Assembly: GCA_914767715.1 (NCBI GenBank) | Contig: OU612072.1 | Coordinates: 6,634,001-6,698,000, forward strand | From: Membranipora membranacea | Taxonomy: Eukaryota > Bryozoa > Gymnolaemata > Cheilostomatida > Membraniporidae | DNA length: 64,000 nucleotides | Direction: 5' to 3' | Shown: piece after piece, positions 1 to 64,000 of the stretch | Layout: every line of letters starts with the position of its first letter | Position numbering within the stretch: position 1 is the stretch's first letter | The notes under the pieces: generated by a model | The model's input: only the letters and a program-made list of their open reading frames with translations | The model's database searches: none | Told to the model about the DNA's origin: nothing | Made by a program: the position numbers and the translations under genes

Positions 1-290
1 AAAATGTGTAAAATCTACTTCAATAGAAATATCGATGGTTAAAACTTGCTCAAATAGAAATTTCTATCGTTCAAAGGCTTATATCTAAAAGAACAGTCAT
101 ACCTGAGCAAATCATTTAAGCCTTAGTGCCTGGGCAAAGCGTTTAAAATCTGCTTTAATAGTATTATCAATGGTTCAAAGCCATCTGCTTTGATAGAAAC
201 TTCCAAGGTTTAAAGGCTAATCACTAAAGAGGGCAGATATACCCATTGATAAACTCTGTGCTCCTAGGAGCTATCTTATAAAAAAAATAA
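1..290. repeat. Degenerate tandem repeat, about 140-bp period
   Basis: A motif like TAAAATCTRCTTYAATAG followed by a phrase like ATCRATGGTT occurs near 9 and again near 149. Weaker echoes start near 48 and 186 (CAAATAGAAATTTCTATCGTT, TTGATAGAAACTTCCAAGG without exact match). This suggests two diverged copies of a roughly 140-bp unit, possibly cut by the window edge. No coding sequence is visible. Confidence 0.35.
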
Positions 291-782
291 TTGTCATGTA
301 ATCTGCTTTACACTTCTCCCATGTGAGTTTAAATAACAGCAGCTATTGCTATGATTTCTTAATTATTTTCATTCATTCATGCAAACTTGTCACAGACTAT
401 ACTATAATTATTCAGTTCTCTTATAGTAGCTGTCCATGTACGGCCTGTCATAAGTTCAGATAGCGGCAATTCCAATCTCCTTATTATGTTAATTTTTTAT
501 CGAGACCAAATCGCCTGTATAATTTGTTGAGTCGTTGTATTTGTGACGTGTAACACCAATCATAGATATTCCTATTCATTAAAAGCTTGCCACAATTCTT
601 TTGTTACCAGGCAGCATATATCATGACATGAGATGAGTTATGTCTCAGTAACAATTACCTAACGGGCTGCAAAAAAAGCTGTGGGTTAAATTCTCAGACA
701 TAGTTGTGTTTGTGAGATATTGTCGGGTTTTAGAATTTTACACCGCTAATTCCTATTGGGTAGAAGTAAAAGTCCTGCATAC
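291..782. other. Intergenic, no feature recognised
   Basis: AT-rich sequence with stops in all frames. I see no convincing exon, repeat or regulatory element. Confidence 0.4.
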
Positions 783-1552
783 CTCTAGATCAGCTGTCGG
801 CAACCTGCGGCCTATTTCCCAGTGCGGCCTAATGAACAATATTTTGCGGGCTGATTGTGGCCTTATGCCTGAAAAGATATATATTACACATTAATTTCGA
901 TTCCCATCTCGCATTTTGTAATCTTGAATATTCAAGTATGTAGGCACAATATATTTCAAAATAGTGGCCATTAAGCATGTAGCTTCCAAAGCCGTTTCTA
1001 GACATAATCATCTTAACTGTATTGGTGTTAACTCCTTTTTCAAGTGCTTTATTTTCAAAATAACTCAGAACGGTGACCTTTGGAAATTCGAATAAAAAGT
1101 TTCGTTGATAGTAATAGTAATAGTAGTTCATAGTAATTAAATTTTTTAGCAAATCTGTCACCTTGAACAAGAAATGCAGATGAGTTTTAACAAGTTTTCA
1201 TGTTACAAATGCTCCTGCTTTATCGCTGAAATGTTCCAGATTGCATCTAATTTTACAGGCATTTGCAAAAAACTTCCCCATTGCGGAGGGGTGCCAGCAC
1301 CCCTCCCACACCCACCCTGCCCTTTTCCATACACATACAAAACTTCACAAGATTTTTTAAATTAGTATTTCTGTTGACCTGAAGTTCCTTACAACATACC
1401 ACAGCTTTTACAAATAAATCTGTTTTAGTTTGTACGTAGTTGTTACTCCGGTTTCGATTTTATACCTGAAAGATATGTTGCGCCTAATTGTGTTGAGCCT
1501 GTGTAAAATGTGGAATTTTTTTAGAAAAAGGTTGCCCACCCATGCTCTAGAT
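783..1552. mobile_element. hAT-type non-autonomous element, copy 1 of a tandem pair
   Basis: The element body is 791-1544. It starts CAGCTGTCGGCAACC and ends GGTTGCCCACCCATG, which is an imperfect inverted repeat of the start. The 8-bp sequence CTCTAGAT lies on both sides (783-790 and 1545-1552). An 8-bp duplication plus CA-starting GGCAACCTGCGGCC termini is characteristic of hAT elements. No transposase frame survives; the open frames inside are short and do not resemble hAT proteins. It is probably a MITE or internally deleted copy. Confidence 0.75.
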
Positions 1553-2336
1553 CACCTGTGGGCAACCTGCGGCCTTTTTGCCAGTGCGGCCTAACTGTGG
1601 CCTTATGCCGAAGAAAATTATTACACATCAATTTTGGCTCTGTAAGTACAAGATATTCCAAAATAGTGGCCTTTCTCTATTATGAATGTAGCAAAGCCCA
1701 GCCACTCTACACAAAATCATCGTAATTGTGGTACTTGTGCCAACGACTTTCTCAAGGTGTTTTTCTTTCGAAATAGCACAAAACAGTGACCTTCGGATGT
1801 TAAAATTTCAAAGTTCTCTAACATAATAGCAATTATTTTTTGCAAAACAGTCACTTTGGACGAAAGGTAGATTTGTATAAAAAAGTATCTTCGTTACAAG
1901 TGCTCCTGCATCATGGCTGAAATTTTCCATATTTCATTTCACAACCATTTGCAAAAAACTTCCCCCCCCTATCAGGAGGGTGGGCGTTGTAAGATGAAAA
2001 TGATGACAAGACGGGGGGGCTACAGCACCCATCCCACCCTGTCCTTTGTCATACACATGAAAAACAGGGATACAGACACATACAAAATCCAATCATGAGG
2101 TAAAATGGTGTCACAAAACTCCAGAAGATTAGATGAACCCATATTCCTGCTGAGTTTATGGTTCTTGCAACATACTGCACTCTTTACACAAATCTGAGTA
2201 TTAACAATATAGGGAGTGCCAAAATTGTTAGTCCAGTTCCAATTTAATCCCTGAAAGATATGTTGCGGCCTTTTGAGTTGAGCCTGCGGAAAATGTGGCC
2301 TTCTTCAAGAAAAAGTTGCCCACCCATGCTCTAGAT
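1545..2336. mobile_element. hAT-type non-autonomous element, copy 2 of a tandem pair
   Basis: The body is 1553-2328, starting CACCTGTGGGCAACCTGCGG and ending GTTGCCCACCCATG. It is flanked by CTCTAGAT at 1545-1552, shared with copy 1, and at 2329-2336. The interior is a diverged version of copy 1: both hold the TGCGGCCTAA and GGCCTTATGCC phrases near the left end and C-rich tracts in the middle. There is no coding capacity. Confidence 0.75.
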
Positions 2337-3155
2337 CAATATTGATCCATTTGCCTATATTCGGAGTTGTTTTTCCTCCAATTGACAGGGGAGCAACTCT
2401 GAATACAGACAAATGAATCGTATATTGTTCACTCTGACCAGTGAACTAAGCTATGATCTGTCCAACTGAGCCGAGTAGTTTTGCTCCTTTTCGGTGGTCT
2501 CTGATCGTATCAGTTCTAGTAGTAAGTAATTGTCTCTCCCTCCCCCCTTGGCTTTGAGACAGCCTGTTCGTTTGGGCAGTTTTTTGAGTATTTCAAATTT
2601 AAGATAACTTGAATACAAGCATCCCGCATATGGAGTCATTTATTTTCTCATCATGCTCCTAGACAGATAGTAACTACACCCACATAATTAAAATATTTAG
2701 CCATTATTGGCCAGGTATTGACAGGATAATTCATCGAGTACCTAAGGTGAAGTTGGATTTTTATGATAATGGAAAGAAAACTCCGTAAACGTCATATAAT
2801 ATTATTTGGACTACTGCTTATTCAAACAATTTTTTATTACCGCTGGCCTTTGAATGAAGTGAAATACGCTGTATATTTTTAATTATATTTGAGTTAGTAA
2901 CCTCTGTTTACAGTTGCTGTGCACAAGATTTCAAATTTCCTGGTAGTTCCAACAAAACTGGAAAAAATTCTGTTATGTTGATGAACATACTTTGCCACTG
3001 CCTTTAGATATCAGAAAAGATAAAATGTTCATCTGGATTCAGAGACCAGTCGTCTTACAACCCATGTAGATATTAAAATTAGGCAAAATCTCTGAAATTT
3101 GAAGTACTTGTAATGCATTATGCCATTCTGCTGTATCTGCTGTTATATTTTACAG
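2337..3155. other. Upstream of gene A; first exon not found
   Basis: Gene A's first visible exon (3156) starts in phase 2, so at least one upstream exon with the start codon must exist. In gene C the equivalent first exon is 59 bp and ends in AG before the donor. I looked here for an ATG-led exon ending in phase 2 before GT and found none that convinces. It may lie further upstream, beyond the hAT insertions, or be lost. Confidence 0.4.
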
Positions 3156-6100
3156 ATCTCTATCATCCACTTGTGAGCGCCCGGACTTTGTCAGAAGGAT
3201 GCGGCTGTTAGACAAGTATGACTGTGCTATCTGCCGAGACATTTGTCCGGATCCTCATCAAACACCATGTGGCACCTTGTAAGAACTTATCCAGCTAAAA
3301 TAATTATTGAATCGGTAAAATATATCTATATTGAAGGTGTTTGTAAACCTTATATGTTGAATGGTTGAATGTGCATATTTAGATGAGATTTGAGTTGATT
3401 TGTAGAATTCCTGAAGTAAAGCTTAAAATCTGAAGTTATGACAAGGTCTCTCTGACAGGGGGGGGGGTATGATATCCTAAACATACCTTTTGCTTAAAGT
3501 TTACCGTTCGAAACTTTGGACTCATGTATTTTAAACAAACCCTAATCGAGCAAAGCTGATAAATTAGATTTTTACAGAGTCTGCAAGGAATGCTTCAATG
3601 ACAAAGTTAGAGTGAAAGGTACTATACCGTGTCCATGCAAAGGTAACGCTAATGAGTGTAAAGGAGATTCTCTCCGATGTGGTGACATCTCTCCAGACCG
3701 GAGAATACTTAACAAACTCCTCCAGGAAGAGTGTTTCTGCAGGAATAAAAAATACAGATGTACAGTGCAACCTAGTTGGAGCAAATTGAAGGTATAGGCT
3801 AGGCCTGTTATTTTGCAACTAACTGTCATATTTCAAAATCACATTTGACGTTCTGCCATTGACACTACTAAAATTGTCATTCAAATATCAAAAATTATAA
3901 GAAACAAAAATGATGAGAAGCCCATTCAGCAGATGAGATGAAAATTTCATTTATATTACAGCAACAATGTTTTTTTCCTATCAGGTTTACGCAAAACAAT
4001 CAAATTATTTTTGTTGACAGATACATGAGGAGAACTGCGTTTATGCACCTGTTCGCTGTAGAAATTCTTGCTGCAATAAGAAGATACCACGGTGTAATCT
4101 CGAGGAGCATATGAGTATATGCGCTGATAAACTGCATTACATCACTGAACAGGTACTTATTGTAGTTGGCTTGATACCTAGAGGAGGAATTACTTGCAGG
4201 AGTCTTAGTTTCATTAGTTTGGGGAGAGTTTATGCCTGCTACCACCAATGAACTAAACCTCGGTATAGTTCATTGCTACCACCCACCCATTTTTCGGTAG
4301 CTGAGGTATGGGTTATTGTCCAAGCAGTTTTTGACACTTTGAAGGGAAATTCACTGAAAAGGAAATAAGCTGAATGGTCTCATTTTCTCATTTCACACTT
4401 TTATTTTCATCCTGGCCCCAAAGGTAATCTGTAGTACTCAATACCACAGAGTAAACAAGGTGAATCATTATTTGTCTTTAACAGCGGTTCTGTTGGCAAA
4501 AGACTGAAGAATAGACGTATTTAAGGTCACAAACCAAAAGTTTTGAGATCAATTAACATTGTCTTCAAATTTTGCTTGTTTGGAAGATCAGGTTGTAATA
4601 CTCAAAAATTTGCAATTTTAAAAATCTAAAATTGACTGTTGACTGATCATTGACTGCTCTTCAAATATATTTAGAGGAAAAGATACAAGAAATCATACTT
4701 GAAGAACAGACAATTGTATCTGCTTTAGCTCATTGGTATTTCATTGGCTACATTCATGCCTTCATTGAAGTTGCTTTCACATTGATCCAGATGGGAATTT
4801 GCTAACATTTTTATTGAATCACCCTTTCTCATCTGAGACTAGGCCAATGGGCTGGCTCTGGCTGTTGGGTAGTAAAGAGAGCCAATGTCAGGTCAACTAG
4901 AGTACCTATTGAATGATAGTGAATGTGAAACTGATTTACTTTTACATTCGCTATTTACCAATAGGTATTTTCAGAAAAGTACCATCTGACATGGCATTGG
5001 GTGTCTCCCTTCCACAGAGCCAAAACAATGGCCTCTGAGACCTTTTCCCCCTCCCTCTACTCGTGTCAATCAAAACTGAAAGGATTTAATTTCCGACTAA
5101 CCTTAGAAATACAGGTAAATAGAAAATAGAAACCTCAACTGCTCTTGGCACAAGAATGAATTCATTTTGTGCCAATCGCCTGCATATCTTAGTTCACATT
5201 TCAAATTGACAAAGAAATAAGATCAATAACTGGAAGTGTTGCCCATGTACCCAAGCTTCTATTCTGCATCTTCAATTTACCCTGTGGCTTGCTCAAGAAC
5301 AATTCTACAAGACTATGCCTTGTCAACAAAATTGCCACCTTTCTGTTTGTAACATTAACATGCAGTGTCACATAAACCTGCATGAACCACATAAACCTGT
5401 CCTCTCACATCTATACGGCCAAGGCTATTTACTCTCATATGCTTATTTGAGCATTGATTAATTCAAATTATTAATTTGAATTCTTAATTGCATTGATTAG
5501 AAAGTTGTGAGCGTAATAAACATCTACCACTCCTTGCGTCCACGATTCAGAAAATGAATTTCTTCCACTGATAATGGCCTACAACCCGAACCAACAAAAA
5601 CTAAAACAAAAAATGGGCTTGGCACCAATGAGTTTTACTCCTTGATGCAACCACCACTTGCACTAATAAAAATCCTTTTCAGACTATTTGACAGACATCT
5701 ATTCATCCTACAGTCACTATTTCTTGGAATCAAATTACAATTCGACAACCAGGAACAATGTTGGGCATATGTTGATACTCTGTTGTTATACCAATATTGC
5801 TTCCATTTATACGTTTATCATATTGATCACAGACATAGTTGTAATGTTACGTAGGGGCAAAAGTTTTCTTACACCGTACCTTATTCTTTTTCAGGAGGAT
5901 CCTTTTCAAGACCAGCTGAAGTTTCATTGCTCACAATGTAATAACAACTTTTCTTCTAAGAATAAGGTGAGTCAACCTGGTTAATAAAGAGATCTGTACA
6001 TCAATCCTTAGTGGGGAGGGGGGTTAGTTTAAGCGCTGAAACTGTGTCGCGATAGCTGGTAGAAGCATTTCATTATCAACCACTTGTGTGGCCACAGGAG

Positions 6101-8542
6101 ACAAATGGGATCATATACTTCTACTTTACAAATTTCTCTGATTAACGAGTGTCACAAATGTGTGGTTATATTATTGGCTTCCTGTTACGTCCTGCGCATG
6201 ACTCAATCAACACTGGTCTTGGAGTATGTTATGCTTTAATACATCCAACTTAGAACAAAAACCTTGTACATCCAGTAATCAGGCTAAGAATAATATCTCA
6301 AGCTATCTAACCAACACACAATACACAAAAATCATCCGACCAAAACCAGTCAGATCAAGTTGAAACAGGTTGTGATGGGTCGACCGCCCGCCTGTAAAAC
6401 ATAGAAGCATATAACAAATAGGTCACAAAGGTCACAAAACAAAATATAGCATAAAGCTCATAGTAGGCTTACTAACGAAAATTTTAAAAAAATGTCCAAA
6501 TTGGGATTCGAACCCAGGGCATAACCCTCCATCTGATTGCAAGGCAGACACTTAGACCACTACACCACACTGCCAGGCAGTGCGCAGGTATGGTGTATTT
6601 CTGTATAATTGTACATTGTTTATGAAACTGAGTGGTGTTTATTGCTTAGGAAGTAATTTCCGATAACATAAAATTTCGCTACTTAGGCGAAAAGCAAATC
6701 CTAGTTGCCGCGAAAACTAAACTCCTATAGGATAGATTCTTTTAAATTTACACTGATATGACTTTATGCTGGATATTGTCTACATAGTTACTGTTTTATA
6801 GCATGACATTCGTCAGAGAACTGAGCCAGGTTGCATAACGTCACCTGGTAAATGCTACTTCTTTGAATTCCATTGCCATTTTGAAACCCTTGATGTAGAG
6901 AAACTGAAGGACCATCATAGATCACATGTACCAGCTCATTCCACATACCTAGCTGCAAACCAGAAGGAACCAAAGGTAGAAAAAGCTTATTTTCTGATAA
7001 AGAAATATTTCTATTAGTTTAGGAATATGAACACTCCTTTTCCGTGTCACGCTAGCCGTGTTCTCTCTAGTTTTTTTTCACTATTTTGGGCATGCAAATA
7101 CATTCGAGCCAAATTCATGAATAATTGCACCAGATTGAACATGTTTGTGGACCAGTTAATCCCATCTTGCAAGTGATAGATGAATGGGCCATGCCCATTG
7201 AAGCCCTGATACTGCTTCAGATTTTTTTGATAGCTTCTTTAGCTGAGCTGAATTTTCTGTTAGCCTCACTACCCTGTGAATTCCAATTTGGCCCAATCAT
7301 TTTGGTTTCTAAGATTCATCTTGTTTGTTTTTTTTTAAATATTGTAGATTGTCTCAATAACAAGACACGGTCCCCCATGCATTTTTAACCCCGTCAGCGG
7401 CGAGGATGAAGGTAATTATTTATAGTTTAAAGAGGAACTTAACATAGATTGAACGCATCAACCTTGGACCTTCATTTTACTGCACACTATACTTAGGACA
7501 TGGGGGAGGAATGTTATGAAAATTAAAATTCAATCCGTGCAATGTAAAGCTTCTTTTTGGGAGAATCAAAATTAGCAATAATTAGTGACATCATTGGAAA
7601 AAGCAGACAACTCCAGTACAAAGATAGTAAATATTGCTGGTGCATATGTACTGTCTCATTCAAAGCAGGCAGTATAATTTCGCAGCAGTATCAGAGACTA
7701 TAGATATAGATATAGATAGATATATCTATAGTCTCTGGCAGTATGGCAATTTATTTATGGCTCACCGCACACACTAATTTAATGGGCATTTAATTAATTA
7801 TATTTAAAATACTCACTATTATGGCAGAGTTTTTAAATCAAAATAAAAAATACTATATTTACTGAGAAAATATTATATGAATATCTATGAATCATTCACA
7901 TGATACAATCAATACTATGAGGATCAGGTGAGTGATGTCACAGCTCTGATGAATTGCTAGGTATGAGGTGAGTGATGTCACTAGGCGGGAATTTCACACA
8001 TGACCAAAGTTGGAACATGACACTCTATATGACTGTGAACATTTGGGCAAATTTGGGCAAATATGGATTTCAAGTTAAGTTCCTCTTTAAGACAAAGTAC
8101 AAATTTTCACAACAAGGCCTGATAAATCATAATTCAAGCATCTTGAAATTCTCTTGATTTGAATAATGAACACAGCAAGACTGTAAGTGTTCAGCTCTTA
8201 ATTCAAAATTATTATCATCAAGCTAAAAGTGAAATACATCCAATTTTATCATGGATCTGCTGTAAAATAGGTAAAAGCACGACCCGTTTTATGGAAGAAA
8301 ATTGATTATTAATAATCAATGCAAAATCCCATTCACAGTCGGTCTCAACTAGATAACTGTGTATGGGATTTTTCTTTCCACAGTACATGCCACACTTTTG
8401 CCTATTGTCAAAAAAAAGGAGTAACAGTTACTTCTCGGTCTTACATATGTGTTTAACAATATCATATTTTACAGTAGGAGAAGATAACAGAGCTCAGCAA
8501 GCCTGGGATAGTCCCCGATCAGGAAGGAATCTGGAGGAGTGA
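3156..8542 (+). CDS. Gene A: RING and TRAF-type zinc-finger protein (5' incomplete)
   Basis: The exons are 3156-3278, 3578-3791, 4021-4152, 5895-5966, 6802-6975, 7348-7411 and 8475-8542 (TGA). All introns are GT-AG and the phases join without a break, giving about 281 residues after the missing start. The order is a RING-like half (YDCAIC, then PHQTPCG, then VCKEC), a cysteine-rich spacer (IPCPC, ECFCRNKKYRC), a TRAF-type finger (exon 4021-4152, CVYAPVRCRNSCC then H and C), a CSQC finger start, and a C2H2-like module (GKCYFFEFHCHF then H-x3-H). TRAF-like RING proteins usually act as ubiquitin ligases or signalling adaptors, but no MATH domain is visible, so that role is inference. The tail ends NLEE. 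The last exon lies in an inverted duplication shared with gene B. Confidence 0.8.
6498..6574 (-). repeat. tRNA-derived repeat (tRNA-Ala-like head) in gene A intron
   Basis: On the minus strand there is an A-box-like TGTAGTGGTCTAAGTG and a perfect B box, GGTTCGAATCC. The anticodon loop CTTGCAA would give UGC (Ala). The acceptor arms do not pair, so this is not a functional tRNA. A near-copy with the same A-rich tail side occurs at 24784-24858 beside gene B, which supports a dispersed SINE or an old pseudogene. Confidence 0.6.
7685..7744. mobile_element. 46-bp TIR-only element with 7-bp target duplication
   Basis: The element is 7692-7737, starting CAGAGACTATAGATATAG and ending ATATCTATAGTCTCTG. 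It is nearly a pure palindrome. The 7-bp direct repeat GCAGTAT lies immediately outside on both sides (7685-7691 and 7738-7744). The termini match those of the 1.08-kb element at 23244-24327, so this is the shortest form of that family. It lies in the last intron of gene A. Confidence 0.8.
8269..8403. mobile_element. PIF/Harbinger-type MITE, diverged
   Basis: It starts AGGTAAAAGCACGACC and ends CACTTTTGCCT, a decayed form of the AGGCAAAAGCGCGACC terminus seen at 10631. The inner parts hold the family phrase TTGATTATTAATAATCAATG and the phrase AAATCCCAT in inverted copies. It is about 135 bp long and lies in gene A's last intron. Confidence 0.65.
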
Positions 8543-9857
8543 GAAGAAATATCATATCAAGCACAATGCATTAAAAGCATAAAATTGAATTTGCAATTCT
8601 AATCCCGAATGCTCAGTTATATAATTATAATGAGCTTTGGAAGTTAACTTTTAGTAATTCTTCCAAAAATACTTTAAAAGTTTATTTGACGGCACAAAGA
8701 CTATTGTGTGAATAAGACATTATTGTGACCATATCAACCGTGCCATTTGACAATGTAATTTCAAAGACTCGCACTCACTGATGTCTGAGCACTTCCACTT
8801 CACCAAAACAAGAAACAACAAAAAAAATTGTTATTATTATTTTATCATATTTTTTGATATTATATGGCATTTTCAAAGGTATTTTTATAGGGTGAGAGTT
8901 TATTACAGTCTCTGAAAAGAGAAATATGGTGTTTCGACAGAGCTAAAAGTTGAGTCAATGTAAAATTGCTGATGTTACATAGATAAAAATAAAATATAAA
9001 AAACAATATTACTCATATCACAGAGTTCATAAACTCTATAGCCTTTGCTCGGTAGCAGTTGCTACGAAGGCTCACTCTAGTTCGCAATTTCTGTATCGAC
9101 CTGATGGGAGGCAGTCTAACGAAGAGGGGGTTGTCAGTTCCCTCTGCAAACATACGGAGGCAGCGTGATTTCATGCACCGATTATATACAGCGTGGTAAG
9201 ACTCAAAAAAAATTCATGTGCTGTATATGCTAGTTCTTTATTTAAGTTTAGCCCGTGTATTGCTAACCACCACACCTGTTACCTTTTTACTGTTGAAGCG
9301 ACAAAGGGCTGGAGCCAACATGTATCCTGTGGATCTTTTACTGTAACTGAACTTAAGCATGATTGATGACCCTTAAGGCAAGCAGGAAGGAATGGGTCAG
9401 ACCAGGCCAAAACAAGGGCTACAATGGTTTTGACATGTTCATACGGGTCGGGGTAGAGGGGAGAATCTAAGGATTGTGGGTGAAATCAGAGCGCAGGGTT
9501 ATAGTGAGAGAGGAAAAGGCAAAATAACACACTGTGGGAGGAGGACATGCAGGGATGGGGATTCTCTGAGAAAATAAAGATGGGAGAATTATATGGGCAC
9601 ACACAGATAGAATTTTGTGAGCTACGGATAAGGTGAGGAAGGTGATAATGATATGCATACTGAAACTCTGTATTTTCTAAGTTAAGTACGATCGGCTCGC
9701 ACTAGCACTATCTTCTTATATAGCCTAGGCACAATGAAGTTGATGATGATGAAATTACGCTTGCCTATGAGTCTTTTGATTGTTGTCACTGATTCAGAGA
9801 AAATTACTGAAATATTCTATTCTCATTCACATCATAACTTACCACCCTACTTCAGCA
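8447..9857. repeat. Inverted duplication, left arm
   Basis: This 1.4-kb segment reappears in reverse orientation at 22172-24683. It runs from the end of gene A's last intron through the last exon and about 1.3 kb of 3' flank. Many long stretches match closely, for example the blocks near 9467-9658 (reverse of 22371-22562) and 9700-9850. The short frames found in both arms (around 9467-9658 and 22371-22562) are products of the duplication rather than evidence of a gene. Confidence 0.85.
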
Positions 9858-10100
9858 TCATGTGAGTAATGAACCCTATCTCTTAGGGAGCAGGGAGTGG
9901 GATAGCCTATCTTGACAAGACAGGCTAAGAGTGGTAGTTCATTGCCTTGATGCATGAGCAATCAATTTCGCTTTATCTTTTATCGTTCATTTAGTGACTT
10001 TGTATTCAATGTTGTTGCTTGTTGTTTGTGATGATGGATCTGTGTTAGTATGATATTTTGGAGTCGTTCATCCTTTCTCCAACAAACTTTTATCATCAGT
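9858..10100. other. Spacer between inverted arm and MITE cluster
   Basis: No gene is visible. A CTTGACAAGACAGGCTA motif at about 9911 belongs to a small dispersed palindrome family described in the findings. Confidence 0.4.
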
Positions 10101-10620
10101 AGGCAAAAGCGCGACCTGTTCGACAGTAATAAAATTGATTATTAATAATCAATGGAAAATCCCATTAGGTAACTTCGCGACCTTGGTATCTATATTAAAT
10201 AATCATTAATTATAATCATTTTCATGGGGAAATCCAACTGAATCCAACTTGAATTCAAGTTGTCTCCCTTTTACCAATGAGGAGATAATTCTAAGTTTCA
10301 TGTCAGTATCATCGAAAAACCGTATATCTAATCATAAAATCTATTCAGTTGGATTTCCCCATGAAAATGATTATAATTAATGATTATTTAATATTGATAC
10401 CAAGGGCGCGAAGTTACCTAGTAATGCAGTAGCTTCCTACAAGTAAACATGCAGAGGCTGTACATGCCTTTTGCAAAGCGCGACCTGTTCGACTGTAATA
10501 AAATTGATTATTAATAATCAATGGAAAATCCCATACATGTTGAGAACTTCTGCTAATGGGATTTTCCATTGATTATTAATAATCAATTTTATTACAGTCG
10601 AACAGGTCGCGCTTTTGCCT
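10101..10620. mobile_element. Cluster of nested PIF/Harbinger-family MITEs
   Basis: Three pieces can be seen. MITE A starts at 10101 with AGGCAAAAGCGCGACCTGTT and runs into MITE B. MITE B (10167-10419, 253 bp) has its own AGGTAACTTCGCG and CGCGAAGTTACCT ends and long inverted arms meeting near 10290. MITE C (about 10472-10620) is a 149-bp near-palindrome with roughly 60-bp arms carrying TTGATTATTAATAATCAATG and ending GCGCTTTTGCCT. The cluster stops 10 bp before the full-length Harbinger element and shares its terminal sequence, so that element is their likely transposase source. Confidence 0.75.
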
Positions 10621-10892
10621 ATTATCTATTAGGCAAAAGCGCGACCTGTTCCATGGTAAGAATATTTAATAAATATTGACTGGGAAACCCATTAACCCTG
10701 GGGAATTCCAATCGTATTACTGGGAGCGGTAAAACTACCTAATATTTATTGACTGGTTTTCCCCAGTCCAGTGGTGTCACGTGACTAGCCTGCCATTGGC
10801 TAGCTGATCAACTATTAATAGTATGTGTCATGATTCAGTGGGCACTAGCCCAGCATTTCTAAGCAAACCTTTACTAACCGAAGCCCGCTACT

Positions 10893-13800
10893 ATGGAGTC
10901 ACCATTGACAGAGCAGAGTAAGTGTCAAAATAATCTTTTGCTGGTCTCCTGATTGATCTGGGGGGGGGGGGGGTTATCTGGCTGTGAGGCCAAGAGCAAT
11001 TCAACTGGTCAGCAATGATTTGGCCTGCTGTGGTTCTGAAGTCAACTACAGCATGTTTTGGCCCCTTTGATCAGCAATGGAACTGTTTTCTGTGATGCCA
11101 GGGTCTAATGATCCATGTTATGTTCTGGTGTTCATGTAACACAAGCCCACCACTGCCAATGCTTGGTGAGGACCAAGGAGTTACTTTTACTCCTGGGTGA
11201 GAACTAGCCAGCATTTACCACCAAGGTTTGACCAAGGAGCAACAGGTCTTTGGTTTGACAATTGGCCTGTGGTTCTGAAGTCGACTACAGCGTGTTTTGG
11301 CCTATTGATTAAAGGAGTTATCTGGCTGTGAAGCCAAAGACTACTGAATCCATTGGAATAGTTTATGTTCTGGTGTTCATTCATGTAACACAAGCCCACC
11401 ATTGCCAAGGCTTCAAGTAATGGTGAGAATGTAGCCAGCATTTACCAAAGTTTGGCAATCGACCTGTGTTTCTGGAAGTCTGTCACATTATTTTATTGTT
11501 TGATAATGTTCTTGTGGCCCCTATGGCTTTTTAATGTTCTTGTCTAGCTTCTACTAAGGTCAAGGCCCAAAATTATGCTCTCTGTGGGCCCTGTTGAATA
11601 CTTGCATTGGTGATACAGCGATATCGGTATCTCTGTGGCTTATTGTCGTAATGAAGTCACTTCACCATCACACACTGTTACATGTGACAGGGCCAGAGAG
11701 TACTCACTTGAAGTTTTGGTTTTTTACATAAACTGGACTGGTATCAATTACAGTTTCACAAAGAACAGGTTGTACAGTTGCCATCATAATAACGTGTGCT
11801 AATTAAGATGTAACTGTATTATCTCCTTTTGAGTTGCCTTTGAATTTTCTTAGGTATACAAAGTTTTAAGCAAAATATGTTGTCTCAGCTTTGTATTCAG
11901 TTCAGCTCCTTATTTTGATCGGAGCCTTTTTTCATAAGTTTACAATCAGGTTGGTGCGGTTCTGAAGCTTTGAAACCTGTCATAACTTCTGAGCAGTATA
12001 TTTGATGGCCGTTCTGGCTTCGTTGTATATTTATCTGTAATTACGAAAACCCCCTTCCTTGTAGGCAATGTATTTTGAAATTGACATGCTTGACTTTTTT
12101 TAGCTAACATTCCTTGTTTGGAGATGCTAGTTGACCTTACAGAGGTCAATGATGACACACCAGGACAGAAGGAATCACAAGCTAAATCCGTGAAACAAGA
12201 AGGTATGTGCAATGTATTTTGCATGATGATAACTGAGTATTAAGTTTTACGACTAAAACATGAAGTCATATATGAAAGCTGTTGGTACTCCTTTTGTCAT
12301 ACACCGAAAGCATGTTCCTAAATCATGTTAAGATGTAAACCTGGAGTTTGAGCACAGGTCTGTCCTAAACCCCTTGCCTTAGTTGCCAGTAATAGTTTGC
12401 TTTTTTATGCTCCTAAAACAACATTCTTCTTTTTTTCACATTCTTTTTCGCACAATTGCTTAACCTGATTTCTTTTGTACACCAGTCATGATGATGGCTT
12501 CTGCCACACCAAAACCCTCCCAAAGGTTTGATACTGGTTTTTATGTTCAAGTTTCAAGTTCTAATGTTCCAATGTTCTCATAATCTCTAATGAAAGTAAT
12601 GGGTGTTGTGATAATAGTTTTCATGGTATTGATAAAGATTGCTTAGTAAACTAACCTTGAGCTATTCTACAAACTTCATGAATTCCCATGTGCAGCATCC
12701 ATCGCTACAATTATATGTGTAGCTGCGTCCCAAGCACTTTCTTATCATTGAGTTGTATGATTTCAATGATTGCATTCTTTTAGTGAGGTCATAGTAAACA
12801 TCAAGAAGAAGAGAGGGAGGCCAAAGGGATCAAAAAACCGTCAGACGACAGTATCTCAAAAAGTCTTGGCGAAGGCCAAGAAAACCTCGGTAAGAACATT
12901 TTTGGTAACAGTTAGGATAATGAGTGTCAAAATTCAAACAATCATTCCAGTTGGGATTGTTTCAACTGCCTTTTTCATTTAAAATGGATTCAAAATGAAG
13001 TTCTATTTCATAGCCTAAATGACTGGCGATGAAGATCATGTCCATTTTCTCCGGCCAAATTTTATTGTTATGATTGTTTGACTGTAGCAGGGCAGAGGTT
13101 TAATTTAAATTCCAGTTAGTTTCAATTCCATTTATCATGTATTTTGTATTTTAGCTCATGAAGACGCCATCCCCGTCACACAGATTCACAGTTTCAACTC
13201 CTACCACTCCTAAACGTGTAAGTATTCTCAAATATGTCAATGTTTGTGACTTTCATCACTCAATGGTTGAAAAATAAAACAGTCCTAGTTCTCTTGCATT
13301 GTTAATCTATCGGGTAGAACTGCATCCCTGCTATATCTAAATTACTTTACCAATGTTCCCCAGTATATCTGTTCACAGGCTGAGACATGCGCCCGCAAGT
13401 ATTTAACTTAATCTAATCTCTCACTCCATTGCAGTCCACTCCACAGCATGGAGGTATGTTCGATAGGAGGGAGTCCTTCCTCCAGTCACCAGTAAACGTG
13501 TCTATCAGCGTAAGATCGGAGTCAGACAATGAAGAAGTGCGCCAAGAACTTTACGAAGGGGAAGGCACAGGTACAATTATTTAACGTAACAGCACTGTTT
13601 ATTTTTTCCATGTCGTTAATTTGCCCAGCATCTGCACACCTCAAAGATATCAAAACTTGACATGTTTTTATATCCCGTTTCTTAGCGTATCACATTCTGT
13701 TCTGTCATTACAGCATGTATACCGTACACAAAAGAGAGGATAGAGGTACTCATCACCGTGATGGTGATGAACATGAGACAGTGGACTCTGTGTAAATCCG

Positions 13801-15361
13801 CATCACAAAAGGATAAGGTATTTATTTTGCAGCTCAAACATTTGTTTGTTTTCAGCTATGTATGTCTTTGGTGTGCCAATAAATATGCCTCAAGTTTCTG
13901 AGCTTGTCTTGACAAAAATGTCAAGACAGGCTTAAATTTTCCTTGTTGTGTAATTCATTTATTTTAATAGTTCTCAGAGACGTAGAAGGTATCATCACAT
14001 GAACAGCTAATGCTGTTGATGTAGATTTGACTAACGAACCATTTATGAGCTACGCAACTCTTTTTCCTATATAAAAACAAAATGATGGAATGGGTGGAAC
14101 CAGTTTCACTTGCCAACTGATCATACCCCGGATAAGTTGGTTTTCATGTCGTTCTGTTACAACAGCTATGGGAGACAATCGAGGATAGGTTGGTAGCAGA
14201 GGGATTTCCCGCAATGATCAGGGGACGTGGTACAGGTATAAGAAGAAAGTATCAAAGTTTGCTCAAAACATACAAAGAAATTGAAGATTGGAACTCAAAA
14301 TCTGGAAAGAGTTGTACATCTCTTGCGTTTGTAACCCCCTGTGGTTGCAGGAATGTAAGAATGAGAGCAGTTACAACAAACAAGGTCGTCATGGCAGACT
14401 GAGGTGATAGAATCAAGGAGCACCTGTTGAGATAGGAGAATTATTATATACGAGCAAAATGAGTTGCTTGCTAACACTTTGATTGATCCTAATCATATCT
14501 AACAAATCACACTAGGCATTAGGAGATCTTGCTAGCTGGTAATACCTCCATGTTGCATATTCATATCTTTCCCTTTATTTCGCTCTCATTTTCAAAAATA
14601 TGTTTGCAAATAATTAGAGTAGGCGTTTAAATTTTACAGGTCGCAACAGAAGGAAATTTAAATATGGAGAGACTTTTGACAATGCTGTGAGGAAAGCAGA
14701 GGGTGAGGGGCCAGAAATGAATGTCACTGTTGATGCAGGAGGAGAGTGAGTATTTTGTCAAGACGATAATTTTTTTAATCCATATCTCTACTGTCATCAA
14801 TCTTCTTTGAAATTTTGACCGGAGCAGCCAAATGCCGCAATGAAGAAGAGATAAATTAAAACCCTACATCCCTCTTCAGTATCAATCGACCACAGTATTC
14901 TTCCTGGAATCAAGCTCTCACAAAGCTGTTTTCATAATATGATGTCCAATCATCAGCACACCCAGTTCCTAATGTACAATATATTGTCGCAATACCTTAA
15001 CTTCCTGCACATACACTATTGCTGCCTCCTTGGTAATATCATGTCATGCTATTGAAACGCTGTTTCTGAAAAAACCAACCCTGCAATATTCAACAGAGTC
15101 AGTGTTGCCATTTCAACCATATCATGACTTAACTCCTTCCATCAAGTGTATTATTGCTGTTACAGACCAGCTGCTGCATCATCCGGCATAACGCCACGTA
15201 AACATCCTAAGGGTCGTAATCTGAACTCCGAGGAAAAAAAGACCGAGCTGCTGGAGAGGGAGGTAAACTCCAAAATTGACTACATGCAAAAAATGCTTGA
15301 GTTTGAGCAGAGAAAGGTAGACCTGCTCGACAAACTTGTTACCCATATTACCTCATTATAA
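10893..15361 (+). CDS. Harbinger accessory protein: AT-hook and trihelix (Myb/SANT-like) DNA-binding protein
   Basis: The exons are 10893-10917, 12104-12202, 12486-12525, 12784-12889, 13155-13217, 13435-13570, 13714-13817, 14166-14310, 14640-14745 and 15166-15361 (TAA). They sum to 1020 bp (339 residues) with all phases consistent. Exon 4 encodes an AT-hook-type KKKRGRPKGSKNR. Exons 7-9 encode a trihelix/Myb-like domain (RIEVLITVM, LWETIEDRL, IRRKYQSLLKTYKEIEDWNSKSGKS). The C-terminus is a charged predicted coiled coil (EEKKTELLEREVNSKIDYMQ). In PIF/Harbinger elements the Myb-like protein binds subterminal DNA and helps bring the transposase to the nucleus and to the ends. The donor after 14310 (GTTGTA) is weak but restores the domain. 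A polyadenylation signal AATAAA follows at about 15436. Confidence 0.85.
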
Positions 15362-15830
15362 TTTAAATTGTCTGATATATTATGTGAGCTGTGTGTAATG
15401 TTACATTTTGAGTATCATGAGCTTTCGTTATAAAAAATAAATGTTTTCATTTCAATTGAGAACTATAAAACTCCACTACTGTACATAACAGTTGATTGTG
15501 AGAGCAGGTACATGCTGAGTAGCTTTATTAAATAAAGACAAGCAGATCTATCCCATGGCTTGGTCAATAAAAAACCCACAATGCATTGCTAATCAACACA
15601 TCCATTATACTGATATTGCACTCATTTTGTTCAGCTATGATTCACACGTGTGTAAACTTCTGTTGTTCTTAGTACCAATAAATTAATAATAGATCGACAG
15701 TGATAGTGCACATGAAAATGTATCTTTATTGTATTTCTTACAGAATAGTTCCATTATGACATCCAAAAACTCTGCAAATGCATAAATTGAAGTAGATCAG
15801 ATTAAGTTCATGGCTTGTGAGTAAATAAAA

Positions 15831-16279
15831 GTGTGAAACTAAGAATTTTTAACATCATAACTGTCAAACAAACGTCGTCATTGACAAATATGCCGACAAG
15901 TTTAAATCAGCCAAATATCCTGTAGCTACAGCATCACGACGTCACTTGGGAACCTAAGCCATGAACAGTTACACAGGATGCTGCGAAGCGCTCAGCTGTG
16001 CATCAATCAGATCTTGGCAGTCATGCAGGCCAACGCCATGTGACACAGGATACTGGAATTTAAGCAGAACCAAACAAACGGGCGTAACAAACGCAAGTGT
16101 GGGATACCAAGTAACAGTGCTAAGCGGTGCCTAACTAAAAGATCTGCGAACATGGGATGTTTCAAATGTCGACTGATACTTAGGCTGAGGGAGTTTTAGC
16201 TGATTCAAACCTGTCAGCTTATTTGTCAATGACAGCGTTTGTTTCGCAGTGATGATGTTAAAAATTCTTAGTTGCACAC
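15831..16279. repeat. Inverted repeat between the two Harbinger genes
   Basis: The left arm begins GTGTGAAACTAAGAATTTTT at 15831, and the right arm ends with the inverse (AAAAATTCTTAGTTGCACAC) at 16279. Arms of roughly 95 bp are separated by about 260 bp. They share AACATCAT, AAACAAACG and TCATTGACAAATA. It is probably a nested MITE in the intergenic 3' space, or a structural element of the transposon. No coding sequence is present. Confidence 0.7.
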
Positions 16280-16438
16280 TATAATTAACAACACTTGCTC
16301 CCGATACAATTAAAAATGAATTTGTTGCCATGACACAAAAGTTTACAAAAGTGTGATCGTCAGAAACTAGTTAAAAAATAAATTCAAAATCAATACAAAA
16401 AAAAAATAATTCATGATGGCACAAGACAGCGCAAAAGC

Positions 16439-19400
16439 CTACTCCAGGACAGTGTCTTCATCTGAAGCTGCTTTGAAATAAGTCTTGCAAATGGCCTCTC
16501 TTTTACCACAGGCAGTGTCAAATCTTAAAGTGGCCATTTCTCTAGCTGCATTTTCCCTATCGGACTCGCAGTCCATTTTAAGCATATAATTATGCAGCAC
16601 AAGGCAGCATCTAATTATTACATGGCCTTTGTGCCTACTGCGTCCATCCAGATGTTTCAGTCTCCTCCAGGTATTCTTCAGACGGCCGTTAGCATGCTCA
16701 ACAAGTACCCTGGTAGCACTATGAGCCTGATTGTACCTCTTAACTCTCTTCGGGTTGTTGTTCCTATCCCTATAAGGTTTCATCATATAAAGCTCTTGCC
16801 TGTATGCGCTATCACCTGAATAAGAGATGTCAAAAGAATATATGTTAACAGAAATTTAACACTAAATAAGCCGTGGTTGGCCCCTGATTTGAGCTACATA
16901 AATTGGTCGGTGATGTAGATATACTTTAAAATGTATACTCTATCACCAAGAGAAAAAGTTAGCCAATCCGCACAGCCTTGAGACATCTGAATTTAAAGCT
17001 AGCTAAGGTTTACTCAGCCTCCTTACTTTATATGGACTAAGCTGACCAAATTTCTATTCTAGTTAACATGAAGTGACCTTAAACTAGATAAGCTAAACTT
17101 TACCTAACGTTAACTCATCTAGAGTTTGTGTTTTTGAGTTTTCAACAGATTTTTTTCAGATTTCAGTTTTCAACAGATAAGACCAGTAATGAACTCCTGC
17201 CAAAAACTTTGTTGTTGTTGCCAAGCTATTTTTGAACCCACTGGTGCTAGAAGAGAAATAAGTGTCTGAGAGTATGCTTGTCTGTTAAAAGCTCACCTAA
17301 TATGTGATACTGCTTAGGCAATGCTTCCAGCTTTTCCACGAGACTGGTCCTCCTCAACACCCTGGCATCATGATAACTGCCTGGTGAGCCAACAGAGTAA
17401 TATATAATCTCTTCAGCGCTATTTACCACCAGCATGCAGTTGAAGGAATAATTTGACTTCCTGCTGTAATATGTCTACAATAAAACACGGAATGATTATG
17501 ATAACCATCAGGTGCCGATCACCCAAACAAGAAGCTTTACAATTTGATATTTACCCTATGTTAATCTATAGGGTAAATTTTTTCCGTGACTTTTTTTATG
17601 TTGTGATATTACTTAGAAAAGTACCTACATAACAACACAGCATGTTTGTGGTACTTAATTATCAAAACACACAATACAAATTTCAATATTGCATTAACAG
17701 GCCAACACATACTTCGCGATTTGATGCAGTGCAAAAAATACAAAATAGTCAGAAACAAGATCATACACATTAAAATTGCCATAAAGTAAAATCCTTTGGC
17801 TTTCTCCCTTGTAATAGACTGTATACTTTATCAGGGCCTACTTTGAGGATAATTGCTCTTGAGTGAATTCCCTACCTCTGAGCGACGAGAAGGTTGGGCT
17901 ATCTTGATTTCCGTACCATCAACAAGTCCTATGACTCCAGGAAAACCTATGAAACATTAAGATGCAAGTCAATTTCACATATATGATGTTGTGACTGAAA
18001 TGACGGCACAAGAAATGCAGAAATCAAGAGAAGGACACTTTACACAGCACCGTCTTAGACATGGCAGCTTAGGCAAATTCCTAGTACAGCATGGAGTATA
18101 TGTTAAAACTTGACCGTTAACAGAAGACAACTTTTAAAATTGGATGGAAATTAGGGTTGTTACTAGGCCTGCATATGGGTCAAACAGAACTGGAATTTCA
18201 TCTTTATGCTAAAACACATAGGGACAACACTTCCCTCTGTCAGAACAAGCTGTTACCATCAAATTTGCAGTGTATTAACATAATGATTGCTAATTTATAA
18301 GTAATTCTCAATCAGGCCTACTCCAATATGCAGACTATGACCTAGTTTGTTAATGATATAACAACTCACTTACCATATCTAGTGAAGAATGTGGCCTCTT
18401 CAATAGCCATTTCTTCATCTGTTGGCCAATTTATGTACCGCCCTTCCAACTCCAAAAGGGCATCAGTTATACGGGTAACACATTCTCGGACAGTTGAGTG
18501 GGTAACGTTGAAACTGCAAAAACATAATAAGTCAATCTATTGAGAGATGTTAAAGAAATCTGCAATGTCATCAAAGTTCGTGTGACATAGTTTTCTAGCC
18601 ACCTGCACAACTGCAGCAAACTGCTGTCTGTAGGCATGGCATAGGCATGAAATCTAATGCATAATGAAAATGACAGAAATATATGTGCAGAAATATAAGG
18701 GGGTCAGCGCTGGTACACCAAAACATACACATCAATACCCAAAAGTAAGCGGATTGGAATAGATCTACGCTTGTTATCCGACAATTTATCCAGTACCACA
18801 TATAAAGGTTTCACAATTCCTCTACTTACTGTGTAGCTATGGAAACCATAGAGTCAACGGTAGAGAAAAAGTGGAGTGCAATAATGAGCCGTTGTTCACT
18901 TGGCAGAGTGTTAGGGGGCATATACGGATCACTCGGTTCCCGCAACCACTCTTTACCGCTTTCAGTTCGCTTTAGCTCACTGAGGAGAGTATCGAATGCT
19001 TCTATAATTATAAAAAAAAGTATAAATGTTAGGCAAGGTTGACATGTTAACCCAGTCACTAACGGTGATAAAAATGGTTATGCAGCAATTGTTCGTGTTT
19101 CCAAACTAATTGTCAATTGTATAAAAATCAGTATAATGTTTGTTGCGTAACAAAACAGCAAGCTCGATAGTGGAATAATAGTTAAGGTATATCTCCTGAA
19201 TGGTCCGTTGCCTGTGAGGATGTCGCCGCAGGAATGCGTGTTCTTTATTTAGGGTGTTTTGGAACTGACTGGTAGGACAGCAGAACTGAGGTGTCCAACC
19301 AAGTCCAAGTCAATTGAAATAACATCAATGTTAGGATTAATGGGAAAGTAAGTAATTAATGTGTGAGAACATATGATGATTTATATATATACATAATATA

Positions 19401-19789
19401 TATATACCATTATTATTATGATAAAACAGTCAGTGTCAGTAGATTACTGCAGGGTAGAGTAGGGTAGAGTAAAGTAGGAGAAGATCATACCAGGTAGCTT
19501 GATAAAGCCTGTACAGTACCCTAAAAATAATAATACCAGCCACAGTTCAGAAGGACTAGTGTTGTATTGTTGTAGCAGCCTACCTCTTGAGAGCCTGAAG
19601 GCACTTTTGACTCCAGTCTGGCAACGATTCATAGAGCTGATCTCTTGTAGGCCTGAAATCTTTGCCACTGTTGCCAAAGAATGCATGGTTGATATCAGGA
19701 GGCAGTAGAGGTGGTGCATCCATCATCAAAGTCACAGTTGTCAATGTTGATTGATGCTTGTCTGACTGGCTTGGGTCCATGCTTGCCAT
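16439..19789 (-). CDS. PIF/Harbinger DDE transposase
   Basis: Minus-strand exons, 5' to 3', are 19584-19789 (MASMDPSQ...), 18830-19001, 18374-18513, 17876-17946, 17297-17474 and 16439-16815 (stop). Exons 2 to 6 join in phase. The catalytic residues are visible: first Asp in GLVDGTEIKI (exon 4), second Asp in GDSAYRQEL (start of exon 6) and Glu in VLVEHANGRLK. Exon 5 adds the family motif GSPGSYHDARVL, and exons 2-3 hold the helix-turn-helix region (LHFFSTVDSMVSIATHFNVTHSTVRECV). It would cut and paste elements with the 10631/20008 termini. The exon 1 to exon 2 join is off by one base, so a small unseen exon, another acceptor or a frameshift must be assumed. Otherwise every exon is open. Confidence 0.88.
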
Positions 19790-20008
19790 CTTTCACCAAG
19801 TGGAATGGGGAAAATATTTGAAACATTCCCATTGGATAACACCTACAACCTACATTGGCTTTTTATTGGCCAGTTATTATTGAAATAGTTGTTTCCCAAA
19901 AGTCGCGCCACACGATTGGGTAATATTTTATTAACAGTGGGAATTCCCCAGAGTTATTGGGTTTCCCAGTCAATATTTATTAAATTGGAACAGGTCGCGC
20001 TTTTGCCT

Positions 20009-21365
20009 ATTATCTGAACATCACCATACTTGTCAAGTAATCTAAATTCAAAATAGGGAGATTCCATTTTACGGCGATACTGCACCACAACGTGGTGCTT
20101 CGAGGGTGCGAAGCACCCGAGTCACCCACCTGGGGGTTTGGGGGCGGTGTAAGCCCCCCCAACGGGTATATTTGACCCCAAATAATTTCATGTTTGTACT
20201 AGTACTAAAATATCAAACTGAGGTGAAATACACTCTTTAAACAATTACAATCAATCCATGGGCCACTGGGACTCTTACATACACGCCTTTACATTGTCAA
20301 TGTCCAGTATCAAACACCCCATTGGCAAAGTAGAGGCATGTAAGTCCCAGGGACTCTTGCCTGTCAAGACAGGCTACAAGTGGCGTGCTGAAAATGTGCT
20401 CAGTCACAGACAGTGAGAATCCAGATAAGGTACTATATTCCTGTTTGACTAACATTAAATATGTCTTTGGTCCAAGCTTTGTTAAATTGTAGTGGACCTA
20501 CCTTTGGAATTGTTAGGTTACTATTTCCCTTCACATAAATTTAAATAGAGTAGACAGTACAAAATTAATACTTAAAAATGTGTGATCTGAAAGGAAATGA
20601 AAACTAAATGTATGCACTTGACTAGCTACTTTATATTGTGACCAATGACAGTCAGTGTTGTGAGTTATGAGAGGATGCTATTGGTCATTTATAATAATAG
20701 GCTGAATCCTAACCAAACAGGTAAATTTGTTAGGAGTTTTTTATTTGATAATTCCTTTCAATTTTGTGTGCAAAGACCTTAACAGTAACTAGTCAACAAC
20801 AACAACATGTGCTTGGATAACTATCAAAAAATTGCGATTGGGCTGTTTTCTCTAAAATCTGGAGGAAATAGTGAGATTTACAAAAAGTGGGAGGTGGGTG
20901 TAAAAATCTGGAGGGTCACGCCTAAATCGGGAGACTTGGCAAGTATGAACATCACTATACTTAATACACTCTTACTATAGTCTGTTATCACTGGAACAGA
21001 CTAATACTATTACTATCACTATTACTATAGCTATTCAAGGATTTTAATATCTATGGTGAGTTTCCTCGCTATCAGTAAACAAATTAACTCGCCGCTTAAA
21101 TGTTGCATCATTCTGCTCTGGTACGTAAATGCCTTTCTAATTCTATGTTGAATTTTATGAGGCATCATGTTTACTTTGCCGTATACTTTTAACATTTTAA
21201 CCTGAAAGTGACATAACAACATGACTCATGCCAGCTTATTAATTAATCCTTATTATTTACCATTTTTATGCACATTTCACCGAACTAATTACCGATAGTG
21301 TTGTCGTTTCAGGGTACAATTAAACACAAAAATAAAACTGGTAGCCATAAAAGTCCAACAAAAAG
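20009..21365. other. Spacer right of Harbinger, with a GC-rich hairpin patch
   Basis: No gene is seen. About 20080-20165 is strikingly GC-rich for this window and holds two hairpins, one with ACCACAACGTGGT and one with GTGCTTCGAGGGTGCGAAGCAC, then G-rich and C-rich runs. A perfect palindrome GCCTGTCAAGACAGGC lies at about 20369. The rest is AT-rich and featureless. Confidence 0.4.
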
Positions 21366-21797
21366 CTATACAATCCAACCATATATATATATCCAAGTTT
21401 GATATAGATTTTGAATAGGATTAGGAATAACCCTCTGTTCTCTGCAACTTTGTTTTGCTGTCAAAACACTGTCTGTGATGTGTGAGGAGTTGCCTCTTCC
21501 TATCAAGACATTCGCAGTTGGCATATCTGGATTCCCCATCAAAAGTGAAACCCCAACTAGACCCAACTAGACCCTGGTCTAGTTGGAGTTTTTCATTTGC
21601 TTGGATTTTCCGATGGAAATTCCACTTTTGATGGGGAATCCAGATATGCCAAATGCGAATGTCTTGATAGGAAGAGGCAACTCCTCACACATCACAGACA
21701 GTGTTTTGACAGCAAAACAAAGTTGCAGAGAACGGAGGGTTATTCCTAATCCTATACAAAATCTATATCAAACTTGGATATATATATATGGTTGGAT
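21366..21797. repeat. Large fold-back: near-identical inverted arms of about 175-185 bp
   Basis: The left arm (21366 to about 21550) and right arm (about 21622-21797) are reverse complements with very few differences. They end in ATCCAACCATATATATATA and its inverse. The roughly 75-bp centre holds tandem CCAACTAGACC and GGTCTAGTTGG phrases, themselves palindromic. Both arms carry the same open frame outwards (GNPDMPTANVLIGRGNSS), which I do not recognise. It is probably a fold-back or MITE-type element; no clear target duplication was found. Confidence 0.75.
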
Positions 21798-23236
21798 AAC
21801 ATTACACTAATTTGTGTTAATTTGAAACTATGTCCATTGGGAGGCTCATCTCAGGGAGTTATTAAACAATTTGCGTTGCATGATCTCATGAGATAACAGT
21901 CTTAATGTCCTTTATAACACAAATATTATAATAGTGCATGGGACTAATTGCCTAAAATGTAGGCATATAAATATATAAGTTGGGAAAATTGGATTTGCCA
22001 ATTTTCGTATCTTTACCATACCGTCGCCATAGGCCAAATTCAAAGTGTATACTCTACTCCTCATATCTTACAGGCATTTTTATTCAAAACAGTGATAAAT
22101 TTTAAAAACGAGCTCCAATCGTTTCTTGTCAGAGCTTTATGATGTTACCATAAATTGTTCAGAGTCAAAGCTGCTGAAGTAGGGTGGTAAGTCATGATGT
22201 GAATGAGAATAGAATATTTCAGTAATTTTCTCTGAATCAGTGACAACAATCAAAAGACTCACAGGCAAGCGTAATTTCATCATCATCAACTTCATTGTGC
22301 CTAGGCTATATAAGAAGATAGTGTTAGTGTGAGCCGATCATACTTAACTTAGAAAATACAGAGTTTCAGTATGCATATCATTATCACCTTCCTCACCTTA
22401 TCCGTAGCTCACAAAATTCTATCTGTGTGTGCCCATATAATTCTCCCAGCTTTATTTTCTCAGAGAATCCCCATCCCTGCATGTCCTCCTCCCACAGTGT
22501 GTTATTTTGCCTTTTCCTCTCTCACTATAACCCTGCGCTCTGATTTCACCCACAATTCTTAGATTCTCCCCTCTACCCCGACCCGTATGAACATGTCAAA
22601 ACCATTGTAGCCCTTTTTCTAGTCTGCTCAGACCCATTCCTTCCTGCCATATTTAATGATCATCACTCACACCTAATGTCAATTACTGTAAAAGCTCCAC
22701 AGGGACACATTTTGGCTCCAGCCCTTTGTAACTTCAACAGTAAAAAAGTTACAGGCGTGGTGGTTAGCAATCCACGGGCTTAATTTAAATGAAGAACTAG
22801 CTCGAGCATATACAAAACATGAATTTCTATTTTGAGTTTTACCACGCTATATATAACCGATGCATGAAATCACGCTGCCTCCGTATGTTTGCTGATAACC
22901 CTCTCTTCACGTTAGACCGCCTACCATCAGGCCGATACAGAACATTGCGAACTAGAGTGAGCCTTCGTAGCAACTGCACCAAGCAAAGGCTATAAAGTTT
23001 ATGAACTCTGTGATATGAGTAAACATATTTTTTATATTTTTATTTATATCTATGTATCATCAGCAATTTTAAATTGACTCAACTTTTAGCTCTGTCGAAG
23101 CACCATATTTCTCTTTTCAGAGACTGTAATAAACACTATCCCTATAAAAATACCATTGAAAATACCATACATTATCAAAAAATATTAAAAAATAATAATA
23201 ATAACAATTTTTTTTGTTGTTTCTTGTTTTGGTGAA

Positions 23237-24334
23237 GTGTAAGCAGAGACTATAGATATAGAGACCTTCCACTTGCGCATAAAATGCGAATAGCCAATCA
23301 GCGTTATTTAACAGTCACGCCCACTTCTGGTTGTATAGTAAGCGCTGCTGCCTTAGACAGCAATGGCTTTCTCAATAAAATTTCAGGTTTTTCACCTGAG
23401 TTATTTGAGGCAAAATAACCACAATCTTGATGACAAAACCAGATCAGACAGCAACAAAGTCACTATCAAATGTAAAGAATTTACTGCATTGAGAGATAGA
23501 AGACCTCCCTCTCTGCCTCAAAGTTATTGTGGGATGGTTGGGGCTATGGAAAGCTTATTTTTACAAATCGCCTTGAAAACTTGTTTGGGCTTCAAAGACA
23601 TATTCAGAGCAGTTCAAAGCGCATATCTTCAGGCAACAATCAGCAGTATGCTGACTTAAAACGGGAAAACTTAGACTTTTTGAGGATGATACTTTTCTCA
23701 GACCTATGCTATAGAAAGTTTCTGTGCTGACCTAACTGATATACAAATCGCCTTGAAAACTTGTTTGGGCTTCAAAGACATATTCAGAGCAGTTCAAAGC
23801 GCATATCTTCAGGCAACAATCAGCAGTATGCTGACTTAAAACGGGAAAACTTAGACTTTTTGAGGATGATACTTTTCTCAGACCTATGCTATAGAAAGTT
23901 TCTGTGCTGACCTAACTGATGAATTCAATTCAGTCACCGGAACTGGAGAATATAACATCAGTGCTTGTTCACATTTAACTATTTTCACATTGAATATTCA
24001 ATTTTCTATACATATGGGGGCTACATTACCAAAAGGTCATCCACCAAGTATTTTGTTTCCTTGATGCCTATATTTCATATAAAAGTCGCACATCTTAGAT
24101 TTCATTTGTCCCAGTTGATATTATTGAGAGTTTTGTGTGAATGTACATATAAAATAAACAGCTAAATCATTCACCTTGTCAATTTTTGATAGTAAATTCA
24201 TAGCAATGGGTACGCTTACCTCCGAGCAATTACCACCAGAAAGGGGCGGAGCCTAATTTTCAATGTGTTCGCATCGGTTATATACGTTATCATGGCAAGT
24301 GGAAGGTCTCTATATCTATAGTCTCTGGTGTAAG
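23237..24334. mobile_element. 1.08-kb TIR DNA element, 7-bp target duplication GTGTAAG
   Basis: The element is 23244-24327. Its 32-bp perfect terminal repeats begin CAGAGACTATAGATATAGAG and end in the inverse CTCTATATCTATAGTCTCTG. GTGTAAG flanks both sides (23237-23243 and 24328-24334). The left inverted-duplication arm lacks it, giving a natural empty site near 8790. The interior holds no recognised transposase. Superfamily is uncertain: 7-bp duplications occur in P-like and Dada-like elements, among others. Confidence 0.85.
23561..23920. repeat. Exact-looking 180-bp tandem duplication inside the TIR element
   Basis: The unit 23561-23740 is repeated at 23741-23920 with no difference I can see, from ACAAATCGCCTTG through GCTGACCTAACTGAT. 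The lack of divergence implies a very recent duplication, or an assembly artefact. Confidence 0.9.
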
Positions 24335-24578
24335 TGCTCAGACATCAGTGAGTGTGAGTCTTGGAAATTACATTGTCAAATGGCACGATCAATATGGTCA
24401 CAGTATTGCCTTATTCAAAGAATAATCTTTGTGCCGTCAAATAAACTTTAAAAGTATTTTTGAACGGATTACTAAAAGTTAACATCCAAGGCTCATTATC
24501 ATAACATAACTGAGCATTCGGGATTAGAATGGCAGATTTAATTTTATGGTTTTGATGCCTTTTGCTTGATATGTCTCC

Positions 24579-27500
24579 TCACTCCTCCAGATTCCTTCCT
24601 GATTGGGGACCGTCCCAGGCTTGCTGAGCTCTGATTTCTTCTCCTACTGCAAAATATGATAGGATATTGTCAAACACATACCCTATAGGAGTTTAATTTA
24701 GCTAGAGTTTAATTTTGCTACTATTGTGAGTGAGTTTAATTTCGCTAGTATGCTTCTAGTGAAAATTTTAAAAAAATGTCAAAGCTGGGATTCGATCCCA
24801 GGGCATAACCCTCCATCTGATTGCAAGGCAGACACTTAGACCACTACACCACACTGCCTTGCATGCGGTAGTCAATCGGCATTAAGATTCAGCGGCAATC
24901 CCTGTGTTACGTCACAACGCGTCATACTTATTATGAATATGTTATACTAATAATTCCACAGATATGATGATGATCAAAATCCAGAGTTAGATGGGGACTC
25001 GAACCAATGTCTCTTTAACCAGCAGGCAAAGCCGCTACCAACGCACCATAGGTCCAGCTCTATGAGAATGTAGATATTATAGGTCAGTCGTAGCGGCGTT
25101 GCCTTCTGGGACATGTATATGGACCTGGGTTTGAGACCAGAAAATTTTGATCATAAGTATGAAGCGCTGTGACGTCAAACAAGGATTGTCCGCTGATTCC
25201 AAACGCCAAATGAAGGTCATCACAATGAAAGTTCCACACTATTTGGATTCAAAAGCTGGAAATCGCTCACATGATAGAATAAAATATGGAGAATAAGACG
25301 TGATACGAAATAGCAGTCTCGAAATAAGTCTTTAAATTTCATCTAATTTGAATGTATTTGGAGTTACTATCGCTCTACTGATGAGCCGTTAGCATAATGT
25401 CAGCAGTTTATCAGTAGAGACAAACTAGATCATGATCCAGTGAACTTTTGATAGTTTTGTAGGTTTTTAGTACTGCGGATTTGCAGCAATACTGTTGACA
25501 TAGCTGTTACTCAACTTTAATATTAAAAATTACCTTCATTGACATCAGAAGCATTCTCAACCATCTGTAACTTTTTCCCTTTGATCGTATTAATCGAGAC
25601 AGTCTGTAATGAAAGAGAAACGCAACTGCTTTACATGTTCACCATTTCCAGGAACTGCTAAAATATCTAAAATCATTTAAGTGTAAACCAGAACAGAAAT
25701 AACAATACTGTAAATAATTTCTATTCAGTGTTTAACTTAAATCTATACCCGACCCCAATAGACACATTGTACTAACCCTGGGCTGATCTCTTCTTATATT
25801 TCTTGTGGTCTGGTGCTCCAGATGCAAAGATAAAGCAGACTTATCTTGCATATGCTGCTTAAGCTCCTCAACGTCTACAGTCTCAAACGAGCAGCTTTCA
25901 TAGAAGTAACACTTCCCCGGTTTTGTCACACACTTAAAGTTGGTTCTCTGGTGTGCCTCCTTCTGAAATTGAGAACATGTATTTACTATTTGTGTCGTAT
26001 TCTGGAATTGTCTTAACTATACTTGATGCAAGACAACTCCCTATTTCCTATAACTCTGTAGGCACAGTGTTGCATGTGCACATTCTTTTTTGTGCTGTAT
26101 CCTGTTTGGAGCTGTATCCTGTTTGGAGCAAGAAGCAATAATATAATGGCTCATGAAACACAAACAATATCAGTCTTATTGATGTATTACTAATTGCCAT
26201 CAATACACAACACCACAATATAACAATTTGTATTTAGTAATTGGGTGCTTTTGCATCAGATATGGTGTGATATATTCACTACACAGTTCGCTGCCCAAGC
26301 GCGACAAAACCAAAGTGTTCTCAGTATCAGTATACATGTATTGGCTAATTTAGAATTATACTCCAAGAGTTAACCAGGGGAAGGCAATTTCTAATTTATT
26401 CATGATCTGTACTACTCACCCTTGTAACATTTATTATTTGTCAATCTTGAAATATCTCGGCATTGAATAAGAGTGATGACAATGATTGATGGTCCAAATT
26501 AACTAAGCAATGCCAAGATTAAAATTATTTTCCTATGTAGTTGAGAATTTTTGCATTTCTGAATATCTCCATTGTTGATCATAGTCCCAAAAAAAAGCTT
26601 GCAGGTAAAAAGTCAAATGAACTATTTTAGCAAATTGAGAGCAGATAACTCCAAATTTATACTGCCCATTGTTTTTATATGAGTTTGAATCCACATGAAA
26701 AGTATGTAAAAGTGGTTCAATAATGTGAGTGGCACTTAGGTGAGTTGGGGGAGTCTATTTTACACACCCATGCAGAAAACTTCATTCAGTCAAATGAATT
26801 GAAGCTTTATATATACCACTTTCCCATCCCCCTATCAATCCTTGACCCAGTATAGATAAGGAGCAAAATGCTGTTAACACATAAATTCTCTGTTGTTATA
26901 TTTGAAAATCTGGACACAAAGGGCCTATCACATCGGCCTGACAAAAGCACCAAAGATAGCACTTAACGATGTACCAGCAATTCGTTGATGTTGGGACTGT
27001 ACTGGTGGTCATTTACTCAATTTTAGACAAAATATCCCAAATAGCATTATGTCAGTAAAAAACAGCTAACTCCGTGACAAATTTTCAGGACAGGAAAAAA
27101 AAACCTATGCTGTGACGTGTCTCACTACATAATCAACACAACTTATATTTGGAAAATTTTGTTGTGCTGTATCAAGTACCCCAGAGTTAACTGTTCTTTT
27201 TCTGAGAGAAGACAACTTTAAAGGTAAATAGTCTATTTTCAATGTTTTGGCAAATCACCCAATCTTTCTAAATACAGAACAATACTAAAATTTGAGATGT
27301 AAAAATACATCAAAGCATTTCACTCACCTCTTCCTCGGAGGAGTATTTTTTCTGACACTGTGAACATTGGAAGCAGAGATCACTATCATCTTCCGAGTAC
27401 CTCTGAATGAAAGATATGCGGAGATATGACATCTGACACAGAACTGATCACAAACATAATGGCACCATGATTACAGCCATTTCTTAATGTCCTGTCTGTT

Positions 27501-29773
27501 ACAACTTTTAACATAATTTCACATTAGCTTTTTATAAAGGTGTTTCCCACATAACTTTGGGGATACGTAGTCCACTTCTCCAAAAAAATACAATCAATTC
27601 ACAAACATCCATCATGTATCAGTATACTTACCTCTGGGGTCAGTAACACTTTTTTGTATTGACAGTCTTCTTCATGCACCTTCACGTTGCATCCTGCGAT
27701 CTTCTCCCCACATCCGACGTTGCTGCATTTGATTGGTGTGAAAATGCAACTTGTATGGTGAACCTAGAAAGAGATTGTCTAACATTTAGGAAACTACATG
27801 CGCAACACATTGAATCAAGTTGTTACTTTTCTTATCTTTAAATACACGATTGCAAGGTAATTATTTGACTTGTGATATACATTTGTTTGCCATGTTCTTG
27901 ATGCTGACGCTTGTTCTACAGTATTCATGAAGATGTAACCAAGTCACCTTGGTCTAGCAAGACATTTTCACTCCAAATTGAGGTCTTAAGAGAAGGGCTG
28001 GTAATGAGTGATGGGTACTAAATGGCCAGCCTAACTCAAATTATAGATTACACACATGAGTAGATATACTTTGCCAGGCCATGTTATAGCTGCTAAAGCG
28101 CATAAAATCTGCAAAGGAACCGAGCAGCCCATCCATAAAAATGAAACTTTAGCTCATAACTGGATTACCTGCAACTTCTTCAGCACAGGTTGTTCTTTGC
28201 AACCGTACTCCTGGTTTGGACACAGGCATTTTTCCCTTGACAGCTCCAGCTTGAGTACCCGGTCTGGTGAAAAATCTTTAATCATGAGCCATTCCGGACA
28301 ATCATCATCCATGTCATCATGACTGATTGGGCAACATACATATTCTGCATCTTCAAACAATCCATCTAGACATTGCTTGCATATTCTGTAAAAATAAACC
28401 CATGTATCTATTCAGCGTTATCAGCCTCAGAGCGTTGTCATACTGCTTGGATGCAACATTACCATCTTTGCTGCCAACATTCTTCACCTAGCTTAATCTA
28501 CAAAACAAAATACTACTAGCCCACCAATAACGACTGTCTTTTTTTTTAAATTTCAATGACTGGCACAGGTAACTCTGAATAACTATCATGGAAAGTCCAA
28601 ATTACTCCTAGCAATGTCTATGTGTAGGCTTAAGGGAAAAAGATAACTCAATTAGTATATTTTATTGTACCTTCTTCCACATGGCGTCGTATGGGACTCT
28701 GCTGATACCTCCTTACACAGCTCACAGCCCTTATCATAACTCAGCAACTTCTGTCTTGTGAAGTGTATCTGAGAGTAAGAGCATTACCAAATCATTTTTT
28801 CTAGTTTACTTCATTGTAATTTTGGGGATTCAAGTTCACCATTGCAGCTACACAGGGGGGTCTTTTAATTAGAAACAACAAAGATCGCAATCTGATCGCT
28901 CACTCAGCGATACCTGCTAGGGGTCTCGCTTTTCAGATCGCTCAGTCATTGATGGAGCTATTTACATTTGAGTGAGCAATTTGGGAACGATTTTGCCTAA
29001 TTGAAAGACCAAGTGAGTGATAATTCTGAGTGATGTGATTGTTGTATGTACAGAGAGGACAACTCCAAGATACATGTACAAAGTACATGTATGACAACAT
29101 GACAACAAACCTTATGATAGGACTACTCCACAGTGATAGTGATAACTTGCTTTAGTAAAGCATCGCTCTTTCTAATTGAAAGACCCCCCCCCCCAGACCC
29201 ATATCCATATATCTGCTAATCTTGGGTTATGGGGAACTTCTTTGCTTTATTCTGTCCCAAAAAAAATCGCTGTCTTGAAAGACTACCCCTGTAGCTTACA
29301 CATCTCAGGAACATCACAATTTTATGGTCATCACCTATTTCTGAATATACGACACCATCTCATTTGATTGCCATAATGGTACCCGCTGACATGGCCTCCA
29401 ATACAGACAGACTCAAGCATCATAAGACCAAAGCTGATATGCACTATTTCTTCATGTACATAACATATATATATATATATATGGACTTGGAATCAACTAC
29501 ACCTCCAGCAATGATGTTCATTGCCTCCAGCAGTTCATTGCCTCCAGGCACAACTTCTCTGCCCCCAATGTAACCCTTCAAATCTATCTATGAAGCAGTG
29601 ATCATCATGTTGTCAAGTACAATATAAGTAAGTCATTTTCAAGGAGTAAAAGCTGTTTCTTCCCCTTGTTGTCGGTATGTATAGATATATAGATAAGATA
29701 GATAGGGTTGGTTATCATAAATAAAAAATTCACTCACCTGTCCACTCCTCAAGGAGTAACTTGGTTCACTCAT
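24579..29773 (-). CDS. Gene B: RING and TRAF-type zinc-finger protein (complete)
   Basis: Minus-strand exons are 29738-29773 (ATG), 28671-28768, 28169-28385, 27632-27763, 27328-27402, 25777-25962, 25534-25603 and 24579-24646 (TGA). They sum to 882 bp, 293 residues, all GT-AG and in phase. The start MSEPSYSLRSGQ is followed by a RING-like block (CELC, SHTTPCGRRICKQC, CC), a TRAF-type finger (CIFTPIKCSNVGCGEKI then H and C), CSQCQKKYSSEEE, and a C2H2-like module (GKCYFYESCSF, ELKQH, HLEH). The usual His of CGH is Arg here. No MATH domain, signal peptide or membrane segment is visible. A ubiquitin-ligase or adaptor role is inferred from the fold only. The introns hold a MITE, and the tail is almost identical to gene A's (AQQAWD then SGRNLEE). 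Confidence 0.87.
24784..24858 (-). repeat. tRNA-derived repeat (tRNA-Ala-like head), second copy
   Basis: This matches 6498-6574 including the A-box region, anticodon loop CTTGCAA and TTTTTTTAAAATTTT-type tail side. The B box here is GGGATCGAATCC. It lies in gene B's last intron, at a position similar to the gene A copy, so it may have been carried by the gene duplication. Confidence 0.55.
24992..25055 (-). repeat. tRNA-like fragment
   Basis: On the minus strand, TGGTGCGTTGGTAGCGG resembles an A box and GGTTCGAGTCC is a good B box. Stems pair poorly, so it is a tRNA-derived repeat rather than a gene. Confidence 0.5.
25082..25140 (+). repeat. tRNA-like fragment, inverted relative to its neighbour
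   Basis: GTCAGTCGTAGCGGCGTTGCC and a B-box-like GGGTTTGAGACC, in the opposite orientation to 24992-25055, make a head-to-head pair of related tRNA-derived sequences about 27 bp apart. Confidence 0.45.
28855..29194. mobile_element. MITE in gene B intron 1
   Basis: The left end GGGGGGTCTTTTAATTAGAA mirrors the right end TTCTAATTGAAAGACCCCCC, giving inverted repeats of about 21 bp with one mismatch. The interior of roughly 300 bp holds repeated GATCGCTCA phrases and no coding sequence. The right end merges with a C-run, so the exact border and target duplication are unclear. Confidence 0.65.
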
Positions 29774-29997
29774 CTTTGATAATAAATATGCTGGTACTGG
29801 TACTAAACTTTAATAATTAATATGCTTGTACTAAACTGTTGATGACCTGGAACGAATGTGGACCTATCAGAAACAAATTGTCAAATTCATCAACCCTGTT
29901 GTGAGTAGTAATTACCTCACCCAAGGAAAAAACTGAGGTAAGAAGTCTTCGCGGGGATAGACTCATTCCGATATTGGTAGGTTACAAAAAGTCTATA
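29774..29997 (-). promoter_or_regulatory. 5' flank of gene B with ETS-like site
   Basis: This lies immediately upstream of gene B's ATG. On the plus strand ACCGGAAATG at about 29998 fits an ETS-family core, next to the CCAAT repeats that follow. No TATA box is obvious. Promoter function is inferred from position and motifs only. Confidence 0.4.
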
Positions 29998-30120
29998 ACC
30001 GGAAATGAAAATGACCAAACCAATCAGACACCTACATGAAAATGACCTAACCAATCAGACACCTACATGAAAATGACCCAACCAATCAGACACCTACATG
30101 AAAATGACCGAACCAATCCA
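29998..30120. repeat. 31-bp minisatellite carrying four CCAAT motifs
   Basis: The unit CATGAAAATGACCYAACCAATCAGACACCTA (31 bp, described by its key parts ATGAAAATGACC and CCAATCAG) repeats about 3.7 times with CCAATC at a strict 31-bp spacing. It lies about 230-350 bp upstream of gene B's start codon. CCAATCAG is the NF-Y consensus, and 31 bp is close to three helical turns. Confidence 0.8.
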
Positions 30121-30405
30121 AGGTGTTACTGTATTTTATTTAAATATTGTCATAGTTAAAGGTAAAGTGAGGAATATTTACTCAACCTTTGCAGGCTGTC
30201 TGGGGTGGTGTGACATACCACCTACACAAGAGATCAAGCCTAGGCTAGTTACGCACATGTATCAGTTTCACTTTGGTAACATTGCTATTATGTTGACTCT
30301 TGTATTATCTCTTGTATATCTCTTGATCAATGAACTTCTTCATTAGGAATACAACAAAGTTGTATTTCTTTTGTTTTGGTTGGATTTATTATTATTATTA
30401 TTATT

Positions 30406-31424
30406 AGGAATACAACAAAGTTGTATTTCTTTTGTTTTAGTTGAGTTTATTATTATTATTATTATTATTATTCGTCTCGCAACACTTTTTGTCGCTTCTA
30501 TAAGTCAAGTACTACCGGGCAGAATTTGCTGTTACTTGGTCACAACATAGCTCCATATGTTTAGATGAGAAATTGCGAAATGAAATTTTAAAATGTTATG
30601 TAATACTTGCTAATTACACTAATTAGTGAAGGAGGAATTGCCTTTTTTAACGTTTTTACCCAATTTCATTCTGTTATATGTCAAGAACTACTTGGCAGAA
30701 TTCGATGATATATGGTCACAACATAGTCCCTTATGTCAAGATGAGAAATTGCAAAACGAAATTTTGAAATGTTATGTAATATTTTCTAATTACACTAATT
30801 AGTGGAGGATGTTTTTTCGATTTTCTTTTGGTGATATCTTGAGAACAAATCATGCGATTGAGTTGAAACTTAGGATACATAGGTTATGGCATATACCGAA
30901 TCTTATGACATCGTCAATTTTAATGTCACATGATCCGATATACAAAATGGCCGCCATAAACAGGAAGTGGCTGCCGATTAACAGTTCTTATCATGCGATT
31001 GAGTTAAAACTTGGGATATGGGGGTTATGACATATACCGAATCTTATGCCATCATCAATTTTAATGTCACATGATCCGATATACAAAATGGCCGCCATAA
31101 ACAGGAAGTGGCTGCCGATTAACAGTTCTTATCATGCGATTGAGATAAAACTTGGGATATGGGGGTAATGACATTTACCGGATCTTATGACATCATCAAT
31201 TCTTATGTCACATGACCCGATATACAAAATGGCCGCCATAAACAGGAAGTGGCTGCCGATTAACAGTTCTTAACATGCGATTGAGTTAAAACTTGGGATT
31301 TGGGGGTTATGACATATACCGAATCTTATGACATCATCGATTTTAATGTCACATGACCTCGATATTCAAATCTATTGGTTGTATTCCTTTATATTTGCTT
31401 GCAAATATGTTTACCGTTTCTAGT
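30406..31424 (+). mobile_element. HINE-like copy 1 (uninterrupted)
   Basis: The head is at 30406, the body (GCAACAC) at 30479, and the CTAGT end at 31424. It contains about three 141-bp units. The head directly follows the (TTA)n of another head at 30345, so it is inserted inside that outer copy. Confidence 0.75.
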
Positions 31425-31528
31425 TATTAGGAATACAACAAAGTTGTATTCCTTTTGTTTTAGTAGGGTTTATTATTATTAGTCATACAACTTTAAGTTG
31501 TATGACTTTTGTTTTAGTTGAGTTTATT

Positions 31529-32543
31529 AGGAATACAACAAAGTTGTATTTCTTTTGTTTTGGTTGGATTTATTATTATTATTATTATTATTATTTTTGC
31601 AACACTTTTGTCGCATCTATAAGTCAAGAACTACCCGGCAGAATTGGATGGAACTTTGTCATAAGATAGTTCCATATGTCTAGATGAGAAATTACTAAAT
31701 GAGTTTTTCAATCGTTATGTAATACTTGCTAATTACACTAATTAGTGAAGGAGGTTTTGCCATTTTTAACGTTTTTACCCAATTTCATTCTGCTATATGT
31801 CAAGAACTACTTGGCAGAATTCGATGATATATGGTCACAACATAGTCCCATATGTCAAGATGATAAATTGCAAAACAAAATTTTGAAATGTTATGTAATG
31901 TTTGCTAATTACACTAATTAGTGGAGGATGTTTTTTCGATTTTCTTTTGGTGATATCTTGAGAACAAATCATGCGATTGAGTTGAAACTTAGGACACAGA
32001 GGTTATGGCATATACCGAATCTTTTGACATCGTCAATTTTAATCTCACATGACCCGATAGCCAAAATGGCCGCCAAAAACAGGAAATGGCTGCCGATTAA
32101 CAGTTCTTAACATGCGATTGAGTTAATACTTGGGATTTGGGGGTTTTGACTTATACCGAATTTTATGACAACATCAATTTTTATGTCACATGACCCGATA
32201 TACAAAATGGCCGCCATAAACAGTGAACTGCTGCCGATTAACAGTTCTTATCATGCTTTTGAGTTTAAACTTGGGATTTGGGGGTTTTGACCTATACCGA
32301 ATCTTATGACATCATCAATTTCAATGTCACATGACCTGATATCCAAAATAGCCGCCATAAACAGGAAGTGGCTGCCGATTAACAGTTCTTATCATGCGAT
32401 TGAGTTAAAACTTGGGATTTAGGGGTTATGACATATACCGAATCTTATGACATCATCAATTATGATGTCACATGACCTCGATATTCAAATCTATTGGTTG
32501 TATTCCTTTATATTTGCTTGCAAATATGTTTACCGTTTCTAGT
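31529..32543 (+). mobile_element. HINE-like copy 2 (uninterrupted)
   Basis: The head is at 31529, body at 31599 and CTAGT end at 32543. Two other heads, at 31429 and 31481, precede it without bodies of their own. The body start (ACTTTTGTCGCATCTATAAG) is the same variant as the body at 43548. Confidence 0.75.
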
Positions 32544-32544
32544 T

Positions 32545-33559
32545 AGGAATACAACAAAGTTGTATTCCTCTTGTTTTAGTAGGGTTTATTATTTTTATTA
32601 TTGCAACACTTTTTAGCCTTCTATAAGTCAAGAACTACCAGGCAGAATTGGATGTTACTTGGTCACAACATAGTTGCATATGTCTAGATGAGAAATTACT
32701 AAATGAGTTTTTGAATTGTTATGTAACACTCGCTAATTAGACTAATTAGTGAAGGAGGTTTTGCTGTTTTTTTCAATCATACCTTGATTATACCAAAATG
32801 AAGTCTTCTATAACTCAAGAACTACTTGGCAGATTCTAATGATACTTGGTCACAACATAGTCCTATAGGTCAAGATGAGAAAATGCTTGGACAATTTTTG
32901 AATTGTTATGCAATTTATTTGCTAATTACACTAATTAGTGGAAGATGTTTTTCGTTTTTCTTTTGGTGATATCTTTAAAACAAATAATGCGACTGAGTTG
33001 AAACTTGGGATATGGGGGTTTTGACTTATACCGAATCTTATGAAATCATCAATTTTCATGTCACATGACCCGATATACAAAATGGCCGCCATAAACAGTG
33101 AATTGGTGCCGATTAACAGTTCTTATCATGCGATTGAGTTGAAACTTGGGATATGGGGGTTTTGACTTATACCGAATCTTATGACATCATCAATTTTCAT
33201 GTCACATGACCCGATATCCAATATGGCCACCATAAACAGGAAGTGGCTGCCGATTAACAATTCTTGTCATGCGATTGAGTTAAAACTTTGGATATGGGGG
33301 TTTTGGCATATTCCGAATCTTATGACATCATCATTTTTAATAACACATGACCCGAAATCCAATATGGCCGCAATAGAGAGTTAATTGCTGCCGATTAGTA
33401 GTTCTCATCATGCGATTGAGTTGAGACTTAAGATAAGGGGGTTTCGGCATATACCGAGTCTTATGACATCATCAATTATGATGTCACATGACCTCGATAA
33501 TCAAATCTATTGGTTGTATTCCTTTATATTTGCTTGCAAATATGTTTACCGTTTCTAGT
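32545..33559 (+). mobile_element. HINE-like copy 3 (uninterrupted)
   Basis: The head is at 32545, body at 32603 and CTAGT end at 33559. It is nearly identical over its whole length to the copy at 34873-35887, including the unusual TGCTGTTTTTTTCAATCATA segment, so one is a very recent copy of the other. Confidence 0.78.
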
Positions 33560-33658
33560 TAGGAATACAACAAAGTTGTATTTCTTTTGTTTTGGTTGGA
33601 TTTATTAGGAATACAACAAAGTTGTATTTCTTTTGTTTTAGTAGGGTTTATTATTATT

Positions 33659-34871
33659 AGGAATACAACAAAGTTGTATTCCTCTTGTTTTAGTAGGGTT
33701 TATTATTATTATTGCAACACTTTTTGAGCTTCTATAAGTCAAGAACTACCAAGCAGAATTTGATGGAACTTTGTCATAATATAGTTCCATATGTCTAGCT
33801 AAGAAATTACTAAATGAATTTTTGAATTGTTATGTAATATTCGCTAATTAGACTAATTAGTGGAGGACGTTTTGACCTTTATATTGATCATATCTTGAGA
33901 ACGAATCATGCGATTGAGTTAAAACTTGGGATATGGGGGTTATGACATATACCGAATCTTATGACATAATCAATTTTTATGTCACATGACCCGATATACA
34001 AAATGGCCGCCATTAACAGTTAACTGCTGCCAATTAACAGTTCTTATCATGCGATTGAGTTAAAACTCGGGATTTGGGGGTTTTGACCTATACCGAATTT
34101 TATCACATCATCAATTTCAATTTCACATGACCCGATATCCAAAATGGCCGCCATAAACAGGAAGTGGCTGGCGATAAACAGTTCTTAACATGCGATTGAG
34201 TTAAAACTTGGGATGTGGGGGTTATGACATATACCGAATCTTATGACATCATCAATTTTTATGTCACATGACCCGATATCCAAAATGGCCGCCATAAACA
34301 GTATATTGCTGCCAATTAGCAGTTCTTATAATGTGATTGAGTTAAAACTTGGGATATAGGGGCAATGACACATACCGAATCTTATGACATCATCATTTTT
34401 GATGTCATGTGACCCGAATCCAATATGGCCACCATTTACAGGAAGTTCTTATCATGCGATTGAGTTAAAACTTGGGATTTGGGGGTTTTGACCTATACCG
34501 AATCTTATGACATCATCAATTTCAATGTCACATGACCCGATATCCAAAATGGCCGCCATAAACAGGAAGAGGCTGCCGATTAACAGTTCTTATCATGCGA
34601 TTGAGTTAAAACATATGACATATACCGAATCTTATGACATCATCGATTTTGATGTCACGTGACCCGAAATCCAATATGGCCGCCATAGAGAGTTAATTGC
34701 TGCCGATTAGCTGTTCTCATCATGCGATTGAGTTGAGACTTAGGATAAGGGGGTTTCGGCATATACCGAGTCTTATGACATCATCAATTATGATGTCACA
34801 TGACCTCGATATTCAAATATATTGGTTGTATTCCTTTATATTTGCTTGCAAATATGTTTACCGTTTCTAGT
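33659..34871 (+). mobile_element. HINE-like copy 4 (uninterrupted)
   Basis: The head is at 33659, body at 33714 and CTAGT end at 34871. Two extra heads (33561 and 33607) stand in front of it. Confidence 0.75.
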
Positions 34872-34872
34872 T

Positions 34873-35887
34873 AGGAATACAACAAAGTTGTATTCCTCTT
34901 GTTTTAGTAGGGTTTATTATTTTTATTATTGCAACACTTTTTAGCCTTCTATAAGTCAAGAACTACCAGGCAGAATTGGATGTTACTTGGTCACAACATA
35001 GTTGCATATGTCTAGATGAGAAATTACTAAATGAGTTTTTGAATTGTTATGTAACACTCGCTAATTAGACTAATTAGTGAAGGAGGTTTTGCTGTTTTTT
35101 TCAATCATACCTTGATTATACCAAAATGAAGTCTTCTATAACTCAAGAACTACTTGGCAGATTCTAATGATACTTGGTCACAACATAGTCCTATAGGTCA
35201 AGATGAGAAAATGCTTGGACAATTTTTGAATTGTTATGCAATTTATTTGCTAATTACACTAATTAGTGGAAGATGTTTTTCGTTTTTCTTTTGGTGATAT
35301 CTTTAAAACAAATCATGCGACTGAGTTGAAACTTGGGATATGGGGGTTTTGACTTATACCGAATCTTATGAAATCATCAATTTTCATGTCACATGACCTG
35401 ATATACAAAATGGCCGCCATAAACAGTGAATTGGTGCCGATTAACAGTTCTTATCATGCGATTGAGTTGAAACTTGGGATATGGGGGTTTTGACTTATAC
35501 CGAATCTTATGACATCATCAATTTTCATGTCACATGACCCGATATCCAATATGGCCACCATAAACAGGAAGTGGCTGCCGATTAACAATTCTTGTCATGC
35601 GATTGAGTTAAAACTTTGGATATGGGGGTTTTGGCATATTCCGAATCCTATGACATCATCATTTTTAATAACACATGACCCGAAATCCAATATGGCCGCC
35701 ATAGAGAGTTAATTGCTGTTGATTAACAGTTCTCATCATGCGATTGAGTTGAGACTTGAGATAAGGGGGTTTTGGCATATACCGAGTCTTATGACATCAT
35801 CAATTATGATGTCACATGACCTCGATAATCAAATCTATTGGTTGTATTCCTTTATATTTGCTTGCAAATATGTTTACCGTTTCTAGT
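34873..35887 (+). mobile_element. HINE-like copy 5 (uninterrupted)
   Basis: The head is at 34873, body at 34931 and CTAGT end at 35887. It is the close twin of 32545-33559. It is followed by TTTTATTATTATT and a headless body at 35913-36820, as expected if this copy had landed in the (TTA)n of that outer copy. Confidence 0.78.
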
Positions 35888-36913
35888 TTTTATTATTATT
35901 ATTATTATTATTGCAACACTTTTTGGGCCTCTATAAGTCAAGAACCACCAGGCAGAATCCGATGCAACTTCGTCACAACATAGTTCCATATGTCTAGATG
36001 AGAAATTACTTAATGAGTTTTTGAATTGTTATGTAACACTCGCTAATTAGACTAATTAGTGAAGGAGGTTTTGACGTTTATATTGATGATATCTCGAGAA
36101 CAAATCGTGCGATTGAGTTAAAACTTGGGGTATTGGGGTTATGACACATACCGAATCTTATGACATCATCAACTTTTATGTCACATGACCCGATATACAA
36201 AATGGCCGCCATAAACAGTAAACTGCTGCCAATTAACAGTTCTTATCATGCGATTGAGTTAAAACTTGGGATATGGGGGTTTTGACCTATACCGAATCCT
36301 ATCACATCATCAATTTCAATCTCACATGACCCGATATCCAAAATGGCCGCCATAAACAGGAAGTGGCTGGCGATTAACAGTTCTTAACATGCGATTGAGT
36401 TAAAACTTGGGATTTGGGGGTTTTGACCTATACCGAATCTTATGACATCATCAATTTCAATGTCATATGACCCGATATCCAAAATGGCCGCCATAAACAG
36501 GAAGTGGCTGCCGATTAACAGTTTTTATCACGCGATTGAGTTAAAACTTGGGATTTGGGGGTTAAGACATATACCGAATCTTATGACATCATCGATTTTG
36601 ATGTCACATGACCCGAAATCCAATATGGCCGCCATAGAGAGTTAATTGCTGCCGATTAGCAGTTCCGATCATGCGATTGAGTTGAGACTTAAGATAAGGG
36701 GGTTTCGGCATATACCGAGTCTTATGACATCATCAATTATGATGTCACATGACCTCGATATTCAAATATATTGGTTGTATTCCTTTGTATTTGCTTGCAA
36801 ATATGTTTACCGTTTCTAGTTAGGAATACAACAAAGTTGTATTCCTTTTGTTTTAGTAGGGTTTATTAGGAATACAACAAAGTTGTATTTCTTTTGTTTT
36901 AGTAGGGTTTATT

Positions 36914-38302
36914 AGGAATACAACAAAGTTGTATTTCTTTTGTTTTAGTAGGGTTTATTATTATTATTATTATTGCAACACTTTTTGAGCTTCTATAAGT
37001 CAAGAACTACCAGAGGCAATTTGATGAAACTTGTTTACAACATACCTTCATGTGTCTAGATGAAAAATTTCAATTTGAATTTTTGAAAGGTTATGTAATA
37101 TTAGCTAATTACACTAATTAATGGAGGGCGTTTTGACCTTTATATTGATCATATCTTGAGAACGAATCATGCGATTGAGTTAAAACTTTGGATATGGGGG
37201 TTATGACATGTACCGAATCTTATAACATCATCAATTTTTATGTCACATGACCCGATATACAAAATGGCCGCCATAAACAGTAAACTGCTGCCAATTAACA
37301 GTTCTTATCATGCGATTGAGTTAAAACTTGGGATTTGGGGGTTTTGACCTATACCGAATCTTATGACATCATCAATTTCAATGTCACATGACCCGATATC
37401 CAAAATGGCCGCCATAAACAGGAAGTGGCTGCCGATTAACAGTTCTTATCATGCGATTGAGTTAAAACTTGGGATTTGGGGGTTATAACATATACCGAAT
37501 CTTATGACATCATCGATTTTGATGTCACATGACCCGAAATCCAATATGGCCGCCATAAAGAGTTAGTTGCTACCGGTTAGCAGTTCTCATCATGCGATTG
37601 AGTTGAGACTTAAGATAAGGGGGTTTCGGCATTTACCGAGTCTTATGACATCATCAATTATGATGTCACATGACCAGATATACAAAATGGCCGCCATAAA
37701 CAGTAAACTGCTGCTAATTAACAGTTCTTATCACGCGATTGAGTTAAAACTTGGGATACAGGGGTTATGACATTTACCGAATCTTATGACATCATCAATT
37801 TTAATGTCACATGACCGGAAATCCAAAATGGCCGCCAAAGACAGCAAACTGCTGCCGATTAACAGTCCTCATCATGCGATTGAGTTAAATCTCAGACTAT
37901 GGGGGTTTTGACTTATACCGAATCCAGTGACATCATCAATTTTGATGTCACATGACCCGGAATCCAAAATGGCCGCCATAGACAGCAAACTGCTGCCGAT
38001 TAACAGTCCTCATGTGATTGAGTTAAATCTCAGACTATGGGGGTTTTGACTTATACCGAATCTTATGACATCATCGATTTTGATGTCACATGACCCGAAA
38101 TCCAATATGGCCGCCATAGAGAGTTAATTGCTGCCGATTAGCAGTTCTCATCATGCGATTGAGTTGAGACTTGGGATAAGGGGGTTTCGGCATATACCGA
38201 GTCTTATGACATCATCAATTATGATGTCACATGACCTCGATATTCAAATACATTGGTTGTATTCCTTTATATTTGCTTGCAAATATGTTTACCGTTTCTA
38301 GT
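36914..38302 (+). mobile_element. HINE-like copy 6 (uninterrupted)
   Basis: The head is at 36914, body at 36975 and CTAGT end at 38302. It has the longest satellite run among the uninterrupted copies. It is preceded by heads at 36822 and 36868 at exact 46-bp spacing, and followed by headless bodies at 38319-39096 and 39110-39876. Confidence 0.75.
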
Positions 38303-39974
38303 TATTATTATTTTTCTTGCAACACTTTTATAGCCTCTTTTTAGCCTTTTATAAGTCAAGAACTGCCTGGCACAATTTGATGAAACTTGGTGACAACATA
38401 GCTTCACATGTTTAGATGAAAAATTTCTATTCCAATTTTTGAAGTATTATGTAATATTAGCTAATTAGACTAATTAACCACCGAAGGTCCGAATATGTAA
38501 AATGATGATATCTTGAGAACGAATCATGTTAGAACCAGGTAAACTGGCATATGGGGGTTTGTTAGTATGCCCGATCGCATAGTGACATCAAATATTGTGT
38601 CACATGACCTTGAGATTCAAAATGGCCGCCATGAACAGTAAGTGGCTGCCGATTAACAGTTCTTATCATGCGATTGAGTTAACACTTGGGATTTGGGGGT
38701 TATGACACATACCGAATCTTATGACATCATCAATTATAATGTCACATGACCCGATATCCAAAATGGCTGCCATAAACAGGAAGTGGCTGCCGATTTACAG
38801 TTCTTACCATGCGATTGGGCTAAAACTTGGGATTTGGGGGTTTTGACAGATGCCAAATCTGATGACATCATCGATTATAATGTCACATGACCCGATATCC
38901 AAAATGGCTGCCATAAACAGGAAGTAGCTGCCGATTTACAGTTCTTACCATGCGATTGGGTTAAAACTTGGGATTTTGGGGTTTTGACATATGCCGAATC
39001 TGATGACATCATCGATCTTGATGTCACATGCCCTTGACAATCAATACTTTCGGTTGTATGACTTCATATTTGCTTGCAAATATTACCGTTTCTAGTTTTT
39101 ATTATTATTGCAACACTTTTTAGCCTTCTATAAGTCAAGAACCACCAGGCAGAATTCGATGCAACTTCGTCACAACATAGTTCCATATGTGTAGATGAGA
39201 AATTACTAAACGAGTTTTTGAATTGTTATGTAACACTCGCTAATTAGACTAATTAGTGAAGGAGGTTTTGACGTTTATATTGATGATATCTTGAGAACAA
39301 ATCATGCGATTGAGTTAAAACTTGGGATATGGGGGTTTTGACATATACCGAATCTAATGACATCATTGCCTATGATGTCACATGACCCGAAATACAAAAT
39401 GGCCGCCATATACTGTAAATTGCAGCTAACTAACAGTTCTTATGATGCGATTAAGTTAAAACTTGGGATATAGGGGTAATGACATATACCGAATCTTATG
39501 ACATCATCAATTTTTATGTCACATGACCCGATATACAAAATGGCCGCCATAAACAGGAAGTGGCTGCCGATTAACAGTTCTTAACATGCGATTGAGTTAA
39601 AACTTGGGATTTGGGGGTTATGACATATACCGAATCTTATGACATCATCGATTTTGATGTCACATGACCCGAAATCCAATATGGCCCCCATAGAGAGTTA
39701 ATTGCTGCCGATTAGCAGTTCTCATCATGCGATTGAGTTGAGACTTAAGATAAGGGGGTTTCGGCATATACTGAGTCTTATGACATCATCAATTATGATG
39801 TCACATGACCTCGATATTCAAATACATTGGTTGTATTCCTTTATATTTGCTTGCAAATATGTTTACCGTTTCTAGTTAGGAATACAACAAAGTTGTATTC
39901 CTTTTACTTTAGTAGGGTTTATTAGTCATACAACTTTAAGTTGTATGACTTTTGTTTTAGTTGAGTTTATTATT

Positions 39975-40951
39975 AGTCATACAACTTTAAGTTGTATGAC
40001 TTTTGTTTTAGTTGAGTTTATTATTATTATTATTTTTCTTGCAACACTTTTTTAGCCTTTTATAAGTCAAGAACTGCCTGGCACAATTTGATGAAACTTG
40101 GTGACAACATAGCTTCATATGTTTAGATGAAAAATTTCAATTTCAATTTTTGACATATTATGTAATATTAGCTAATTAGACTAATTAACCACCGAGGGTC
40201 CGAATATGTAAAATGGAGATATCTTGAGAACGAATCATGTTAGAACCAGGTAAACTGGCACATGGGGGTTTGTTAGTATGCCCGATCGCATAGTGACATC
40301 GAATATTGTGTCACATGACCTTGACATTAATAATGGCCGCCATGAACAGGAAGTTGCTGCCGATTAACAGTTCTTAACATACGATTGAGTTAAAACTTGG
40401 GATTAAGGGGTTATGACATATACTGAATCTTATGACATCATCAATTTTAATGTCACATGACCCGATATCCAAAATGGCTGCCATAAACAGGAAGTGGCTG
40501 CCGATATACATTTCTTACCATGCGATTGGGTTGAAACTTAGGATATTGGGGTTATGGCATATACCGAATCTTATGACATCGTCAATTTTAATGTCACATG
40601 ACCCGATATCCAAAATGGCCGCCAAAAACAGGAAGTGACTGCCGATTAACAGTTCTTATCATGCGATTGAGTTAAAACTTGGGATTTGGGGGTTTTGACT
40701 TATACCGAATCTTATGACATCATCAATTTTCATGTCGCATGACCCGATATACAAAATGGCCGCCATAAAGAGTGAATTGCTGCCAATTGACAGATCTTAT
40801 CATGCGATTGAGTTGAAACTTGGGATATGGGGGTTTTGACATACACCGAATCTTATGACATCATTAATTTTCATGTCACATGACCTTGAAAACCAATGTG
40901 GTCGGTTGTATGACTTCATATTTGCTCGCAAATATTATTACCGTTTCTAGT
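39975..40951 (+). mobile_element. HINE-like copy 7, GTCATAC subfamily (uninterrupted)
   Basis: The head variant AGTCATACAAC at 39975 pairs with a tail variant GGTTGTATGAC ending in CTAGT at 40951. The body (40041) has its own type, CTTGCAACACTTTTTTAGCC then AACTGCCTGG. The headless bodies after it, 40971-42163 and 42177-43525, fit as the outer partners of the heads at 39924 and 39878. Confidence 0.78.
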
Positions 40952-43900
40952 TATTATTATTATTTTTCTTGCAACACTTTTTTAGCCTTTTATAAGTCAA
41001 GAACTGCCTGGCACAATTTGATGAAACTTGGTGACAACATAGCTTCATATGTTTAGATGAAAAATTTCAATTTCAATTTTTGACATATTATGTAATATTA
41101 GCTAATTAGACTAATTAACCACCGAGGGTCCGAATATGTAAAATGGAGATATCTTGAGAACGAATCATGTTAGAACCAGGTAAACTGGCGCATAGGGGTT
41201 TGTTAGTATGCCCGATCGCATAGTGACATCGAATATTGTGTCACATGACCTTGACATTAATAATGGCCGCCATGAACAGGAAGTGGCTGCCGATTAAAAG
41301 TTCTTAACATACGATTGAGTTAAAACTTGGGATTTGGGGGTTATGACATATACTGAATCTTATGACATCATCAATTTTAATGTCACATGACCCGATATCC
41401 AAAATGGCTGCCATAAACAGGAAGTGGCTGCTGATATACAGTTCTTACCATGCGATTGGGTTGAAACTTAGGATATTGGGGTTATGGCATATACCGAATC
41501 TTATGACATCGTCAATTTTAATGTCACATGACCCGATAGCCAAAATGGCCGCCAAAAACAGGAAGTGGCTGCCGATTAACAGTTCTTATCATGCGATTGA
41601 GTTAAAACTTGGGATTTGGGGGTTTTGACTTATACCGAATCTTATGACATCATCAACTTCAGTGTCACATGACCCGATATCCAAAATGGCCGCCATAAAC
41701 AGGAAGTGGCTGCCGATGAACAGTTCTTAACATGCAATTGAGTTAAAACCTGGGATTTGGGGGTTTTGACTTATACCGAATCTTATGACATCATCAATTT
41801 TCATGTCGCATGACCCGATATACAAAATGGCCGCCATAAAGAGTGAATTGCTGCCAATTAACAGTTCTTATCATGCGATTAAGTTAAAACTTGGGATTTG
41901 GGGGTTATGACATATACCGAATCTTATGACATCATCGATTTTGATGTCACATGACCCGAAATCCAATATGGCCGCCATAGAGAGTTAATTGCTGCCGATT
42001 AGCTGTTCTCATCATGCGATTGAGTTGAGACTTGGGATAAGGGGGTGTCGGCATATACCGAGTCTTATGACATCATTAATTTTCATGTCACATGACCTTG
42101 AAAACCAATGTGGTTGGTTGTATGACTTCATATTTGCTCGCAAATATTATTACCGTTTCTAGTTATTATTATTCTTGCAACACTTTTTAGCCTTCTATAA
42201 GTCAAGAACCACCAGGCAGAATTCGATGCAACTTCGTCACAACATAGTTCCATATGTCTAGATGAGAAATTACTAAATGAGTTTTTGAATTGTTATGTAA
42301 CACTCGCTAATGAGCCTAATTAGTGGAGGACGTTTTGACCTTTATATTGATCATATCTTGAGAACGAATCATGCAATTTAGTTAAAACTTGGGATATGGG
42401 GGTTATGACATGTACCGAATCTAATGCCATCATCAATTTTTATGTCACATGACCCGATATACAAAATGGCCGCCATAAACAGGAAGTGGCTGCCGATTAA
42501 CAGTTCTTATCATGCGATTGAGTTAAAACTTGGGATATAGGGGTAATGACATATACCGAATCTTATGACATCATCAATTTTAATGTCACATGACCCGATA
42601 TACAAAATGGCCGCCATAAACAGTAAACTGCTGCCAATTAACATTTCTTACCATGCGATTGAGTTAAAACTTGGGATTTGGGGGTTTTGACCTATACCGA
42701 ATATTATCACATCATCAATTTCAATTTCACATGACCCGATATCCAAAATGGCCGCCATAAACAGGAAGTGGCTGGCGATAAACAGTTTTTAACATACGAT
42801 TGAGTTAAAACTTGGGATTTGGGGGTTTTGGCATATACCGAATCTTATGACATCATCAATTTCAATGTCACATGACCCGATATACAAAATGGCCGCCATA
42901 AACAGGAAGTGGCTGCCGATTAACAGTTCTTATCATGCGATTGAGTTAAAACTTGGGATTTGGGGGTTATGACATATACCGAATGTTATGACATCATCAA
43001 TTTTGATGTCACATGACCCGAAATCCAATATGGCCGCCATAGACAGTTAATAGCTGCCGATTAACAGTTCTTATCATGCGATTGAGTTAAAACTTGGGAT
43101 TTGGGGGTTATGACATACACCGAATCTTATGACATCATCAATTTTTATGTCACATGACCCGATATCCAAAATGGCCGCCATAAAAAGGAAGTAGCTGCCG
43201 AATAACAGTTCTTATCATGCGATTGAGTTAAAACTTGGGATATTGGGGTTATGACATATACCGAATCTTATGACATTATCAATTTTCATGTCACTTGACC
43301 CGATATCCAAAATGGCCGCCATAAACAGGAAGTGGCTGCCGACTAACAGTTCTTATCATGCGATTGAGTTAAAACTTGGGATATGGGGGTTTTGGCATAT
43401 ACCGAATCCTTTGAGACCAACAATTATGATGTCACGTGACCTCGATATTGGATATTATTGGTTGTATTCCTTCATATTTGCTTGCAAATATTATTTTGTT
43501 GATTAAAAAAATTACCGTTTCTAGTTATTATTATTATTATTATTTTTGCAACACTTTTGTCGCATCTATAAGTCAAGAACGATCAGGCAGAATTGGATGG
43601 AACTTTGTCATAAGATAGTTCCATATGTCTAGATGAGAAATTACTAAATGAGTTTTTGAATCGTTATGTAATACTTGCTAATTACACTAATTAGTGAAGG
43701 AGGTTTTGCCTTTTTTAACGTTTTTACCCAATTTCATTCTGCTATATGTCAAGAACTACTTGGCAGAATTCGATGATATATGGTCACAACATAGTCCCAT
43801 ATGTCAAGATGAGAAATTGCAAAACAAAATTTTGAAATAGTATGTAATATTTGCTAATTACACTAATTAGTGGAGGATGTTTTTTCGATTTTCTTTTGGT

Positions 43901-44633
43901 GATATCTTGAGAACAAATCATGCGATTGAGTTGAAACTTGGGATACAGAGGTTATGGCATATACCAAATCTTATGACATCGTCAATTTTAATGTCACATG
44001 ACCCGATATCCAAAATGGCCGCCAAAAATAGAAAATGGCTGCCGATTAACAGTTTTTATCATGCGATTGAGTTGAAACTTAGGATACAGAGGTTATGGCA
44101 TATACCAAATCTTATGACATCGTCAATTTTAATGTCACATGACCCGATATCCAATATGGCCGCCATAATCAGGAAGTGGCTGCCGATTAACAGTTCTTAT
44201 CATGCGATTGAGTTAAAATTTGGGATTTGGGGGTTATGACATATACCGAATCTTTTGACATCATCAATTTCAATGTTACATGACCCGATATTCAAAATTG
44301 CCGCCATAAACAGGAAGTGGCTGCCGATTAACAGTTCTTATCATGCGATTGAGTTAAAACTTGGGATTTGGGGGTTATGACATATACCGAATCTTATGAC
44401 ATCATCGATTTTGATGTCACATGACCCGAAATCCAATATGGCAGCCAGAGAGAGTTAATTGCTGCCGATTAGCAGTTCTCATCATGCGATCGAGTTGAGA
44501 CTTCGGATAAGGGGGTTTCGGCATATACCGAGTCTTATGACGTCATCAATTATGATGTCACATGACCTCGATATTCAAATATATTGGTTGTATTCCTTTA
44601 TATTTGCTTGCAAATATGTTTACCGTTTCTAGT

Positions 44634-46868
44634 TGATTTTATAGTGGACATGCAGTATTGTTTGTTATGATAAAGTATCATAGTAAGGGTACACCACACA
44701 TTTTGCTGTCTATAACCTGTCTATAACATACATGACAAGTTGGTAGACCCAGAAATCAGGAGGTCTTCACGGACAAAGTCCCGACCCGGAGTACCACCCT
44801 GCACGTCCCGCAGTGAAGGTGTAATCTGGCCCTTGTTGTCATTTACTTTAGGCCAACACTAGAGCGTTCATATTATAAATTATATTGTTGCACTGTATCC
44901 GAACGAGGAGAGATAGTATGTTAATAGGCAATTATATATAGTTATATGTACTGTGGGGGTAGGAAAACATAGTTTTTCTTGCAACGAGAAGCTTAAAAAG
45001 TCTTCTGGGTGAAGGAAGCTGAGAAAAGGGAGGAAAAAGGGAGATAGGGAGGAGGTGGAAAATACCCCTAAAAACTGGGAGGCTCCCTACCAAAAAGGGA
45101 GACTTGTCGGGTATGGTCTATAACATAGCAGCAGTGTGTATTTTGGAATCTTAAATATTTTCAGAAGTCAAAACAAAACCCTAAATTCCTTTTTATGATT
45201 ATTCATAATTCCCTAAACACATCAAGTTCAACATTAGCATTGAGTAGCGTATATACTTTTTCTAAGTGTGTTTATTGCAGGTGCAATTACTGGGGCAAGG
45301 CTATCCGATTGCTGTCATATCTTTGACAGTCATGGCACCAGAGATACCAGAGCCTCTGGCGCGGCACCTCGATACCAAACATTTGCAATATCCTTCCGCC
45401 ACCACAGAGGGAACAAACTTGTTCTACATTAGGACTGAGTCATGAATATAGCTCAGTATTAAAACATATAAATTAAATCCTAATAAAATTAACAACCTCA
45501 AGAAATTCCAATGGATGGAAGTTTTGGGAAACCCAACACCGTAAGTTTTTGGTGTTACTATTCAATGCACATCCATATTGATACAGGCCCAGTACACAGT
45601 GAAATCGTAAGTTGGATTGTTGCACCTCAACAATGATGTGAAAATTTGCAGGCACATTTAAATCTTTACATCACAAGATATCAAAATATAGGAGGACAAC
45701 TCGAAGTCTAAACCTGACAAAAAAACATTGTCCATGATTTCAGTTGTCCCATTACAGGTTCGGAATCATGAAACTATGGAGAAATATAGAAAGCTGCCAT
45801 GTGAATCATGCAGAGTTGACTGATATGTCATGTGCTGAGATCTCCAACTTTTGACTACCTAGCATATTTAGGTCTGTATAAACTCAGATACACTGAGAAA
45901 GGGAGCAATGGCAAGTAGTAAAACGAAAGAAGATCTTAGTCTAATCAATATGAAATATTTTTTATTCTTTTGTCAACTGGATGGTCAAATTGTGTTTTGA
46001 TTGTCCATAAAAAAAGCTGCAAACAGTATACTGAACTGTGACAAAATGGGGGTAATAAATAACTCAGTTGGTCAGAGTCAGGGAGAATGGCAGGGGTTGA
46101 GTTGATTCTCCCTTCCGTTCTCCCTGGTTGAGTTGAGGCCTCATGTGATAAAATAACAATAATATAATAAATTTGAGAATACATATCATCACTTCTAATC
46201 TAAAAGAAAAACAAAAATAATGCAAAATTTATCTTGTGGACGGAATAAATAAACAAATAAATTATATTTTTATTTTCAGCTGATCCAGGAGCTGTGGCTA
46301 TAAAGAAAATTGACACATCTTATCTCCCATAGAATTATATTCATTGATGAGTAGAATAACAACATGAAGCTGTTAAGGTGTTGAAAAAATATCCCTCATG
46401 AGCAATAATTTGGTGACCGACTAATTCTAACTCATTTATAACCATCAAACATCTGCCATTGTCTGCTTAGATCGAGTTTGATCTAGTTTGTCTGTCTTTG
46501 GAGTTGCTCTCCGCCAACGGATGAAAGGCAAAAAATTGAAGGAAACTGATTGAATGACCCCTTGATATTAAAAAAACGCTTATTAGAGTGCCTCAAATTG
46601 GAGATATGCATTAAACCACACTGTTGACATAGTTGTTGCCTAACTTCAAACCGGAACTAAGAGAAGAAAAAGTATGAGCAGAAAGAATACAATCAAACAG
46701 TATCTTGATATCGTGAACAGTAAAATGACATAATAATGCCGTTCACAACCAACTTTTATAGAGTTAAGTAAAAATGCTATAAAATATATCACAGGTCGCA
46801 CAAATGAACCATTGTTGCTTACATAATGTGCTTCTACGCTGTATGGCACAGGTAAGTTACGTATATCA
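44634..46868. other. Spacer between the HINE nest and gene C, with one possible orphan exon
   Basis: At 45281-45443 a good acceptor (TTTATTGCAG) is followed by 54 open codons ending in TGA (LLGQGYPIAVISLTVMAPEIPEPL). Another frame reads CHIFDSHGTRDTRASGAAPRY before a stop. It could be the last exon or remnant of an unknown gene, but no partner exon is seen. The rest (44640-45250 and 45450-46860) is AT-rich without recognised features. Confidence 0.3.
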
Positions 46869-49800
46869 TTACTCCTCAAGGTTCCCATCTCTGCTTTGAA
46901 CAGCATCGCAGACAGGAGCTGTGACTATAATAATAATAATAATATCAACTTTACTGCTATTCAAGACCCTTTCGGGGCAAATGAGAATAATAGGAATAAT
47001 GAAATATGACATGTCTCATCTCTTACAACTTAACATTCACGCAAGTTAAATTACGACAAGTGGTTACTGAGAGGTGCAAATTATTTCAATCAAGTCTATA
47101 AATTCAACCTAATCTTTAGATTACATTTCTTCTAATTTTAATGTGTTAGGAGTTGCTTTCCCTCTACTGATATGCCAATGGCAAAATACCAACAGATTAT
47201 CAGTAGAGACTCAATTTGATCCAGTGAATTTTTTTGATAGTTTTGTAAGTTTTCAGTACTGCAGATTTGCAGGAATAATTGTTGACATGACTGCCGCCTA
47301 ACTTGAATAGTTAAAGTTACCTTCATCGGCGTCGGAAGGATTCTCCACCATCTGTAACTTCTTCTTTGTGATTGTATTAAGAGAGACAATCTGCAATGAA
47401 AAAAAATCATGCAGATTTTTTAAGTTTTGTGATAATCATGCTATCTGTTCATTATTGACCGTTTCTATTAATATCTAAAATTTTGTAAAATAATTCTAGT
47501 ATATTCCAGTCAAGTTCTCAGACATCTTCAGGAATAGTCAAATATATTTTTTTATTCCTGTTGCTAAAACTGAAGAGTAGCACTATTATTCAAATCTTCA
47601 TCCAGACAGAGGTTTGCAGATAGTGCATTGCAAATTGACCTACTTTGATGTTTCATTTAAAGCTAGGTTCTATAGTTGAACAAACATGCTCCAAGTTATA
47701 GTAGAGATTTTAAAAATTATTATCCAAAAAAAATGAACTAACAATATTGTCAATAATGACTGTACATTGTACTAACCCTGGGCTGATCTCTTCTGAGATT
47801 TTGAGTGGTCTGGTGCTCCAGATGTACAAATAAGGCAGATGGATCTTGTAGATGTTGTTTCAGCTCCTCGACATCTTTGGCGGTAAATGAGCAGCTTTCA
47901 TAAAAGAAACATTTCCCTGGTTTAGTCACACATTTAACGTTGATTTTCTGGTGTGCCTCCATCTGGAAGAGGAAACATGTATTAAGTAATTGGAAGCTTT
48001 TGGATCAGACATGGTGTTACATATTCACTACAGAGATTGATGACCCAGGGCGACAAGTTACTGACTGGAAAAACCAAATTATTGAATCAGCAACACTTCT
48101 GCCTCTCAGTATCAATGTGTTGGACGATTATTGACTCACTTAAAAAATGTGTAAAGGCTCAAAAATGCAGTTTAAATATAAATTTTCCATTATAATATAC
48201 ATATTATGATCCGGATATATGGCCCATTATTATCTGTCTGACGTAAGCAGTAGAGAGAACTTGGTCGTGCTGTGCCAGCGAATCGCTAATGTTGGGACTG
48301 AACTGGTGGTCATTTAATAAATTTTGAACAAAATATCACAAACAGTATTCTTCGCAAACTGACTGCATAATGGCACAAACAAAAGACGGAACCCAAAGGG
48401 TAGAGATCATAAACTGTGCTATATGACATGCCTTAACACTCATTACATAATCAACAATTTTTTTTAGCTTTTCATAGTAAATAAGTTATTTGGCTCACAA
48501 TCTGTTGTGCTGTATAGAGTACCGGGAATTAACTGTTCCCTTTCTAAGAGAAGAAAACTTTGAACAGATGGTCTATTTTCAATGGTTTGGCAAGTCATTT
48601 TTTACCCATGGTTTAGATCCTTCACCCAAGCCTGCCAGAACAAAAACAAAACAGAGTAGTAAAACATTAATAAATAAATGTGGCAATGCATTTTACTCAC
48701 CTCTTCCTTGGAGGAGTACATTTTCTGGCACTGCGAACATTCGAAGCAGAGATCATCATCGTCTTTGGAGTCCTTCTGAATATATAAAATGAAGAAACTA
48801 TGATACGGCACCATGATAAAAGCCACTGCTTTAATCATATGCCTGTTACAATTTTGAAAATCAGTCTACATATGCTTTTCATCATGGTGATATGACTTGG
48901 CTCATTCCCACAAAAATTACAATTACTTCACAAATCATCCATCATGTATCAGGATACTTACCTCTGGGGTCAGTAACACTCTTCTGTAAGCACAAGCTTC
49001 CTTATGATCTTTCACTTTGCATTCAGCGATCTTCTGTCCACATCCAACATTGCTGCAGATGATCGGTGTGAAAATGCAACCGTCTTGGTGAATCTAATAA
49101 AACAACAGCTGACATTAAGGGGCCCACTTCGGCAAGAAAATGAATTTAGTTGTTGCTTTCTCATCTTTATATGATTGCATGGTAATTATGTGACTCCCAG
49201 TGATAAATAATTTTTTGCCATGCAGGCCGACATCACGTTTTTCTCGGTGTTGAAACATCCAAAATGTTTGACTAGTTAGACAATACTTCAATCATAATAA
49301 CTAAATTATATCAAACAGTCTCAAAGGTTCAATTGGATGAATAATAAAAACTGTGGCCTTTACCCTATGTCATAGCAAGCATCATGAGGCTAGTGTGGGA
49401 TTGGGCTTTCAGACTAAGAACGTGGTATTGATACGATCATCCTACATTCATAGATTGCCTGACACTTTGTTTGACATATTTAAAAGCTAGAGGGAATTAG
49501 TCCAGAAGTCATTTGACTGCTACATACTTTCAGCTTTTTCCATGATGGGTTTTCACAGCATCCATAGTCTTTGTTACGACAGAAGCATTTCTCCCTTAGC
49601 AGTTTCTTTTGAATTACAGAGTCAGGCATGATCTCTGTTCGCTTCAGTCCTCCCTCTCTCTGACATGGCTCTTCTTCATCTTCCATGTCATCATGTGGTA
49701 GAGGGCATGTTATGTTCAACTCATCCCCGAATCTGTCTTCTATGCATTTTTTACAAACTCTGTAACATTTCAGAGAACTAATTGACTACCGGACGAGTGG

Positions 49801-50814
49801 AAACGAATCTCTTTTTACAGGCCAGCTCTTCTCATGCAATGGTAGACCAAGTTGTCTTCGCAACTCTCTCGCAGAAATCCCCTTTTCTGCTTTAATTTGC
49901 AGTCAAAACTCATCAGTACGCAATGTCTATCATCCGTACTGAAAAATGTTTTAGTCAATATGTTGAATGAACACTAAGTTCATACCATAAATGCTATATC
50001 ATGTATTTACTTGGCTTTTTTGCTATCAGTCAACACTGAAATACAATGTCACCCAGGTATTGTACCATTGTGTTTAACACAATTGACTCATGAGACAAGC
50101 ATGTGAGATGAAACGCAGGAAAAAAACCGGTTTCACATACCATATGCATTCAGCCAATCTAATAATAGGTAAAATTAAGAAAAAAGGATTTCACTCTAGT
50201 AATGTTGTTGCAGCTGTTTACATTACAAATTGTTGAATTATAGAGCAGTAATTATTCGATAAATACCTTTGTCCACAGGGAGTCTGATGAGGTTGTACAA
50301 GGACACCTTTACAGAGAGCACAACCGTATGTCTCCTTCAGCTTCTCATGTCTCAGAAAGTGTGGACGCCTATTAAAATCGCCAGGTGTTGATGATGAATG
50401 ACTGGGAACAAAGCAAATACTCATTTAGATGAGAACAACTACCATCTCAATGATTTAATCGTAATATAATCTAAATAATAAAGCAGTGCGAACATCACTG
50501 GAAAGCTGGTTTGCTCAGAATTATTGAGTTATGTGATGCAAGTATGGCTCGACATGGAGGGAACAGCGAGATGTCTTTGATTTATCGGGCAATGGATTAT
50601 GAAGTTCAATCGTATAGAAATCTGCCAAGTTCTGTGTAACTTCAAGAAAGAATTTCCAGCATATAAAACCACCGTAATGGCAATTTCAGGGTGTCAAAGT
50701 CGTCAGTCCCCATATATCATTGACCCATTTAAATTTTTTATGTAAGTCAACACACCTGCCATGCTGAATCATAGAACGGTCTATTTCCATAGACGAAGGT
50801 CCTCCTTCCGCCAT
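46869..50814 (-). CDS. Gene C: RING and TRAF-type zinc-finger protein (complete)
   Basis: Minus-strand exons are 50756-50814 (ATG), 50267-50401, 49528-49759, 48962-49093, 48701-48775, 47777-47962, 47321-47390 and 46869-46924 (TAA). They sum to 945 bp, 314 residues, in phase throughout. The start MAEGGPSSMEIDRSM leads to a RING-like block (CALC, PHQTPCGQRVCKKC), an acidic insert (DDMEDEEEPC), CFCRNKDYGCC, a TRAF-type finger (CIFTPIICSNVGCGQKI, then H and C), CSQCQKMYSSKEE and a C2H2-like module (GKCFFYESCSF, ELKQH, HLEH). It ends DGNLEE. Exon lengths 132, 75, 186 and 70 are identical to gene B, and the introns are alignable in places. The last exon has diverged from the A/B type. It is likely a cytosolic adaptor or ubiquitin ligase by family; this is untested inference. 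Confidence 0.87.
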
Positions 50815-50900
50815 TGAGGTTGCTACAACCTAGGCAACCAGAAGCTAGAAATATCTGAAACAGAAAAATTGATATATAGCTCAAATATTTTCCGGAATAC

Positions 50901-51040
50901 ACTATCAACATGGTAGTTTAAGTGCTCAAACGGTGCAAGATGCTGGTAGAGGCATTTCATTTTCAACCACTTTCTCCCCTGATAATGAAATGCCTCTACC
51001 AGCATCTTGCACTGTTTGAGCACTTAAACTATCAACATGG
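50901..51040. mobile_element. Palindromic MITE-like element upstream of gene C
   Basis: The arms are about 48 bp: TAGTTTAAGTGCTCAAAC onward from 50914, and its inverse ending GAGCACTTAAACTA at 51031. The centre is about 22 bp (TCAACCACTTTCTCCCC). ACTATCAACATGG occurs at 50901-50913 and again at 51028-51040, like a target duplication overlapping the arm end. A related half-element is at about 6026-6085 (GTTTAAGCGCTGAAACTGTG, GCTGGTAGAAGCATTTCATT). Confidence 0.65.
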
Positions 51041-51880
51041 TGGCTCTTGAGCTAACCTTATTTGTGCTCTGACAGCGCAATATGTGACCACGGATCAGAC
51101 CACAAAAATATTAGCTAATAGACTTCACAAAACTGTCCATGTTGGACTAACAGACTACAAGTTATGAGATTCAGCGATTCATACAAAGTTTTCAATTTGA
51201 AACTGACTTCTATTGTTTTTTCTTCCCGCATCAGAGGGTAAAACAAGACAACTGTTTAAGCATGTTGGGAGACATGTGGGTTTGTAACTATTGAACAGTC
51301 TCTATTTGAGATGGCCCTGAAAAGGGCCAATGCGCTTTACTGTCCGGAATTTCAATACATGTGTTAGACGGTACGACGGTCTTATTTTATTGATTTGACG
51401 CTGATAATTGCCATGAGTATATAATATATATATACATGACACATTTATAATGTATATAAATATACATTATACATGCCATGAGTGTATATATATTAATGAT
51501 GACCAATTAATCACTGGTGAGAAATATACGCCATACTGGCGTACTGAATGTAATACTCGCAGCGTTGGCCCAGAGTTGGAGGCAGGGTTCATTATATTTA
51601 CAGTCAATGACAATGAGGCATATCTTTTGATCGATGATTTTTATATAATTGATCTGATTTGCAATAATAAAAAATTTAGCGTTGGCATATAAATTATAAA
51701 ATTATGCTGCCGATTTCCATTGTCATCAATCACTAATCATTATAAATAAGAATAATAATATTGCTGTTCATCTAGGTAGACGATGACTGCACCGAGGTGC
51801 GGCATAGGAAGAGGTTTATAGTGACGACTAGGTTTCCGGGTCGTTAGTGCCACTTTTCAACCACTGACAGCTTTAACCCA
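51040..51880. other. Spacer with no gene
   Basis: Apart from the stem-loop above, I see only AT-rich sequence and a short TA-rich patch near 51420-51495. A frame at 51450-51692 has no recognisable content. Confidence 0.35.
51313..51328 (-). terminator. Histone-type 3' stem-loop without a histone gene
   Basis: Read on the minus strand, GGCCCTTTTCAGGGCC has a 6-bp stem and a TTTC loop, matching the animal replication-dependent histone mRNA 3' stem-loop (GGYYYTTTTCARRRCC). The upstream minus-strand sequence (51329-51800) holds no histone frame. It may be a relic or a coincidence. Confidence 0.4.
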
Positions 51881-52158
51881 GTGTGAAGCATATCGCTACA
51901 AGGTCGGAGCTGCAGTGTTTGATGGCAGCATCCTCCTGTATAGAGCTATACCATACAGGAGGGTTCTTTAATCTGCATGCACGATGGTGTTGTACATACA
52001 GAAGACCTCCATTATTTATAGTCCTGATCCGAAGGGACCGTGTGATCGGTGAAAGTCGAGACCGAAAGTCGTCTCGACTTTCGGTCCCGGACGGGGTTTG
52101 AACCCACAACGGACTGGTCAAGTGGCAGACACGCTAACCACTGCGCCAAACTGACTGA
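51880..52158 (-). repeat. tRNA-derived SINE
   Basis: On the minus strand the head (52158 to 52088) has an A box, TGGCGCAGTGGTTAGCG, and a B box, GGGTTCAAACCCC. A perfect hairpin follows (GACCGAAAGTCGAG with its inverse), then a body with ATGCAGATTAAAGAACCCTC, which resembles the conserved core found in several invertebrate SINE families. A second palindrome (CCTCCTGTATGG with CTATACAGGAGG) lies near 51930-51965. The total is about 280 bp. The anticodon stem does not pair well enough for a working tRNA. Confidence 0.65.
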
Positions 52159-52255
52159 CTATATCTGACTATAAATATTTATATGTATATGAAGCGTTAC
52201 TCTGCTGCTTGTAAGGCGGGGGGGGGGGGTGTGTTTTTCATCATAGTGGTTTAAC

Positions 52256-52471
52256 TCAGGACAGATGATCTTTAGCGCCAGTTTTTGTAGTTTTCAGATC
52301 CTGATAATTTTGTGAGATGAACAGAAACCATACAGCCACAGCATATTTGATCACGGAGATGATATTTGTCTCATAGGCATGCAGAAGGTTTGCCTTGCTT
52401 ACTCCAGAGTGATTCCGCTTGATTAACACATCACACTTATCATTGTATTGTGTCAGTAAGGTTTTATTCAC
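52256..52471 (-). pseudogene. Non-LTR retrotransposon reverse-transcriptase C-terminal fragment
   Basis: The minus-strand frame reads IKRNHSGVSKANLLHAYETNI then IKYAVAVW and NYQDLKTTKTGAK. This matches the pattern after the RT core in Jockey/CR1-type LINEs (LKRAGV, LL..Y.T.I..V..YA.PVW, LE..Q+.A). It lacks everything upstream and downstream and is a dead fragment. Family assignment is by pattern only. Confidence 0.6.
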
Positions 52472-52479
52472 TCTTCAAT

Positions 52480-53659
52480 ATGCCAACTTAGCAGTTTCAA
52501 GTCTAAAATCTCAAAATCACCGAGTTTCATGTAGATTTTAAGGTCAACCTTATTTCCACTTTTTGGTATGTACTAGGAAATTTTGTGCATTGTTATGAGC
52601 TGCAAAAAAAGAGAACTGCAGCCAGGAAACGTACTCTGGTCTCCCATTTTTAAGTCCTAAACTGAATTGCTTGAATGGTCACGCTGATTTTTGAGGTGTC
52701 CAAACTTAAAACTTATGCAATTCACGTAGGGCTAATGTTAATAATCGCCGGCATATGGCAAAATATGGTTAGCTGCATAACATGGTACATATAAATATAA
52801 TTTATATAAAACAAGGAATATGTATCATACACGGAATAGGATCCAAGTACAAGCTTTGGATGAACCAGGGCTGCCAATCATTTTTTCTGTGGAAAGAATA
52901 TTCGTTTTGTTGGGGACTATAAATATCAAGTGGCAGAGCAGGGAGGGTGAGGGAGGGGCTTGACATTCCCCGGACATTGTTTGCATGGTGTGTCTAGTAA
53001 AAAAATAGGTCTCTTGCAATGTTTGGCAATCTTCTCAACAATGATTTTCAAACACCAAACAACAAAATCCCTATTTGGGCCTGTTTAAACATTGCCAGAG
53101 AGAGGCCAAGTAGATCTTGGGTCGAGACTACTCTTAAATTAATGGCTCTGGTCTGGGGCCTTCCTTAAGCCACATACTATACCGATGAACATAGACAAAT
53201 AAAAACAGCATTGTATTCATTGTATTCATAGCATTGAAGCTTGAATGTGATATTAAAAAACTTAAAAAAATGAGTATTAGATTACCACGCCTTTTGGAAC
53301 AAGCAGGAGTGTAGAAAGTAAGAATCTAAAAAGAAGAGAAGTTCTTCTCTAAAGGACTGACTGAGTAGAGTTGGCACTAGACCATCCATTGATTTCTCTC
53401 AAAATTTCATGTAACACTAATATTAATGTATATATATATATATATATAGATTCAAATCTGTGCTTTTAAGTGTCATCTGTGTGTATTTGGCCCCAAGTGT
53501 CACTCAAAAATAAGGAGTCATTTTATATGACCCACAAAAAAATCATGTCTTAAATAATCATGTTGGGCATCCTTAACCCAATAGTAATTAACGGTAGATA
53601 AAATAGTCGGACATGGTCTGACAACTCCAATGCAAAGATGTGCCCTACACATTGATAGC

Positions 53660-53713
<54 letters not shown>

Positions 53714-54080
53714 CTATAATGAACCAGTCTGGCCTACAATTTGGCATGGGTTAGTGACTTTCCTATTTTTAAAACTGCATAATAATGCCATTTTCCAAGG
53801 ATAGGATAGTTTAGATGGTCTGACAAAGGTACTGATACTTATCTAACGGGTAGCTGTGTTTTATAATAACTATCACCAACATTGACCACTGTTTTAAGTT
53901 GCTATCTTAATTTGAACTGCAGGGGGTGACGGTATACAGAGGCCAAAGGGGACAGAAATGAATTTAGCGGGTAGCTGAGGGACTAGCTTGCTACTAGTCC
54001 TTTAAATTTGGTTTTGAGCCAGGCAAGTTTTTGGCACCCTAGAGCTTTCAGATATGCATCACAAGCCAACAATATGCTTA
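52480..54080. other. Spacer with TA microsatellites
   Basis: There is a short (TA)n at about 53429-53447 and a longer one at about 53664-53712. The remaining sequence shows no gene or recognised repeat. Confidence 0.5.
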
Positions 54081-54480
54081 TAAATTAAACAGTGATTTTA
54101 AATGTGGCTGTTTGTGAGAAAGACGAAATTGATCAACCGATACAAAAAGATAATGAGAATATTTTACCATCTAAGTGTGCCAGCTTTTTAGGAGTTACTA
54201 TAGCCAGGACTCTATCTTTTTCTAAATATGCCAGCCAAATATCAATTAAATGTAACCAGGGTAACACAAGAATTTTCCTTATGAAACAACTTAAACAGAT
54301 GGGTATTGGGCATGAACTATGCTGGACTTTTAAAGTTTTACCAAACTAATCTGAAGCTCATTTTTTCTTATGCTTGTCCAGCGTGGTACAGTTTTTTAGC
54401 TGACAAAGACAAAATTCAGCTTGAGCACTGCCAAAAGACAGCCAATAAAAAGTGGGATAATGACATATATTTCACATTGG
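54080..54480 (+). pseudogene. Non-LTR retrotransposon reverse-transcriptase fragment, frameshifted
   Basis: The frame reads CASFLGVTIARTLSFSKYASQI then IFLMKQLKQMGI, the typical FLGV.id..L.fs.hi...k and ..L...G segment of LINE reverse transcriptases. A frameshift near 54330-54345 moves the continuation NLKLIFSYACPAWYSFL and KIQLEHCQKTANK into another frame. It is a dead fragment, on the opposite strand to the piece at 52256-52471. Sequence after 54480 is no longer recognisable. Confidence 0.75.
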
Positions 54481-56764
54481 ATTAGATGTAAAAGCTACTA
54501 CTGAGTAGGACACCTATGTGATACTTATGTGACAAGTATAATAACTAATATTGAAGAGAGAATTAATTGTATGACTTCTCACCTTGAAAAATTAGATGTA
54601 AAGGGCAGAGGCACACGTTTGAGGTTCCCGGGTTCTGACGTAGTTCCGGTTATATGTCTGAGATATATAGGTCAGCCAATGATATAAGAGTTTAGATTGT
54701 TCAACTCTCACAACCTAAGCTACAAGAACAATAGGTGACTATATTCAAACCAAGGAGTAAAAGGGCCTTCTTTTTAGTCCTGGCACTGGCAGCATCGGCT
54801 CCTTTGCTGGAGCTTTCAGCCTTTTTTTTTCTTTTGTTTAGCTTTCCTATGTTTTGGTCATTGACTACACTGAGTGCGGGCAAAATACAGGCGTGCAAGC
54901 CCCAGGAGCATATCATCATGACTATCAACAATCTACTATCTATGAAATAAAGTTATTAAACACCATCTTATCGACATAATAAGAATAGAATGTACTATCT
55001 ATTATATTTCTATATAGTCATGGTGGTAAGCCTGTCTTGACAAGCTTTCCATAGCAGCTAGGTTATAAATAATTATAAAAAAAAATGGTATGGAATTTAC
55101 TCTAGCAATTGATTGATACATAGAAAGCTGCATATATATAAATAATCATCACATCACAGACTACTAACACTATACCAAGGATACTAGCTAGTTGCCTGTC
55201 TTGACAAGCTTGTTTACACCACCTGATGTTCAAACTACTGAGAAACTATTTTTACTTTGCATTTACCACAGCAGGGTCTTACCTTCACTTCAGAGTCTTT
55301 GTTCTAGGTTATGTGATTTTATGGTCTGATGATGCAGAGCTCTGCCTGTAATTGTCTATTTTTTCGGTCTTTTGAAAAGACTACAGGCCCGCCCTGCCTC
55401 CCCGCGCACCCGCTAGTTTCAGTATTGCGCAGATATTTTGAGTTTGTGGGTTGTACTTATATTGTCTTCATAGGTTTCCAACTGCTAGGAAGTTTTTGCA
55501 AAATGGCATGAGAGGGAAACTCCGGTAAATGATTTTCTTCAATTCTTACCCTCTTGTGGGTTGGTAAAGGAACCCCCTAAGCTCATATCAGTGTGTTCAA
55601 GTACTACTAGTAAAGCAGTAGGACTTTAAGGTGGGTTGGGCCATTCATTTTTTCACTTGGCGCAAATTATGACTTGTGATCTTACGGTCAGTTACTGCAT
55701 CACAAGTACCCAATGTATTAGTTACGTTACTTGTGGAAAGAAGTAAGTTTTTCTCTTTATCTCCTTGCTTGTAAGGTGTACTGCCTCCATGTTGGCAGGC
55801 AAGAAGACCCTGCACACCCAGTGTATGAGTTTCAATCGCTATACATGCATGCTTTTATGTGCACGGCCACGCCAACAAAGGTGTAACAGTTAGGATTACA
55901 TTTGAAGTCAATTTTCTTTTTGCTTTTTGGTAATGTTGTTTTATTGGGATAGAAAATTCGCTACACATTCACGGAGACATGATTTTGTTGTATTTCCTTG
56001 CCGATAATAGATGAAACTGTGTTAGAACTAGACATAAATCAAGCAACGACCAAAACATTTCAATGCCTCTATGAAAACAGAAATATGAGTTCAAGCACAC
56101 GATTGACTAGATAGAGAGTTCATATAAAATAATAAAAGCACAATGCTTCAGTATTTTGTAGAAAAAGACGAGAATACAGACCATGGTAAAAAAAATTGAG
56201 TGCCAAAGTAAAAGTAAAGTTGTCACCAGTTACATGTTTAAAACACCGATAATGAAATAGAGTATGAATATGAGGAAAGAGAAAGTAAAACTAATCATTG
56301 CAATCATTCCACTCCTGTTCCTAGCGTCAGTCTCACATGAGTCCTTAGTGAAGTTTAGCACGCATGCTTATCGCTCGTGAGCACCAAAAAGGTTTCCAAA
56401 AACCAGTAAGACAGATATGTGATCTATCTCCCAGGAGGAATCATTTTCCATATTTTGCAGCCAATAAAAGCATACCAACAATATACAGTGGCGTTTTATC
56501 ATGTTTCCATTGCGCACACTATCATTTGGGGGTAAACAGTAGTCCAGTTGCAGTTTTGAGATCTCCAGTTGGACTCCGAAGAAGTGATGACCGGTTCTTC
56601 TGCAAAATGAAACAACAATATCAGTGAACAGACAATGGATGGTCTTTATCCTTTAGGAGAGTAGCTAACATTTATGGAATTCAAACAAAAATACTCAAAA
56701 CCTGCCCACATACTGTCCACATAGTATTGGAATTGTTATCTCATGTAAAAGAAAAGACAATTTC
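54481..56764. other. Gene-poor spacer
   Basis: No exon is supported. CCTGTCTTGACAAGCTT palindrome motifs lie at about 55030 and 55197. The segment 56320-56420 (TTAGTGAAGTTTAGCACGC to AGCACCAAAAAGGTTTCC) has a diverged duplicate at about 57975-58060, so it belongs to the duplicated flanks of the SGNH locus. Confidence 0.45.
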
Positions 56765-56893
56765 TTAAGCTACTGCTGCCGGGCAGGGACATGGGAAGAA
56801 AAGTCTCATGATCTTTGCAAGAGCTATGGTTATGACACTGTACAACATTGTGAGGCAAAGAGTTTTGAATGAAACACAATTTTTAAGACCTAC

Positions 56894-57442
56894 CTGCCAC
56901 TTCTGGGCATACTGTCCCATCTCTTCAGCCAGTTTAATGCTCCCGGAACGGTTCAGATGAACTCCATCCATCGCGAATTCACAGCGACTGTAAGTAAAAC
57001 GCTCATGATGACCTAAAACAGAAAAATATGAGTGATTCAGCAAAGAGTTTAATGTAAAAACATCATGGTTAAACCTAGCCAACCTAGCAGGAGAAAGTGT
57101 GTACCAGCAGTCAGGCAAGCTACTGTCCCAGCGCCTGAACAACTCGCTAACACACAGATGTACTCCAGGTGGCATGGAATCATTTAGAGCACACAACCAG
57201 TCGTAAAGTTCCAGAACTGATGCACCTTTGCTAGCCAGGTCATTTGTTCCAACATGCACTAAAACAAGTTTATGCCTGAGTTTTAAGTTCTCCAACACCC
57301 ACTCAGCTACACTTCCTACCCCCCTTCCAGGCAAGGAAACAACCTCCAAATCACACCTAACATCTCCAACATACTTGACCAAAGAATCCCCTACAACAAG
57401 AACAGCAGACTCGCTGCCGCTATAAACAGGCCCTCTTACCAT
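56894..57442 (-). CDS. SGNH/GDSL-type hydrolase exon, copy 1
   Basis: The exon runs from ATG 57442 to a donor (GGCAG then GTAGGT) at 56894: 549 bp, 183 codons, phase 0. The reading frame stays open to 56765 if unspliced. Motifs: VVGDSLVKY (nucleophile Ser20), LPGRGVGS, HVGTNDLA (Asn), and MDGVHLNRSGS (Asp-x2-His), the four SGNH blocks. Family members are esterases or lipases, but this subgroup is common in repeat-rich animal loci and its substrate is unknown. Upstream sequence to about 57500 (ACTACTGAGTAAAACTCGAT) is conserved with the copy at 62878. Downstream exons for this copy were not found. Confidence 0.75.
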
Positions 57443-58252
57443 CTTGATGAACAGCCTGTAGTAAAAACTACTGAGTAAAACTCGATTACTATTCACAATA
57501 AATGGAAGGTGACAAGTTATAGAATACATAATTGGTTAACCAAGCACTTAAGCACACATGTGCATCCAGGTAGGGTAGGGTAGGGGATCAAAATTCATTC
57601 ATTATACCGCGTTGAAGCTAACACGACCGATGATAATTAGCACACCCCCTCTGAAATTATTGCTCAGGCTCAGGTTCACAGCAGGCTCAGCACTGAGCGG
57701 GTCAGATGAAGTACTTCATTGCAAACATTCTATGGGTAGTAGTAAAACGCTATTGATGGCCTAGAGCAGAAGGATCAGAGTGATTCCACAAACAGTTTAA
57801 TGTAAAAAATACCGTAAGTGAGTATTATTGGCATTTTACTTGGGTATGTAACACCACATCTTGTGAAAGTGACCAAAACAAGGTAGTTACATCCCCGCGC
57901 AAAGAACCCCGTTCTTTACTTTTGCATTCGTTGTGACCTGCAGAGGTAAGGACCTCTCCCAGTGGTCGAGGCTAGGACTCTCACGTGAATGCTGAGCGAA
58001 GTTAAGCTATATGGAGACGCGTTCATCGCTCATGACCACCAAAAATGGTTACCAAAAAGGCATAGCCTTGATGGAGTTATCTAAAATAGATAGAAAAAAT
58101 TAGCAAAGATGAAACAGTTGGGCTCCTGACAAGCCAGTACCAAATTTAGAAAGATGTAAGATCCATCTCCAAAAAGGAAACCCACACTACCCTTGCAAAT
58201 AACTATGAAAACTATGATAACTTATGAAAACTGGAATACTAAATAATATGAG
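57443..58252. other. Duplicated flanking sequence between SGNH copy 1 and the Ulp1 gene
   Basis: 57826-57900 (ATTGGCATTTTACTTGGG to GTAGTTACATCCC) is repeated in the same orientation at 63425-63500. About 57660-57790 resembles decayed SGNH sequence. No intact gene is present. Confidence 0.5.
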
Positions 58253-59047
58253 TTACTTTTGTTCACAACTTGCGCAAAGATACAAAGCATATTCTTCAGT
58301 CCAAACTATATCAGGTATTGAAACACATGAATCATGGAGATAAATGTTACACTTATTACATTCAACCATTCTCATAGACATACTTTTATCAAGTTTAGCA
58401 AGTTTACAATGGCAAAATATGTCAACATAATATGGCTGACATCTAACAGATTTATATTGCCTAGCACGTTTTGGTTCGTAAGGGAAGACTTCTATTTTTT
58501 TTGTACAGATTATTTTCATGAAATGCTCCCTAAGTTTTGTTTGATTATAGTTGGCATTCACAGGATTTTGACTTAAAATCAAGGACGTGGCATATGCACA
58601 GGCAAATAGGCCGCAATCGTCTGACCTTTGCTGTTGTGTTACTCTCATGTTCACCATATTAAAACCAAGACCAGGCCTTCTTACAAATGAGGAAACAAGG
58701 GTTTGCAATTGGGGTGGAAACTTACGAGACATTTTTGAATCATAAACACACACTTCATTATCATCAGCACTAAATACGTTACTTACAGTTATCCAATGGT
58801 TTTTATTGACATTCAATATTTGGACAAACTTTTTAGTGCACGTACCACCAATCGGATATTCCCATGTCATTTGGGCTACATCTTGAAACCCATCTAAATC
58901 ATCAAAGAGAGATCTTGTACGATGTTCTGATAAAAGATACGCAAAATCTGTAAGTATCGATTTATATTGGTATCTGATTGGACATTCAGGCATGACAGTT
59001 GGCGCTTTCATCTTTTGGTTAACATGGATTTGCCTTGCAGTCTCCAA
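58253..59047 (-). CDS. Ulp1-like (C48) cysteine protease with C-terminal PHD finger, transposon-derived
   Basis: An open frame of 264 codons ends at 58253. It has no ATG at its upstream edge and overlaps the end of the MULE fragment in another frame, so it probably continues from it through a frameshift or unseen intron. Catalytic residues of a C48 peptidase are visible: NHW (His84), VYDSK (Asp103), Gln near 139-140, and DDCGLFACAYA (Cys145). Residues 212-261 form a PHD-type finger (C-x-C, C-x2-C, H-x2-C, C-x2-C). Ulp1-like proteases accompany many MULE transposons; their role there is not settled. Host SUMO proteases usually lack this PHD. Confidence 0.75.
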   Translation of the reverse strand: METARQIHVNQKMKAPTVMPECPIRYQYKSILTDFAYLLSEHRTRSLFDDLDGFQDVAQMTWEYPIGGTCTKKFVQILNVNKNHWITVSNVFSADDNEVCVYDSKMSRKFPPQLQTLVSSFVRRPGLGFNMVNMRVTQQQRSDDCGLFACAYATSLILSQNPVNANYNQTKLREHFMKIICTKKIEVFPYEPKRARQYKSVRCQPYYVDIFCHCKLAKLDKSMSMRMVECNKCNIYLHDSCVSIPDIVWTEEYALYLCASCEQK

Positions 59048-59454
59048 ATGGCAGAACGTGTAGTTTTCAAAAAGGACAATAACACTCTTTGAAATAAATG
59101 ATGATTTCTTTTAAGATCTCTTTTGATTGAATTGTGATGTGACTCAATATGGTTATTGGTATTGTTTCCAGTGGTAAGGAGATCAACTCTATCCTTAAAA
59201 ACGAACCACTCTTTGATATCCTTATCCCAATTTTTCTCATAATATTCAATGAAGGTTTGTGAGGCAACATTTTTTAGCTGGTGGAAATATGAATCATACT
59301 CATTTTGACTCCTGGACCTAACTAAAGAGCGAATTAGTGACAGCACTGTTTCTTTTTCGTGAGAATAGCCTGTGATCAGGCACCTTACTCTTTCTTTAAA
59401 ATATTTCATGACATGGAAATAACATAGAAGAATACTACTCTGAGGAAAATTCAT
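59008..59454 (-). pseudogene. MULE transposase C-terminal part, catalytic centre deleted
   Basis: The frame PQSSILLCYFHVMKYFKERV holds the C-x2-H motif of MULE transposases, and TNNHIESHHNSIKRDLKRNH holds the region of the catalytic Glu. It follows a TGA (59458-59460) in the same frame as the N-terminal part. The 100-150 residues expected between the zinc cluster and the C-x2-H motif, carrying the catalytic Asps, are missing. ACCATGAAT is repeated at the junction. The transposase must be inactive. Confidence 0.75.
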
Positions 59455-59457
59455 GGT

Positions 59458-62400
59458 TCATTCATGGTTATGGATAAGATTTGCTTGTTTGACCACATAT
59501 ATATTTTTCTTTTTATCGTATCCCAATCGCAGCACAAATGGGCAATCTATTTTGGTGGTTTTCGTATCCCTGATGCCTTTACCCTTTGGCTTTGATTTAG
59601 GTCCAAATTGACATGAATATTTAACTCGATCATAAGGCCGCAAAATATAATCATAATTTGTTTTCAGTTTGTGTGCATCATTGACAACTAAATGTACATT
59701 TTCATTATCGGAATATGCTTTTTTTCGCTGCAAAAAGTCAGCAAAACAAGTAAACTCCATACCTTGACCGAACCAATACTCAATACCTCGTAATTCAGCC
59801 TCGTTAGAATCTTCCGCATCTGTATCCGAGTTCATCTCCCCAGCTCCACCTCCTCCACTGAGAGTACATCTGACAGGCATCTGCAATAAAATCCTTTTAC
59901 TTTACAATGTGGTAGTAAGGTAGGAGATAATAAAGGGCGTAGAGATCCTGTCACAACGCAAAAAAAACCTAGTATGAAATCAAGCAACAAAACAGTCGAA
60001 CGCAGCACTGATGCGATGACAGGTATGAGCAGTCAAGAATCAATCTTTGAACATAACGTAACATCTTTGTACATAACAGTTGCAAAACTGGTGCCATCTC
60101 TTCACAAACAAGAATAATGAGATAGCTAAAATCCTTTATGTACCTGTATCAAAGATCTGTTTTGGCGCCATGTCCTTCTTTTCGTGCCGTTCCTCCGCTG
60201 GCTTACAGGCTTTCCCGTTGGAGCAGTCACAGATGACATGTCCTAAAACATATATATCATTATTATAATGTGTCATATATATATATATATATTAACTGAG
60301 ATGTCGGATACTGTTATCATTATTATAAATCAGCTTATTGGGGTGGTCCAACGTGGCTACAACCATCATCAATATATGATCAAGGTTAAAGGAAGAACAA
60401 ACTCACAGGCTGAATGGGTTGGAAACCTTTTTGTAAACAACACAACCCCAAAAAAACTCACCTGATCGTTGACCGGACTTGTATCAGCTAGTACACTGTA
60501 TCTGTTACTACATGAGAATGAACTGATCGGTGTCTTTGTAGTCAAGTCTCTATGATGCTGAAAGGAAGAATTGGTTGGTTTCAGCTCAAAAATGACTTCA
60601 ATCACACAGGAAACTTAAGCAAACACCTTCACGTACATCTCACACAGTGGTGTAAATAGTAGCATATTATTATAAACTAAACAAATCTGTATTCCGGTGA
60701 GGTGAGAGAGGAAAATTTGGTGTAACAGTATTAGGAGTAATAAAAAACCATCATCAAGAATTTTACTTTCTACTTACTCTTCGCATTTTCTTAAGTGAGT
60801 GCGGGGCTACTGTTGGTGCATGAGACACAGTGAAGCGAGGTGCTCCGATGGAACTCACAACAGAGGCTGAGGGTGTCGGTAGTAATGCAGTTCCTCTAAA
60901 TCTCTGAAGAAAAAAATTTGAGAAAAACATAACAGGCCAGAAGCAAACAAGCCGTGTCATCCCATGATTTCATTCGCAATCACACACTACATCCAAATAT
61001 CAGTGAACCAAAAATTTTCAAAGATGTAGAACATTATGGACACCAGGAATAATGGACAATCAAAATGTTATAGATTAAATTATTTCTGATCAAAAAATTC
61101 ATAGTCATCTTCTCATACAAAAAGAGCAGACGACTCCCTGATGTGAAGTATCAGTTTGCACAGCTTCGAATATCCTAGAGGAAGATGAATTCACCATTAT
61201 GATTGAAATAGTCTGGTTGCTTGGTTGCTGATGGATTTTCTTTCGTAACAGTAAGAACTAGAAAACTGCATTATTTTCTCATGTCATTAGGTTTTTTTAA
61301 TATGAAGAAGGCCGATGCGTTTCAAACTCCGCATCAGAGACAGTGATCAAGTCTAAAAATGGTAGAGTATTGGCAACAGGGGGTTAAACTATAAACTTAC
61401 TTACCGAAACTGTCACTGGCAGGCTTCGCCAAGATGACACCTTCTTTCTGAACAATGTTTCATCACTTCGGTGAGGTCTTGGTGGAGGTATCCCTAGTGG
61501 AGGGAACTCAATCGATTCGGCCACAGCAGGTGCTGACATCGACAGCGTTGGTGAATCCAGAACTGGTGTTTGTAGCAGCACACGTTTGAGACTCTGAAAC
61601 AGAAATAATAATAAATAATGGTAAATCATCAACCTTAATACAGGCATGCATATGTTCTCAGTCTTTTGGTGAAAATAATCAGTCTCAATCTATGATATGA
61701 GCCACAGTAATAACGTAAAAGTTGCTTCATAAAATATGTCTGGTCACACACATCAACTAACCTGAAAACTCAGATAGAAAACATATTGCATGAGGATAGA
61801 TAAAGTGATTTCAATCTTTTGGGACAAATATGTCCAAACTTCAGCGCCCAATTATCACGTCATATAGAGAGAACAAACGACTCCATATACTTATATCATA
61901 CACACACATATATATGTGTATATATAATAGCACATACATATATCGTAAAATAGGATAGTTCAATCACAATAACCTCTTCCACTCCCTACTGATATAACTA
62001 AACTTCCCTATAACACAACCCTTGACTCACAAAACTGACATTACTGAATTTCATTCAAAAGCTAGATCCCAATAAAAAATCAGCACCTTTTTTTCGCCAG
62101 TATTCTAGTCTCCAGTATTCTAGCCACTATTCCGCAAGATAACTGTCACACACACACATGTCAATCCACTTCAGAAAGGTAATTATACCCAATCATAAAA
62201 TATATTGAGCACCAGCATTAGAGACATTAATAAATGTCTTCAATAAATTTAAGTTAGAAAAAACCATCAATACCATCCCACCAACCAATACAGCTATGGT
62301 CAAATACTGTAAAATATAAATGTAAAGCTCACCACATGCCCCTTAGCGTAAGACGCAATCTCAACAGCCAGGTAGTAACTCCCATCTCTGTTCAAGTGTA

Positions 62401-62878
62401 ATCCATCTCTTCCAAACAGACGTCTGTCACTACTAAAGTGGGAGCGATGATCTAGAACAGAAATGTTAGAGCACGAGAGCAATCTGTTTAACTCTGTCAC
62501 GTTTCTATTGAACCTAACTAACTGAGCAGCAGAGAGTGAGTACCAACAGTTAGAAAACAAGTTCTCCCACCTCCTAAACAACATACTAATGCAGAGCTGG
62601 GTCCCTGCAGGCATAAGAGCATTTAGAGCGCATAACTTGTTGTAGAGTGCATAAACTGAGACCCCTTTTGCTAGGTCGTTAGTTCCTACATGCACAACAA
62701 CCAATTTGTGACGCGCCTCTACGTGCTCCTCTACCCACTGAAACACCGAGTCCACACCTTTCCCAGGCAGGGAGACAACCTCAAGATCACACCTAACATC
62801 GCCCACATACTTAACTAATGAATCCCCAACAACGAGCACTGCAGACTCACTGCCACTAAAAACAGGTCCTCTCGCCAT
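59458..62878 (-). CDS. SGNH hydrolase spliced to a MULE transposase N-terminus (composite transposon gene)
   Basis: Minus-strand exons are 62333-62878, 61405-61593, 60778-60903, 60462-60557, 60144-60242 and 59458-59880 (TGA). All are flanked by AG and GT, and every length is a multiple of three, so the frame is kept: 493 codons. Exon 1 is an SGNH domain (Ser20 in GDSL, GTND, DGLHLN with Asp158 and His161). Exons 2-5 encode Ser/Pro-rich linkers (LPVTVS, PPLGIPPPRPH). Exon 6 starts ATG CCT and carries the MULE/FAR1-like zinc cluster (YSCQFG, CPFVLRLGYDKKKNIYVV, HNH). The last exon may also start translation itself. Fusion of an esterase-like domain to a MULE is inferred from phases; no transcript evidence is available. 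Confidence 0.65.
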
Positions 62879-63504
62879 ACCAATGAAATGAATAGCCTGT
62901 AGTGAAAACTACTGAGTGAAACCTCGATTACTATTCTCAATGAATGGGAGTAAGACAAAGTTGCAAGTTACTTAGCCCTTTATAGAAGCACTGATAGATA
63001 ATATCCTCAGGATGTGTCCACCACGAGCATCAGATAAGTTCTGAAATAAAATTGCACAAATCAAGTCTTATACTAAACACACTCCACTCACAACTCTACC
63101 TAAGCTTTTTTAATTCTCATGTTGGTTGAGGGGGATTAATGTAGAGTGAATCTGCCCTACATTCTGCTAATCCTCCACCCCAAAATATGAATGTCAAAGG
63201 TAAGAGCTAATTAGTCATAGAATACAATAGGTTTGGTAACTCAGCAAAGATCAAAGCAAGCTGGTATACATAATATAATCAACTCTGCCAAATGTTATCC
63301 CTTACCTTTAGAAACTTATGCGGGTACCAAAAGCTGATCAACATTGGATTAATCAGAACTCAGTTTCCACCTTTTTTCATATTTTCCTGTTTCCAGCTGT
63401 CAGGCTCACATCCTGTAGGTTTAAGATTATTGGCATTTTTACTTGGGTATGTAACACCACATCTTGTGAAAGTGACCAAAACAAGGTAGTTACATCCCGG
63501 TGCA
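62879..63504. other. 5' flank of the composite gene
   Basis: 62900-62960 (ACTACTGAGTGAAACCTCGA) matches the flank of SGNH copy 1. 63425-63500 is the direct repeat of 57826-57900. Both point to tandem duplication of the SGNH unit. No exon is seen. Confidence 0.5.
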
Positions 63505-63960
63505 AATAACCCTCAGTTTCAGGACATGCTGTGCCATCTCTACAGCTAGGCAGATGCTCTCAGAGCAGTATATATGAAGCCCTCCATTGCAAATGTACTA
63601 CGGTTGTTAGTGAAACACTCTAGTTAGCCTGGAACAAAAAAAAGTCAGATTTGGCAAACAGTTTTATGTAAAAACGTCTTAGTGAACCCAGCAGGGGAAA
63701 GCTAGTACCAACAGTCAGGCCTAAACAACTCTCTAACACACAGATGTACTCAGTATGGCAAGGCATTTAGAGCACACCAACTGTCTTGAACAGATGCACC
63801 TTTGCTAGTGATGTCGTTTATTCCAAATTGTACTAAAAAAAGTATTTGCGCTCCCCTAAGTTCTCCCACACACACTGAGCTACACTCTATACCCCCTCTC
63901 ATGCAATGAAATAATCTCCAAACCGCATCAAACCTCTAACATACTAAATTTGTATGTATA
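63505..63960 (-). pseudogene. Decayed SGNH hydrolase copy 3
   Basis: The minus strand shows the same order as the intact copies (GTATGTTAGAGG, GAGGGGGTATAGAGTGTAGC, ACTAGCAAAGGTGCATCTGTT, GTGTTAGAGAGTTGTTTAGG) but with stops and frameshifts in every frame. The GTND and GDSL blocks are lost or mutated. It runs toward the window edge and may continue beyond it. Confidence 0.7.
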
Positions 63961-64000
63961 AGAGGAACCCGTTTTTGCTAGATTTCTAGAGTCTGCCCCA

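Follow-up and report, generated by a model that had tools for sequence, protein, structure and literature searches.

In the 64-kb window of Membranipora membranacea DNA (the whole stretch analysed, 64,000 nucleotides), an array of 14,290 bp (30344-44633) carries 16 heads and 13 body-tails, all on one strand. How did such an array arise, and can the order of its assembly be read? The array is very probably a self-nested stack of HINEs (non-autonomous Helentrons), built as new copies inserted into older ones. Split elements keep matching halves, and the order of insertion in the nests can therefore largely be read.

Composition of the Array

Motif search of the window located the 16 heads, which have the form TAGGAATACAAC or TAGTCATACAAC, from 30344 to 39985. 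The 13 tails (TTACCGTTTCTAGT) end at the right-hand limits of the tail-bearing units in Table 1, from 31424 to 44633. All 13 bodies begin with GCAACACTTTT. Three heads are of the GTCATAC type (31480, 39923 and 39974) and three tails of the GTATGAC type (ending at 39096, 40951 and 42163), the same numbers as in the initial annotation. A head adjoins a body in seven cases; nine heads and six body-tails are separated, a surplus of exactly three heads. Outside the array, no head or tail with companion motifs was found in the 64 kb, the looser matches there being without them. Minus-strand matches to the motifs are the palindromic arms of the same plus-strand heads and tails.

Table 1. Units of the array and its flanks, in window positions
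Feature	Position	Strand	Basis or remark
Left flank, dispersed host repeat (founder target)	29967..30343	+	six listed paralogues reach 30343
Head H1, haplotype G (GGTTGGATTTA), and left part of its own TTA tract; founder head, partner body 43548-44633	30344..30404	+	rejoining, empty site
Complete element H2-T1, class S	30405..31424	+	99.1% to C6-array copy
Head H3, haplotype Y4; predicted partner body 39110-39876	31428..31479	+	pairing
Head H4, GTCATAC type; predicted partner body 38319-39096	31480..31527	+	pairing
Complete element H5-T2, class G	31528..32543	+	
Complete element H6-T3, class Y	32544..33559	+	99.0% identity to H10-T5, 0 gaps
Head H7, haplotype G; orphan in best pairing	33560..33605	+	
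Head H8, haplotype Y2; predicted partner body 35913-36820	33606..33657	+	weakest of six rejoinings (91.7%)
Complete element H9-T4, class Y	33658..34871	+	
Complete element H10-T5, class Y	34872..35887	+	
Residual TTA tract and headless body-tail T6, class Y	35888..36820	+	
Heads H11 (Y4) and H12 (Y2), 46-bp period; orphans in best pairing	36821..36912	+	
Complete element H13-T7, class Y	36913..38302	+	
Residual tract and body-tail T8, GTATGAC type	38303..39096	+	
Residual tract and body-tail T9, class Y	39097..39876	+	
Head H14, haplotype Y3 (TTTTAC); partner body 42177-43525	39877..39922	+	
Head H15, GTCATAC type; partner body 40971-42163	39923..39973	+	rejoined match to intact C4 element
Complete element H16-T10, GTCATAC/GTATGAC type; innermost of local three-deep nest	39974..40951	+	
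Residual tract and body-tail T11, GTATGAC type	40952..42163	+	
Residual tract and body-tail T12; tail is the longer TTATTTTGTTGATTAAAAAAATTACC form of the autonomous element	42164..43525	+	
Residual tract and body-tail T13, class G; other end of founder	43526..44633	+	
Right flank, same host repeat continuing	44634..44716	+	paralogues join CTTCAT to TGATTTT without array in 6/6 fetched copies

Element Identity and the Autonomous Partner

The units are classified as HINEs on the following sequence traits: i) subTIRs at both ends, where a GGAATACAAC head goes with a GTTGTATTCC tail and a GTCATAC head with a GTATGAC tail; ii) 5' inverted repeats in the heads, GGAATACAAC-aaa-GTTGTATTCC (or ...TTTC) and GTCATACAAC-ttta-GTTGTATGAC; iii) a microsatellite, the TTA tract, and central tandem repeats of 141 bp; iv) a 3' palindrome, ATATTTGCTTGCAAATAT (loop base changed in some copies), followed by TTACCGTTTCTAGT; v) insertion at T|T without target-site duplication, with TT at the ends and duplication-free empty sites; and vi) ends in common with an autonomous Helentron of the same genome. 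This autonomous element (13.9 kb, tiles L023-L025) has head haplotype Y2 and the tail of the short elements, and its outer ~1 kb and ~0.4 kb are common to many short copies. Its 2,222-aa open frame has Rep, helicase and endonuclease-like parts, and matches both PF14214 (Rep, E 1.1e-26) and PF05970 (PIF1 helicase, E 3.6e-30) in one protein. In two copies the C-terminal 263 aa align with nearly the whole Exo_endo_phos profile, at E 6.2e-4 (20.0 bits) and E 1.3e-4 (22.2 bits); both scores fall short of the curated cut-off of 24.5, and in the whole protein the match has E 0.037. No solved endonuclease structure matched at E < 0.5. The region contains TETW, MYRP, GDIN, LLD and SDH, which may represent endonuclease motifs. 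The ends, the target, the lack of target-site duplication and this partner bear out the earlier description as Helentron-like. Family membership suggests that the elements would move by rolling-circle transposition.

Founder Insertion

The initial annotation had proposed 30344 and 44633 as the outermost pair, with host DNA outside, and a search for the empty site confirmed it. In 6/6 fetched paralogues of the flanking repeat, CTTCAT runs unbroken into TGATTTT, with no gap at the joint and no duplication. The whole array is a single compound insertion, placed at a T|T within a dispersed host repeat, and the founder pair is well supported. Rejoined, the founder (H1 head, tract and T13 body) matches an intact element at 99.7% over 333 bp with 0 gaps; the alternative head at 33560 rejoins to this body almost equally (99.1%). 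The outermost head and body agree in class in 6/7 arrays (shuffle P 0.14), and as a test on its own this comparison was rejected.

Head Labels in the Pooled Arrays

Other arrays were located with a two-head query, which gave at least 19 other clusters among the matches listed; nested loci are over-represented because the query held two heads. Sequence for the counts came from 16 of the 19 clusters (several in part) and locus L041, with clusters C2:27.7, C4:34.6 and C7:10.6 Mb left out; pieces L001-L008, L029 and L030 were inspected but not counted. The enclosure counts are over 20 blocks, the window plus 19. Since heads are only 46 bp with 13 haplotypes, class and nearest-neighbour tests took the place of head trees.

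The heads fall into 13 discrete haplotypes among the 84 adjacent head-body units, and in 84/84 of these the head class is the body class and the subTIR type is the tail type. A separated head therefore carries the label of its own body. Simple enclosures have the form H[HB]B. In 27/33 of them the outer head and the outer body match (shuffled mean 8.7, SD 2.5, maximum 20 in 20,000); two of the 33 (C6 30385 and 38734) belong to one local duplication. Where outer and inner head differ in class (n=14), the outer body matches the outer head in 11 and the inner head in 1. The blocks total 167 heads and 170 bodies, of which 83 heads and 86 bodies are separated and can form at most 64 non-crossing pairs; 57 of the 64 can be class-consistent, against 47.1 +/- 2.1 after shuffling, and none of 500 shuffles reached as many. 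Haplotypes finer than class added no support to the pairing (P 0.60).

Small nests follow the same pattern: L031 reads G[S]G, L040 G[Y]G and L039 Y[S[Y]S]Y, and none of their flanks, over the 269-1000 bases examined, matched the array. In L035, which can be read as S[G[c[c]c[c]]Y]S, the last tail was not recognised. Naive nearest-bracket pairing at the first seven loci agreed in only 31/48 separated pairs; orphans are thus frequent among heads and bodies alike, and a long-range pair may be mistaken. Nearest-neighbour divergence was tried as an age clock and rejected; across the 33 enclosures the outer element was more diverged in 8, less in 20 and tied in 5, a trend in the opposite direction. 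The relative insertion order can be read from a single genome without a clock.

Pairing within the Window

There are 84 ways to pick three orphans from the nine separated heads, and 2 of them yield type-consistent non-crossing pairings. These are the two choices named in the initial annotation, 33560 or 33606 together with 36821 and 36867. The complete pairing that we consider probable leaves 33560, 36821 and 36867 as orphans. In it the founder pair 30344-44633 encloses 30405-31424, 31428-39876 and 39877-43525. The second of these encloses 31480-39096, which in turn encloses 31528-32543, 32544-33559, 33606-36820 and 36913-38302, and 33606-36820 encloses 33658-34871 and 34872-35887. The third retains the local nest with matching types that had been noted before, 39877-43525 [ 39923-42163 [ 39974-40951 ] ]. 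For 31480-39096 and 31428-39876, the two long-range pairs, this is the likeliest reading, short of proof.

The proposal that heads and tails behave as type-consistent brackets thus holds in the pooled arrays, and is weak in the window by itself: 10/36 placements of the two free rare labels also pair consistently, as do 75/756 arrangements in a three-class version, and the class-based shuffle is not significant (P = 0.089). The bracket reading is supported by the empty site and by what the genome's other arrays show, not by the window types alone.

Rejoined halves were also compared with intact elements. An intact element on C4 is 100% identical to rejoined H15-T11 (320 aligned, 0 gaps). For body 35913, orphan head 33560 (91.8%, 3 gap columns) fits as well as the predicted head, which rejoins without gaps (Table 1). 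For three of the six separated bodies (40971, 42177 and 43548), the nearest intact body has a head of the predicted partner's haplotype; for 35913, 39110 and 38319 it has another haplotype of the same class. For 38319 the nearest head is c3-like and the second nearest c2, the haplotype of the predicted partner.

A somewhat unlikely reading keeps the nesting but has unequal exchange or gene conversion between the near-identical units shuffle the window later; the two long-range pairs would then be coincidental, and the orphan heads would be what is left of deleted units. In its favour, the C6 array shows a segmental duplication, both heads and bodies are often orphaned, the window-only test is not significant, and affinity differs between unit halves (T2 and T13 are 98.1% identical in the 5' part and 87.1% in the 3' part). 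However, the founder ends are anchored by the empty site, the nest 39877-43525 needs no long reach, and all six separated pairs become type-consistent only under global pairing (the 2/84 above).

Orphan Heads and Multi-Head Runs

Runs of two to five heads occur at 50/84 complete units, and most of these runs mix haplotypes, with varying orders and spacings. Two-headed composites, in which transposition starts at an outer head and stops at the first tail so that H-H-B-T moves whole, would leave orphan heads such as the three in the window, and have been suggested in work on Fusarium Helitrons (PMC5148889). However, no combination of ordered haplotypes, spacing and body recurred at unlinked loci in the 50 multi-head runs compared, and the sole exact repeat (Y1 4 S 7 S 4 G) lies within the C6 array, as a local duplication; in addition, bodies outnumber heads in some arrays (36 to 32 in C6, 14 to 8 in one C2 block). 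Composites were therefore rejected as the main source of orphan heads, and as an explanation they are improbable.

Rolling-circle amplification of truncated templates that had lost the 3' terminator, and were inserted as concatemers, would also give runs of 5' ends with one 3' end; plant arrays of this form are described in a review (PMC12628747), and some orphan heads, for example 36821/36867, could have this origin. Concatemers are expected to be copies of one element, whereas most runs here are mixed, heads and bodies are nearly balanced, and the headless body after a run matches the outer head in the 27/33 enclosures given above, all of which makes this origin very unlikely. Tandem duplication of multi-unit blocks into a higher-order satellite, with no transposition into the tract, could account for the head-to-tail order, the 141-bp repeats and the C6 block duplication, but it is already contradicted and extremely improbable: unit order differs between arrays, the two-unit nests L031 and L040 stand alone in the flanks examined, the whole array has a clean empty site, and the complete element H9-T4 occurs in two other settings, at 100.000% over 1214 bp on C6 and at 99.9% in the C8:3.3-3.4 Mb array, where its 5' end adjoins host DNA. 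Except for the C6 duplication, no multi-unit block recurred in the same order among the arrays compared, and multi-head runs vary from array to array, in keeping with the earlier remark that this is not a simple satellite.

Relation to Known Systems

For head-to-tail arrays the usual suggestion is tandem rolling-circle replication. Xiong et al. reportedly described in 2016 truncated Helitrons amplified by rolling circle in plant centromeres (review PMC12628747). These share with the bryozoan arrays the tandem runs of 5' ends; the bryozoan heads and bodies are near balance and most runs are of mixed haplotype. The same review describes C. gigas satellite/Helitron loci that likewise have elements or parts inside other elements and tandemised parts, but as complex and shuffled, whereas the bryozoan order is bracket-like, in one orientation and largely pairable.

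HINE/DINE-1-like elements as described by Thomas et al. 2014 (PMC4067079) have subTIRs, a 5' inverted repeat, a microsatellite, central tandem repeats and a 3' palindrome, and insert at T-T with no target-site duplication, all features common to the bryozoan units. There the microsatellite is presented as part of the structure; in the bryozoan it is also where members of its own family mainly land, giving multi-level nests. Cg_HINE of Crassostrea gigas (PMC7492417) is similar in layout (subTIR, inverted repeat, microsatellite, satellite-like array, 3' subTIR and palindrome), T-rich target and empty sites, the last shown with chimeric flanks. Its microsatellite has mostly 4-base units, with 3- to 8-base units too, and the word "nested" is absent from the main text of that paper; the bryozoan tract is TTA, with nested copies whose split halves match. 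For Fusarium, self-insertion has been put forward as the source of nested Helitrons and of multiple 5' termini that share a single 3' terminus (PMC5148889). The cases described there are single ones (one nested, one element inserted 2 bp upstream of the 5' terminal part of another, and one three-copy tandem set in Metarhizium), compared with 33 simple enclosures in 20 blocks here, with pairable labels and headless bodies kept. The component parts are of known kinds; what is new is the scale, the self-landing and the readable order. Helitron self-insertion, inferred from single cases in the papers compared, could here be put to a numerical test, which it passed, on many nests of one family with both labelled halves.

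Landing Sites and Proposed Mechanism

The claim that new copies land in the (TTA)n tracts of older ones is upheld if element ends are included: of 153 in-array insertions, 151 fall either within a TTA tract or at an element junction, and residual tracts contain 4.3% of all counted TT/AA sites. A TT spans 165/167 of the 5' ends and 155/156 of the 3' ends, and no head or tail lies on the minus strand inside the arrays. Since only one strand of (TTA)n offers TT, insertions there may be confined to a single orientation, which would be a simple reason for the head-to-tail order.

Nested self-insertion very probably proceeded as follows. A G-class element, with a (TTA)n tract separating its 46-bp head from its body, entered between two T's of the dispersed host repeat. 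Later elements, which this genome's autonomous Helentron presumably mobilised in trans, entered T|T sites of the tract or the exact end of an element, splitting the older element into head and body-tail. Each newcomer carries its own tract and thereby provides a fresh landing pad; in the resulting nested brackets an outer pair must predate what lies inside. Tentatively, (TTA)n may be a self-laid, strand-asymmetric landing pad that draws kin in one orientation and away from genes, the nests growing at the expense of the split copies and the head labels recording insertion order as a stratigraphy. Such arrays may be an early stage of satellite formation from Helentrons. The tract of intact units is 11-44 bases long; the sums of rejoined tracts resemble intact tracts, but their two parts are no more than weakly anticorrelated (r = -0.24, n = 27), and tract length was rejected as a test of the pairing.

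Composition of the array

A motif search of the window (C8:6634001-6698000, in a genome of 339 Mb in 18 contigs) found 16 heads and 13 tails, all on one strand, between 30344 and 44633, and none with companion motifs in the rest of the window. Each unit runs from a 46-bp head carrying an internal inverted repeat, through a TTA tract and a body, to a 3' subterminal repeat followed by a palindrome and a terminal CTAGT; the body begins GCAACACTTTT and contains 141-bp tandem repeats. The units are HINEs (non-autonomous Helentrons), sharing the layout and target set out in PMC4067079 and PMC7492417. Seven heads adjoin a body; 9 heads and 6 body-tails stand separated, a surplus of three heads.

Copies identical or nearly identical to the HINE at 33658-34871 in different settings point to recent movement. 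The two complete units at 32544 and 34872 may be sibling insertions from one source or the product of local duplication. In the bodies at 31599 and 43548 the element parts differ in affinity, for which either recombination or template switching could account.

Features of the window and of related loci
Location	Strand	Feature	Observation or reading
23562-23920		Perfect 180-bp tandem duplication
30005-30118		31-bp tandem repeat	Within the host repeat that flanks the array on the left; 3.7 copies, 96% matches
30344 with 44633		Founder pair	Firm
39877-43525		Nest	Firm
31428-39876		Separated pair	Likeliest reading
31480-39096		Separated pair	Likeliest reading
33606-36820		Separated pair	Likeliest reading
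31599-32543; 43548-44633		Bodies	98.1% identity in 5' 260 bp, 87.1% in 3' 210 bp
32544-33559; 34872-35887		Complete units	99.0% identity, no gaps; tail directly left of each
33658-34871		Complete HINE	100.000% over 1214 bp to copy in C6 array; 99.9% to copy in C8:3.3-3.4 Mb array; settings differ
36867; 36913		Heads	Identical 46-bp units
56765-57529; 62300-62878	minus	ORFs	N-terminal parts clearly alike, SGSESAVLVVGDSLVKYVGDVRCDLEVVSLPG in both; no Pfam match at E 0.001 for the first
58253-59047	minus	264-aa ORF	Ulp1-protease (C48) match, E 9.6e-6; weak PHD-finger match below cut-off
L033:745-3906		Nest in another locus	Truncated by other DNA; lone S-class element in opposite orientation ~0.7 kb beyond, outside the nest
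C2:16130406-16144298		13.9-kb element	Carries the 2,222-aa frame antisense
L024:44-6709	minus	2,222-aa frame of the likely autonomous Helentron	Antisense to head-to-tail direction; N-terminal PF04843 match, E 4.3e-7
C2:27.68 Mb; C2:27.72 Mb; C10:19.37 Mb		Rep-domain matches	Frames of 2204, 2204 and 1892 aa; ~5 kb from same-family head matches

The founder insertion

The array is one compound insertion. Its left flank is, among the matches listed, a dispersed host repeat, of which at least six copies extend to the junction; all six continue into the right flank with no gap at the joint and no duplication. The empty site joining CTTCAT to TGATTTT, for which the initial annotation had proposed a search, is thus present in the genome, the joint reading exactly CTTCATTGATTTT in four copies and with one difference there in the other two. 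Because these copies show the empty site, the array's first head and its final body-tail are the two founder ends. Both are of class G, and the rejoined halves align without gaps to an intact element, at 99.7% identity over 333 bases.

Pairing of separated halves

Class labels were examined in 20 blocks, the window and 19 in other loci. Their 84 adjacent head-body units carry 13 head haplotypes, and head class equals body linker class, and head type tail type, in all 84. The classes were set by eye on the loci holding the first 60 units, where seven unclassed heads became haplotype Q and were then counted as class Y; the 24 units from later loci brought no exception.

Bracket pairing was tested in the pooled set. 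In simple enclosures, where one complete unit lies inside one split unit, outer head and outer body are of one class in 27 of 33 (mean after shuffling 8.7, SD 2.5; maximum 20 in 20,000 shuffles). When outer and inner heads are unlike in class (14 enclosures), the outer body matches the outer head in 11, the inner in one and neither in two. Of 64 possible pairs, the largest class-consistent non-crossing pairing recovers 57, against a mean of 47.1 (SD 2.1) after shuffling; none of 500 shuffles came as high. Pairing by nearest bracket, applied to the first seven loci, gives agreement of class in 31 of 48 separated pairs and of subterminal (subTIR) type in 45. The small nests are G[S]G (L031), G[Y]G (L040) and Y[S[Y]S]Y (L039), and their flanks, over the 269 to 1000 bases examined per side, show no match to the array. 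Other results are silent or unfavourable: finer haplotypes within a class bring no added support (observed 0.78, shuffled 0.79, P 0.60), and outermost classes agree in six of seven arrays (shuffle P 0.14). Divergence is no greater in outer than in inner elements (outer more diverged in 8, less in 20, tied in 5); nearest-neighbour distance is a poor clock, and this result gives no help to the nesting order.

In the window itself, 2 of the 84 possible three-orphan pairings are type-consistent, and these are the ones put forward in the initial annotation, but 10 of 36 label placements are also consistent, and the class-based test gives P 0.089. The nearest intact body carries the predicted partner's head haplotype for three of the six separated bodies. 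Rejoined pairs are 100, 99.7, 96.8, 95.5, 95.2 and 91.7% identical to intact elements. Of four alternative rejoinings tried, three are less identical than the pairs they compete with (99.1, 94.8 and 94.6%). The remaining one, which puts head 33560 on body 35913, is about level with its rival (91.8% with three gap columns, against 91.7% with none). On these results, the founder pair and the nest beginning at 39877 are firm, and the three other pairs are the likeliest reading.

Insertion sites and orientation

Among in-array heads, 151 of 153 are placed either within a TTA tract or at an element junction, the other two being elsewhere, a count to be read with the selection of loci, which favours nests; the residual tracts contain 4.3% of the TT/AA sites in bodies and tracts. 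Insertions in tracts that follow a head fall at the first three TT sites in 67 of 83 cases, and 34 of 65 tail-to-head junctions are gapless. No minus-strand heads or tails were found inside arrays. Of the two strands of the tract, TT is present only on the one reading TTA, so that targeting between two Ts would by itself give array insertions a single orientation.

Self-insertion and multiple 5' ends are proposed for Fusarium from few cases in PMC5148889, and truncated rolling-circle arrays for plants in a review (PMC12628747). Self-nesting through an element's own microsatellite at such scale was not found in the open literature searched, and Helitrons are unmentioned in the main text of a study of bryozoan genomes including Membranipora membranacea (PMC13326412).

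Origin of orphan heads

Orphans of both kinds are common in the pooled set (83 separated heads, 86 separated bodies, at most 64 pairs). The orphan heads would best be explained by loss of body-tails through exchange between near-identical units. At 36867, identity with the head at 36913 means that simple tandem duplication is also possible. Two-headed transposition, proposed in PMC5148889, implies that a given head run should recur at unlinked loci; among 50 multi-head runs none did so, a local duplication apart.

A likely autonomous partner

An autonomous Helentron partner is likely present in the same genome. All nine Rep-domain matches lie above the family cut-off (12 candidates scored). 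The match on contig C2 is in a single open frame of 2,222 aa, counted stop to stop, with matches to Rep, PIF1 helicase and DUF6570 and, at its C-terminus, an endonuclease-like match under the curated cut-off. The element around it begins with head haplotype Y2, ends with the tail form of the window body 42177-43525, and sits within a HINE body, whose 240-bp joined flanks are up to 99.6% identical to intact bodies without gaps. A second Rep-bearing copy, on C1, has an open frame of 2,221 aa. PF04843, matched by the N-terminal part of the 2,222-aa frame, is named for a herpesvirus tegument protein; the match may represent a protease-like domain.
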